NCBI GenBank assembly: GCA_028673005.1
Contig: CM054113.1
Coordinates: 44,396,834-44,460,833, forward strand
Reading direction: 5' to 3'
DNA: 64,000 nucleotides
From: Tanypteryx hageni
Lineage: Eukaryota; Arthropoda; Insecta; Odonata; Petaluridae
Every line of letters starts with the position of its first letter. Within the stretch, counting starts at the first letter, position 1. Below are positions 1 through 64,000 of the stretch, piece after piece. The position numbers were made by a program, and so were the translations under genes. The notes under the pieces were generated by a model, which was given only the letters and a program-made list of their open reading frames with translations, made no database searches and was not told where the DNA came from.

Positions 1-1570
1 ATGTGAAGCAGCCTGACATATCATCAAAAATGAAACAGTTCTGATCAAATCTCCTATATTCACATCAATTTCTCCCAATGAATTTAATAAATATTTTATT
101 CACTCTGTTCAAACAATCAAAAGTAATATCGCTAGTACTGTGACTACAGTTACTGAATGCCTTTCCAAAAGTAAATTTTCCATCCCATGTTTTTCATGGC
201 AACCTGTCGCATCATATGAGGCAGTTAAAATTGTATAAGGCATGAAAAACTCATTCAGCAAAGATGTATATGGTCTATCTAACAACCTCATTAAACAGAT
301 AATTGACTTAATTGCTTATTCTTGATTAATTCTCTGAAATTCGGCAATTTTCCTGAGTCCTTTAAACTGGCCCAGGTTGTACCTATCTTCAAATAGGTTT
401 GCCATGATGATCCTGGTAGTTATTGACCTATTTCTGTTATCCCTACTCTCTCTAAAGTATTTGAGATTGCCATGTATAATCAATTGTACAATTATTTTGA
501 ATCACACAATCTGTTCCCTCCAGCTCAATTTGATTTCAGAGCAGGCATGTCTACAGACCTTGCTGTCAAGACCCTTGACAAATTAATTTTATCAGCTTTT
601 AAAAATACGGAATATACTTCTGTAACACTGTGCAATCTCACTAATTGTAAGACATTTGACTGTGTTTCACATGAAATTCTCTTGCAAAAATTGGAATATT
701 ATGGTATTAAGAATGATTCATGAAAGATTTTAGTGTCATACCTTCAGAAGAGAACTTATCTTGTCTCTGTTGACTGTCTGATATCAGTTATCGGTCCTTC
801 CCTATTCCTGGTCATGATTAATGATCTGAAGTCCAATGTTCAATCTAATACTCTGTTGTATGCAGATGATATCACCTTTGTGAATCATGATCCTAATTTT
901 GTAAATGCAAAAATTATATCGTCTCTTTCTCTAGAGGCTACCAAGACTTGGTTCAGTGCCAATGAACTCTTGCTGAATGATAACATATCACAGAATATTG
1001 TATTTTATTTGCATGACCTACCAAATGCAAGCAATATGCATCCTTTAATACTTTTGGGCTTTCAGCTAGATTCAAAATTGTCCTGGAATGACCATATCAT
1101 TCATATTGGTAATAAGCTCTCTCAGGTATTATACATGATTAGGAAACAAACCTGTAGTTTCTTACAATTATCTAAGATCTGTATGTTTTTAATCTTCCAT
1201 TGTCATGTGACCTATGGAATCTGTCTTTGGAGACATGCACCTAATGTTAAATCAATCTTTGCCCTGCAAAAAAAGGCAGGATAATCTGCGGGTCTTCATT
1301 TTGAGAACATTGTAAACCCCTGTTTATCCAACTTGAAGTATTAACTGTTAATAGCGGCTTTATATATACTAATCTAATCCATGTCAAAACTAACTTGGGT
1401 ACATATGTTACCTGGTCCCAAATCCACTCATATGACACGAGATCAAGAAATTTATGATGTCAGTCCTTTAAAATCTTCAGGATCTAATAATTTTATAAAT
1501 TAATTCAGTTCATTAGCAACTGTGATAATATGCCTCTAAAGAAAGACAATAAATTCTGAAAAGCAAGATG
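1..1570 (+). pseudogene. Degenerate non-LTR retrotransposon (LINE) ORF2, reverse transcriptase to C-terminus
   Basis: Translated pieces read in order like the reverse transcriptase half of a LINE ORF2. Around 340-480 there is a segment ending in a YRPIS-type motif. Around 640-720 a segment (TFDCVSHEILLQKLEYYGI) matches the FDxVxH block. The catalytic YADD is intact at 859-870 (LLYADDITF). A thumb/C-terminal part with the LGFQLDSKLSWNDHI block follows at about 1055-1110. A tail that still reads as LINE C-terminus runs to about 1570. The frame is broken by several stops and shifts (for example near 230, 323, 394 and 720), so it is dead. It continues off the left edge of the window. The clade is probably CR1/Jockey-like, inferred only from motif style. 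No poly(A) tail or target duplication was recognised. Confidence 0.8.
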
Positions 1571-2690
1571 TTGTTGTAATCTGGTCTAAATAATTCACAG
1601 GAAACTAATTTTTTATCAGTGACATACCAAAAGCAAATGTAGCTAAGTAATATTGCTAATTAAATTTATTTTTTCACTCCATTAATGCTTCCAAAACCCT
1701 CACAAAAACCCCCCTTTATCACATAATAAACCACTCTACATATCAAGCAAAGCTGACATGGTCTGCTCAGATGAATGCCTTAGAAATGTGATGTCATTAT
1801 TCATATAATTAGATTTTGTTTAGACACAACACAAGTAGGCATACACATTGTGGTTTGCATGTAGTAACTTTACTTCAGAGACAACTTTTCTAAAAGTATG
1901 GATATTTCAACCATCACCTGCTCCTTTAACATATATGGGCTCTTACTGAAGATGATGTTGTATGCACAGAATTACATGTTCAGGTTTTTAAAAATGTTTT
2001 GAAGCAAATTTTTCTTGTTTAGCTGTGGGTGTAATGAATTGATCCTTGGCTTTGAGTTATATCCCCTAAACCTCTATAGTGAAGCAATCCCTGGAGAAAA
2101 CTATGTATATGTAAACCAGGATGAGTAACAGACATATGTTTGTGTCTAATATATTTTTAGTGTCTTTTATTTTCTCCTTTCTGACCTTGGTGTAGTGTTT
2201 AAGGAATTTCTGTATGTATTTAATTATGCCCCATAGGTTGAGCATTCATTACCTCATCAATGTTCATTAATTTCTAATCTACCAAAGCAAATACATACTC
2301 TTTTATGGAGGCATTTGAAAACCTTTAAATATTTCCTGTCATTTAATTCTGACCTCTAGAAATTTCGATCAATTAATTAGGTACCTGATACAAATGCGTA
2401 TTTATGTCAATGCCTTTTTTAACATTATAATAATTTTGTATTTGATCAAAGTAACCCATTCACTTAGGATATTATGATAATTCATTTATGGCACGTTTCC
2501 TCATACATTACAGTGTTTTTGAAATCTTAACAGGTTCCATATCATTTTCAAAAAGTATTTTCTTCGATCAATTTCTGATTATGAATTTTTTTAATATCAA
2601 GATTTAATGAATGAGCAAATATTTAAAGTGTATTCTATAAATGAAAATAAAGTAGAATCTAGAATCTTTTTGTAATAAACGTGAATTTAC
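1571..2690. other. AT-rich stretch without recognisable gene
   Basis: No reading frame of note, no terminal inverted repeats and no tandem array were seen. It lies downstream of the PDZ gene on the minus strand. It could therefore hold 3' exons or untranslated sequence of that gene that are too short to recognise by eye. Confidence 0.4.
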
Positions 2691-2806
2691 CACTTATTTT
2701 CATTCTGTAACACGCTAACCAACTCCTTGGATTCCTCTATAGCTGACTTTGCAGTGTCTATTGTAGTCTGTACTGCTTCACCCATCTCACCGTCACAGCT
2801 CTGGGA
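2691..2806 (-). CDS. Candidate coiled-coil exon, possibly a further exon of the PDZ gene
   Basis: Read on the minus strand, an acceptor-like ...TCATAG is followed by 116 bases open in one frame. They encode about 38 residues beginning SQSCDGEMGEAVQTTIDTAK and rich in E, K, A and V with heptad-like spacing. It ends at AAGTG|GTAAAT, a good donor-like site (phase 2). Without that donor the frame stops three bases later. Codon use is more coding-like than the surroundings. The problem is phase. Exon 4295-4465 could donate at CTCAG|GTGGGG only in phase 2, while this exon needs entry in phase 0. So either an unseen exon lies between them, or it belongs to another transcript, or it is chance. Exon status is inference. 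Confidence 0.3.
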
Positions 2807-4294
2807 CTATGACTGAAAATGCAAAAATCATGCTAAATAGTCTTAATTGGATAATTTCTTCCTGCAATTTGCATAGGTGACAGGAACATGGTTATAAAAA
2901 TGCTCACAAAAAACAGGAACAGCTTGTACATGCCACAAGTAATCAAAACAAAACATGGGAACACATCTCCTATACTGTGTATTAGAACAATTACACATGG
3001 AAATATATAATAGACGACAAAAAAAAGGTGTTTAAAAGGTTCAAAAGATTCCAATTTACATTTTTTAACTTTTCAGTCATCATGCAATTGTTGTTCAAAA
3101 TATTCCCTTGACCATTAAATGGTTGAGAAGCCATTTCAGCTACAAATCAGCCATACTCAGTGGTAATTTATTAATCATTCTGGAAGTAATAACTGGTACA
3201 TTGCTATAAAGTATGGCTACTTCATAGTTGAAATGCAGAACTGGTTTTCTAAACCATTTTACAACTAAAATATTTAATTTCATCATCATTTTAATTCTTG
3301 TTGTAAGATTAACTTGATAATTACTAGTTTTTGGGATGAAATCATTCATTCTTCCCAAATTAATCCTTGCATGTGAGAGATCAAAATTGTACACTGAAAA
3401 GTTGATAAACTGATGCTTTTGTAATTAAATTTAATTTTAGCAGTAACATGTTGTGTTATATGTTGAATTTTGATTCATGCATTTTAAAGAAAATTAATTA
3501 ATTGTGTTATAAAAATTTCTGATAAGAAGAAAGTTTAAAAAAACTAAGTTAATCATAGACAAACTCAGTAACCTTCACATATTTTACTATGCTGATGGTG
3601 ACTTAATTTTTGTCATTATGATGTTACTATATTACTGTTGCCTGATTTCTTCAAAAGTATCAACCAAGAAAAATGTTAAGTCATAACTGGTGTCTTATGA
3701 CTGCCATATGATTACAATATTGTAATTTGTTCTCATACCATTTATATCATAAATGCCATCATATCTTTTATCCTCAACTAGAATTGTTTAAACTTGCGGC
3801 ACAGTTTTCAGCATATGTATTTTATAGAAATATTTTTCAGATGTGGATTATTTTCTTCATGGTTAGTAAAACCACCATACTATAGAATTTTTAAATGCTG
3901 TACAGGTAGCAGCCTGGTGACACATTTTAGGTAAGAGAAGGTAATTACTAACTTTAGTAAATTAGGGCCATTATAAGCGCATATACATAGAGTACAGTTA
4001 AGATAAAATGCTAATGAAACTTTCAAAATAGAGTATCTATGAAAAACAGCCTAAAAATTATAATATAACACTGATAAAATAGGAAAATTATGCTTAAAAT
4101 TTCAAAAGAAATTTGTTGGTTAATAAGTTGTAATTAAGATGGTAAAATAGCATGATAATGATTCAAATTATCTATTAGCACATTCAAATTTGTTGTGAAT
4201 TAAATTTCCAGCTATACAATTCCTATGCTATGCTAAACAAGCTAAAAAAATAAAAATTATTCTTAAAAATTTCAGTTTTTACAAATACCAAGAT
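2807..4294. other. Probable intron or 3' flank of the PDZ gene, nothing recognised
   Basis: AT-rich sequence between the PDZ exon and the candidate exon. Short open frames exist on the minus strand (for example 3140-3394), but they have low-complexity AT-driven composition and no splice context that I could support. Confidence 0.35.
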
Positions 4295-4465
4295 TTATTC
4301 TTTTTTACCCCACCTGAGAAGACTAAGTTTCAAGTTGTCTCCAGAATCAAGTAATGTCCTGCATACATGGTGGTGGCATAGGTCAAATACATTTTCATCA
4401 TTGATGGCTACAATCATGTCCTCAGCCTTAAGGCTTGATTTATCTGCAATTGATCCTGTGCGAAC
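4295..4465 (-). CDS. PDZ-domain protein, exon 2 (second half of PDZ domain and short C-terminus)
   Basis: On the minus strand a pyrimidine-rich stretch and ...AACTTAG precede a frame starting VRTGSIADKSSLKAED, which runs 56 codons to TAA at 4297-4295. It supplies the second half of a PDZ domain. The GS.A....L..GD segment appears as GSIADKSSLKAEDMIVAIND. The helix-B region is CHHHVCRTLLDSG, and the last strand is LKLSLLR. Joined in phase 0 to the exon ending at 7242 it completes one uninterrupted PDZ fold, so the intron (4466-7241, 2776 bp, GT..AG) is well supported. The protein then ends in WGKKE. An internal CTCAG|GTGGGG could be an alternative donor leading to longer isoforms. The predicted short form is 320 residues, a PDZ-terminal adaptor-type protein. 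Confidence 0.82.
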   Translation of the reverse strand, partial: VRTGSIADKSSLKAEDMIVAINDENVFDLCHHHVCRTLLDSGDNLKLSLLRWGKKE

Positions 4466-4640
4466 CTAAGTTCATTAGAATGGAAAAATTACAAAAAATG
4501 GAATTATCAACTTCATCCTAATCAACATTAATATGTAATTCAGATAGTGCTGCAATTACATACAAGGAAAACTGGAAGCTTTAAGGTATTTCATTATTCT
4601 TATACTTATTAAATGACATTACATTTAATTTATATATGTA

Positions 4641-4726
4641 CCATATTTGGCAGTCTCTAAGATGCAAGTCAATTTTAAGTGAAAAATTTTCTGAAATAAG
4701 TGCATCTTATGGGCTGAAAAATATGG
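4641..4726. repeat. Short MITE with terminal inverted repeats
   Basis: The left end CCATATTTGGCAG...TAAGATGCA and the right end TGCATCTTAT...AAAATATGG are inverted copies about 25 bases long around a short AT-rich middle. The style (CCATATTTTTCAGCCCATAAGATGCA) resembles Tc1/mariner or pogo-type MITEs flanked by TA, which is present on the left. It lies in the intron of the PDZ gene. Confidence 0.55.
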
Positions 4727-5979
4727 TGGAATTTGTTTTTATTAATATTTAAGTAGAAAGAGCATCTTTTTTCAAAATCATTGCCTTTCACAAATATTTA
4801 AATTGTAATTTTTTTTATGGAATTCCTCTTTAAAAATGTCTGATTCACTATGATGTAACACACAGGCAGCACGTTTTAAAATAAATTATTTTTAACTTCT
4901 CTTAAGAAATTTAATTAAATGAATTTTTGATAATAGTCAGGGTACTGTCTGAAAATAACTTGAGAAGCTATCCTTTGTTATTCTACACTTTTGATCATAT
5001 TACTAAAAAATTAGAAAATTATATTAGCTCAATTTGAGCAACACAGTTGTTGTTTCCCAAATAAGAACTTGTTTTTCTTTTTTAATTTCCTCCCTCAAAA
5101 TAAATTTCCCTACAGTATGATTATTCAATTGATATTCTGAGAAATAAGGTACTTTTTAGAGCCCCTGCTCCTCATAATTTAATGAAATTGACAATGAAAC
5201 TAGATGTTCTAGTCAGAATCTGCAATCATTTGAGTTCATTTAAGATGCTAAATTTGAAATTGAAATATTGATTTATCATTATACTTATGCAGCTTATTTG
5301 ATGAACAAAATCTTTGGCTCACTTGTTGAGAAAATTACATTAATATATTATTTTAAGGGTTTAAAAAGATTAGAAACATTTTGGAAAATGTAAATTGAGT
5401 TTTATAAAGTCTACCTACTACATATATGAATTTTGAAATTTTCAAATATCAATAATCATTATTATTCAATTTTTTTATATTGAATTAGTTTTTCATTCCA
5501 TTAGGAAGATTTTGTTTCCTTTTAATTCACTTAGTTTGGTTTTTCATATCATTCATCTTGACAATGTCATGCAGTGACCACAGAAACATTAATGTATGAC
5601 AAAGCAGAAAAAATAAAACAATATCTTTTTCGGTTTTTGGCTGTATTAAGAATGACTTTTGCTGATTAAGACATTTGTTTACCTGTGTGTTTCCAAAACC
5701 ATGTTATCATCTGTTGGCCAGAGTTTAAATTAGGCATGTTTGTTACTTTGATAAGTCCTTACCATGAATGGAAGTCCTGCAAATTTCTCTAAGCTGTGAC
5801 TGTGGTCAGGATCAATCTATGGTTTGTGTATGTGTAACTGTTTTCTACAGTGCACTGTCACCTCACTGCAGTGGGGTGACATTCTGCAAACTTATTGTGA
5901 AAGTAAGTACATATGCATGTTTTTTTACTGTCAGTTCACATTGGCAAAGACTTTTTTATAAACAAGTATTACTAGATAT

Positions 5980-6241
5980 CATTGGCGGATCCAGAACCTT
6001 CCCAAGGAGGGGGCGATCGCCCCAATTACCCCTCCCCCGTATTGATTCCTCCTCTGTCGACAACCATACATTTTAAAAATCCCTACCCCCATCAGAATCT
6101 TTCTTTCCCTTGTCATACAGACTTAATCTTCGGTGTAGAAACAATGGATTTTGCGCGGAATGAATTTAAGAATGCACCTAGTGGAGGGCAATGGGCTCCT
6201 CCTAGGGGAGGGTGATCGCCCCTCCCTTGGGCCCACCACTG
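5980..6241. mobile_element. hAT-type MITE with perfect 8-bp target duplication
   Basis: The element begins CATTGGCGGATCC and ends GGGCCCACCACTG, an imperfect CAGTGG-type inverted terminus. It is flanked on both sides by CTAGATAT (5972-5979 and 6242-6249), a perfect 8-bp duplication as expected for hAT elements. The ends are GC-rich (AAGGAGGGGGCGATCGCCCC near the left, mirrored near the right), unlike the AT-rich intron. It carries no coding capacity. It sits in the large intron of the PDZ gene. Confidence 0.85.
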
Positions 6242-7241
6242 CTAGATATACATTTTTATCCAATTGATTCGTGGCAAAATTAAGTTTGAAATATGTGACT
6301 GACATTTATCAGTACAACATACTTGAAAAACCCACCCAAAATGTGTAAATCATTCAGAATGCTCAAAATGTGTTTAAGATATTTAAGATGTGCAAGAAGA
6401 AACATTTTACTCGCTTGAGTTTTCCCGATGTGTATGTGATCTTGTTACATTCAGTCAAGATGAAGTTTCGCATGATGTTTTATCTGCCTCTGTATTGTTG
6501 CTCCTGTTTATGTAAAAGTGTTTTTGGCCGTAATTATTCGAAAAAACAATTTCTTAGGATATCAAATGTATGTACATCTGCGAGTAGAGGGGGATGTAGA
6601 CAACTCTTCCTCTCCTATTTTCACGTACTAATGAATTGCTTTCTAAACTTATATCTCCCCATCGGCACCATCATATTGATGAGCATTTTTCATCTTACAT
6701 GCCCTAGAAATTTTTAGTATTTTAGAAAACTTCGTTATTTGTAACGTCGAACATTGTGAATTGTGGAGTATTTTAATAATGTTGAGATAATTAATAGATT
6801 CTCAGGCTACAAACGCCTTGAACATTATTTTTTTGGATTCTGTTGGTAAATTCGTTCATAGATATGCTTTTTCTGAGATAAACGCTGATTTGTAGAAAAT
6901 TATCTCGAAATTTGTCAAGGAAAATGCGTAATTCCAAAGCATTATCGCCAAAGATATTCTTCCAGCATTTGAACGCTATTATAAAAACATATCGGAAGTA
7001 TTGCGTAATATATATATTTTCAATGACGGCCTTCAATTAAAATATTCGCTAAAAACGCAATTCAAAGAAAGTGACAAAAGTATTATATATAATTCGGTGA
7101 CAGCGGTTTAAAACAAGAGCTACAACCTCTCGCTGCGTAACCTTTATAAATAGTTTAAAAATAGTAAAATTAATGGTGTTTCGCGTATGCAAGGAAATAT
7201 ACGACGTTAGCGATCGAATCGCATGCACCTAACACACTCAC

Positions 7242-8033
7242 CTCGCTGATTTCAGGAGGAATGTCCAAATCTCGTCCTCCTTTGACTTTAAACCCCCACA
7301 GAAGACCCATTCTTTTAGAGAGTGTCACATCCATTTCAGTTATCCCATCCTTCTCCGACTTGACAACAATATCGTATTTGAACGGTTCTTCTTTCGGTTT
7401 AGGAGGTTCTTCCTCGGGTTGAGGTGGTTTTTCTTCGGCTTTGGGAGGCTCAGGCTGAGACCCTTCACCTTCTTCATCTGCCCTTTTCGAAATTTCGTCT
7501 TCCTCGGCGGTTTTGGAAAGTTCGATGGCAGTCACCTCGCTAGCTTCGGAAGATCGAACACCTTCCGCCTCGGATGCAGAATCTAAGCCAGCTTCTCGAG
7601 CTGGAATGGAATCCTCTTCGCTTCTGATGCTTCCTTCGCCATCTTGGTATTCGACGTCCTCGTATTCGTATTCGACCCTTTCTTCTTCTTCTTCTTCTTC
7701 TTCGAATGAGACTTCCCCTTCGTAAACTTCTTCAGTTTCCATGGTTACGCCTTCGGACTCGTGCGCAACCGTCTCTGCATGCGTAGATGTTTCCGCTACT
7801 TCGGACGTAGTGACTACACCAGGAGCTGTTACTTGTTCCGTAGTAGTGGTCGTTTCGGCAGTGGTAATTTCGGTAGTGGTCATTTCTCCTTCGTATTGGG
7901 GAATTTCAATTATGTCCTCTTGGGGCATATATATCTCCCCTTCCTCTGGCATGGTGATTTGACCGTCATCGGGGTTGAACTCTGTGTCTTCTTCTGGGGA
8001 ATGGACCGCGTTTTCGTCTTCCTGTGCATCCAT
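7242..8033 (-). CDS. PDZ-domain protein, exon 1 (acidic N-terminal region and first half of PDZ domain)
   Basis: The start ATG (8033-8031, reads MDAQEDEN) is the first ATG after an in-frame TGA at 8144-8142. The apparent longer frame upstream begins with TTG, not ATG. The 264 codons of this exon encode a strongly acidic, probably disordered region. It has a Thr-rich run (about residues 52-72), an eight-Glu run (about 113-121) and Pro/Glu/Lys repeats such as KPPQPEEEPPKPKEE (about 200-222). The first half of a PDZ domain begins near residue 225. Its ligand loop, LLWGFKVKGG, resembles the PWGF loop of the ZASP/Enigma PDZ group. The exon ends ATC AGC GAG|GTGAGT, a textbook donor, in phase 0 with 4295-4465. 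Such PDZ proteins scaffold C-terminal peptides of partners, often at cytoskeletal or membrane sites. The exact family is not identified. Confidence 0.83.
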
Positions 8034-9238
8034 CTGACGAGTTTTATGATTCAAAGAGAAGTGATGGGAATGAACGGAAAGGTTTCTTGAAAATATTTTC
8101 AATGCATACGTACATTTTTTATCTCGAAATTTTATTCTTCTTCATGTAAGATGGCGATTTCAATTGTTGATTTGATTAACGCGAAATGGTTTTGCTAAAA
8201 AATCTGAATTATTTCAACTATTCCATGAATTATCATCACATTTTGAAAAATTATGTTATTTCAAACCTGCAAAGTTTGTTTAAAGATAGTAAGAATTGAG
8301 AGCTGAGAAGTGAGAGCAGTATCTCAGTGGCGTGTTCACTTCATAAACTACAAATGGGCGCCTTGTTGTTGTAATTGAGGCAGCTTTGTAATTTAATGCC
8401 GTGTAGTTTTTTCATTGGAGAATGATAAGTTAATTACGAATAAAAGTGTTTAATGCGATCATCGTAACGCGCGTTTATAGAGCGCGAGTGGTGCTTGGAG
8501 ACCGTACCGAACATTCACTTTTGAAATCTCTTTCTTTGTTTATTTGAATTATCATACAGTTCCAATAAAATAATTTATATATATCATCAAAATGTATTTG
8601 TTTGCTTTCTCCAAACATCATCGGTAAAATTTATAGCTAGCAGTGTAATTGCTAATCCATAGCATTTTATAAAATAATTAGCGTTTTTGACAAAGTTTGT
8701 AACAACTTGTGACCATATTATATTTAATTTTATCATTTATTTTAGAGATACTGCATTTAATTCGTTCATAGTCGTTTATATAATCTCAACGATTTCATTT
8801 AAAAGAATAAATTTATCGTTCTAGGTATAATCTAAACTGATCGTTTTGCGTAGTGTACTCGCAAGTTTAACTAAGTTAATGTAACAATTGAAAACGCCAT
8901 TTTTCGATCGAAGTTTTGCGAGTTTAATTGGGTGTACCAAAATAGAATAACCAAAATATGGAATCTTTCACAAAAATACACGTGAACTTAAAGGCAAAAA
9001 ACGCCATGAGGTTACAGCACATACGTTATTAATTAATTGAAGCGTCAAATTCATTGTATATGCGTGCATTAATTAAAAATTGCTATTATTTTTGTGGCAA
9101 TTAGTAAAAACATGCATAGTTTCGACTTAATTATTTTCCATTTTATGAGAAGGGGAGCAGATTTTTTTCGTAGTTATTGAGGTTCAACAGAAATCGTTTT
9201 CAAATTATTGTTCCTAATGTCAAAATAGACGTCCAATC
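8034..9238. other. 5' flank and promoter side of the PDZ gene
   Basis: This stretch lies upstream of the minus-strand start codon. An in-frame stop at 8142 shows that coding does not continue here. A short GC-richer patch with GCGCGCGTTTATAGAGCGCG-like sequence (about 8468-8488) is a possible promoter-proximal element, but nothing specific can be supported. The rest is AT-rich without repeats I could identify. Confidence 0.4.
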
Positions 9239-9246
9239 TTCTAGAT

Positions 9247-10584
9247 CAGTGATTGTAGGAGAAAAACTCGTCGTGACCGTGTGTTCGGGCTCCTGACACG
9301 TTGCGGTGGTCGCATTCTTACATTTAGGGTCTAACAATAAGTTATATTTGGTATTTTACGTTAGGCACTTACAAAGTTTAATGAGATAAATATCAATACA
9401 CTGATATAAGAATTTTTGTATTGAATATTTAACATTGAGTATGAAAACATCTTAATAGAGAAAATATAAATAAGTAAAGATGGGGACTACGGCGGAATTG
9501 ATGTTAAATATAAATTTACTCCTTAACCGTAAAATTCAAAATTAGAGCCAGGCAAAGAAAAGGGGGGGAGGAAAGGAAGGAAAGGCAAAAGACAATAAAA
9601 ATTATAAACTTACAGGTTTAGGGGTTGTTACTCCACGCCAGGGACATGATGTCACTCACACATTCACTCACTCAATCGCACAAACACTAATCCTAAAGGT
9701 GGAAAAGGAAACGGGACCTGGTTTGCGAGAAATTACTCTGCGCCAGGGACCCAAAAAATCACACCGTTGCTAGAAGGTTTGTGAGTCAGTACGACTAAGC
9801 AACCACAGACACACGCACACGTACACGCCAAGAGATAAAGGGAACAAAGGGGGGGAAGGAAAGGGGAAATAATACTAGGTTTACGGGAGATTAAACCACG
9901 CCAGGGACCTAGTATCGCACACAGCGTACTAGTACGTTTACCTCCTCTTCAGAGATCTTGTGTGCGTGTATCGAGTGCTTGCGTGCGTGATTGTTTCGTC
10001 TGTTAGGTCCCTGTCGTTGCCGGAAGGCACATAAACCTACAGGCCGCTGTGTGCAATACGAGGTCCCTGGCGTGGTTTAATCTCCCGTAAACCTAGTATT
10101 ATTTCCCCTTTCCTTCCACCTTTATTTTTTCCCTTTACCTCTTGACGTGTGCGTGTGTTTGTGGTTGCTTATTAGGTCCCTGTCACGGTCGTACTGACTC
10201 ACAAACCTTCTAGCAACGGTGTGATTTTTTGGGCCCCTGGCGCCGAGTAATTTCTCGCAAACCCGGTCCCGTTTCCTTTTCCACCTTTAGGATTAGTGTT
10301 TGTGCGATTGAGTGAGTGAATGTGTGAGTGACATCAGGTCCCTGGCGTGGAGTAACAACCCCTAAACCTGTAAGTTTATAATTTTTATTGTCTTTTGCCT
10401 TTCCTTCCTTTCCTCCCCCCTTTTCTTTGTTTGTCTCTAATTTTGAATTTTACGGTTAAGAAGTTAATTTATATTTAACAGCGAAAATATACAAAAATCT
10501 GTCTATTAATTATTGCTATGTTTAAAATATAATTTTGCTGGTGGCCGCATTAAATTTTCCGTTGGCCGCACTCGAGAATCATTG
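9247..10584. mobile_element. hAT-type element with perfect 8-bp target duplication, containing a nested fold-back element
   Basis: The ends are CAGTGATTGTAGGAG on the left and CTCGAGAATCATTG on the right, matching as imperfect inverted termini. Both flanks carry TTCTAGAT (9239-9246 and 10585-10592). Near the ends are GCGGTGGTCGCA-like and mirrored TGGCCGCA sequences, typical of the GCGGCC-rich group of hAT MITEs. No coding frame is present. Most of its length is the separate inverted-repeat element at 9502-10480, so the original insertion was probably only about 360 bp. Confidence 0.78.
9502..10480. mobile_element. Fold-back element: two about 430-bp inverted arms built from repeated modules
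   Basis: The left arm (9502 to about 9929) and right arm (about 10050 to 10480) are inverted copies with an approximately 120-bp loop. The outermost sequence is TGTTAAATATAAATT. Within each arm a module recurs about three times: a GGTTTACGGG/GGTTTAGGGG-like block followed by (C)ACGCCAGGGAC. Purine tracts such as GGGGGGGAGGAAAGGAAGG (9564-9584) and a pyrimidine mirror near 10400 separate the modules. No coding capacity was seen. Modular long arms fit the fold-back class of DNA transposon. No target duplication was clear. Confidence 0.75.
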
Positions 10585-10904
10585 TTCTAGATAATATTTA
10601 TTTTACCAATTCTGGACCCCATTAAAACTACTATAATCCAAATGCGGCCCTTCAAGAACATTAATTTCCTTAGCGCGGCCCTGATGCCACTACGATTTTG
10701 GCATAGAGCAAATGAGGTAATAATTTTGTTTTTTTTTTGTTTTCATGTGTCGAATTATTTTTTTACCTAGTAAATTGCCATCAAAATGCATTCCAAACAT
10801 TTTTCATCATTATTTACAAAATAACAAACATATGTTTGAATATTCATTTCGCGAGCATTTTAAATCATATATTGTGTTTAAACGTAGAAAAGAAAGTTCT
10901 AGAC

Positions 10905-11216
10905 CAGTGGTGAGCAATCCGCGGGCAGCATGCGGCCCCCAGGAGCGTTTTATGCTGTCCGCGAAGCTATGATTAAAAATTAATCCATAAAATTTAACAC
11001 ACAAATTCATATCGTATACGACAATAAAACACTTGAGATCGAAATGTTATCCCTAAAACTTAATTTGGACTTGATTTTCACTGATATGATACCTCAGAAT
11101 ATCTAGTTAACGTCCGATTCAAAGCTTAACCCGGCCCGGCAAAGCATTGACAACTAGTAATGGGGCCCGCCAAGGTATTTGCAATCAGCCAATGCCCGCC
11201 ACCACCCCCACCACTG
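10905..11216. mobile_element. hAT-type MITE, family shared with 26576-26866
   Basis: Starts CAGTGGTGAGCAATCC and ends CCCCACCACTG. It is flanked by TTCTAGAC (10897-10904) and TTCTAGAT (11217-11224), an 8-bp duplication with one change. Internal words such as ACACTTGAGATCGAAATG and TTCACTGATATGATACC recur, inverted, in the copy at 26576-26866, so these are two members of one family. There is no coding capacity. Confidence 0.83.
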
Positions 11217-11224
11217 TTCTAGAT

Positions 11225-12421
11225 GATTATATTAGTCTTCATTCCCATGCGTCAGATATTTACGAGAGACTCGATTAGACATTTGCCCATTTAAATGATT
11301 GCATAATTTGCGGATTTCTTGGAACCTACAACATTAAAAAACGACATCGGTCATTAATAACTTATCAATGGAAACAAAACTTTTAGATTTGGCAATTATA
11401 AAGATGCAAATCTATTAGCTTGTCACTAATAGGTATAATCTCTCTTTTTATAACATTTGTCAATGAAGTGCCATTCTATCAATAATTAGGTCAATTTTTT
11501 TATTTAAAAAGTCGGCGAAAAAAGTGTAGAGTCGTATTAAACAGTAATATTATCAATTAGCTAGATTTTCTCTTTAAAAGTGACTTTACTACGAAAATTT
11601 CAAGAGAAAGAACCACGTTTTTTGACGTCCACTTTGCAGCGAAAAACTTATAAATTTCGAAACACTTTCAAGCGTTATATGTAACACCAGAACGCAATAT
11701 GGCCGCCAAACCTTGTACCTCCATCCTACACGTTATATTCTACCTGGATTCCACGTTTTTTTTCAATGGTACACCCACTTACGCCCGCAGTCGAAACACT
11801 TCGGGGGAAAAGACCTCACGGACCGTCGATTACCATTGTACTTAAAAACCGCACCAACTCCGAAGGCTGTAGAACACGATTTCACTTAGGCGCTCGGCGT
11901 CGCACTGATTTTAAACCACCTTCTTGAACCACAGTTCAACCCCGCACTGGCACCCGGAAGACAGGCGAAGAACGCGACGTCCAGAGCGATCCAGAACAAA
12001 TGAAGCAGCGTGACGGAGATAAAGTGGGCGAGAGGAGGGGGGAGAAATAAAAGGGGACGAGTTGGATGGGAACATTGTGAAGGAAGAACGAGAGAATAAT
12101 GGGATGCTAAGAGCTGATCGTAACACCATTTGGGAATTTGCCCGCGAACATCCTCAAGAATGCAACAGTCAACAAATTAAGTTGCATAATGAACTTTAAA
12201 GATTTGAGCAATTACGTTACGATTATTTTACTGCGGCCTCTCTCTGAAGATGGAATTATGGGCGGTTTTTCTTTGAGGAGTACGGCGAATATACATGTGT
12301 GCGCAGAAAGCGAGTTCGAATACCTGACGGAAGTGTCGACAAAACGTAATGGTAATGCTCTGGCCGAAAACACTAATCAGGAGGCGAAAATCAGATGTTT
12401 GATGTGTCTTAATCAAGGCAC
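11225..12421. other. Non-repetitive stretch with a GC-richer block, no gene recognised
   Basis: From about 11700 to 12130 the composition is less AT-rich, with several short frames on both strands (for example 11911-12129 minus and 12138-12431 plus). None resembles a known protein and none has splice context that I could defend. It could contain an unrecognised 5' exon or promoter. Confidence 0.35.
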
Positions 12422-12699
12422 TATGCGATAAACCGATTAATTTTTAATATAAATAATAATAAATTGCGAGTTAATGTGTAGAATAATTATATTCGGATTA
12501 CATTTCGGCTTTAAACAAACCGATGATATCATGTATGCTGTGTCAACTAACAAATATTTATATGCGATGAACTGATTAATTTTTAATAGAAATAATAATA
12601 AATTACGAGTTAATGTATAGATTAATAATATTTGTATTACAATTTGGCTTTAAACAAACCGATGATATCATGTATGCTATGTCTACTAACAAATATTTA
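12422..12699. repeat. Tandem duplication, two 139-bp units
   Basis: The unit beginning TATGCGATAAACCGATTAAT at 12422 is repeated, starting TATGCGATGAACTGATTAAT at 12561. The copies stay in register through GGCTTTAAACAAACCGATGA and end in ACAAATATTTA. They differ by scattered substitutions, so the duplication is not very recent. Confidence 0.85.
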
Positions 12700-13139
12700 G
12701 GGGTTTAATCAGTGTTTGATGGAAAGTGATAGTTATAGTTAAAATGTCATATAGTCGAATACAGAATCACCAAGGTACTTCTTTGTAAATCATTTCTTTC
12801 TTTTGGAGATGTCAACTATGGACGTATGTGTGATTGTTATTAATCAGGAATATAAAATTAGCTTCGCGTATGTATAAATGAAATATTACTATCATAAATT
12901 TCATTCTAAATTATAAAGGAATATATTACTGATACTTTTTAGGGCTTTTTTATAAAAAAAATCGCTAATGTATTGGAATTGTCAGTCCATCCGACTTTTT
13001 GAGCAATATCTCTGGAATCTTTTAACTTGGAGGAGACAATTTTTCAGAATAGGACTTTCTATATAAGGGCTACACATGGTCAAAATTTGGTTGATATAAA
13101 GCCGCGTCCTCACTTGTTAATATCATCTGTTAATAAAAG
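12700..13139. other. AT-rich spacer before the Harbinger remnant
   Basis: No gene or clear repeat. The sequence CCGCGTCCTCACTTGTTA near 13100 may belong to the outer part of the PIF/Harbinger element that follows. A matching opposite end was not established. Confidence 0.35.
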
Positions 13140-13199
13140 TGTTATATAACATGTTTTAGGATTTTTATAAAAATGTTATAAAACTCATGTTATAGAGCA

Positions 13200-13906
13200 A
13201 GTTATTTGTTATCCGCTAGATGTCGGTAAAGAACAAAGAAAGTTATATAACTTGTTACAAAGCATGTTGCAAACGCGTCCACATCTGGTGGTTTAATTAA
13301 GACATCACATACTTCAGGAACTATTTGGGAAATGTTCTGCTTGGAAACTTTAAATAAGTACATAAGAAGGACTAGACTAATACGATCGCCTGCTCGCAAG
13401 TGGCGAGTTGATATTACCAGCTGGCGACCAGATATGACCAGTTGATGACATTAAAAAAATAGCATTTTTTGGGGGTGGCGAATACAATTTTTCATCTGGC
13501 GAGTAGGACTTGGCATAATTTGTCGAGCCCTGTATATAAGGCTATGATAGGAGTCTCCAGTGGCTACAAACCTCGGTGTTATAGCTACGGTATCTCTAAA
13601 ACGGGTGTCTTTCTTAAATATTGTGTGGCCCACTTTATTGATTGAAAATCCAAAATCAGAACTTGTTATTCTTGTCAAGTTTTTGAAACTTCCGTTGTAT
13701 CGAAGTTCATCACTTAATGGATCCAAGCCATCATGTTTCAGATCTTCCAAAAGATTCGTGCAACTATATTTTCGCTTCGAACGTAAAGTGGGACGTAACC
13801 AAAACCTTCTCCGTGTTTTATTTTGCCTGGCTTTAATTAAAATGACGCAGGTTGCTGCTGCGAAAATCACGTCCTCCCTACTCGACGTCTCAATCGTTAC
13901 AAACAA
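13200..13906 (-). pseudogene. PIF/Harbinger transposase remnant (N-terminal part)
   Basis: On the minus strand from 13906 the frame includes RRRFWLRPTLRSKRKYS followed by a segment ending RFRDTVAITPRFVATGDSYHSL. This is the characteristic N-terminal region of PIF/Harbinger transposases, just upstream of the DDE domain. The reading is cut after SLIY by a 166-bp insertion (13367-13532). It resumes as YLFKVSKQNISQIVPEVCDVL in the next frame block (to about 13260), then ends. The catalytic DDE part is missing, so this is a deletion remnant. Joining across the insertion restores continuous homology, which shows the order of events: Harbinger first, MITE second. Confidence 0.82.
13367..13532. mobile_element. 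166-bp hAT-type MITE inserted in the Harbinger remnant
   Basis: Read on the minus strand it starts CAGGGCTCGACAAAT and ends TCTAGTCCTT, imperfect inverted termini. It is flanked by CTTATATA (13540-13533) and CTTATGTA (13366-13359), an 8-bp duplication with one change. It contains repeated CTGGCGA/CTCGCCA words. It splits the transposase codons for SLIY and YLFK exactly at the duplicated site. Confidence 0.72.
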
Positions 13907-13960
13907 TTTTTAATTATGTGGATGTAAATGTTATATAGCAATGTTATATAACAAGTTACA

Positions 13961-15094
13961 TACATCAAACATATTATATTGTATGTTGTATGACATGTTA
14001 CTGGTGAAGAGTAATCGTTGTCTTTTTTCCGACCCCTTTGTTTCATTTCTGCCTGCAGAGCATTATAAATTTCCATTTTAAATTAGCTGAAATAAGATAT
14101 ATGCTCAGAAAATGAACATTTATATAGTTGAAAGACAGAAGTTTTGTCTTTTCTTAAAATAGAATTTAAATCTATGTCGAATGAGAGCTAACGATTGTTT
14201 TTAACACAAAAATGAGGGATAATTTTTCCGGTTTTTAGCGATGGGAAATATTAGATGCCGCGGCATCGAGTCCACTGCTTTTAAATGGGAAACATAAATT
14301 TCGTAGCAGAGATATAATGCTTTCAATGGGAATTTCTGAACTATATTATTGGGCCGTCGATCTCAACCAAAGATGTAATCTTATGATGACGTCATAATGC
14401 TAGAACAAGGAAAGAAGCGCCTTATGTAATATTCTCTTTCCTCACTTGTTTCGGTTTTTATAGGTTTTTTTACTGTACAGAGAAGATAAAATAAATGCAA
14501 TGACAATTAGCCCTACAGGCCTACAAAAGATCTCGTAAACAAGCACTTTAACTATATCCTTCGAGAAGAGACTACATAACCTAATGGACTCCTGGTGGAT
14601 TGGACGTTAGCCATTGACGTTAGCTGTGCAGGAGAAGTGACATTGCACCCGCCATGGACGCTCACGAGAGAGCATACATACAATGCTCGAGCTTATGTCC
14701 CTTCAGGAAATGCGTCACCTGCTAATTATATAACCTCACTCACCTAGCCCAGATTTAGCCCCTTATAAGTATTAAACAAATTAAACCTCATCTCACTAAG
14801 ATCGCGGTTCAAATGTGATTTGTGGAACTCAGTTAAATCTAAGGTTCTTTAAATAAAGGCACTTGAGTTAACAATTAATTAGAAATGGCGAAGTTTTAAA
14901 TGTGGAAAGAACTACTCGTTAATCATAAATTACAATTTTTATCTATTGAAAAGGTTGGGGAGGAAGTGTTAGTAACAAGATAGTACACATATAAAACGTA
15001 AACGAAAGGAAAAAAAGAGAAAACATTGACCCAATCTATGAAAAAATAAAGCAAAAAACCTTAACAACTGTGCGAAGTATTTGTCACTGGCTAG
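13961..15094. other. Intergenic stretch, nothing recognised
   Basis: Moderately AT-rich, with short frames only. No terminal repeats, tandem array or protein similarity was seen. Confidence 0.4.
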
Positions 15095-15265
15095 GAATAA
15101 TTTCCCGTAAACCTGGGCATTATTTTTCTTTCGATATTTAGGATTAAGCATTGTGATTGAGTGAGTATGTGAATGGCTGTGAAGTTAATGTCGCTGTCGA
15201 AAGACACTAAATCCTAGATGCGAGTGTGAGTTTGACAGCTTCTTGGCGAGGAATCTCGCAGCCAT
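15095..15265. repeat. Fragment of the fold-back element family
   Basis: The words AATTTCCCGTAAACCTGGGC, TTAGGATTAAGC and GATTGAGTGAGT occur in the same order as in the right arm of the fold-back element at 9502-10480. There they read TTTCTCGCAAACCCGG, TTAGGATTAGTG and GATTGAGTGAGTG. It is a diverged solo arm fragment. Confidence 0.65.
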
Positions 15266-16370
15266 CTCGAGTGTGTATTTCTTCGTTTATTTTTTTATTT
15301 TAAATTCTATTTTACCTATACTCTTTCTCTTTGTGTGCATGTTTTTATTTGTAGTATTCTCTACTATCTCTTTCTCTATCTCCTTGCTCGTGACACTAAA
15401 TATTGAAATTTGTGGTCAAGAAGGAATTCCTTCCATGTTCAAAGACCGTCTACCTTCAGATTATAATAGTATGGCTACGTATAGAGCATTCAATGAGAAA
15501 TGGAAAAATAATCGAATCCTAGGAAATTAGAGTGATGTACGTTTGAAGTAGAACTAAGAGATCAAACTTGGTACAGAAAAAAAGGAACAGAAAATATGTT
15601 ATTGATGTAGTTAAGCGAATATTAATTTTCACTAATGCTAAGGTTGGTTTTTTAAAACGGTTTTTAGAGTTGCAATGTTGCGCATCAATAGAATTACCGC
15701 CAAATTTACACATTGTCATTGAGCGTTAAATATCGCGATGATGGACCATTTTCAATGGGACCAGATTTTAATTTTCGAAAGATTACTATGATAAAGAGAA
15801 TCGAAGAAAGCGACGTATGAGAAACACAGTAGGTTTCATTACGGTTACTTTGACAAGCTGAAATGTAAGGTGAATGCTGAATTCAGATCGATTTTCTACG
15901 TTTAGATAGCTGTCTTAAATCTCATTTGATATCTGTTTAAAAGATGTCTCTTTCTATAATCGTTATGAGAAAATGGACCAACGCCTATTTTTATTATTGG
16001 CCTCTCGCCGTTGTTAGCTTATGATGCCAAGAAGAACGATGTACGATTAATTCCTCCTGAATAATTTCTCTGGTAATTGAATCACACACGTGAAATATTT
16101 TTCGAAGAATTATATAGTTAGTTCACTCATACAACCCCAATTTATGAGTAAAAAACTCAAAATTTTAACTTCGAATTTATCATGTATTGGCCCAAAATTT
16201 TTCGGTGGCAGATTCAAAATACTCTTCTAGTATATCAAGCCTTCCTTAGTTAATCCGTATATAAAAGGCTGGTAATGAAAACTGCGGTATCCAAATGAGG
16301 GATTCTTATATTTGTAACCGATATTATCTTGAACAGGCCGAACTGTAAAAAAATAAATTCTACAGCTGCA
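15266..16370. other. Intergenic stretch with one unrecognised short frame
   Basis: A 95-codon plus-strand frame (15243-15530) has a hydrophobic first half and a polar C-terminus (MATYRAFNEKWKNN). I do not recognise it, and there is no splice context to defend it as a gene. The rest is AT-rich and featureless. Confidence 0.3.
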
Positions 16371-16609
16371 GGAGTTAATTTGTGGAATCTTTCCATATTA
16401 TAAAATCGGAAGAATATTATATTTCCACTTCAAAAGATTTTTATTTCGACCATAGTTTCGACGTGTTAAAAATTCATCTTCTCTCTCTACCTCTCCATCT
16501 CTCTCTCTCTTTTTTAACACTTTGAAACCATGGTCGAAATAAAAATATTTTAAAGTGAAAATATACAAATTTTCTGATTTTATAATACGGTAAAAAATGG
16601 TTAACTCCT
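16371..16609. repeat. Inverted-repeat element with CT-rich loop (MITE-like)
   Basis: The left arm runs GGAGTTAATT...TTTTTATTTCGACCATAG...TTAAAA. The right arm mirrors it with TTTT..AACAC, CCATGGTCGAAATAAAAATA and TTAACTCC. The arms are about 85 bases, and the loop is a run of CTCTCTC repeats (16480-16511). A stem-loop this long without coding content fits a small non-autonomous DNA transposon. The target duplication was not resolved. Confidence 0.7.
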
Positions 16610-18366
16610 CCATTCATCAAACGTCTGGTGCTTCTGTAAATTTGTAAATAAATAATTCATTGATTTCGTTACATGATAAGCAGAAACACACAAGTATGTT
16701 TTCCCACCAATTATCAAAATGAATTCACTCGTAAAAATCGCACTTGTCTCTTAGTTAATGAAAATCGGATTTTTACGAATATACTTGGACAAAATTTTCA
16801 GTAATTTATTGCCAAATCAAAATGTTTTAGATAGGCTACCTGGGCCTATTTGCTTTGTTTTCAACGGAGCGCCCGATGAAGCCAACATCATGGAATGGAT
16901 CTTTTAATGCCACGACCCCAGCGGATTGATTTGGTAACCGTGGTTAGCGACGCTCTGGTTTCTCGCAGTGCGATCAGACTCGTATTGCCTTCGCCTCCAG
17001 TCGTTAAGAGATAGGATAGATCGAGATTTAGAGGTTAAAGACGAATTGGTGCGTCTCTTTTCTCCCTATCTAACTCCATTAATCTGGCAGGAGGACAATC
17101 CCTCTCGATATTAATACCGAAACTGACGAAGGATGGCGCGAGGAGACGATTGGATGAAAACGGCGTCATTGTCCTCGAGTCGGATTCGAACTGGCGGACA
17201 CGTGCTCACGAACCCGTCACGTCGAATCCACCGAGAGAAGACTGGGAGGACGACGGGAAGGAAAGAGGGTCGCGGAGGTTTGAAGAGGTAGAAAGGGGAG
17301 GTATGCGGGAGGCAACGAATGGCTCAGAGGAAGAGATGCGAGAGGAAGGGAGAAGGAGTTGAGGAATGAAGGACCAAAGAGGGAGGGAAGGCGAGGAATG
17401 GGGGTAGAAGAAGGGAGGGAAAGGAAGGAATCTCGCACAGTACCTACCACAATACCGATCGCATGAGCTGGGGACCGTTTCTCCTGACTCCTTGCCACAC
17501 GTATCCATCTCGGTTTGTGTTCAGCCGCCCTTGCTCAACTTTTATCGCTAAGCAATATATACGCACCATACATGATCAAGTACCAAGGGTGAACAACGAA
17601 GAGATTTTAGAGAAAAACAAACAAAGATCAATCCACGATTCAATATAGTTGAGTGTTTGTATGTATGTAAATGGAAATAATTTATCTAAGTACAACATTT
17701 AAGATGACGTAATATTCGTTATTTATTACATCACTTTTAAATCTTTGATTCAAATAAATGAGTTAAAAGAAGGCAGTTTATTTTTCTAAAAATTTTACGT
17801 GGGCTTTAAATTTGTGTAAGCTAAGGTATGGAGCAATTTACTGACCTTCATTTGATCAGATAATTAATTCACATATATGCTAAATACCATTTACCATACA
17901 ATACGCTTCCCCTTGGTATTTGCTTAGAGCACTTGTAACATTTATTGTAAAATGAATTTGTCTGGAATGATAAAAGTAACAGAGAAAATAACATCTTTAA
18001 CATAACACTTTCTTTTCGAGTCCCTGTTGGCACAAAAACATTACTCTTATGGTACAAATTTTAAATTTCACGAACAATAAAGTAGTAACAACCTATTTAG
18101 AATTTTAAGTAGTATTAATGTATTTAGTGATTTTGAAATTTTTTTTACGACCTGCTGATTCCCTCTTGCCGACGCCAATGGGTATCTGAGAGGTAGTGCA
18201 ATGAACAGCTGATCAGTTTAAAAATTTTAGGAAGAAAGGTGACTTCCTATTATCATTAATGCTATTTTTTTAAATTCAAGCCAAATTATTGTTTGTAGTT
18301 AATCCTGGCACACAATTGCTATATATGACACAGTCATTGTTTTTGAGGGAAAAGAAAAAAAAATTA

Positions 18367-18370
<4 letters not shown>
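16610..18370. other. Intergenic stretch with a GC-richer purine block (about 16900-17520)
   Basis: Between about 16900 and 17520 the composition rises in G and C, with purine-rich runs such as GGGAGGGAAGGCGAGGAATG. Overlapping open frames on both strands there (17150-17362 plus, 17206-17508 minus) are explained by the biased composition and look like no known protein. It could be an unrecognised promoter or first exon. The remainder is AT-rich. Confidence 0.35.

Positions 18371-18429
<59 letters not shown>
18371..18429. repeat. AT dinucleotide microsatellite
   Basis: About 59 bases of uninterrupted AT. It abuts the composite inverted repeat that follows. Confidence 0.95.
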
Positions 18430-18433
<4 letters not shown>

Positions 18434-18595
18434 CGAGAAGGTTTATGCGTACTTCTATTCCTAAGACGCTTCAAGTGATAATTAATTGGTTTGACATTTA
18501 TAAATGACATTTGAAATTCTAACGTGAAATTTGTCATAACTTTAGGCGCGAATAACAGTTTCAGAATTTCAAATGTCATTTATAAATGTCAATTA

Positions 18596-18649
<54 letters not shown>

Positions 18650-18778
18650 CGCGAAATTTGTCATAACTTTAGGCGAGAATACAAGTTTCAGAATTTCAAA
18701 TGTCATTTATAAATGTCAAACCAATCAATTATCACTTGAATCGTCTTAGGAATAGAAGTACGCATAAACTTACTCGTT
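18430..18778. repeat. Composite inverted plus direct repeat around a second AT microsatellite
   Basis: Bases 18434-18513 (ACGAGAAGGTTTATGCGTAC ... GACATTTATAAATGACATTT) are mirrored at about 18690-18778. A different block (GAAATTTGTCATAACTTTAG ... ATGTCATTTATAAATGTCAA) occurs twice in direct orientation at about 18524-18592 and 18652-18719. Between the direct copies lie an AC run and an AT run (18597-18648). The layout is inverted arm, direct copy, microsatellite, direct copy, inverted arm. Confidence 0.8.
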
Positions 18779-18789
18779 CGCTACCTAGA

Positions 18790-20159
18790 GGCAACCTAAG
18801 AAACTACGTGAGGCAACAGACAACTCATATAAATCTATAAATGTGAATGTAAAGTTCGTAATTTTTTAACTTTAAAAAGTGAATGTAACACACTGGAAAC
18901 ATATATTACCAAATTAAATTGACTGGATAGGTAACTTTGATCATAAGTGATAACATTTAAGACTTCATTTCATATGACATTTTAACATATCATATACATC
19001 TTCTCGCGTTGTTTCGGTCTGACGAATGAGGCAAAGACTTCCTGGTTGTTTAATTAATACAAATAAACGCTGATTCTATTTTATTTTCCCGTCTCCTAAT
19101 ATTCGCTGTTAGCGCACAAAATAAAAAAAACGATCATTTTACTGAAAGACTTGTCAATGTTTAAAAATAGATCAAAATAACCAAAATATAAACAGTAAAA
19201 CCGTCTTGAAATAACAATTTGTTATATAAGTTACATGTTTCTGAAGGTTTTACTCTAATTTTTTAACCCTTAACATACATATTTCATCGCTGCTCCGATC
19301 AATGTTTCAATAAAGAATGGATATTATTCCAGAGTATTTTTGCTTCTTCATTCCTTTCCACTGTATTTACATTAAAAATAAGAATGAATTTTCAAGTTGT
19401 CTACGATTTGGTTCCTGTGCACATTCAAGGAGTGTGTAAATGTCTGCCATAAATGTTATTCCATTGGTATTTCACTACAGTCATAGCAACTGCGAAGAAG
19501 CGGGAGTGGAAATCCTTAGAGCTGCAAATCTTAACTGCAAAGGCAATCATGTAAGGGAAAAGCAGTAGAGAGACATATTTGGAGTTATACTACAGTAATG
19601 TCGGTTATCGATAGGGAATAATTACTAGATTAAAATACACAACTGAAATATTCAAAGCATTATGAATAAAATATTTAGGTTTTCTAATGGTTTATCAACA
19701 CTGGTGTTTCAGTTGATAAATTATTTGGCTCTGATAGCCGTAAAGAACGTTGAAGCCACTGATATTTCACCCATAAGCTCTATAATTCTCTATTGAAAAT
19801 AGTAATGTGATTGTCCTAGCAAGTGAGCATGTAATTTATACTTTTTCATATCAGCGCTCAACCTCAAGGTAAAAGCGGGCAGAAATTCAAAGTCAATCCG
19901 ACGAATTATAGTTATTTTAATCTCATATAATAAGTAAATAGGGTAGAGCTGGTTGTATGGAGGCAAATAAAAAATTAGTCCTCTGATTAGAAAATTTAGA
20001 ATTGTTTTAAGTAGAATAAAAATGCAGATGGATTAATCCTTAAAACTTGCAACTTCTAAAATCCGAATAAAATTTTCAAATTATAATGCCAACATTAAAA
20101 AAAATCGCTTATGTTGATTGTACATACCTCCATGTTTGGAATTCCTTATTTCATGAAAG
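18790..20159. other. AT-rich stretch, nothing recognised
   Basis: No frames, tandem repeats or terminal repeats of note. Confidence 0.4.
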
Positions 20160-21230
20160 TGATATAAGGTAGGTGAATCAAATAAGGCCCAGCTCTTAAT
20201 AAGGCCCACCCCTTCTCCTGGTAAAAGTACACACGATAGTGCACTATTATTAAGCTTTTAACGATCCAACTGTTATTCAATTCCCGCTAGTATATGGTGG
20301 TCTCTTTTGTGGTGTGTTAGTACATGTTTGTTTAGTACATTTTTGGTAAATATTTACCATACTTTGTAAAGAATATGTCATGTGCTATACATTTTTGGAA
20401 AGCTCTTTTATTCCTGTATAAAATGCCTTAATTAGATTTAAGAAAAAAGAGTGGTACAGACGTAGTGAACGAGAGAGGGAAGAAAAACAGCAGGTCCACA
20501 ATAAGGCCCGGGTGGGTCTTGTTTAGTACAGCGTCTGAAATATTCTAAGAAACGAATTGTAATCATGCTTAATGATATAAAATGAATTCTTAACCAGGTG
20601 TAACCTATAATGGCACTATCATGGTAGATCGTGGTTGTGACTTTTCCTTTAGACGTAATCCTGATGTAGTGAAACGAAGAGCTCAAGCGATGAATTTAGG
20701 GAGAGCTGCCAAATTGAACAAGTTTTTTGTTGGGGACTATTTAGAAAAATTGAGGAAACTGATGATTGACAATGCTTTTGTGGGCAACCCCCAAAATATT
20801 TACAACATGGATGAAAAGGGTTTCCGCTTGACCCTTCATAGGCAAAAGCAAGTGGGTTCACATTATTGCCCCTGAACCCGCTGAAAATGTTACTATAGTA
20901 GGATTGGGAATGCCTTAGGACAAAGTATCCCACCCATGATCTTTTGAAAACGGTAAAATGGAATTTTGCTTTTTAAATTTGAAAAACAAAACCGATTGAC
21001 GTGATATTCACCCAACGGCGAAGTTACCGGTTCTCAAAAAGATGTAGAAGTAACTTTTCCTTTATTGCTGTGGGCATTAGGCAATTCAACACGCATTCCT
21101 ATCGCGCGGTTTGCGGATTATCAGGAGCAAGCCACACGTTGGTTATTCACACGATTTTCCTCGTATTGTTAAGGATTTTGCGGCTTACGTATTTCCACGC
21201 TATAAAAATGTCCAAATGAAACGATAAAAA
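20160..21230 (+). pseudogene. pogo/Tigger-like (DDE_1) transposase remnant
   Basis: The plus-strand frame 20621-20875 contains a helix-rich segment (KRRAQAMNLGRAAKLNKFF) and then IYNMDEKGFRLTLH. The NMDE(K/T)G motif carries the first catalytic Asp of pogo/Tigger/Jerky-type DDE transposases. A shifted frame just downstream reads APEPAENVTIVGLGMP, which matches the next block of the same domain. Further frames to about 21220 are too broken to place. AAGGCCC-containing repeats at 20185-20215 and 20500 flank the coding part. Stops and shifts show it is inactive. Confidence 0.72.
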
Positions 21231-24200
21231 ATTTCCTTGTGATTTCCTCATTAGAATAAAAGATGAATGGCATTAATAAACAACCTACACAACATATAAT
21301 AATAATGTTAGTTAGCAGGAATTCTATGTGTAAAGAAAGTTGGTACTAGCTTCGTACCCAGGCAAATTATTTTTTTAACACTAAACCATCCAATACCTTA
21401 AAAGGTTATTGAATGTGTGGCGCGCAGTTTGATACTGCTTCGAGCTGAGTCAGTAACTGATGAAGGTTTATTATGAGTAGATCAAAGGGATACTAGCATA
21501 AAAATAAACATTGCACACCCGTATTGGCTTGTCTTTGAGTGATATTGAAGAGAGAGTAGCGAACAATTAATTACTTATGAGAAAACAATTGGTGACCGGA
21601 GAAAATTTGACTATCCCAAACGTTCTCACATAAAGTGGATAGCTTTCACCACCGATTATAAAGTCATAAGGTAGAGCAAAGGTCTCGCTGCAGTTAGATG
21701 GAAGCAACAAATGAACTTTCGATGATAATTATATCGATGAAAAATGTCACTGAATCCGTATAGTTTTCTTCTATGGAGGCTTCTTTCTGCCTTCTTCACA
21801 CTTCATCTGCACTTTTATCAAGAACTAAAGGATGGCAGGTTTAAATTGATACATTTTATCATTGGTTTGTGCATTATTACAATAATTAAAATTTCTACGC
21901 ATATATAGGTGAAATAAATGAACATGATTTCACTACACAAATCATCTTTCTTGGTTGATAAATGGCATGAAAATAAATTACACTATAATCAAACAAAAAA
22001 ACACAAACATACATTCATTTTATACAAAAACAATATAAGTGATAGAGATGCAGTTATACACGTCAACATAAAGTTATTTATGGTTTAGGGATGACTAAAA
22101 AGATACCGGCCCCCACTTCATCAGAAAAAAATAAATAAAAACAACAAGAAATTCAAATCCCATAAACTAACTAGTTATTAAATTATATAATAATTATCAA
22201 TTTACATTATTTGTTAATCTTATTTTATGCAGATATCGTACCCGCCAGTGTTGTTATTAATTCTGCGTCTGATTTTTATTTAAATATGGAAATCCCATTT
22301 TATTAAATTTAATATCATTAAAGAATCGTTAGAATTGATCTTAAAATTATTTCTGTTCGGTTGGCGCAAAGTAAAATTGATTCGAATATAGATATAGCAA
22401 CCCGCGATAATTCGAAAATTTCAAAAACGACATATGCCGTAACACACTTAGTGAAAAAGGGTATAAGTATTTAAAAAAATCTATAATGAACTCAGATTCG
22501 AGATATTCCTAATATGCTCTTAAAATATTCCAGTCTCTTGCCGTGATGAAATTTAATTTTACACCGGGCCCTTTTCAAGTCCAATAAATATTTCATAAAA
22601 AGGCAAATTATTTAGACGCAACACATGATACCGTACACGGAATCTTAAGGCCGATATGATAAAAAATCACCTGTGTGTACACCTAGAAATTTTTAAATAT
22701 GCAGCAGTATTTATTTGACACGAAATTGAACATTTTTACGACCAATATCAAGAGAGACAATCGCCTTTTGGTATTCATCGGAACATACGATTCGTAAAAA
22801 ATTTACCTCAGTTTACCCTAGGTTTCAAAACGAAAAATTCCGATCGGCTGGTATCTTTTCAGGCGACACCGAAACTCTGGGACACACCGTTAAAAAAATA
22901 ACATTCCATAAACGAGAGGAAAACCACACGAATTTTTTTTCACTCACAAAAGCAGCAGATGTTCGTTAAATACAAGGTCCGTTTATGTCCACAGCCTAAC
23001 CCTTTGGATCGACTTGTGGGTCTTATGTCCTCTTCGCGCACCGAGATAAGTCGGAATGATCATGAGTCACACACTTCAACACCTACTCCTTAAGCCGGCC
23101 TACATCATGAGGTGAGAAGAAGGGGAGGCGTCAAAAGCCCTCTTCTCTCAATCTCCTTCTCCCCCCCCCACTCCCCTTCCTTACCCGACCCTCTTTCTCT
23201 CCACTCTAGAAAAACCGCCCTTGTGTGTCCACCATCTATTAAAGGCCACGAGGTCGGCTTTGCTCCAATGGCTAAAGGATTCCCCCAAAGAGGCCGTCGC
23301 CGATTCGATGGGGCTTTCGGGGGAGCACGTTGCTGTCTTAAAGGCGCCCCCGCATTTTCCGGAAGCCAAAAATGCCACGTGGTTGAGGCTTAAGGATTTT
23401 AACGAATTCGCTTTCGCGTATCCCTTTTGGGGGGTGAAAGAGGACGCTCCGAAATGGTTTCGTTTTCCTTTATCTTTTGTTTTCTCTCGAATTATAAATC
23501 TTCGCTCGGTGTTTTCCCCTTGACCTTCACGCTCGACCACTTCACGTCTAGAGGAATGCGCAGGGGCTTATTTCAGTGACGGTTTGTTATGTATTCTTAT
23601 TGGATAGTTCAGATGCTTCGTACGTAACTTAATTTGAGAGGGTGTATTCTAGAGTACGTGTGGTTTTAATTTTAAAACAACCACACGGCACACCATGGAT
23701 ATTTTTTTAAAGAATGAGATATGAGTATGCGTAATCTATCACAAAAACTACAATAACCCTCTGTCAAGATGCGTTTTTCGTATATTTACCCAATGAAATT
23801 TTTCTTTAGTTGTGATTATATTTTTTAGCAAAACACTTTTCAGGTAAAATTTTTTAATGGACATGATTGGATCTGTGGAATAATGACTGTCGATATGAAA
23901 AACTGAGCAAGCTTTTAATTGAGCGACTATAATAATATTGACTATAAATTTTTGATAATGTACTGAATGCGTAAACCTATGACAATCACTGCAAATTGGG
24001 AACTGATCTTAAGCTGCTTTGTTGATTATTTTGAGATTGTTTCGCAATTAAAAATGTAAACAAGTATTATTACCGAGATTGTCTGAACAAGCATTTGTTT
24101 TTGTTCGATTTCGGATTCAATCATTAATACTATATTATTGCTATAATCCTGAAGTATACATTACGGCATAACACAATAAATGAAATTTGCTAAAAGCAGT

Positions 24201-25249
24201 ATTTTCTGAATCATAATATTTTTCTCGATGGTGAGTCACTCTTAACTGTAATTTTCTTTGCAATTTTAATTAATCATTGTTCGGTTTAAGGTAAAGTGAA
24301 TACGGCAACGATCCAAAAAGTAAAACTCAGAACAGTTGCTAATCACATGATTTTTTTCTCGGAATCGCGTCGTAAACATTTCCGTTGGTGTGAAGAGGGG
24401 AATAAATCCGGCCTCTTACTATTTCCCTCATTCATAAAGAGTCATGCCTTCCCAGAAGACACGGAGGAGATTTGTATCCCCTGGCGTGGGTAGATAGAAT
24501 CGTCGCTCAACCGAACCAAACTTAGACAAGAAGCAAGCATGGCTCGACTGAACCTGTTGATATTTTTACGACGATGAAACAGCTGTTTAGCAATTAGACA
24601 TTTTTATGGTTACGAAACGTCTCGTGACGGCGTTTCCCAATAATCCTGACGGAATCGAATACTGTTTCATGCAAGTGAGAAGTTTTCTGTGAATGAAAAT
24701 CTTCATCATTTTTTATTAATAGAATAAACGTTTCGGAGAAATCTGCGAATGGACAAGACTAGGTCTATATTGAGAAACGTGACTTGGGTTATCTTATCCC
24801 CTGAGTGACAAACGCTGAAACTGCGAGGGAATTTCTACTATTTACGTCTGCTCCGTTGTTTGGTATGAGCTCTCCCAACTTTTATTGCGGTTATTAGACA
24901 TGTATTTCTTACAAAAATTCATATAAAATAAAAACGTATCTTTTGGCAGAAATAGTGAGCGTAATTAAATGCGACATGGCTACGCCTTCCTGGTCTCCAC
25001 TGCGCCATTTCTCGTATGACTGATGCGCTTAAAATTAGCTGATAGTAAACAGCAACCTAATTGGTCATTAAAGTCTAAATTAGACGAATGAAAGTGTTTG
25101 AGGGTATATATTTATAACACTTTTCACTGTCACCTTGCAGCGTGAAACACATATGATCCATCCGCCATCTATAAAACTCGTTCGCTTTATAATGTTGAAG
25201 TTTTAATAGAAAATAACCTGATTTCAGAATTTCTTCGCCGTTGTGTGAT

Positions 25250-25253
<4 letters not shown>
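21231..25253. other. Long stretch without recognised gene; one GC-rich island near 23.1-23.55 kb
   Basis: Mostly AT-rich and featureless. Around 23100-23550 the GC content rises and long open frames overlap on both strands (about 100 codons plus at 23221-23523, 119 codons minus at 23181-23540). None of these resembles a family I know. The simultaneous openness of opposite strands suggests composition rather than coding, but an unrecognised exon or promoter cannot be excluded. Confidence 0.35.

Positions 25254-25312
<59 letters not shown>
25254..25312. repeat. AT dinucleotide microsatellite
   Basis: About 59 bases of perfect AT repeat between unrelated unique sequences. Confidence 0.95.
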
Positions 25313-25313
<1 letters not shown>

Positions 25314-25639
25314 CACATTGTCTGTAGATTTAGAAAAGAAAAATATGGAATAAGACATTCTTTGTGGTTGTAGTTGGATTTCAACGTATAATTTTATGTT
25401 AGGCAACCTGACTCGCTGTATACTAATTGTAAGCTGTGAGGGAACAAACACCACAATACAATGTAGGTATTACAATTTATGCTAATAACCTACTTCTTGG
25501 AATAGGTAATTCATGCATTGTTGTAGTATTTTTAATAATCTACTACACTGCACATTGATGTCTTGCTTGCAAAATGATTTTTAAAAAGCTTTAATGACAA
25601 TATATTGACAATATATTACATCATCAAAAATTCTAAAGA

Positions 25640-26990
25640 CATTCTCTATAGACAATATTTTTATCTCTGATACTACGAATCGAATATTTTATAGATAGCA
25701 ACTCTGAGAAACAGCAACATATAGTTGGCCATCTGTGAAAAATGGATTACTCAGGTGCACTTCACCTCTTTGTCATGTTTGACCTTGAAGCTTATTTATT
25801 GTCATGCCAAAAGTTGGAACTGTTGTCGTTGGCACACAAATGGGAACGACTCGTTAGTGGGATGAAATGCAATGCAGATAATTAGCAGGATTTGGTGTGA
25901 TTTTGCAATTGTTGCCTGCAATAGACGTTCGTTGATGACACACCACACCAATAGCGATATTCCGTTGCAAAGGCCATCATCAGGGCCAAGGTTGGTCAGC
26001 GTTACAAGCTTCAGGTTAAGTAGATGAGAGAGTAGCCCTGAGACCTCAAAGTAATATTAGGTAATCGATTGGCATTGCTATTACATTTTCACCACCGCAG
26101 TGGCATATGCGTTTTAGTAAACCTACCTATTATTCATCAGGAAACTTTGCAGCAGCAGCATTTTTTTGGTGGCAGAACTACCCCCGCTTTTGGAGATGCC
26201 AGTAGAAGAGTACTGTTAAGTTGCCTGGAGAAGTTGCACATTATCTCGCCATAGGATCTTTGATCTGCCCACAACGCTGGCATTTCGTGCTTTGGAGTAC
26301 CTGCAGGAAGAATATTCCACCTTGACAGGTCAATCTGACCATTTTGACATTTTAGTGCGTGGGCGCCCTTGAGGCTCAATATAAGCACCACAACATCTAC
26401 GGGCAAAGGCCAGGATAGTCTATAGCGACAACACCATGCAGTACAGCAATAATTGCATCTGTACGCATGAGGGATGCAAAGTTTCCCAACCGGGCTTGCC
26501 GAGTGGCAACTCGAAGATCTCGCTGATTTTCAGTATGGTGCTGTAGTATCTGACGTCGCTCAGGATCGTTTAGCCCAGTGGTGGGCAACCTATTCTACGT
26601 GGCGGGCAGCGTGGGTGGTTGCGAATTTCTCGGCGGGCCGCATTGGGAGTCGTCAATGTTTCGGCGTGCCAGATTATACTATAAATCGGGCGTTAAATGG
26701 AGAATCTGTGGTATCATATCAGTGAACATAATGTCAAAATGAGGTTTTTAGGGTTAGCATTTCAATATCAAGTGTTTTATTATAGTAATTTGAAGGCATA
26801 TAATATAAATTTGTATTAAATCTCTCTTCAGTCATCGCTTCGTGGGCAGTAGGTTGATCACCACTGGTTTAGCAGGTTGAGCCGTAGGCGTTCAGCCTCG
26901 GCATATTGCAGCCGCTGATGGAATCTCACAACGCCATCAAGCGCTTTTGTTTTTTTCTGCATCGCATTGTAGCGAACATTTACGTTGTCG
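25640..26990 (-). pseudogene. Helitron Rep/helicase remnant with middle deleted
   Basis: Minus-strand translation of about 26080 down to 25650 follows the C-terminal part of Helitron/PIF1-type helicases: LTNLGPDDGLCNGISLLV, then a HPTNESFPF..RQQFQ block, then FS..ANYMLLFLRVA, matching the LCNGTRL, FPFxRxQFP and GQLYVAxSR blocks. From about 26990 to 26400 the same strand has an Arg/Gln-rich segment (RRQILQHHTENQRDLRVATR) of the kind found at the N-terminus of Helitron polyproteins. The Rep and most helicase motifs between them are absent. Stops and frame changes are frequent. Assignment of the C-terminal part is firmer than that of the N-terminal part. Helitron termini were not located. Confidence 0.6.
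26576..26866. mobile_element. hAT-type MITE, same family as 10905-11216, inserted in the Helitron remnant
   Basis: Begins CAGTGGTGGGCAACCT and ends GGTTGATCACCACTG, with GTTTAGCC (26568-26575) and GTTTAGCA (26867-26874) as an 8-bp duplication with one change. Its internal sequence read on the opposite strand matches the MITE at 10905-11216 (for example the ATAAAACACTTGATATTGAA and TTCACTGATATGATACCACA words). Confidence 0.85.
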
Positions 26991-27359
26991 GGCCAATTGG
27001 TTTGAAGATCTTTGGCGTATTGCGTTCTAGGTATTCAGAAAAGTTCGCTAAATATTATGATTGCGGCCAATTTCTCTGAGGCTTTACACGTGTTATATGA
27101 CGGCGTTCTGTTGGTTACATTTCATTTGGAAGTTAGTGTTGCATTTCTATTTGAAATGACGATAGAGTCAATATATTCAAAGACTTTCTAAATACGTTAA
27201 AATCACCTAAAGTCTTTAAGTCCTTCTAAAGCAGGTGCTAAATTGTCTGTAAATGAAAAAGTTGGAAATGTGGTAGGTCATAGCAATAGATGTAACCAAA
27301 TACATCTCCTCTTTGTCATCGTGGCCGGACGGTATGCCTGATATACTTGATAGTTAACG

Positions 27360-28440
27360 GATCGGAAAAATATTCATCCTCCGCCATACACGGACATTAA
27401 CGGCTAGCAATATTACCACATATATATAGACGCTTCTTGCAGAAGAGGGTATAACATATAGTAGGAGACTAATGTTTAGGCATTTCCAGACAAGCAGGAG
27501 ACTCGAAATTTGCTGTCGGTAGGATTATGTGCAAAACCGATTAGAAAAAACAAAAATCTTGAAAAGGTTTAACATTGCGGCCGCTAAAATTTCGCAAATG
27601 TTTAAACAAATTTCTAAGGTTTATGTATTTTAAAATGTGCTACGGAGCTGAATTTTTTTAAAGTTATAATTTGTAAAATAATGAAATAGGGATTATAGAA
27701 ATTTTAATATTTTAATTTGTTTGGCTGTTAAAAATTCTTAAATTTTAAACAAATAGATAAATGTTTAGGTACTACGGGGAAAGCTAGGGTCCTGAAATGT
27801 TAAAGTTATTTAGAGCTTAGTGCATATGCACAAATAAATGTTTGACGGTCTCCATGAAGTTGTTATTGCGGCCGTTAAAAATATTTAAAATTTAAACAAT
27901 TAGAAAAATATAATTTCACTTCTAGACGTGCTATAACTTTAAAATTTTGCAGAAAACTGTGGCATAAGTAACCTACAATGGAAAAGTAATGTTATTTAAG
28001 GTGAAATGAAATGCTTGCAGAATGCAAGCACTAAACTACTTGTTACTGCATAAAGTGGAATACTATTCCCTCCACGACTTCTGAAAATAACAGAAGTATA
28101 TTTTTTTAGAAAAGTATTCACCCCATGCAATACATCTACTAGGTTGGGTCGCAATTTTAATACACAAGAAGTAATCCTATTCCCTCTACTATTCCTAAAA
28201 ATAACAACAGTATTTTGCTGGAAAAATATTCACTCCCTACCATACAACAACCACGACGGATAGGAATAATAATACAAAAAGTGAAATCGTATTCTCTCAA
28301 AGATGCCTAAAAATAAATAATAAATTGTTGGGAAAATATTCACCCCCTGCCATACACCGGCCATAACGGGTCACAGTATGAATACACATAGTAATCCAAT
28401 TCTCTCGACTAGGTACTGCTGAAAATAACAGAAAAATATT
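27360..28440. repeat. Degenerate tandem array, about 115-bp units, plus a looser about 295-bp repeat
   Basis: Units carrying GAAAAATATTCA.CCCC..CCATACA and AGTAATCC.ATTC.CTC recur near 27365, 28080, 28195, 28310 and 28425. Between them TTGCGGCCG(C/T)TAAAA followed by TTTAAACAA occurs twice, at about 27575 and 27867. The units are diverged, so this is an old array. Confidence 0.6.
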
Positions 28441-28869
28441 TCCTATTTCCACAACGATCCCTGAATTTGCGAAGAATTTGCCATGCGATGAATTGACGCG
28501 CGACGCATTGATTCTCGACGAATTGTCGCATAACCACTTCCGATATCTAAGATAATCGCCAAAAATTTTAGATAAGGGGAAAAGGAAAAGTGAGTTGTGG
28601 GGAGAAAGAAGGGTTCCTAGCTTTTGGCACAAAAAACTGACTTCAAAACCTTAAGATGTTGACCAACCCGCAGAGTTATGACTTCAGTCACTATCTTATT
28701 CACATATTTTCGCTTCGGTAACTTTCCCCAAGCATAGTAGTTCATGTACCATATTTAAAGATTATGTACAATGACAATTAATAAGGCCACTATCTTATAT
28801 CTTTCAAAGATATAATGTTTTTAATTTGTTCCACTCCCCTTTCTCACCATACCACTACAAAGTTATATT

Positions 28870-29690
28870 TTCGTGTGTATTATTAATCTGTATGTAAATC
28901 CCAGTCGATAGGTATTTCCTACCTTTTATTATGATTTCTTCCGCCTCCTTCTCCTACGAATTCCATGTCATTTTATATTGGTTAATTCCTTGGGTATTAT
29001 TATGAATGTTTTTTTTCCCCATTCGATAGACACCTATATTGCCTACATTGGATTTTATTCGTGGTGATAAAAATTTCCCTTTATGCTACTAATAATTACC
29101 GTTGCTCATATTACCCGTTCAATTGTCCATAATACAGCTAGTATAATTTATCCGTTAAATTGTTCATCCGTCTGGTGTTACTGATTACACAATAAATTGT
29201 TTATGCATAATGCTATACAGACACCCTTTTAAAAATTTATACTCCGGGTTTTACACTTTACCTCTTCAATTGTTTATACAACTGACTACTACAGTTCTGG
29301 TGGTTAAAATTAACCGTACGATATCATATTCCATTGGTGTAACAAATTACACCTTCAGTTGTTAATATGTCTGGCGGTAAAGTGCACCTGTTATATTGCT
29401 TATGTTTTTGGCGGTTCTAGTCAATCGTTCAAAACTTTATAATTCCCTCGGTTCAATCCACCCATTCAATAGTTTATACTTCCAATGGCTCTATATACTC
29501 GTTCAATTGTTTATACGTCTTGTGATTCACGTTAACCATTCAATAGTTTACAATACTGCCAGTTCACATTACCCATTCCATTATTTATACTTCTGCCGGT
29601 TCAATCCACCTGTTCAATTGTTTATACATTTCGGTGGATTTCATATCCCTTGAAAATGTGTATACATCGCTTGTTAACATTCCCCGCCTA
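28870..29690. repeat. Degenerate minisatellite arrays
   Basis: From about 29100 to 29670, words such as TTCAATTGTTTATAC and variants recur every 45-60 bases. From about 28895 to 29080 a different unit with TTCGATAGACACCTATATTGCC appears twice. That second unit closely resembles the units of the array at 47399-48790 (CGATATACACCCATATTGCC). Confidence 0.6.
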
Positions 29691-29699
29691 TCCCATCTT

Positions 29700-29792
29700 G
29701 TCCGCACAGCGTCCTGTCGGCATAAAGTCCGTTCGGCATACCGTCCGTCAGCATAACCTCCGTTCGGAATAACGTCCGTCGGCATACCGTCC
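29700..29792. repeat. Minisatellite of about 14-bp units, left part
   Basis: Repeats of the type GTCCGTCGGCATACC, with variants at each unit. The array stops at 29792, where the Transib element begins, and resumes at 33992 with the same unit. The element therefore inserted into this array. Confidence 0.85.
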
Positions 29793-30739
29793 CGCAGTGG
29801 GTCAGAATCGAAAACAGGCGGAAAAATTATATTTTGCGAAGTTTATTGTTTCACCTCCTATTAGCCTGTTTACAATAGTGCAAACTTTCACGAGATACCA
29901 TTGGAAGCTGTTGAAAATTGCATATTGATCTCACACACGCCAACAAATTTCAAGTTTTTAAAATCCTTTTGTTTCTGTCCATAATGGTCCCGCAACTACC
30001 ACATATTTCCTGCTTTTTTGTTGATGATATCTAAAAGAATCTGGATACAAGTGCCACTGTTTTTAGTGCTCAAATATGTCACCTTTCAAATCAATTCGTC
30101 CATTGAACACCCCAGTGAAGAATTTGGTGTGTAGACGCTGAAATCTGCGGTTTAACATTTATCACACAGAGTGAAAGGTTATAATTTAAGTTCGTTGAGA
30201 AACAAACAGGATTTCCGCGGATTTCCGCCATGAAATGTATCTCAATCGCAAGCATGAATTATGCTGAACGAGAGTCAAAACAATGTAACTGCTCATATCT
30301 GCTAGCCTGAGAACTGCAACAATGAAACTGAACAAGTACGTCACTCGCCGGGGGTGCGCGTGCACCACCATATCTAGTATCCACTGTCCCGTCTCCCTTC
30401 TCTCGCGTATGCCAGCACTCTGCACGCGTATCCCTTCCAGGAATTACAGGAGCAGTCAACAAGGAGCCGTTTGACGTTCCCAAGTAAAGCTATTGTTTTA
30501 TCTTTCCCGGATAATTGGTTTTGAGTGATTTACTTTTAGCTCCGCGATTGAAGAATTATTGAGTGATTTCCACGATTAAAGAATTATTGAGTGATTTACT
30601 TTTAGCTCCGCGAATGAAAAATTTGTTATTGAGAACTGTGAGTTAAGGTAAGGGCATGAATGGCTTTTACGTAGATTTGGCTTTTGTTTTCTTATTGAAA
30701 AGTAGGAGATGTGCACTCATATTTCTTACAGGAATACAT

Positions 30740-30755
30740 ATAAACACACACACAC

Positions 30756-30839
<84 letters not shown>
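30740..30839. repeat. AC, TACA and AT microsatellite adjoining the SINE
   Basis: An ACACAC run and TACATACA repeats pass into about 72 bases of perfect AT that end exactly where the SINE begins. AT repeats also follow the SINE tail. The SINE may have landed within an AT tract. Confidence 0.92.
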
Positions 30840-30841
<2 letters not shown>

Positions 30842-31217
30842 GGGGTGCCGGTGGTGTAGTGGTTAGGACGCTGGCTGCTACTCGCCCGATGCTTGAAAGT
30901 CATCGGGTACGAATCCTGCGCGAGTAGGATTTTTTCTCAAGGTCATCCGGCCCCCTGTTTGCGTGGTTTGAGGAGACCGCGCAAATTCAGCTGTTCCGTC
31001 CTTCGGAAGGGACGTTAAGCCGTTGGCCCCCCTGGTGTTCTTCGCAAGAGCAGGCAAATGCCGGCACCGGGTTTCCCTCCTCCCTTCTGTGTGTGTGTCC
31101 GGTGTGGAAGGCAACGGGAAACCACCACACCGTGTATGTATATTCCCTAGTCAAAACCAATTAATTAGTTAATTGGTAGGACCTGTCGTAAGACAGAACA
31201 CGAATGAATGAATGAAT
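30840..31217 (+). mobile_element. tRNA-derived SINE with GAAT tail
   Basis: The head has a polymerase III A-box-like GGTGTAGTGGTTAGGACG (about 30850) and a B-box-like GGGTACGAATCCTGC (about 30905), spaced as in a tRNA. The body contains GGCAACGGGAAACCACC (about 31110). It ends in four GAAT units (31202-31217). The tRNA part is not foldable into a functional tRNA by eye, and the tail identifies it as a retroposon. AT repeats on both sides mask the target duplication. It is nested in the Transib element, upstream of its gene. Confidence 0.75.
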
Positions 31218-31375
31218 ATATATATATATATACCACTTCATTCCATCTTCACCGCCTACCCTGTGTTCGTCCTTTTTATGTGTTCCATCCCTTTCCTTCC
31301 TATCATAACCCAAGTGTGTATACATACATACATATATATGTATATTATATGTACGCATATATGTATTTTTCCAGC

Positions 31376-33560
31376 ATGTCAGATGAGAGTATGTTCATCT
31401 CAAAGCGACGAGAATTGATAGACGTTCTTCAACAAAAGGGCACGATTCCTGAGCAGGTTCAGCATGTTTAGAATTATTTATTTGTGAAGCTGTCAATTCC
31501 TAATGATGCTGACCTGAGGCAAAAGGTACAGAATGTAGTCTGCATATTTTGCTACAAAGCAAGTGCAAAATAGAAAGCCTGCCATAGGAATAGGGAGTTT
31601 TTCTTGGACGCAAATGTAAAGTGGCTGAATGAAGAGCTATACTACCTCTACCCTTTGCTCTCACTCCCGCTTCATCAGATGGTGTCGTAGGCAGGCCCAA
31701 GAAGCCGTTTGCAGAGTGCTCTGACAGGGCCAAGCGTCTGAAGGTGGAGAAGCTGCGGCAATTTGGGACTGCTGAAGAACTGGGGTATGCCGCACATTTG
31801 AGTCTTCGTTCTGAGAAGAAAGAAGATGCCGCGAAGCTGCTGAAGGAGATGATCGATACGACCCCAGCGCGCGCGAAAAAGATTCGCACGGCATTCAGTG
31901 CGGCAAAGGCGGCGAAGTCCATCTCTCCCTACACGCCTGATGGAGCGCTCGCTCTTCTTATAGACTGTGATATGTCAAAGTAGACATACATGAATTTGAG
32001 GAAAGGGGCAAAGCAGAGAAATACCAACTTATACCCCACATATCATGCCTTAAAGGAGGTAAAGCAGCGCTGCTATCCGGAGCACTTGACATTTGCAGAG
32101 ACTCGAGAAGAAGCACAACTTCAAAGCCTCCTGGAAAACACTGCTCGTTGATTAGTTCAGTTTCAAGAGGTTGTTATGATTTCTGCGGACTCTCAGTGTA
32201 ATCTGGTCCTAAAGCTCCTTACCAAATGGAGATGCAATGGTAGCTCTGGCCAGAGCGTCTACAAACAGAGCTTTGCTGATGATAACGCCAGTGACAGCTC
32301 TCTGTTTGTTACTAGCTTCGTTCCGGTTCAACGTACCGACACTGACCAACGGGATGGCAAGAAGGTTATTATGTGGAAGAATCCCCGACCTTCGTCCACC
32401 CGGTACTGCAGGCCTATCCGCCTTCAATTTATGAAAGAGACGTCCGGAAGTACTATGGAGGAAAAGAAATACATTGATAGACAAATTGAGTCCCTGAAAC
32501 CAACAAAAATAAATATTCTTGATAGGTCCGTTTCTGTGGTGCACAAGCTCATTTTTACCATGGTTGATCAGAAGGTATAGGCCTCAATAACAGGAAGATC
32601 TTCACAATCATGTTACATCTGTGGCGCGAAACCTAAAGAAATGAACAAGCTTGACGCCATTGTACAGAGAGAAGTTTACTATTCCACGTTTGAGTTCGGA
32701 TTATCAACATTACATGCATGGATAAGAAGTATGAAGCTTGTTCTCCACATTTCATATCGCGTCGATATAAAGAAATGGCAGGTCAGTGGTAAAGCTGCGA
32801 AAGCCAAATTTGAAGCTCGGAAAGCCGCCATACAGGCAGAGTTCAAGAAGGAAGCGGGATTCAAATCTGATGTACAGTGGGCCGGAGAAAGCGGCTCGTC
32901 AAGCGAAGGCAATATGGCTAGACGCTTTTTTGCTAACCCAGCTTTGACAGCCAACATTACAGGGGTTGATGAGAGTTTCATCACTCGCCTCTCTGTGATC
33001 CTTTGTGCATTGTCCAGTGGGTACGAACTGGACCTCCACAAGTTTAAAGAGTACTGTCTGGAACCTGCCTGCTTATACGTCTCTCTCTCTACGAATGTTA
33101 CTACATGCCATCATCTTTACATAAAATACTGATCCATGCTTCAGAGATTGTATCTGCAGCGTTGCTTCCAATAGGAGAACTGCCGGAAGATGCGCAAGAG
33201 GCACAAAATAAATAATGCAAGAAGTACAGAGAACAGCACACGCGCAAGTGTTTCAGGTATATTTTCTATCGATAATTGTGTCTATCTGTTATTTTTAACC
33301 TTAGTTTTCCTCTCTCTTACACTTGAAGCACCGTTGATTCTTAAGCATGTTCTACTTATATAGGTCTGCAACTATGGAGGACGTTTTCCGGTGACTCTTA
33401 GCGGCATCGGACCCTGTTATTTCTGGAATAAGATATCCAACACCCAAAAAAGGAAAAGCATTGACGCTTGTTATCTTGGACCTTTTGGCTTCTGATCCTT
33501 CGGCGATGAGACAGGATAGAATATCAGATTGTGATTCAGCAGAAAGTGATTGACTGAAGA
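31376..33560 (+). pseudogene. Transib-family (RAG1-like) transposase pseudogene with an apparent intron
   Basis: A broken reading frame from ATG at 31376 covers, in order, an N-terminal region, a segment FSAAKAAKSISPYTPDGALALL (near 31900), and WRCNGSSGQSVYKQ (near 32230). A Cys-containing SCYICGAKP follows (near 32610), then the KIWQ-like ARRFFANPALTANITGVDE block (near 32920), and finally SSLHKILIHASEI...LLPIGELPEDAQEAQNK (33107-33210). These match the Transib/RAG1 catalytic core. The CNG should be CDG, so the first catalytic Asp appears to have become Asn. The last block should hold the catalytic Glu. Stops occur for example near 31468, 31982, 32578 and 33212, with a frame change near 33090. 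A GT..AG interval 33257-33363 joins in frame to SATMEDVFR and SDPVISGIRYPTPKK, the family's C-terminus, and looks like a true intron. Confidence 0.8.
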
Positions 33561-33991
33561 ACATTCTAGTGTTCTGCGGTATTTCCTTAAAATAAAAAAT
33601 TTCAATAAATGTCTCTTATGGCTTAGAAACGTTTCCATTCCATCTCAATCAATAGTCAACTCGCATAAAAAGCTTTTTGAGGTCGTGTTATCTTGTAGAC
33701 TCAAAACTCAACTAATGGTCCCATGGTGATTTTGAAAATACCAAAAAACATTCCTTTAACACTAATTATCACTAATTGCTTAAAACACACTTAATCTAGA
33801 ATGAATTATTTCAGTATTGCTCTTAGAGGTTTCCCGTACTGTTCTAGATTTTAAAATCACTCTGTAGTAATGTATATGCTTAAAGTGGCACTAAAAATCA
33901 TAACACACCTTCTAGCCACCAGTTAAAACGCATAACCCCGAATACATTCATTTCAGAATTTTTTCCGCTTTTTTTATTTTGTCCCACTGTG

Positions 33992-34050
33992 CGTCCGTCG
34001 GCATACCTTCCGACGGCATAACGTCCGTCGGCATACCTTCCGTCGGCATA
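33992..34050. repeat. Minisatellite of about 14-bp units, right part
   Basis: Continues the GTCCGTCGGCATACC array interrupted by the Transib element, starting with the duplicated CGTCC. The mirror copy is at 45431-45489. Confidence 0.85.
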
Positions 34051-36550
34051 CCGTCCGAGTACCACCATAGGTCGCTATGCAAGGATGTAAAGCGGAACGA
34101 TTTTGCTCAAACTGATAATTAGGGTGTAGTGACTTTTATTATTTATTTATTTCGTGTCTAAAAAGTAGAGAATTGGGCAGATGAAGTGCAGAGAGAGTAA
34201 AGAAAATGTATTTTCTTTGGATATAGTTTTATTCATAATCGTTATCTACTTCGGCGACTTTCGAGCACTTTAGTTAGGGTATCCGAAATATTTAATTGAT
34301 ACGTACTTTTGCAAATTCTCGTTCCTAGAAAAATATATCAAATTTCTTAAAATTTTGTGTTTAATTATTTGTTGATTTTGATTTTATATGTATTTGCAGT
34401 TTTTCCTTGGTAACGGTGATTAATTGCGACATCATCCTTCGATTTTGTAAACGCGTTATCCATATTTAAGTGTTTGGAACTTTCCAGCTTTTCGGGAAGC
34501 ATTTTTGCCACCAAATCAGTGTGTGGCAATAGCTAAGGCTTAGCTGAATTAGAAAATATTTTCGCATAGATTTTCTTGGTTGCTTATTGAGCGTAGAGTG
34601 TCATAGGCGCTAGAGAAACACTGCGTTATGTGTTTTAAATACTTCAATAAGATTCTCATTCATGGAAACTGCCAAAATATACATTTTGATTATTAAACTT
34701 GGTTTCTTCTGGATGTTTACTCTCGCTACGATAAACGCTACGTCCTTACTATAGATATGAAAATTAAACGCAACGAGACTAAATAAAAATTTAATAATTG
34801 ACTCCGTTTTCGAGTATAGGTCGTTATGAACTATCAAGCAGACGCCAACGATCGCATCATTTACGATAAATTCCGTCTCTGAAGTGACAGAAAGTTTTCT
34901 AATAATAGGAAAGATTAAATTTTCCACCTGTTTTCATATATACTCCCCAGGTCACAGTGCTTTAATCATTACAAGATTCTAGATTAACTATTAACTGTGT
35001 GTGTTTAATGACAACAATGAAACTTTTAGAATTTGGCTTTATGTAGATCTATCTTGTGTGGTTTAAATTTGACTAACATTTAAAAGTTGACCAGGATTTT
35101 TATATATGGTATAATATCCTTAGTGAGTTTTTTTGCTGACGTTGCATGGAGTCACATGATATTAAGAGTGCGCCATATTTGATTCGCATTATTTTAACAT
35201 GTGTTATAGTACAGCTACGAACTCAGGGCAGTCGTGCTCCTGAAAGAAGAAATTTTATTTTTGTCGAAGTGAGGAGTCGAATACATGCCAAAATATAGAG
35301 AATGTATGCTTAGAAAAAAACGTCAATTTTTCTGGACTACTTGAAAAATTATAAGGTGCATAGCATTTCCGTCCGCTTTAGCTTTAAGTAGATTTAAGCT
35401 CAAATTTGTTCAAGTATTTATGGAAGCAATTTGAGTGTTCTAAATTTGATTTGCCGATTTTTTTATAACAAATAAATTAAACAGATGGCTGTTTTTGTTC
35501 AAGATTTGACAAATTTAATGAATGTTTCGCTATTTTAATTTGCGCAGAAATTATCCGAAGAAGTTTTTGATATTTACTAAGTAATCAATTTCTATTAATG
35601 ATATTATATACATAATATCCTTATTCTGTACGTTGGTCCGCTGGAACGCTCTATAGAAATCCCCATAAGAGAACACTTAAAAATACCTTTTTTCACTTGC
35701 AGGCATTTTTCTTTTGAAAAATTAAATTAGAAGTAATTTACCTACGATCTTCGGACCTGGACCATTTTAAAGAAAAATAAACCTAGATTCTTATCATTTA
35801 CATTTGCCTTCGGTTCGATATCGCTCAAGTAATACGTTTAAATCACATTTATTGGAAAATTTTAAGCTTGTTAAAGATATGTTGTCTTGCCGACCATGTC
35901 ATTGTTAAACCTCGAGATTGTCTGGCGTCCTTATACTATATGCGAAAGGATAGTGTGCTTTGAATGCTTTAGTACGAGCGAGAGAAATATTTTTATTATA
36001 TAATTTTATCAGCCAGCAAAGCTCACACTCTCATTTTCGATTTCTATTAATACCCGTGCTTTTATAATTTATCCAAAATATTATGGCTAGCAATTTATGT
36101 AAGCAATCGTAAGTAACCAACTGTTAGTCAATATTCACCGTCTTTTTTGATGGGAAATCACGCTAGACATTATGATATATCCAAGACGGGAAAGGTGGAG
36201 TACTTTGTGCAGGATTTCAAACCGAAGATTTTACGAACTTTTACTTCAAGATAAATATATGCATCTCTTCGCCCATAGGCGGAGACGTTGACACCTTGGT
36301 GTGTTTTGCATTCTGGTGCTGGCAGCTACTTTTTCTTGTTAACGAGAGAGCTTTCTGACTTGAAAGGAAAACGTGTGGACAGACTAGGGTTATTAACGAT
36401 TAAATAAATAATAATAAAACTTTTCTTGCTCCAGTTTCTTTTAATTAAAATATTTTCCATTCATAGTGGCCTGCTATAGTTTCGTCGTAATACTTAGTTC
36501 GATCACCATTACTTGCAGCCCGCCATATATTTCGAAATGTATTTTGCGTA
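34051..36550. other. Unique-looking part of the left palindrome arm, no gene recognised
   Basis: No protein similarity is apparent. A 105-codon minus-strand frame (34610-34927) is open and starts MENLIFPIIRKLS. I do not recognise it, and its presence in both arms is due to the duplication, not selection. The mirror stretch is 42931-45430. Confidence 0.4.
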
Positions 36551-36690
36551 GGGATGTAAAGTAGGGAATAAACCCGGTTTTTCCCGCGAAAAAACAGGAA
36601 TTTTTGGGGGGAAAAACTAAATACTGGGAAAATTGGGAAAATAGAGAATTTTAAGTCAAGTTGCCTTTAAATCTATCTGCATCCCTAGGC
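36551..36690. repeat. MITE-like inverted repeat, left-arm copy
   Basis: TAGGGATGTAAAGTAGGG at the left and CTGCATCCCTA at the right are inverted termini. Inside are imperfect CCCGGTTTTTCCCGCG and TGGGAAAATTGGG runs of the kind seen in hAT-related MITEs. No clear 8-bp duplication is present. The mirror copy is at 42791-42930. Confidence 0.55.
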
Positions 36691-37083
36691 AGACCGTTGC
36701 AGAAATACATTAAATGCAAACAAAATTATTGTGGCATATTACCCTTATCAAGATAATAACTACTTCGTATGAAAATAACTTAACCCTTCCCATGTAGCTA
36801 AAATATACCAAAATTTTAATTCTTGTTCATTATTTTAGACATATATTTTTTTAAATTTTATATTTTTAGAGCTTATTCAGTCAATTACATACTTGAATGA
36901 AATAAAATTACTTTTATAACATACATATGATAAATATGTATATGCTAGTAATTACTCATGGACAATATTATGGTTTCACTGCCATGTTTTCAAATCTGGG
37001 GGTGTATCCCTGAATACATAATCTTTAATTAACAGTATAATATATACATTATTACATTCAATTATGCATGCATATATATACAT

Positions 37084-37347
37084 CTACCCCTCTTTAGTTA
37101 AATTCAAAGGTTTTTTGATTTGATAATCCTGAAGGAATCCAGATAGATGAAGGAAGGGCTTTTCCGTGCATGTCTTGCAAAAATAAATCATTCTCTTTCT
37201 CTTATTTCTTTTATGGCATACTACACATCTGACAGTCATTTTATTTCTTTCCCATAAAATGTGATTTTCCATCCAATCGCTCATCAGCTGGTCCTTGCAA
37301 TGGGCTACCTCAGTTTCTTCTCTGTGTACCTTCTCTTTGAACTTCAC
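37084..37347 (-). pseudogene. piggyBac transposase C-terminal zinc-binding tail, left-arm copy
   Basis: The 87-codon frame holds RCVVCHKRNKRKRMIYFCKT followed by CTEKPFLHLSGFLQDY. This CxxC...CxxC...H pattern is the cysteine-rich C-terminal domain of piggyBac transposases, which binds the terminal repeats. The DDD catalytic domain is not recognisable upstream, so only the tail survives. The frame itself has no internal stop. Confidence 0.78.
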
Positions 37348-38518
37348 ATTTTTGAATCATACTCGTATTTGACTGTAATATTGAATGTTAAAAATTGCAC
37401 TATATATAATAGAGAGTATGTTATGCTTTAACTAAAAATAATTCAGAAACACAAATAAGTAAATAAACAGTAAATTATAAAATATATATTTTTAAATGCA
37501 ATCAAGTTGTGAGACAAGTAGTACTTGACTAAGCCAGCCACATTTCAATAGTTTGTCCTGCATTCTGATGAATCCCAAAAATGTCCCCCATTTGCTCAAT
37601 TTTTCCTGCTTGTCTCGCATTTTCACAAACAATCACACTTGAAAGTTGAGCAAATCGTTTAAGCTCTTAGGTTTGTCACCTTCGCTCAATATTAGCCATC
37701 AGTTCAAATTACAATGTAAACTATTGATTTAATACATTGTCACAGGCAATAAATCACACACACAGTCATTCACCAAATATGGTGTGATCAGTGGTGCCAT
37801 CTGTCAGTCGTAATCCAAAGCTTTTAGTGTTGATATCCTGGACGGCAAAATATTCCGGTAATCTCACCTGAGGTAAATACCAAAACATCGTTGCCGAGAT
37901 CTAGTAATTTACTTTTGATATCTCACATACATTCCATGCTTATAATAGGAGAATTTATTACATTTCAGTTGTGAATATTAATATTTAAAAAGGCGAAGAA
38001 GATTTTTTTCTCTGGAAAATTTGAACCACTACCAGAGACACACGTCAAGTCATATAAGTAAGGAAATGACCCAAACCTCATTTTACATACCTTTCTCATT
38101 TTTTTGGAAATTTTCAAATTTAAAGCACTTTCTATTTTATTTAAAAACTTTCTCATTTAATTAAGGTGTCCCACATTTGCTACTTTTAAATTCTCGCATG
38201 TCCTGCATTGGCTACTTAAATACCTGGCTGCTTTCTACTTGACTCTTGTAAGATTATACATTCATTCCAATGTATTTAAATATTGTTAGACTAATAAATA
38301 TTATACAAATATGATATTTTCAAATATTTTCTATATTTATGCAGAATATACAATATTTAATGTTATTTTATCCCCAGAAAATGGTTTGGCCAAATCATCA
38401 GCATGAAAAAATTTTTCAACAGAGCACCATGGATTAAATAGGAAAAAGATAGCAATCTGCCATTATTGTAAAATTTGATACAATTTTCTAAATGCAACAA
38501 AGATGGAATTATTAACAG
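37348..38518. other. Inner part of the left palindrome arm, no gene recognised
   Basis: AT-rich. A 63-codon minus frame (37965-38156) is mirrored at 41325-41516, but I do not recognise it. Phrases such as GCAGGACATGCGAGAA and AGCAAATGTGGGACACC recur loosely and may belong to the piggyBac element or to another repeat. Confidence 0.35.
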
Positions 38519-38523
38519 ATATA

Positions 38524-38591
<68 letters not shown>
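38519..38591. repeat. AT microsatellite at inner left arm
   Basis: About 73 bases of AT with one G interruption near the start. It separates the arm from the terminal repeat of the central transposon. The counterpart in the right arm (40928-40971) is shorter. Confidence 0.95.
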
Positions 38592-38595
<4 letters not shown>

Positions 38596-38732
38596 GGTGA
38601 TCCTTATAATGGGGGGGGAAACAAACGTTTTATTTTGAATAGGGGCACCAGCCTATCTTGTTCCAATATTTAAAAAAATAATATTTCCAAAATTTGGTAA
38701 ATATTAGATGAAATTTAGAGGTTGCTACCAAA

Positions 38733-38734
<2 letters not shown>
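38592..38734 (-). repeat. Extra copy of the central transposon's 3' terminal repeat
   Basis: TTAGGGTGATCCTTATAATG through GGTTGCTACCAAAGT is the exact inverse of 40786-40929. It is a relative (about three quarters similar by eye) of the transposon's own 5' terminus, which starts at 38793. The transposon's 3' terminal repeat is therefore present on both sides of the palindrome centre. Confidence 0.9.

Positions 38735-38792
<58 letters not shown>
38735..38792. repeat. AT microsatellite between the extra terminal repeat and the central transposon
   Basis: About 58 bases of perfect AT. It marks the left inner boundary of the palindrome spacer. Confidence 0.95.
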
Positions 38793-38797
<5 letters not shown>

Positions 38798-40929
38798 GGT
38801 GGTCCTTATTTTTTGTTTTGGAAAACTGGAGGGGGGCATGTTTTGAATCTGTTCCATTATGAAAAAAAATAATTTTGGTAAAATTAGGTTAGTTTTGAAT
38901 AATATTTAGGGGTCGCTACCAAGATCTGCAAAATCGCAATATATCATAATGCTAAACATAGGTGCACTCATTTTTATATTAGTTTAAATTTTAAACTTAT
39001 TTGAATTGAATTGTGAATTGTAGATACTTAGTATTGAAAATTGTGATGCAGCACCCATTGGTCAATGTTACGCAATGTTGCAATAGATATAACCTTTCAG
39101 ATGTACCCCTCATAAATCCTGCATAAAGTCCACTTGCAAGAGCACTCTTTGTGTTATGAAATAGTCCATATCAGGTCTTTTGGAACAATCTAGAACTGTC
39201 CAGAGCGTTATAGAACCTTCATAAACAATCGTAAATCGTTCCTCAATTCGTGTAAGTCGCATTCAGCAAAGGGAAGCAACAGCTAAACAAATAATCTCTC
39301 AATTTAATCCAACAGTTCCGCTAGCTGTGCATTGAGATGGGAAGCTGCTGCCAGATCTTACTGGAAAGGAAGTAGTTGATCGTCTTCTTATTTTAGTCAC
39401 AGGTGATGGAGTAGAACAACTGCTCGGTGTTCCAAAAATTGCGGCTGGAACTGGATTGGAAATAGGCAAGGCTGTTGTTGAAACTTTGAAACTGTGGAAT
39501 CTAGCAGAGAAAGTGAAAGGAATGTGTTTTGACACTACTGCGTCAAATACTGGAAGAAAAAATGGAGCATGTCTTTGGATTGAACAGAAATTAGACAAGA
39601 ACCTTCTCTACACTCCCTGCAGGCACCACATATTGGAGCTGGTACTGGAAGCTGTCTTCTCTGTCATCGTAAGTCCATCAGCGAGCCTAGAAATACTAAT
39701 CTTCAAGCGATTTCAAGCTCATTGGGTGTCACTGGATAAGTTCGAATACAGAACTACACTTGATGATGAGTTTACTGCCAGTGCTGTTGCCGATATTAAA
39801 GACGAAATAATCACTTTTGCTACAGACCAACTGAACCAGCAGCAACCTTGCGATGATTACAGAGAACTCCTGGAAATCTCTATCACCTTTCTTGGAAGTG
39901 AACCTTCTCGTGGAATTAGATTTCTTGCTCCTGGTGTAATGCATATGGCTCGTTGGATGGCCAAAGCCATTTATGCTATCAAACTGTGGATGTTCAAAGG
40001 CCAGTTTCCATTGAAGACAAAAGAGGAAGCTGGGATAAGGGACATAGCAATTTTTGTTGTGAGATTCTATTTGAAGGCGTGGTTTCAAGCTGCACTTCCA
40101 ACTGCTGCGCCTATAAATGACCTGATGCTGTTGAAGAACCTCCAACAGTACAAGACTACAAACTCAATAGTTGCCAACGCTGCTCTGAAGAAGCTTGCTC
40201 GTCATCTGTGGTACCTCAGCGAAGAGCTGGTTGCCCTTGCTTTCTTTGATAAAAAAGTATCAATAGATAAAAAAGCCCAATTGATTCAAGCTCTCCAAAA
40301 TGATGGTAATGAAGACCACTCAAAGAGAGTGACTGTCGATCTGGATAGCATCTTGGAGAAAAATTTGGACTCTTTTGTGTTTTGAGGTTTTTCGACATAC
40401 TTGGTCTTGACTCGAAATTCACAGAATTGGATCCCGAACTCTGGGCTTCTGATAGGAACTACATTGCCACAGAAAACTGCATCAGGTCCATCAGTTGCAT
40501 TAACAATACGGCAGAACACGGAGTTGCCCTGATCGAGGAATACAATCGATTACACACCCAGGGTGAACAGCAAAAGCAATTTCTTCTGCAGGTAGTCAGC
40601 GATCATCGGAGGAGATATCCAGACTTTGCGAAGGGATCACTTGCCACAAACAATTAATATACCATTGTGTCAGTATTGTTAAGTTCATAATGTGACAAGG
40701 TAGCATGTAAATTACCAACTCTAAATTTTATATGCTTTGTACTGCATTGCATTTTGTTTGAAATAAAGAAAACTTAATGTTTCAAACTTTGGTAGCAACC
40801 TCTAAATTTCATCTAATATTTACCAAATTTTGGAAATATTATTTTTTTAAATATTGGAACAAGATAGGCTGGTGCCCCTATTCAAAATAAAACGTTTGTT
40901 TCCCCCCCCATTATAAGGATCACCCTAAT
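38793..40929 (+). mobile_element. DNA transposon in the palindrome centre, ends TTAGGGTG(G/A)TCCTTAT
   Basis: The left terminus ATTAGGGTGGTCCTTATT and the right terminus AAGGATCACCCTAAT are inverted. Both extend about 135 bases inward, ending in GGTCGCTACCAAG and CTTTGGTAGCAACC. Both ends abut AT microsatellites, so a TA-rich target duplication is masked. The inside carries a transposase-like gene (39303-40657). Length is about 2.1 kb, plausible for an autonomous element that has decayed. Confidence 0.75.
39303..40657 (+). pseudogene. hAT-like RNase H-fold transposase, nearly intact pseudogene
   Basis: The frame starts near FNPTVPLAVH, meets a TGA at 39333 where a Trp codon is expected, and continues DGKLLPDLTGKEVVDRL. 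It is then open from 39336 to 40384. Key blocks are MCFDTTASNTGRKNGACLW (catalytic-type Asp and Asn, as in hAT DxxxxN motifs), CRHHILELVLEAVF (CxxH block), GVMHMARWMAKAIY (an RW block) and HLWYLSEELVALAFF. A one-base frame change near 40382 leads into RFFDILGLDSKF, then a HGVALIEEYN segment and the end at 40657. I know this as a widespread transposon-type protein in invertebrates, but cannot name the superfamily with certainty. hAT-like is inferred from motif order. Only one stop and one shift suggest recent death. Confidence 0.7.
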
Positions 40930-42133
40930 ATATATATATATATATATATACATATATATATCTGTTAATAATTCCATCTTTGTTGCATTTAGAAAATTGT
41001 ATCAAATTTTACAATAATGGCAGATTGCTATCTTTTTCCTATTTAATCCATGGTGCTCTGTTGAAAAAATTTTTCATGCTGATGATTTAGGCCAAACCAT
41101 TTTCTGGGGATAAAATAACATTAAATATTGTATATTCTGCATAAATATAGAAAATATTTGAAAATATCATATTTGTATAATATTTATTAGTCTAACAATA
41201 TTTAAATACATTGGAATGAATGTATAATCTTACAAGAGTCAAGTAGAAAGCAGCCAGGTATTTAAGTAGCCAATGCAGGACATGCGAGAATTTAAAAGTA
41301 GCAAATGTGGGACACCTTAATTAAATGAGAAAGTTTTTAAATAAAATAGAAAGTGCTTTAAATTTGAAAATTTCCAAAAAAATGAGAAAGGTATGTAAAA
41401 TGAGGTTTGGGTCATTTCCTTACTTATATGACTTGACGTGTGTCTCTGGTAGTGGTTCAAATTTTCCAGAGAAAAAAATCTTCTTCGCCTTTTTAAATAT
41501 TAATATTCACAACTGAAATGTAATAAATTCTCCTATTATAAGCATGGAATGTATGTGAGATATCAAAAGTAAATTACTAGATCTCGGCAACGATGTTTTG
41601 GTATTTACCTCAGGTGAGATTACCGGAATATTTTGCCGTCCAGGATATCAACACTAAAAGCTTTGGATTACGACTGACAGATGGCACCACTGATCACACC
41701 ATATTTGGTGAATGACTGTGTGTGTGATTTATTGCCTGTGACAATGTATTAAATCAATAGTTTACATTGTAATTTGAACTGATGGCTAATATTGAGCGAA
41801 GGTGACAAACCTAAGAGCTTAAACGATTTGCTCAACTTTCAAGTGTGATTGTTTGTGAAAATGCGAGACAAGCAGGAAAAATTGAGCAAATGGGGGACAT
41901 TTTTGGGATTCATCAGAATGCAGGACAAACTATTGAAATGTGGCTGGCTTAGTCAAGTACTACTTGTCTCACAACTTGATTGCATTTAAAAATATATATT
42001 TTATAATTTACTGTTTATTTACTTATTTGTGTTTCTGAATTATTTTTAGTTAAAGCATAACATACTCTCTATTATATATAGTGCAATTTTTAACATTCAA
42101 TATTACAGTCAAATACGAGTATGATTCAAAAAT

Positions 42134-42397
42134 GTGAAGTTCAAAGAGAAGGTACACAGAGAAGAAACTGAGGTAGCCCATTGCAAGGACCAGCTGATGA
42201 GCGATTGGATGGAAAATCACATTTTATGGGAAAGAAATAAAATGACTGTCAGATGTGTAGTATGCCATAAAAGAAATAAGAGAAAGAGAATGATTTATTT
42301 TTGCAAGACATGCACGGAAAAGCCCTTCCTTCATCTATCTGGATTCCTTCAGGATTATCAAATCAAAAAACCTTTGAATTTAACTAAAGAGGGGTAG
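42134..42397 (+). pseudogene. piggyBac transposase C-terminal zinc-binding tail, right-arm copy
   Basis: Identical to the 87-codon frame at 37084-37347, inverted. It is a passenger of the palindrome with no independent significance. Confidence 0.75.
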
Positions 42398-42790
42398 ATG
42401 TATATATATGCATGCATAATTGAATGTAATAATGTATATATTATACTGTTAATTAAAGATTATGTATTCAGGGATACACCCCCAGATTTGAAAACATGGC
42501 AGTGAAACCATAATATTGTCCATGAGTAATTACTAGCATATACATATTTATCATATGTATGTTATAAAAGTAATTTTATTTCATTCAAGTATGTAATTGA
42601 CTGAATAAGCTCTAAAAATATAAAATTTAAAAAAATATATGTCTAAAATAATGAACAAGAATTAAAATTTTGGTATATTTTAGCTACATGGGAAGGGTTA
42701 AGTTATTTTCATACGAAGTAGTTATTATCTTGATAAGGGTAATATGCCACAATAATTTTGTTTGCATTTAATGTATTTCTGCAACGGTCT

Positions 42791-42930
42791 GCCTAGGGAT
42801 GCAGATAGATTTAAAGGCAACTTGACTTAAAATTCTCTATTTTCCCAATTTTCCCAGTATTTAGTTTTTCCCCCCAAAAATTCCTGTTTTTTCGCGGGAA
42901 AAACCGGGTTTATTCCCTACTTTACATCCC
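42791..42930. repeat. MITE-like inverted repeat, right-arm copy
   Basis: Mirror of 36551-36690. Confidence 0.55.
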
Positions 42931-45430
42931 TACGCAAAATACATTTCGAAATATATGGCGGGCTGCAAGTAATGGTGATCGAACTAAGTATTACGACGAA
43001 ACTATAGCAGGCCACTATGAATGGAAAATATTTTAATTAAAAGAAACTGGAGCAAGAAAAGTTTTATTATTATTTATTTAATCGTTAATAACCCTAGTCT
43101 GTCCACACGTTTTCCTTTCAAGTCAGAAAGCTCTCTCGTTAACAAGAAAAAGTAGCTGCCAGCACCAGAATGCAAAACACACCAAGGTGTCAACGTCTCC
43201 GCCTATGGGCGAAGAGATGCATATATTTATCTTGAAGTAAAAGTTCGTAAAATCTTCGGTTTGAAATCCTGCACAAAGTACTCCACCTTTCCCGTCTTGG
43301 ATATATCATAATGTCTAGCGTGATTTCCCATCAAAAAAGACGGTGAATATTGACTAACAGTTGGTTACTTACGATTGCTTACATAAATTGCTAGCCATAA
43401 TATTTTGGATAAATTATAAAAGCACGGGTATTAATAGAAATCGAAAATGAGAGTGTGAGCTTTGCTGGCTGATAAAATTATATAATAAAAATATTTCTCT
43501 CGCTCGTACTAAAGCATTCAAAGCACACTATCCTTTCGCATATAGTATAAGGACGCCAGACAATCTCGAGGTTTAACAATGACATGGTCGGCAAGACAAC
43601 ATATCTTTAACAAGCTTAAAATTTTCCAATAAATGTGATTTAAACGTATTACTTGAGCGATATCGAACCGAAGGCAAATGTAAATGATAAGAATCTAGGT
43701 TTATTTTTCTTTAAAATGGTCCAGGTCCGAAGATCGTAGGTAAATTACTTCTAATTTAATTTTTCAAAAGAAAAATGCCTGCAAGTGAAAAAAGGTATTT
43801 TTAAGTGTTCTCTTATGGGGATTTCTATAGAGCGTTCCAGCGGACCAACGTACAGAATAAGGATATTATGTATATAATATCATTAATAGAAATTGATTAC
43901 TTAGTAAATATCAAAAACTTCTTCGGATAATTTCTGCGCAAATTAAAATAGCGAAACATTCATTAAATTTGTCAAATCTTGAACAAAAACAGCCATCTGT
44001 TTAATTTATTTGTTATAAAAAAATCGGCAAATCAAATTTAGAACACTCAAATTGCTTCCATAAATACTTGAACAAATTTGAGCTTAAATCTACTTAAAGC
44101 TAAAGCGGACGGAAATGCTATGCACCTTATAATTTTTCAAGTAGTCCAGAAAAATTGACGTTTTTTTCTAAGCATACATTCTCTATATTTTGGCATGTAT
44201 TCGACTCCTCACTTCGACAAAAATAAAATTTCTTCTTTCAGGAGCACGACTGCCCTGAGTTCGTAGCTGTACTATAACACATGTTAAAATAATGCGAATC
44301 AAATATGGCGCACTCTTAATATCATGTGACTCCATGCAACGTCAGCAAAAAAACTCACTAAGGATATTATACCATATATAAAAATCCTGGTCAACTTTTA
44401 AATGTTAGTCAAATTTAAACCACACAAGATAGATCTACATAAAGCCAAATTCTAAAAGTTTCATTGTTGTCATTAAACACACACAGTTAATAGTTAATCT
44501 AGAATCTTGTAATGATTAAAGCACTGTGACCTGGGGAGTATATATGAAAACAGGTGGAAAATTTAATCTTTCCTATTATTAGAAAACTTTCTGTCACTTC
44601 AGAGACGGAATTTATCGTAAATGATGCGATCGTTGGCGTCTGCTTGATAGTTCATAACGACCTATACTCGAAAACGGAGTCAATTATTAAATTTTTATTT
44701 AGTCTCGTTGCGTTTAATTTTCATATCTATAGTAAGGACGTAGCGTTTATCGTAGCGAGAGTAAACATCCAGAAGAAACCAAGTTTAATAATCAAAATGT
44801 ATATTTTGGCAGTTTCCATGAATGAGAATCTTATTGAAGTATTTAAAACACATAACGCAGTGTTTCTCTAGCGCCTATGACACTCTACGCTCAATAAGCA
44901 ACCAAGAAAATCTATGCGAAAATATTTTCTAATTCAGCTAAGCCTTAGCTATTGCCACACACTGATTTGGTGGCAAAAATGCTTCCCGAAAAGCTGGAAA
45001 GTTCCAAACACTTAAATATGGATAACGCGTTTACAAAATCGAAGGATGATGTCGCAATTAATCACCGTTACCAAGGAAAAACTGCAAATACATATAAAAT
45101 CAAAATCAACAAATAATTAAACACAAAATTTTAAGAAATTTGATATATTTTTCTAGGAACGAGAATTTGCAAAAGTACGTATCAATTAAATATTTCGGAT
45201 ACCCTAACTAAAGTGCTCGAAAGTCGCCGAAGTAGATAACGATTATGAATAAAACTATATCCAAAGAAAATACATTTTCTTTACTCTCTCTGCACTTCAT
45301 CTGCCCAATTCTCTACTTTTTAGACACGAAATAAATAAATAATAAAAGTCACTACACCCTAATTATCAGTTTGAGCAAAATCGTTCCGCTTTACATCCTT
45401 GCATAGCGACCTATGGTGGTACTCGGACGG

Positions 45431-45489
45431 TATGCCGACGGAAGGTATGCCGACGGACGTTATGCCGTCGGAAGGTATGCCGACGGACG
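45431..45489. repeat. Minisatellite, right-arm copy
   Basis: Mirror of the array at 33992-34050, reading GGTATGCCGACGGAC-type units on this strand and ending at the Transib terminus. Confidence 0.85.
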
Positions 45490-46703
45490 CACAGTGGGAC
45501 AAAATAAAAAAAGCGGAAAAAATTCTGAAATGAATGTATTCGGGGTTATGCGTTTTAACTGGTGGCTAGAAGGTGTGTTATGATTTTTAGTGCCACTTTA
45601 AGCATATACATTACTACAGAGTGATTTTAAAATCTAGAACAGTACGGGAAACCTCTAAGAGCAATACTGAAATAATTCATTCTAGATTAAGTGTGTTTTA
45701 AGCAATTAGTGATAATTAGTGTTAAAGGAATGTTTTTTGGTATTTTCAAAATCACCATGGGACCATTAGTTGAGTTTTGAGTCTACAAGATAACACGACC
45801 TCAAAAAGCTTTTTATGCGAGTTGACTATTGATTGAGATGGAATGGAAACGTTTCTAAGCCATAAGAGACATTTATTGAAATTTTTTATTTTAAGGAAAT
45901 ACCGCAGAACACTAGAATGTTCTTCAGTCAATCACTTTCTGCTGAATCACAATCTGATATTCTATCCTGTCTCATCGCCGAAGGATCAGAAGCCAAAAGG
46001 TCCAAGATAACAAGCGTCAATGCTTTTCCTTTTTTGGGTGTTGGATATCTTATTCCAGAAATAACAGGGTCCGATGCCGCTAAGAGTCACCGGAAAACGT
46101 CCTCCATAGTTGCAGACCTATATAAGTAGAACATGCTTAAGAATCAACGGTGCTTCAAGTGTAAGAGAGAGGAAAACTAAGGTTAAAAATAACAGATAGA
46201 CACAATTATCGATAGAAAATATACCTGAAACACTTGCGCGTGTGCTGTTCTCTGTACTTCTTGCATTATTTATTTTGTGCCTCTTGCGCATCTTCCGGCA
46301 GTTCTCCTATTGGAAGCAACGCTGCAGATACAATCTCTGAAGCATGGATCAGTATTTTATGTAAAGATGATGGCATGTAGTAACATTCGTAGAGAGAGAG
46401 ACGTATAAGCAGGCAGGTTCCAGACAGTACTCTTTAAACTTGTGGAGGTCCAGTTCGTACCCACTGGACAATGCACAAAGGATCACAGAGAGGCGAGTGA
46501 TGAAACTCTCATCAACCCCTGTAATGTTGGCTGTCAAAGCTGGGTTAGCAAAAAAGCGTCTAGCCATATTGCCTTCGCTTGACGAGCCGCTTTCTCCGGC
46601 CCACTGTACATCAGATTTGAATCCCGCTTCCTTCTTGAACTCTGCCTGTATGGCGGCTTTCCGAGCTTCAAATTTGGCTTTCGCAGCTTTACCACTGACC
46701 TGC
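45490..46703 (-). pseudogene. Truncated second copy of the Transib 3' half
   Basis: Inverse of 32778-33991: it begins with the CACAGTGGGACAAAAT terminus and contains the C-terminal transposase exons, including the apparent intron. It is cut at 46703 inside the transposase. It has the right terminus only, so it could not be mobilised alone. Confidence 0.88.
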
Positions 46704-46763
46704 AGATTCAGATTCAAAACATGCCCCCTCCAGTTTTCCAAAACATAAAAAATAAGGACCACC

Positions 46764-46768
<5 letters not shown>
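46704..46768 (-). mobile_element. Fragment of the central transposon's 5' terminus at the outer palindrome breakpoint
   Basis: Read on the minus strand it starts ATTAGGGTGGTCCTTATT and runs through GGAAAACTGG and GGGGGCATGTTTTGAATCTG. It matches 38793-38852 apart from small length differences. It ends in a doubled AATCTG and passes directly into the Transib sequence of the right arm. Confidence 0.82.

Positions 46769-46861
<93 letters not shown>
46767..46861. repeat. AT then GT microsatellite
   Basis: About 66 bases of AT followed by about 28 bases of GT, directly outside the transposon end fragment. This matches the habit of that transposon family of ending in AT tracts. Confidence 0.93.
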
Positions 46862-46862
<1 letters not shown>

Positions 46863-47207
46863 TGAGGGAAGCCCAGCGGACACTTACCAAGTTGGGGACC
46901 AAGTTGGGGACCAAGTTGCCAGACTGCTGGGGGCGTCGAAGAGGCACGTAAAACACACGAGCACAAAAAAACACGCAAGCTTATCGGGCCTATGCCCTTC
47001 TTCAGCGAAAGAGTAACGTAAAGTAAGGGAGTGATGAGGGTGGGAGCAAGGCGTTGAAGGAAGCCCAGCGGACCCTTACCAAGTTGAGGACCAAGTTGGC
47101 AGGCTGCTGGGGACATCGAAGAGACAGAAAACACGCACACAAAAAAACACACGTAAGCTTTCGGGCATATGCCCTTCTTCAGCGACGGAGATATACTATA
47201 AATATAG
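46862..47207 (-). repeat. Tandem pair of about 170-190-bp units with a conserved stem-loop end
   Basis: Two units start near 46863 and 47053 with AAGCCCAGCGGAC...TTACCAAGTTG, and each ends CGGGCATATGCCCTTCTTCAGCG or a variant. Within the first unit the 15-base word GGGGACCAAGTTG is itself repeated. On the minus strand the ends read CTGAAGAAGGGC...GCCCGAAAG, a stem-loop between CTGAAGA and GAAA. Tandem terminal units with such a core are known from Penelope-like elements. Assignment here is tentative. Confidence 0.5.
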
Positions 47208-47606
47208 TTTGCTTTTGTTTCTTTTGTAAATATTATTTTGCCATTATCTTTTTGTCTTGCAGCTCATATTTCTTTATCATGCATTGCCCTATGTCAATGA
47301 TAGTCAGGAAGGTGAGATTATCAACAACTGAAGAAAGTATGTTTTTGTTACATTTTATATATTCAATGATTTATGTTAATTTGTTTAATATCTAGCAACT
47401 CCCCAGACAGTACTTTCAATTTTAATTTACGCTTATATAAAATCTGTTTAATTCGGAATCAATAGACACCCATATCGTCTATATCAGATGAAGTTTTCTT
47501 GTACCCCCTACGTGAAACCCGTTCCCTGCGGTGCTTTCCGTTTTAATTTACGCTTTTATAAAATCTATGTCTAATTCCGAATCAATAGACAGCCATATGG
47601 CCAATA

Positions 47607-48414
47607 CAGTGTTGAATTCAAGGAGAGGCCCGGAGGGGATTTTCACCCCCTGAGGAATAACCCCCCCGGGGGAAAATTACTACAGTTTTATTTCATTTAT
47701 TTAATAGTAAGAAAGGTAATTGGTCCATTAAATACAGAATATGATGATGATTCGTCGAAAGTGACATCGAGTGTTAATTTCGACCAATCACAAAACGAAA
47801 GCATTGTGGAATGATATTCGTTCATTTAAGTACTTTACTGAAGCCGAATGCGAACACAATAAGAACCTTTTGGAATTAATTTTAAAATCCAATATTGGAT
47901 ATGCGGAACTGAAAATTTTGTGCGTAAAGCTATGTTGTCTACTGCAAGTGCTGAACGCACATTCAGATTTATGAGGAAGTTAAGAAATAGAATGGGTCAG
48001 GGAACTCAGCAGAACTGCATGAAAATTGCCATCGAGGGACCCAATGAATTGCCAACTACATTAATAGATGAAGTTATTGACACATATGCTAAGAAAAATC
48101 TAAGGCGACTCAGGTTAATTTGAAGCGTTTACTTATACGATTATATATTCAGTTCTCTGATTTATACTATACTATATACATGTGAATTAATAATCTGTTT
48201 GATATTCACGTATTACGCATTCTAAAGACTTTTCTAGTGGTAAGATTTATAATTATATAATACCTGGTACAATGTGATTTGAATTTAATGTGATTTTTAT
48301 AACTATAATTAAAAACTATTTATATCGTTCAAACTTCAAACTAATGTTTATTTTTAAAATACCCCCGAAGTTTTCATTTTCCCTCCCGTTCAACAATGTC
48401 TGGACTCAACACTG
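47607..48414 (+). mobile_element. Internally deleted hAT element with 8-bp target duplication
   Basis: Starts CAGTGTTGAATTCAAGG and ends TCTGGACTCAACACTG. It is flanked by GGCCAATA (47599-47606) and GACCAATA (48415-48422), one mismatch. It keeps only the C-terminal dimerisation part of its transposase and a CCCGGAGGGG/CCCCCGGGG-rich segment near the left end. It inserted into the minisatellite. Confidence 0.82.
47880..48123 (+). pseudogene. hAT transposase C-terminal dimerisation (hATC) remnant
   Basis: The frame reads AMLSTASAERTFRFMRKLRN, then MGQGTQQNCMKIAIEGPNEL and an acidic and basic tail ending RRLRLI. The ST(A/C)SAER(T/S)F motif is the hallmark of the hATC dimerisation domain, and IEGPNE-type tails are common in this group. 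About 150 codons upstream are out of frame or deleted, and the catalytic domain is missing. Confidence 0.85.
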
Positions 48415-48807
48415 GACCAATATCGGATGAAGTTTTCTTGTACACCCCCCATTCCCTGTCATTGTCTTCCGTTTTAATTTACGCTTTTATAAAATCTATG
48501 CTTAAATCCGATTCGAAGGACACCCATATCGCCTATATCAGATGAGGTTTCCTTGTACTCCCTCCCGTCTCCCCCCTCACCTGCAGTGCTTTCCGTTTCA
48601 ATTTACGATTTGATAAAATCTGTTTAATTCCGAGTCGATAGACATCCATATCGCCTATATCAAACGAAGTTTCCTTGTCCCCCTCATTCATCCCCTTCCC
48701 TGGCGTTTTAATTTACGCGATATACACCCATATTGCCTACATTAAATGACGTTTCCTTGTCCCACCCCGTTCCCACATCCCTATTTCTCTCTACGAAATG
48801 CCTAAAC

Positions 48808-50063
48808 ACCGTATTGTCCCGAATAGTATAACGCGATGTTTTTTTCCAAAAAATTAAATTTTAAAAGTGGCCTCCGCGTTATATTCGAGTACATACTAAT
48901 AATTTTAAAAGATCGTAAAATCGTGTTTCAAAAAATCACCGTACAGTCCGCACTTCGGTTTACGAGTTACAAGATACTTGTTACATTGTAGACACATTAG
49001 GCGAACGTTACATTGTACTTGTAAAGCATCCGAGGCGAGAATAGATCGTGCTCAATCGGCAGCTGAATCCCTCAATAGTAATTGAATTGAAACTATAAGT
49101 GCGTCTGCGTATTCTTTGTAACTACCATAGCAAGTTTTTACCCATCCGTTATTTTAACAATGGGTGACAAAAAGGGTGTTGATCATGTTGAGAAAAAAGG
49201 TTCTTCCAAATCCCAGGTTAACAGAGGAGTCCGACGAAGTTATCACATGAATTTTAAAAGTCGTAGCTAAATCAGTATTGTTAAAATCCACCGGAAATGA
49301 GAAATCAAGGGTAACTGTTATACTTGCAGTGACGGGCGAAAGCTGACTTCCTACGTAATTTTAAACTGTAAAATGATGCCAAAGGAAAAGTTACTATAAT
49401 AATACTTTATTCCTTCCGTCGGTTTATAATGTAAACATGGAGTAAGTCAAAGGTAAATATTATATGCACATTACAAGTTTAATAAATATATAATAAAAAT
49501 AAACCTGCCATAATTCAGAGCAAATAGTCATTAATGAGAATGAATTCATCAATAAGTAGTCTTTTACTCTTTTTTAATATTTCTATTTTGTCTAGATTCT
49601 TTATATCATTAGGAAGGGCATTATATAGTTCGCTACAGGAAAGATGAGGATTTCTTTTTGAGAAGTTTAATCGATGGGGTATAAGTGTTATTATTTGAGT
49701 GTTATTTTTACCTCTAGTTGAGTAGTTATGTATGGAGGAGTTTTGAGTAAATAAATGGAAATTTTCTTTGGTAAATGAAAAATATCGAATGCCGTAAGCC
49801 TGATGTAGTGCATGGGCTCATTTACAACTATTATTTTATCAAAATAAATATGAAATAAGCCATGTAAATAGGTTTTTTCATCATAAAATTTGTCCTCCCT
49901 CTGTCCCTTTTTGTTAAAAATAACTGCATTTGTCCTCCTTTTCGATAAAAAATATCTGGTCACCTTAGTTATATTCGAGTTTTAGTTTTTTTCTTGAAAA
50001 AATTTCCAAAAATCTTAGGGTCGCGTTATATTCGAGGTCGCTTTATATTCGGGACAATACGGT
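48808..50063 (+). mobile_element. Internally deleted pogo/Tigger-like element, containing a LINE 3' end
   Basis: Both termini are ACCGTATTGTCCCGAATA, inverted, followed by CGTTATATTCGAG-type subterminal copies. The right flank is TA. ATG at 49159 begins MGDKKGVDHVEKKG and RRSYHMNFK, the N-terminal DNA-binding start of pogo/Tigger transposases. The next recognisable piece, KSTGNEKSRVTVILAV and MMPKEKL, comes from the DDE domain. About 200 residues between them are therefore deleted. The LINE fragment at 49396-49964 lies between this and the right terminus. Confidence 0.78.
49396..49964 (-). mobile_element. LINE 3' end inserted in the pogo-like element
   Basis: The minus strand reads HRLNFSKRNPHLSCSELYN and LPNDIKNLDKIEILKKSKR in consecutive frames. 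This is the usual C-terminus of CR1/Jockey-type ORF2 (YNxLPxxI then basic helix). It is followed by an untranslated tail ending near AATAAAGTATTATTATA. Strongly 5'-truncated, with no reverse transcriptase motifs. Confidence 0.65.
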
Positions 50064-50065
50064 AA

Positions 50066-50265
50066 TATTAATTGGACGAAATGTCTTTGAACGAAATATC
50101 TATTAAACGTAATGTCTTTGGACGAAATATCTATTGGACGAATTTTCTTTGGACGAAATATCCATTAGACGAATTATCTGTGGACAAAATAAACATTGGA
50201 CGAAATATCCATTGGATGAATTGTCTTTGGACGAAATGTCCTTGGCTGAAATGTCTGTGAACCGG
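50066..50265. repeat. Minisatellite of 15-16-bp units, TTGGACGAAATGTCT type
   Basis: About 12-13 imperfect units (TTGGACGAAAT(A/G)TC(C/T)). A 62-codon frame through it is only a by-product of the repeat. It starts immediately after the pogo-like element. Confidence 0.9.
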
Positions 50266-50385
50266 CCTATTTAGTCCTCCCGAAAAGTCAACTCAATCTG
50301 GCACAGCTTAACTGACCTGCACATAATGTCTCTTTCGACCATAAACTTGGGTTCTCCAAATGAGCGTTATTGTGATACTGATTGG

Positions 50386-50955
50386 TTATTTATTTATTTA
50401 TTTGAAAAAGCCCAAAAACAGCACAAGGCCAATTACATTGGACACATAACAACGAAGTAACAAGAATAAAACAAAAATAAAACTATTAAACAAAATAACT
50501 AATACTCTAGCAATAAATACACAGAAGACATACATAGTACATCAATCACACGAAATCAGGGTAAGGAGCAAATAGAAAGACAAACAAATCGGAAGAAAGG
50601 GGAAGGAAAATAGGCAACCAAACAAAGTAAATATTCGGTTTAAATTGGAAGTTAGTAGACTTAGTGAAGGGGTCATAGTCAGGGAAGCGCTTCAGCAAAC
50701 TATTACAAAGATCGGGAAGGCGATAAAGAAAGGAGCGTTTAGTGATTGAGAGGTGAGGGGTAGGGCAGTGAAAAAGCTCATTCAAGCGAGTAGAACGAGC
50801 GGGGACCCGGAGTGGAAATAGAGAAAGAAGCTCATGTGACCTAAAATTGCCATTAATAATTTTTGAAAATGCTTTAATGTCAGTGTGAGTACGTCGATCA
50901 GTAAGGGATGGAATCCCTAGGGAGGTTCGTATGGCACTAAGTGAAGAGTTATGGA
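50386..50955 (-). mobile_element. LINE 3' end with AAAT tail
   Basis: On the minus strand, TSLGIPSLTDRRTHTDIKAF, then FPLRVPARSTRLNELFHCP and RSFLYRLPDLCNSL read as a LINE ORF2 C-terminus. The 3' end is an (AAAT)n tail at 50386-50404. Its 5' truncation point abuts the GATA tail of the next LINE. The frame is almost intact over about 130 codons, so this copy is fairly young. Confidence 0.72.
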
Positions 50956-51138
50956 GAGATAGATAGATAGATAGATAATCGTCTTTATTCGGGCGAAATT
51001 TAGACCATAAGGTCCATTCTTACATTTAACCCTTCGTCAATATAAAAAAAATATATAAAAAAATGGTAAAGTAAGATATATATATATATACAATATGCAT
51101 AACATAAACAGTATATACCTAAATCATACAGAGTAAAA

Positions 51139-51177
<39 letters not shown>

Positions 51178-52500
51178 GAAGACAGATTAGAGATTGTGGG
51201 GAAAACCTAGGTAAAACAGGCATGTCCTCCCTAGTAAAACCCACGCAGGAAAACACCCACTGAGAAGGGGGGTGTGAAAAACCTGCGAAAACCCTAGATA
51301 GTGTACATATAATGATATAGTAATACAACATTAAATAGAAAGGAGTATGTACAGTAAGTCTTCGTATATACAGCATCGTTGTATACCGTCATAAACACTA
51401 TAACATAGTAGACACTAGACAATGAAAAGGTAACAGTCGAAGGAGGCGTACACTTTGCGAACTCGATAACCTGCAAAAAAAATAATTAATGTTAATTAAG
51501 TAAGGAAGAGTGAAGGAAGCCGTCTTGCAATTGGTAAGAAGAAAATGTTAAAGCTGACCTGAATTTTGGGCAGAGAACAGCAATTTAAAGTATTTATGTT
51601 TGAATATGTGGAGAGATGTTGCGTTTTGGAGGTCAGTAGGTAGGGCGTTCCAAAGTCTACAAGCTGTAACATGGAAGGATTTATTATAAATTTCCGTCCT
51701 GTGATGTGGGATCTGAAAGAGATTGGTGCCCCTAGTGTTGGCGTTGTGTACAGAGTTCATTTGGGAAAATTTGGAGTTCAGATACTGCGGGTAGGCGGGT
51801 GGCGAAAACGAATTACAGACAGAAAGAAATTCAAGGGTCGGTCAAGGAGTTTGAGAGTAGAAGGCGAAGCAGTGCACCAAATTGGGGAGCAGTAATCAAG
51901 AATGGGGAGAACGCAGCTAAAGAAAAAGGTACGAAGAGCGGAAATGTCAGTTATTTCTGTATAACGATAAATTAAACCTACTAACGACATAGCACGGGAG
52001 GAAATACTTTTAATATGATCTTGGAAAAGAAGCTTCGAGTCGAAGACTACTCCCAAGTCCCTTTGGTTGGTGACAGAGAGGATTACTTGACTAGAGAGCC
52101 TGTATGGATAGTTAAGAGGAGATCTGCGGAGTGTGTATGACAGTACTGTGGATTTAGACGGGTTAATTCGAAGGCGCCAGTGATTGGACCATGAAAGGAG
52201 CGCATCAAGAGCGCTTTGTAGGGCAGTGGAATCCTTATCTGAGTTAATTTGTCTGAAAATTTTACAGTCGTCTGCATATAGGAGGATGTTGCAAGATGTG
52301 GAAGAAATAGCTTCGACTAAATCATCAACAAATAACGCGAAAAGTAAAGGACCAATACACTACCCTGGGGAACGCCGGACGAGATGGGAGCAACTGAAGA
52401 TGAAAAGCCGTCAAGTATTACGCATTGTCGTCTATTTGTTAAGAATGAAGCCAAAAGGGAAAGGAAATTGCCGTGTATATTGTATCTGTTAGCCAATTTA
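50956..52500 (-). mobile_element. 5'-truncated LINE with reverse transcriptase core and GATA-type tail
   Basis: On the minus strand from about 52490, frames read NRRQCVILDGFSSSVAPISS, GVPQGSV (RT motif), then a one-base deletion near 52362. They continue LFVDDLVEAISS and ILLYADDCKIFRQ (catalytic YADD, about 52285). After that come NPSKSTVLS, LGVVFDSKLLFQDHI and a C-terminal segment near 51750-51550 (RLWNALPTDLQNATS). A 400-bp 3' region with CCCTAG and GGAAAACACCC words ends in (TATC)n at 50956-50978. Jockey/CR1-type by motif style. It includes an AT microsatellite at about 51139-51171. Confidence 0.82.
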
Positions 52501-53584
52501 AAGAATGAATTGAATTGAATTAATTAATCCATTGATTAAGTAAGTTCATCTTCCTGTCCCTTTACGATAACATTGCCACAATGTATACGCGAAAGTAATA
52601 AGGATTTCCCATATTCCAGTCCAGTTATTAATTAATTTAGCCAGAAAACGAAAAACGCATAAATTACCGTGTATAGTTCGTAAGGCTTCTAAGACACCAT
52701 CACCATTTTTGGACGTCACGCGCTTTGCAGACGAATCTTGATCCATCTTTCCGGCTGATAATTAAAAGAACACCCGTTTATCGTGAAGTGAAAAATCCTC
52801 CTTTGGTAAAGATATGCATGAGTGCTCACAACGCTCTTCTATTACTTTCCATTGCTATGCCACAATTATTTATAGAAGGACTTAAGAGAAATAAAGAAAA
52901 TTTTGTAATTTTCTTACGCAGATAATAACTTAAATAGTAACTCAATAAATAATGTACCATTTCATTTCATTGAGACATCGCAGAACGTTTTGGCAGGATA
53001 AATCAGACCAGACATCGGAAACAAATAGTGACAAAGCAACAAAAAGTATGAATAACCATCAACGCGGCCGTTAATATTACCAACTTGTGACGCTTTCAAA
53101 ATGGTCTAAGATGTCTATTTCCTTTTAAGTATGAGCAGAAAATATACATAAAACATGAGGCGTGCATAAAACTTTTTTTGATGCACTAAAGTTTTACACG
53201 GTAAGCTTACAGCAACAGATTTTCGCCTTGAATTTCCCACCCACCTGTTAAACAAAGGCGAGTTTGCATGCAGAGACGTGGGCAATTTAAGATAATTCTA
53301 GATTGTTTCAGACGACTTAATTTCTTTCGCACATCGCCGCCGAAACCATTCAAACTTTTTATCGTTATTGTAAACCTTCAGCTCCAGGAAATGCGTATCC
53401 TCTCCGGATCAATCGTCAAGTGTTATTGAGCTGTTATTTAATCTGATCGAAGGCTTCGACGTCTCGCAACGAAAAAAAAGAGAATGTCTGGCACCTCCCG
53501 CGAAGGTTTATTTTTCGAGACAATCAGTATGCACGGGGAGATAGGGAGGGGGACGTGAAGGAAGAGGAGGGAGAAGGGGGAGGG
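52501..53584. other. Spacer between LINE copies, nothing recognised
   Basis: No family similarity. Purine-rich runs (GGGGAGATAGGGAGGGGGAC and following, 53538-53590) precede the next LINE tail. Confidence 0.4.
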
Positions 53585-53903
53585 GAGATAGATAAATAGA
53601 TAAATGTCTTTATTCGGGCAAAATTTAGACCATAAGGTTCACTCTTACATTTAACTCTTCGTCAAAGATATATTACATTATATTAAAATACATTAAATTA
53701 CATCAAAAAACGATTAAAATGCTAAAATAGCAATACAGACAGAGAGTGAAAGATAGGTACATATTCAGGAAAACTTCTAAGAAAGACAAGGTATTTGTGG
53801 GAAAAACCTAGGAAGGACCTGGCTTGGCCAACCTAGTAAAAACCCATGCAGGAAAACACCCGCGAAGTGAAGGGGGATGGAAAAAACCCGCGAAAACCCT
53901 AGA
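53585..53903 (-). mobile_element. Short 3'-end copy of the LINE family at 50956-52500
   Basis: The GATA-type tail at 53586-53604 is followed by TTTATTCGGGCAAAATTTAG and then ACCATAAGGTTCACTCTTAC. Near 53850 are GCAGGAAAACACCC and GCGAAAACCCTAGATG. All are shared, in the same order, with 50978-51300. It stops about 320 bases from the tail, a typical dead-on-arrival truncation. Confidence 0.82.
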
Positions 53904-56900
53904 TGCATCAAAGAACAATATGAACGATACAATAACACCTGCATATTAGAAAGTGAAAATTCAAAATTGATATGTTAATATAGCAGGTTAAAAAATAATA
54001 ATGAATAAATAAACGAGAAAAATATTTAAGATAAAATGACAATGAATGAATAAGAGACCTATTTATCAATGGGAAAAAATAAACAATATATAATACATAA
54101 TAAATGTACACTCAAGGAGGAGAGGAGAAGGAGAGGAGGAGAAGGAAGAAGGGAGAGGAGGGAGGAGATGGAAGAAAGGGGGAAGCAAAGGAAGTGAAGA
54201 TAAATTGGAGCGCGCAAAGGTGTCCCGTCCGACAAAGGGGATGTTGCAGCCTCTGTGCGAAGGGCGCCTTGGTGCGGGGGGAGGGGAGAGCAGACAAACG
54301 ATCTATTAATAACCTCGCCTTCCTCCTTCATTGCCACATAAGAGCCGGTCCGGGAGACGTCCGATTTCGATGCAAGTGACGGATCTAATCCTGAGCGATG
54401 TGCAGACGGGATCGCAACTTTAAACGGCGAAGATTGATTATTTGCCGGGTGCTAGTCGTATGTAGAGCGCGACCCAGATCAACACCTGAAATTAATGTAT
54501 GACGCCTCGGGACAAAGGGGTAGGTTACTAAACCTCTGCGTCGTCGACGCCTTAGCGATAACGACGAAGTTTCATGACCAGAGGTTTGTGGATTTGGGGG
54601 GAAATGGGTAGCAAAATTGGAGGCCGGCAGCAGCAAATAATCAGTTCAAATCCGGGAAATCTTAAAAAGAAGATTAGGTCAGCGCCCTCCTAAGGAGTTT
54701 TCAACGACTGCCACGCTCGAAGCAACTGTAACTGTCGCGAGACTTTTCGCACCCTACTTCCTCTGACACCACGGCGAACGAAATTGCAGCAATAACTGGC
54801 AACGATGTTCCTATGCCTTTTGTGTTTGCAAAATACGCACTTAAATCTGTGGGACCTGGCTTTTACGAGATCGGCGATCGCGATGGTTGAATCGGAAAAA
54901 TGGCCAATTTGGAAAATGAAAATTTCAGCCGTAATGGTATGGTTTCATCAATGTCGTCGCGAATTATCAATTTATTATTATCGCCTTCATAGTTTTGGTA
55001 TATAGAAAACTATGCTGAGAGAATGACACAATTTATTTTCCCAGTAACGACTTTAGGAAGCATTTAGATCTTTCGGTATCAATGACACAAAGCAACACAC
55101 TCACTAAATTGATGTTTATAAATTGGGAATTTGATATGCAATATTTGCCAAAAAAATACGTGAAAGAAAGTTTCACGCATTACAAGGTTTTCTGTAATAC
55201 CTGGTATCACAAACTGTTTTGTAATTCCAAAAGAGATGGCCAGCTGTGTAAGTGTTAAAGTCATTGCATGTATTTTAGTTGATATCAAGAGATGGAAGAA
55301 AATTAAGAATGAGAAATTATGTTTATTCATTGGGAACTACATTTAGGTGGGCAAATGCTAGAGGAAACTAGAAGTATCTGTGGAAGAACTTGATTTTGCC
55401 GGTTGTGTACGTTTAGTGAGTAAGGTAGCTTTTCATGCATATGATCATGGATAAAATGTTTGATAGCAGAAGCAGACACAGTCTATAAAAGTCAGAGGCA
55501 GTCATAGTGCAATTCAGTCATTTGGCTAAAAGTTGGGGGATGGTTGTTATCACACATTCAATGTTATTTATTTGATCCGCCAAAGATTAGCTTTAATAGG
55601 ATTTAGGTACCTACAATAAATATTTTTATTATAAAATAATTTTGTAAGTTTTATGGTAAACTGAATCAATAGCTCTGTTTTCTGTAAAACAAATTACATT
55701 GAAAACAAGTGAAAACTGGTATTTGGATCTAATCTGTAAAAAAGGACTCTATTTAAAATATGATTATAACAATGCAGTGTAATTTTTCTAAAATGTTTCT
55801 AATTATTATTATCATAGAGAGTTCCAGATATCTTGTGTAGCTATAGAAAATGACGTATGTGAAAAGTTGAGCATCGATAAATTAATCGACAAGTTTTCCA
55901 GCATGAAAGCATGAAAAATTAAACTTTGTTCATTGTTGTAAATAAATAAGGATATTCTCGTTCTATGAGGCTTAGTTATAATAGTACACAATTTCAAATG
56001 TACAAATATTGTTGTTGTGATAGGAAAATATTTGATTATAAGTTTAGCAGTGCTTATGTGAATTTATTTTTTACAGTTGTGTGATGATTTTGGAGCATAC
56101 CACTGCAGTATTATAAAACTTGATATTTATAAATATTATTTGGACCGTAATTTTAAAATATGGTAATATGTTGTGCAGTGCTTTAGCTAGAGTTTGAAAG
56201 TTAATATTAATTATACATAATATTAGAGTATTGTATTTGTTGTATTGTGTAATATCTTAGATTTAATTTGATACTATGTAATATAATATAGGATTGTACT
56301 AGAAAGAGGGTGAGAGCTTGTTAATAATAATAAGCTGACTCAGTGAAAAAAGGAAATTCTATGAAATATTTATTAATCGCTCATGTTCTGCGGCCGCCCA
56401 AATATAAATAAAACCACTAAATGAAACCGGTTTCACTGTCCTTATATTTTCTATTGAACATTTTGTTTTTCTGTATATATGCAAGACTTATGTTTGCCAA
56501 ATAATACATGAAAATAAAAATAATGTATTTAAAAATGATAATAAATGTTTTCATTCCTTAAACTTTTTATTAAGTTATTTATCTACTCTAATTTGATTAT
56601 AAAATCAAATATAAATTAAAGCATATACATTAATTTCATTGCGTTGGAAAATTAATTTATTCTCATCTTAGGAAAACTGAGGAGGGGGCGCTTTCAAATG
56701 ATTTTGCATCTGGGCGCCTGTATACCTAGAGCCGGCCCTGTTTGTATACTACATACAAAGTCATGTTGGAGATTGAAGGCGTATAGGACGCCCCCGGCAT
56801 CTGCCTACACCAATGTCACCCTCCACGCCAGCGGAGATTGGGTTCTCGAAGCAAAGCAAATGCTTAAAACTACGTTTGTATAAAAACACTATAAAACACA

Positions 56901-57036
56901 ATTTAAAACTATTGAAAAATTCAAAAGTAATTGCTGGAAGTCACAATTTAAAGCAAAGCACGAAAAATCACATTTTAAAGCTGAACATCAACATTTAAAA
57001 GTAAAATGAACTGGAAGAATTCTAAATCACAATTCA
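53904..57036. other. Intergenic stretch with a GGA-rich tract and possible hAT terminus
   Basis: 54105-54185 is a nearly pure purine GGA/GAA tract that creates opposite-strand frames of no meaning. 54200-54900 is less AT-rich, without recognisable coding. Ending at 56740, GAGCCGGCCCTG read inversely gives CAGGGCCGGCTCTAGG, a common hAT terminus, but I could not find its partner end or a duplication. No gene was recognised. Confidence 0.35.
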
Positions 57037-57260
57037 AATATGTCCGTGAAGTTATATATGATATGCCATACAAATATGTCTGTGAAGTTATACACGATAT
57101 GCCATATACGATATATCGATAGTCGGAGTGACCAACAAAGAAGTTGAAACGTGTCTAAAGTTTTTTTATTGCAAATTATGGAGTACATATGCCATTAAGA
57201 TGTTTAAAAACATTTAGGTAATTTGAAAAACATCTTATTTTATAACTTCACGGACATGAT
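57037..57260. repeat. Small inverted-repeat element with a 36-bp tandem duplication at one end
   Basis: ATGTCCGTGAAGTTATA at 57040 is repeated in tandem (36-bp spacing, ATGTCTGTGAAGTTATA at 57076) and inverted at 57239-57256 (TTATAACTTCACGGACAT). This looks like a MITE with a duplicated left terminus. Confidence 0.55.
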
Positions 57261-58439
57261 TAAAACCGTTTGTTGTAGTTTAGATATATGTTGTACAAAA
57301 TACGTTTTAAGCTTCTACCTTTTTATTGTGTTTAATTTGTTCATTTTCAGTATGTTTTGTGTAAATTTTAACATAACATCATAATAGTAATATGTGAACT
57401 GGGTTTATTTTCAGGTAGCGATTAAAAGGAAGATAACTTCCAATAAAACGCCATCACGTCAAATGATTGGTAGAAATGTTTACAATTCTTTAAATATATA
57501 GGCAGCAAAATTATTTAGGAAAAATGAAAGAGTATTCAAGTATTCTAGTGAATGATTTACCTATACTACTAGTTAAAATTTTCCTTTAGAGATTACTCGT
57601 GGTGATTATATTAAAGCGGCACTGAGCTTGAATGAATTTGAGCCTTTCGTTGAAATAGGTTTGCTACGTAGTGAAGTCATTGTTGTAAATTTTCTTAGTT
57701 CACCATTCTAAATTCATAATTTTCCTGAAAACGTAATTTGAAGAAAGAAGTGACATCTAAATAGAGCAATATCAATTTAAATGAAACTATAGTTGAGAGT
57801 TTTGTTTCACGATCCAATACATAATATTTTATGTAATTAACTGCATGAAAACATCCAACTTTGCATGCATAACAAATATTTTAGTGAAAGTATCCAAATT
57901 TACCAAAGTCGCAAAATGTTATTCTAATCGGTAAGTAATTAAATGTTGGTACAGTAAAGTTAACTAGATATTCAACGAAAAGGTATGTTTTATAATAAGT
58001 AATAATGTCACCAACCGACGTGGATTTTGTATAACTTCCTGTACACATAGGTGAATGTGTATATATAATGCTGGGTTTTGATAATTAGTTGTAGAGTAAT
58101 TGATAAAAATTCAGAGAATGCATTCATAAATTTTCGGCGAAATGAAAATGTAACCTCGGGACCACTGCCACAAACTTGGAACTGATCAATTATAGGGAGA
58201 AAGTAATCCAATGCTGCTTGTTTTTCAATAATTACTTTGTTGATACCCCTGAAAAGATAGCTTTAGACATCAAGCATAAAAAATAGGCAACTGTTTCGGC
58301 AGTTACTTGGTAGAAATACATAGTTAAGAAATAAAAATAATAGTAAATTCCTATAATACTTATATTGTACTTAATAAAAGTATTGTAGGAATTTACTGTT
58401 GTTTTTATTTCTGAATTAATCAATATGGCTAGTACCATA
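57261..58439. other. AT-rich stretch, nothing recognised
   Basis: No frames or repeats I could identify. Confidence 0.4.
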
Positions 58440-59290
58440 GCCCCATCAGAAATGCATTCGCAATCCTATTTATTTCCAGTTACTCCACATGAAATCATTG
58501 AAATAGGTCATCACTAACATCATCTTCAGAATTGGAAGATATTCCTTACAAGTTAATTAAATGTACTCTTCCCTTTATTATTGGCCCATTAATTTATATA
58601 TAATTTGTCTCTGCTAGAAGGCATCTTCACAAAGCATTTCAAGCTTAGCAATGTCAAGCCTCTGTTCAAAAAAGGAAATTTTCATTAAGTTGGAAACTGC
58701 AGGCCAATTAGCTTGCTTTCTGGATTCTCAGAAGTGTTTAAAAGAGTAATGCATAACTAAAAAAATTGTAGATAACTCGGTTCTTAACAATCAAGAACAT
58801 GGTTTTAGGAAAAATAGATATACATCAATTGTGCTTTATGAATTTGTAACGAATACATTAAATGCAATTGATAGCAAGCATTTGGCAACCGGAGTATATT
58901 TAGATCGTACAAATTGTTTTGATATTGTAAACCATGACATTCTACAGCACAAGTTAGTTAAATATGATATCACGAGTAATGCAATCAAATCATTACTTTT
59001 TTACCTTATTGGTGGAGGTTTCCTTTTTTGATATTGTAAAAATATTGAAACAAAATTTAAGTTATGACATTCCACAGGAATCGTTTTTAACCTCTTTACT
59101 GTATCTTCTATATGTATATAGTGAATTATCCTTTATCAAAAATGTTACCATTTTAGAATTAAGGTTGAACAATCGTTCAAGTGGTCTTCACATATAGAAT
59201 TTCTATTGTCTAAATTAGTGAGCAAGGTGATTTTTCAACTTAGATACTTGAGATCCAGTACTGGTACTACATACAATATCGCTTGCATTA
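58440..59290 (+). pseudogene. Degenerate LINE reverse transcriptase
   Basis: Frames in sequence read FKLSNVKPLFKKG, NCRPISLLSGFSEVFKRVM (YRPIS-type block, about 58700), EFVTNTLNAIDSKHLATGVY and LDRTNCFDIVNHDILQHKL (the FD catalytic block, 58901-58950). Next come SYDIPQESFLTSLLYLLYV (the PQGS block, damaged) and then the segment FKWSSHIEFLLSKLVSKVIF (about 59178-59235). The YADD block is deleted. Many stops. This family also provides the copy at 62030-63100. Confidence 0.75.
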
Positions 59291-59984
59291 TAAATTTATA
59301 ACGCATTATTTGCATTGGTAATATTCAAGGAATATTGTTAAATAAAGGAATAAATTAATTACTAAATTTACATCTCCATAAAGAAAGATGATACTGAGGT
59401 TTAAAATGTTTTGGTAGGAATGAATGTCAGTATCCCCATCATATGAGTGCAACATGATCAAATACTGCCGGAAAATAACTTTTCATTTACGCCATAATCC
59501 TCAGAATATATCTATGGGGTAAATCGAGCATTGCCTGTATTTCGAAGAATTCCAAATATGTTGCATAATAATAAATATTTTAAGAAACTGAGAGAAATAT
59601 TTAGACTTGACAAAAAAAAACTCCAACCATATCCTTCTGATGTCGGATATAGCCACAAAGCTCCAACAATTAAGGAAATAAAAAAGACCGTTACTAAGAC
59701 AGAACTAAGCATCAATAGTTAACAATAGTTGTGGGTAGGTGGCGTGGTGGTGGCAGATAAAAATATAATTTTTATGATATCTCCTAAATAATGAATAATA
59801 TGAGAAAATGCTTTAAACGAAGGTTGTAGAAGTTTAAATTTCTACAAGTTTTTATTCCAGTGCATTTTTACATATATCTAATATTAAAGCAAATATTTCA
59901 AAATATCGGATAAGTGACAAGAGTAAACGCCCACTTTCGTGTTACCGATCTTTACCAAAAACTAATGTTTTATTGTGACTGTCA
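59291..59984. other. LINE-related 3' scraps and an unrecognised short frame
   Basis: CCCCATCATATGAGTGCAAC at about 59434 recurs at about 62921 within the second LINE, so LINE sequence extends here in pieces. A 63-codon plus frame (59531-59722) with VFRRIPNMLHNNKYFKKLRE is not recognised. Confidence 0.35.
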
Positions 59985-60180
59985 CAAAAATATAAAATAT
60001 AAAATTTTGTGTAGACCTGATTAATAGTTTATGTGTTAGAGCACCCACGATAAAACTCACATAGACATACCCAGACCATCTAGAAAATGGTCAAAACCTG
60101 TTCAGGGAAACACAAAATCGATTTTTTTTAAAAACAATACTTTCTCCTATACGTATAGAGAAGGTAATAAAGAAAAAGTT
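59985..60180 (-). repeat. Unnamed interspersed repeat, copy 1 (inverted relative to 63255-63480)
   Basis: Read on the minus strand: a hairpin near TACCTTCTCTATACG, then CCTGAACAGGTTTTGACC, ATGTCTATGTGAGTTTTATC and GTGCTCTAACACATAAACT in order. The copy at 63255-63480 has the same blocks in plus orientation. Confidence 0.65.
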
Positions 60181-62029
60181 TGTTGTGGAAAATTGTCTCC
60201 CTCTGGCATATGCCAGTCATGGTGTGTTGTCTTCCAATTTGTCTCACGATGAATTTGTCATGCAATGTATTTACACGAGATGAATATTGTTTGTGCAATA
60301 AGTTGATGCGCTACTAACTGGCTGCAGCAAGTTGTTGTAGAACCATAGAAAATTCATTATTCATTTATTCATTTTATCAATGTTTTTCAAACAAATGTAA
60401 CATAAGTTAAAATGACTGTATCTACTGAAATTATTCACTGCAAACATATGATGCAGATTTTAATTAATACAGTATTGATATTTAAAAATACATTTCAATC
60501 ATTGTTTTAGTCTCAAATAAAAATTTGTAATAAACCATTTCAATGAATAAACTAACTAGCATACCTATACTGAATACGTGTTTTTGAAATACATGCCAAA
60601 TGCATTCACTGAGAAATATCTATCAAAAACATTTAGTTGTACTTAAAATATATTGATTTAGAAAGATCATAAATTTTTTTTTCTATTTTGACTGTGCTAA
60701 ACGGGGGTCATCTTGTGCTTAGGTAAATATTGTAGGTCATCTTCATTGTTTAATAGGTGCACATAAGCAAAGGCTGAATAACATAATTATTTGACCATTT
60801 GATGTGGCTATTCAGCACTTATAACAAAGTACCATACTTCAGTAGTCAGTTATACAATCATTTGAAAATTTCCTGAGCTTGCTATGTTTATATAAACGAG
60901 AAGGACGCTAATGAGCCTATATTATTTTATTCATCCACAAAAAGCTAGGTTGGTAGAAATACTGATGACCAGTAATTTTTATTGCAATAATAACTTTTAT
61001 CTCCATATTTATAGCATTTCGAGTAAAATGTGCTCATACTTTCACATTGGAGTGCATGTCTGTGAATACATCTCCGCACTTGCTTAAATTGAAATTGTGA
61101 CTAACAGAAATGATGGAGAGGAGAGACTTGGAAGGTAGCTTTTTTCTGTACAGCTGCTGTTTGTTTTGAGTTGTGTTGATTTTGGAAAAATATAAAAGTT
61201 TTGATTGGGTCCCTTTTAAAGCTGTGTTTCTTCATATCACAAAAGGTGTAAAAGATGGCCCACTGAAAATTTGAGAGTACATTTTAACATGCTACAAAAA
61301 TTGGTTTTGTTGATGACAATTCATAAGACCTTGTACGAAAGTTTCCAAGTTCATAGGAAAATACGGCATTCTTGTTTAGCATGCATGACCTGACCATTAA
61401 TCATTCATTTTTCACATTTGTAATTAAAAAGGAGATTTTTCAAGAATAGGTTTTTTTGCACTTTTTTTAATGCTTCACCTAAAAAATTGTTTCCCCTTGG
61501 CATCCTTCTGTCTGTGAATATTCTGAAATTGAAATTGTGAAGAACCTATAAACGATATGAGAGCTAAAATATGGATGATAGATTTCTGTACTGCTGCCAT
61601 TCATTTTTCTTTTGATTTGAAATATGAGAAATAATCCATTAAATCTTTTTTAATACTCTCTCCAGGAGAGTGTGTGGCATTGATTGAGTGTTCGGTCACT
61701 GTCATGGAGTAATTTCCCCCAAATGGGCATGCATGTTAGAACTTCCAATTTTTGTGGTCATAATATTTCTCCAATAGTCATATGTTTAATGATGTTTAAA
61801 TTAATGATAACTTGTCTAGGAATAATTAATAATTAGAGACATAATGTTATAAGAAATTTATAGGCATATAATATATGACTGAAACAATGTGACATTGATT
61901 GAGCACTGTATTGGAATGGCACCAAGTGAAGTGCACTATAAGGAGGGATGCCTGTATTTAATATGTGGCTCTCACAATCTAATGATTTTTTCTATTTATT
62001 CCTAATGTGTCCTCCCCCAAGTGTTAAAC
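60181..62029. other. AT-rich stretch, nothing recognised
   Basis: No coding frames of note. AGAGTACA/TTTTGATTTGAAATATGAG-type words recur loosely around 61150-61650, but not well enough to call a repeat. Confidence 0.35.
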
Positions 62030-63100
62030 TATGGAGTACTGAATTATCCTTTATCAACAATGTTATATTTTTGGAATTATGGTTGAACAATTGTTAAAGT
62101 GGTCTTCACATATAGAATTTCTACTGTCTAAATTAGTAAGCAAGGTGATTTTTCAACTTAGATACTTGACATCCAGTACTAGCCTGGGTAGTGTCCAGTG
62201 GCGGCTCGTGTATAGGCACTGCGGAACTGCAGCATCCCCTATTTCCACTTGATATTATCGATAACATTTAATATAACGAGTCCTGTTTTCTTTATTTTTG
62301 TAGTATAATATATATTCCTTAAGCTTAATGTCAGTACTTCAGTAGCCATCCCCCAGTTTATGAAAAAGATGCGCAGCACCCCCACTAATTTTAGCTACGA
62401 GCCGCCACTGGTAGTGTCTCTATTATTGTAATTTCCTCGCTGCACTTTCTTATGGTGTTATTTCCTGGGGTGATACCAGTAAGAGACAGCAAATATTCAG
62501 AGCACAAAAAAGGCTATTAGGGCCATTGCAAATTTATCCTCTAGAAAATCTTGTAGAAGTAATTTTCAATCTCTATAGACAATGCCACTTCCTGCTCTGT
62601 ATGTGTTTCAGGTAATTCTCTTTACAAGGAAAATATTAATTGATTTGAATTAAACTGTGATGTTCATCAACACAACACCCGATCACAGCAGGATATACAT
62701 ATACACCCAAGAGCAAGGAAACTAAGTAGTGAAGAACCATGCCATAAATGTGTTACGATATTTAACTAACTTCCATCAGAGGTAAAGAAAGCCCATTCTA
62801 ATGAACCATTTAAATAGAAACTAAAATGGCCACTTGTAGAAAAACCCCTATACTGCGTGGAGGAGTTTCTTACCCACTGCGAAAGCAAATAACTTGTCTA
62901 TAGGTTAGCTATTATGAATCCCCATCATATGAGTGCAACATGTTCAAAGTGTGATATTATGGAAATATTGTGTATTGGGGGATTTTAAATCACAACTTTT
63001 TAATACCCACTTTATTGTATGCATGATTATCCTTATGTCTTTTTCTTGATGAAGCTATGGAATGTATGAAATTGCCTAGGGCTAATAAATTATTATTATC
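62030..63100 (+). mobile_element. LINE C-terminus and 3' end, same family as 58440-59290
   Basis: 62040-62180 repeats 59110-59260 almost base for base. Beyond the inserted MITE (62196-62410) the frames read LSYGVISWGDTSKRQQIFRA and QKRLLGPL, then CDVHQHNTRSQQDIHIHPRA and LPSEVKKAHSNEPFK. These are the standard LINE ORF2 C-terminal blocks. The 3' end is near GGCTAATAAATTATTATT at about 63100. Stops are present throughout. Confidence 0.78.
62196..62410. mobile_element. hAT-type MITE with perfect 8-bp target duplication, inside the LINE
   Basis: Starts CAGTGGCGGCTCGTG and ends CTACGAGCCGCCACTG, with matching inverted termini of about 14 bases. Flanked on both sides by GTAGTGTC (62188-62195 and 62411-62418). 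Non-coding. It splits the LINE open frame. Confidence 0.92.
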
Positions 63101-63254
63101 CGAAATAATTGATGCAAGTTGGTATTTGGATTACTGGATATGAACATGAAAAATTAGTTTTTGTTTATCACAATGTGTATTTATTTTAACAGCATGGAGG
63201 TGGATGGTACATGTTAAATGTACTGTGAGCATGCATATTATTACAACTTATGGA

Positions 63255-63480
63255 AAGTACTGCAGTTTTTACTTTCTCCATATACGAAATATAGAGAAAG
63301 TATTGTTTACTTGAAAAAAATGAAATTCGAGATTTTAACAGAAATGCATGTATTAAGGTCCCCTGAACATGTTTAGACTATTTTCTCGATTGTCTGTCTC
63401 TATGTGATAGGATTTTGTAGGCACTCTAACTCATAAACTTACACTCGTATCAATATCAAATTTTATATTTAGAAAGACTA
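63255..63480 (+). repeat. Unnamed interspersed repeat, copy 2
   Basis: Begins with the palindrome TACTTTCTCCATATACGAAA...ATAGAGAAAGTA. It continues CCTGAACATGTTTAGAC, TGTCTCTATGTGATAGGATT and GGCACTCTAACTCATAAACT, matching copy 1 at 59985-60180 in the opposite orientation. Confidence 0.68.
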
Positions 63481-64000
63481 CTATATAATGAAGAGCTGAT
63501 TAGATGTTGGCAACCGTTGCTCAACAGGAAGTGGATATTTACTCTAGTCATGTTCTTGTTTTAGGTAAATAACTCTTTTAAACCTTTATAAATGTAAATG
63601 TATTTTATTATAAACTTCATAGATAATATTATTCTCTGTAACTTTTGTTTGAGATATTTTTTTGTGGAACGCATTGTTAAGGAGAAATTCCATTAATATA
63701 ATATTTGATGAACGTAAAAAGGTACTGGTATAAAAGTCGTAGGAAATTCAATTTTATTTTATTTTAATCATATTCTCTTGTAATTAGATATACACATTAT
63801 TCATATATTTTACACACTATGCATTATAATACAATTTTCAGATGTTACATTATTATTTAAATGTCTTTGATAAAGAAAACTTTTTATAATGTCTGAAAAA
63901 TCACATTCTCTGGCTAAATCTCATTCTGTGCATAACAGGGCCCAAGAATTTAAGTGCTCTTCACACATGGTAGATCTCAAATCATTTAAAACGATTTTTA
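63481..64000. other. AT-rich right edge, nothing recognised
   Basis: No frames, repeats or terminal motifs seen. Confidence 0.4.

Follow-up and report, generated by a model that had tools for sequence, protein, structure and literature searches.

A 64,000-nucleotide stretch of the Tanypteryx hageni genome (contig CM054113.1, 44,396,834–44,460,833; hereinafter the window, numbered from its first letter) raises the question of how a large palindrome is born, as the first origin of such structures is usually hidden by later change. An earlier note, made from the letters, had described a palindrome with near-identical arms of about 5.9 kb at 32778–46703. Self-BLAST of the window and a global alignment of the two arms bear this out, with the coordinates exact. 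Specifically, self-BLAST returns the inverted match 32778–38552/46703–40928 (5,776 bp, 99.965%) and a second inverted match, 38559–38734/40961–40786 (176 bp, 99.4%); beyond the arms, no inverted match is longer than 451 bp (91%). The arms enclose a spacer of 2,051 bp, and the window contains no N bases. The palindrome is confirmed in the assembled sequence, and a chance origin of the arm match is excluded because of its length and identity. Probably, the palindrome is also present in the animal itself.

Global alignment reveals three differences between the arms, namely a 1-bp indel at 38391/41089, a substitution at 38411 (A) versus 41069 (T), and 40 bp in one (AT)n run, whose right-arm counterpart (40928–40961) is 34 bp long. 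The indel and the microsatellite had been given in the earlier note as the only changes; both are present, but the substitution had been overlooked. Its mirror rule, by which position x maps to 79481 − x, holds for the outer edges (32778 + 46703 = 79481), but the sum shifts past the indel and the microsatellite. The copies of repeat Y at nine other loci served as the reference for polarising the arm differences. All nine assign the deletion at 38391 to the left arm as a derived change, and all nine likewise assign the substitution at 41069 to the right arm. The features of the locus are collected in Table 1.

Table 1. Features of the palindrome and its surroundings, in window coordinates.
Feature	Position	Strand	Remarks
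Transib-type DNA transposon copy	31491..33993	+	Extent as matched by L003
Left arm (native, by sequence comparison)	32778..38734	+	5,957 bp; derived 1-bp deletion at 38391
Repeat Y	36545..38505	+	Matched in part or for the most part at 9 other loci (88-92%)
(AT)n, left side of the presumed original X insertion	38519..38592	+	74 bp
Probable original X remnant, 3'-terminal 142 bp	38593..38734	-	Outer end on the left; innermost part of the left arm
(TA)n, start of the inverted insert	38735..38794	.	Read as the (AT)n beyond the X 5' end in the right flank
Complete transposon X, inverted copy	38795..40927	+	2,133 bp; last 142 bp are the inner end of the right arm
Broken transposase-like frame of X	39336..40657	+	Pieces 39336-40385 and 40349-40657, in different frames
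Right arm (new, by sequence comparison)	40786..46703	-	5,918 bp; derived A-to-T (left-arm plus strand) at 41069
5-bp insertion at J2	46704..46708	.	Repeats adjacent X sequence
Probable original X remnant, 5'-terminal 58 bp	46709..46766	-	Outer end on the right; just outside the right arm
(AT)n then (TG)n, right side of the presumed original X insertion	46767..46862	.	To the right of the 58-bp remnant

The spacer is occupied by a DNA transposon, X. A search of the genome (1.68-Gb assembly, 1,022 contigs) with 38795–40927 as the query yielded 39 other high-scoring copies at 92–95% identity (40 of 717 candidates scored). The boundary between spacer and right arm, 40785/40786, is crossed unbroken in 37 of the 39, so X is a unit of 2,133 bp whose final 142 bp lie in the right arm. 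The first piece of its frame has 683 homologous proteins; among the 120 listed, those with names are from animals, and 0/120 carry a precomputed Pfam domain. One relative of the X protein is named DUF4371 by UniRef. Neither a PDB match nor a Pfam match above the cut-off was found for X, seven relatives or their profile.

Target duplications were examined in 20 copies of X, 13 of which have both ends complete. The left flanks of nine of the 13 are AT-only, and the length of a duplication is little constrained there. An 8-bp duplication is seen in L022 (8/8 positions), L010 (7/8) and, beside AT, L023 (7/8), and the copy L016 has none. Where the flanks are informative, the target duplications of X are 8 bp long, the length that characterises hAT elements, and X is hAT-like in this feature only. 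At the palindrome, (AT)n lies on both sides of the original X, and a target duplication of any even length would match.

Two further pieces of X lie at the edges of the palindrome. The reverse complement of the 142-bp piece that ends the left arm is identical to 40786–40927, and the 19 other fetched X copies differ from this tip by 4–10% (one of them compared over 81 bp only). The 58-bp piece beyond the right arm shares with the spacer X a T6 run absent from all 19 other copies and a CATG present in just one of them (L027). Two indels separate it from the spacer X: an extra G in the spacer X, derived relative to nearly all other copies, and two bases beside a T run, which cannot be polarised. 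To judge from these shared letters, both tips are most likely leftovers of the same X copy, strongly so for the 142-bp piece and moderately so for the 58-bp piece. A later insertion of X into a pre-existing palindrome was rejected, as tips resembling the same X flank the inverted insert.

The outer edges of the arms indicate which arm is the copy. The edge of the left arm lies within a Transib-type transposon, of which the 3' part, from 32778 on, forms the outer 1.2 kb of the arm. The position 32777/32778 is crossed without a break by five of six fetched Transib copies (L003–L007); the sixth, L008, is without 32223–33459. At the other edge, matching to the right arm ends at 46703 in all five fetched Transib copies that cover it. 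Transib is thus unbroken at the left edge and broken at 46703, so sequence comparison shows the left arm as the native one and the right arm as a new copy that ends at a breakpoint. The idea that all small differences lie in the new copy, the product of error-prone synthesis, fails, as the native left arm carries one of the two derived changes.

Reverse-complemented, 38735–46703 reads as one continuous stretch of 7,969 bp, in the order part of Transib, arm, (AT)n, X and (AT)n. Two junctions therefore convert a simple ancestor into the present locus. The first, J1 (38734|38735), shares 1 bp (T). The second, J2 (46703|46704), carries a 5-bp insertion, a repeat of the X sequence beside it, and the minus strand there reads AATCTG AATCTG. 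Between the two X tips, 1,933 of the 2,133 bp of X are missing, all of them interior (90.6%). In the ancestor, X would have been in minus orientation, with (AT)n on its left and (AT)n(TG)n on its right. Two further readings in the earlier note can be judged here. That the locus is a very recent inverted duplication is supported by the specific two-breakpoint junctions and by the single substitution between the arms in ~5.9 kb. The "2-kb transposon spacer" is roughly right, but the transposon runs from 38795 to 40927 and ends inside the right arm, a truncated X end caps the left arm, and a second X remnant lies outside the palindrome.

The arms themselves are a mosaic. Transib elements are recognised by CACWATG-type ends and a 5-bp target duplication. 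Residues 5–170 of the ORF 32581–33132 match residues 218–382 of PDB 6pqn ('DNA-mediated transposase', E 3e-41), which we take to be HzTransib, and this match places Transib/RAG1-like transposase sequence in the outer 1.2 kb of the arms. Further inward are a 15-bp minisatellite, a high-copy repeat (35570–35986) and repeat Y. Named repeats cover ~65% of the left arm, and no gene was recognised in the arms. An Rfam scan at gathering thresholds gave no match, and no homologue was found for the ORF at 7170–8141 of the window. In genome searches, 33000–35000 (40 of 267 candidates scored) and 34060–38518 (40 of 6,531 candidates scored) are present at full length only at the two arms. A palindrome made of two inverted insertions of one large transposon was rejected on two grounds, namely that the searched stretches occur at full length only twice among the scored candidates and that the arms combine several repeats with unmatched DNA.

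On balance, we favour a real inverted duplication that arose in one repair event at X. The likeliest mechanism is an aborted repair of the gap left when X was excised or broke, involving template switching in inverted orientation or capture. Specifically, the ancestor would have carried Transib, the arm sequence, (AT)n, X (minus), (AT)n(TG)n and the right flank. On one chromatid, X would have been excised or broken, and only its tips, 142 bp and 58 bp, would have been kept or recopied at the broken ends. The ends would not have been rejoined; an inverted 7,969-bp copy, templated by the sister or the homologue, would have been inserted in the order (TA)n, X, (AT)n, arm and part of Transib. The repair strand may have re-entered the template in inverted sense at (AT)n, which is its own reverse complement, and copied its way back along X and then the arm. 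The copy would then have been sealed to the right tip by end joining, with 5 bp inserted, leaving two arm copies, and hence a palindrome, with the copied X at its centre.

The presumed trigger is excision by transposase, and the copy was presumably made by template switching, possibly aided by (AT)n, rather than by fragment capture. Tan et al. 2021 (PMC8277862) argue that, when repair after excision is abortive, gaps should be larger and breakpoints should lie close to the tips. The gap at this locus is large and its breakpoints lie near both tips, a pattern that matches this expectation and therefore favours excision or breakage of X. Several observations count against this account. In Tan et al., the median gap is 4.6% of the element (versus 91% here), and most cases fit internal breaks rather than excision. 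J1 shares only 1 bp, so template switching is not required, and the product would look the same after fragment capture or sister fusion. With its broken frame, the spacer X would have depended on the transposase of another copy for excision. The target duplication of X itself is hidden within (AT)n, and L016 is a copy with none. Lastly, the two indels of the 58-bp remnant exceed what the arm divergence predicts.

The last point bears on the age of the palindrome. The arms differ by one substitution in ~5,880 bp, or 1.7e-4 per site (95% interval 4e-6 to 9.5e-4). With a mutation rate near 3e-9 per generation, the arms would be, very roughly, 3e4 generations old. In the 58-bp outside tip there are two indels versus two changes in the ~5.9-kb arms (P = 5.6e-4 if rates are equal, with (AT)n length differences left out). 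The excess could reflect gene conversion between the arms, a different X copy, or slippage beside G and T runs. Gene conversion would mean an old palindrome whose arms have been kept identical by arm-to-arm exchange, which we regard as rather improbable. The contrast between the tip, which lies outside the arms, and the arms themselves is a weak hint in its favour, and the (AT)n lengths differ between the arms. However, a G run holds one of the indels and a T run adjoins the other, and such runs are common sites of slippage or consensus error; the test also falls if the tips came from different X copies. The junctions, moreover, read cleanly and show no further rearrangement.

The same product could be reached by breakage and fusion of sister chromatids, with the breaks in another order. 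A chromatid broken in X would have joined its sister broken in the right (AT)n, and the bridge, broken later within Transib, would have healed to the right flank. Breaks tend to occur in long (AT)n runs, and J1 joins the X interior to (TA)n in the inverted sense expected of such a fusion. Nevertheless, this route would probably need the chromatid to break again at a distance of only ~6 kb and the same lineage to regain its original right fragment, and we give it a limited chance, about that of the gene-conversion reading. An artefact of assembly or library, with fold-back or inverted chimaeric reads or a false duplication, is unlikely, rather more so than fusion. Scaffolding errors can create false palindromes (PMC7953838), and the scored candidates of the genome searches included no further copy of the arm, for instance on a separate haplotig. 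However, an artefact needs two independent false junctions ~8 kb apart, both in tips of one transposon family and most likely of one copy, and it sits poorly with the asymmetric 2-kb spacer and with a right flank joined without N. Each arm also has its own derived change, though two haplotypes could give that as well. Finally, in Ac/Ds, sister chromatid transposition is described as yielding a transposon with flanking inverted duplications (PMC3744419), an arrangement like that at the present locus, where the ends of X themselves would have inserted at 32778. The direct duplications of that paper have their joints at the exact termini with 8-bp target duplications (PMC3744419), and the inverted ones would presumably have the same. 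At the palindrome, by contrast, X is joined 58 and 142 bp in from its ends, and 5 bp are inserted at J2. Accordingly, alternative transposition was rejected as highly improbable.

A single repair event at X, the origin that we favour, places the locus next to known cases of transposon gap repair. The tips are kept, the interior is lost and a short insertion marks the seal, as in abortive gap repair of P elements or Ac/Ds. Such repair usually leaves an element with an internal deletion, or a short filler, versus an 8-kb inverted copy here. Gap repair of P elements is also named by Tan et al. (PMC8277862), who report that TIR transposons of animals can take up DNA from close by when breaks are repaired (Pack-TIRs). 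As in Pack-TIR gap filling, a TIR transposon is interrupted by nearby copied DNA in a single copy, the parental sequence lies within 15 kb, and the product needs no transposition; 56.9% of their unique cases lie within 15 kb of the source. Here the captured sequence is flanked by what are probably both ends of one TIR transposon copy, and the parent, the left arm, is directly adjacent in cis. Pack-TIRs are defined by capture of non-transposon sequence, and the present insert is mixed, comprising a whole X and an arm made largely of named repeats. Unlike Pack-TIR fillers, it is ~8 kb long, inverted and directly adjacent to its parent, and it carries a full transposon copy, with a palindrome as the result. 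Microhomology at at least one breakpoint is reported in 67.6% of cases (PMC8277862). The word stem 'palindrom' does not occur in the main text of that paper.

Compared with the present locus, with its repeat-rich arms in which no gene was recognised, the palindromes of sex chromosomes and asexual animals are larger and gene-bearing. Such palindromes have been reported in sex chromosomes and in some asexual animals (PMC5490193, PMC7953838). They also have inverted arms on one chromosome, which are described as near-identical in sex chromosomes. A transposon-gap-filled palindrome of the present form was not found in titles and abstracts, which cover the literature in part. The locus is an inverted duplication that replaces the interior of a transposon, probably a variant of transposon gap filling not seen in the literature searched.

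Whether excision of cut-and-paste transposons in (AT)n is a general birth route for large palindromes is a wider and doubtful proposition, drawn from one locus, with a second case in 0/19 other fetched X loci. Inverted flanks are absent from 18 of the 19 (1.5 kb per side). The remaining locus, L015, has inverted flanks of 667 bp at 91%, in pieces 41 and 566 bp from X. These pieces match nine other fetched X or window loci and are therefore an interspersed repeat in two orientations, and L015 was rejected as a second X-centred palindrome. If the general route were true, self-complementary (AT)n would let a repair strand re-enter the sister in inverted sense and make a transposon-centred palindrome in one step. 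In that case, tips at one inner edge and at the outer edge opposite would serve as a birth signature to search for in any genome.

At the present locus, both junctions are young enough to be read, and the birth of the palindrome is tied to one transposon. The resulting signature is asymmetric, with one tip at the inner edge of one arm and the other tip outside the opposite arm. It can be searched for in long-read genomes, and such searches would bear on whether gap repair at transposons commonly gives rise to palindromes and, through them, to hairpin-prone inverted DNA.

Outside microsatellites, the alignment of the two palindrome arms contains only two differences, at positions 38391 and 38411, which lie no more than 20 bp apart and close to the inner end. 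Each arm carries one derived change.

A further copy of X, the 2,133-bp transposon that spans most of the palindrome spacer, is flanked by inverted repeats of 667 bp at 91% (L015 and L038), with the inverted pieces located 41 and 566 bp away from X. Because the flanking piece has matches in nine other fetched loci, it is an interspersed repeat. Copies of the same repeat (79–83%) also occupy 46769–47185, in the right flank directly past the palindrome.

The window contains further repeats, two reverse-transcriptase fragments and an acidic open frame. Arrays matching the 15-bp minisatellite recur on four contigs of the same assembly (C9, C4, C3, and C1). The acidic open frame may contain an exon of a host gene; a homologue search with its 323-aa product found none.

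Other repeats and reading frames in the window
Feature	Position	Strand	Remarks
Shorter second inverted repeat	9502–9940 and 10032–10480		451 bp at 91%
15-bp minisatellite, CGTCCGTCGGCATAC type	33992–34057, 29710–29792		in both palindrome arms and left of them
139-bp unit	12422–12699		two tandem copies, ~90% alike
Reverse-transcriptase fragment	51778–52359	−	Pfam RVT_1
Reverse-transcriptase fragment	724–1284	+	Pfam RVT_1, under curated cut-off
Acidic open frame	7170–8141	−	323 aa

Among the palindrome copy of X (38795–40927) and the 19 other fetched genomic copies (L010–L028), X is found mostly within (AT)n microsatellites. Both ends are complete in 13 copies, and in nine of these the left flank consists of A and T alone, which suggests that X has a target preference for (AT)n microsatellites.
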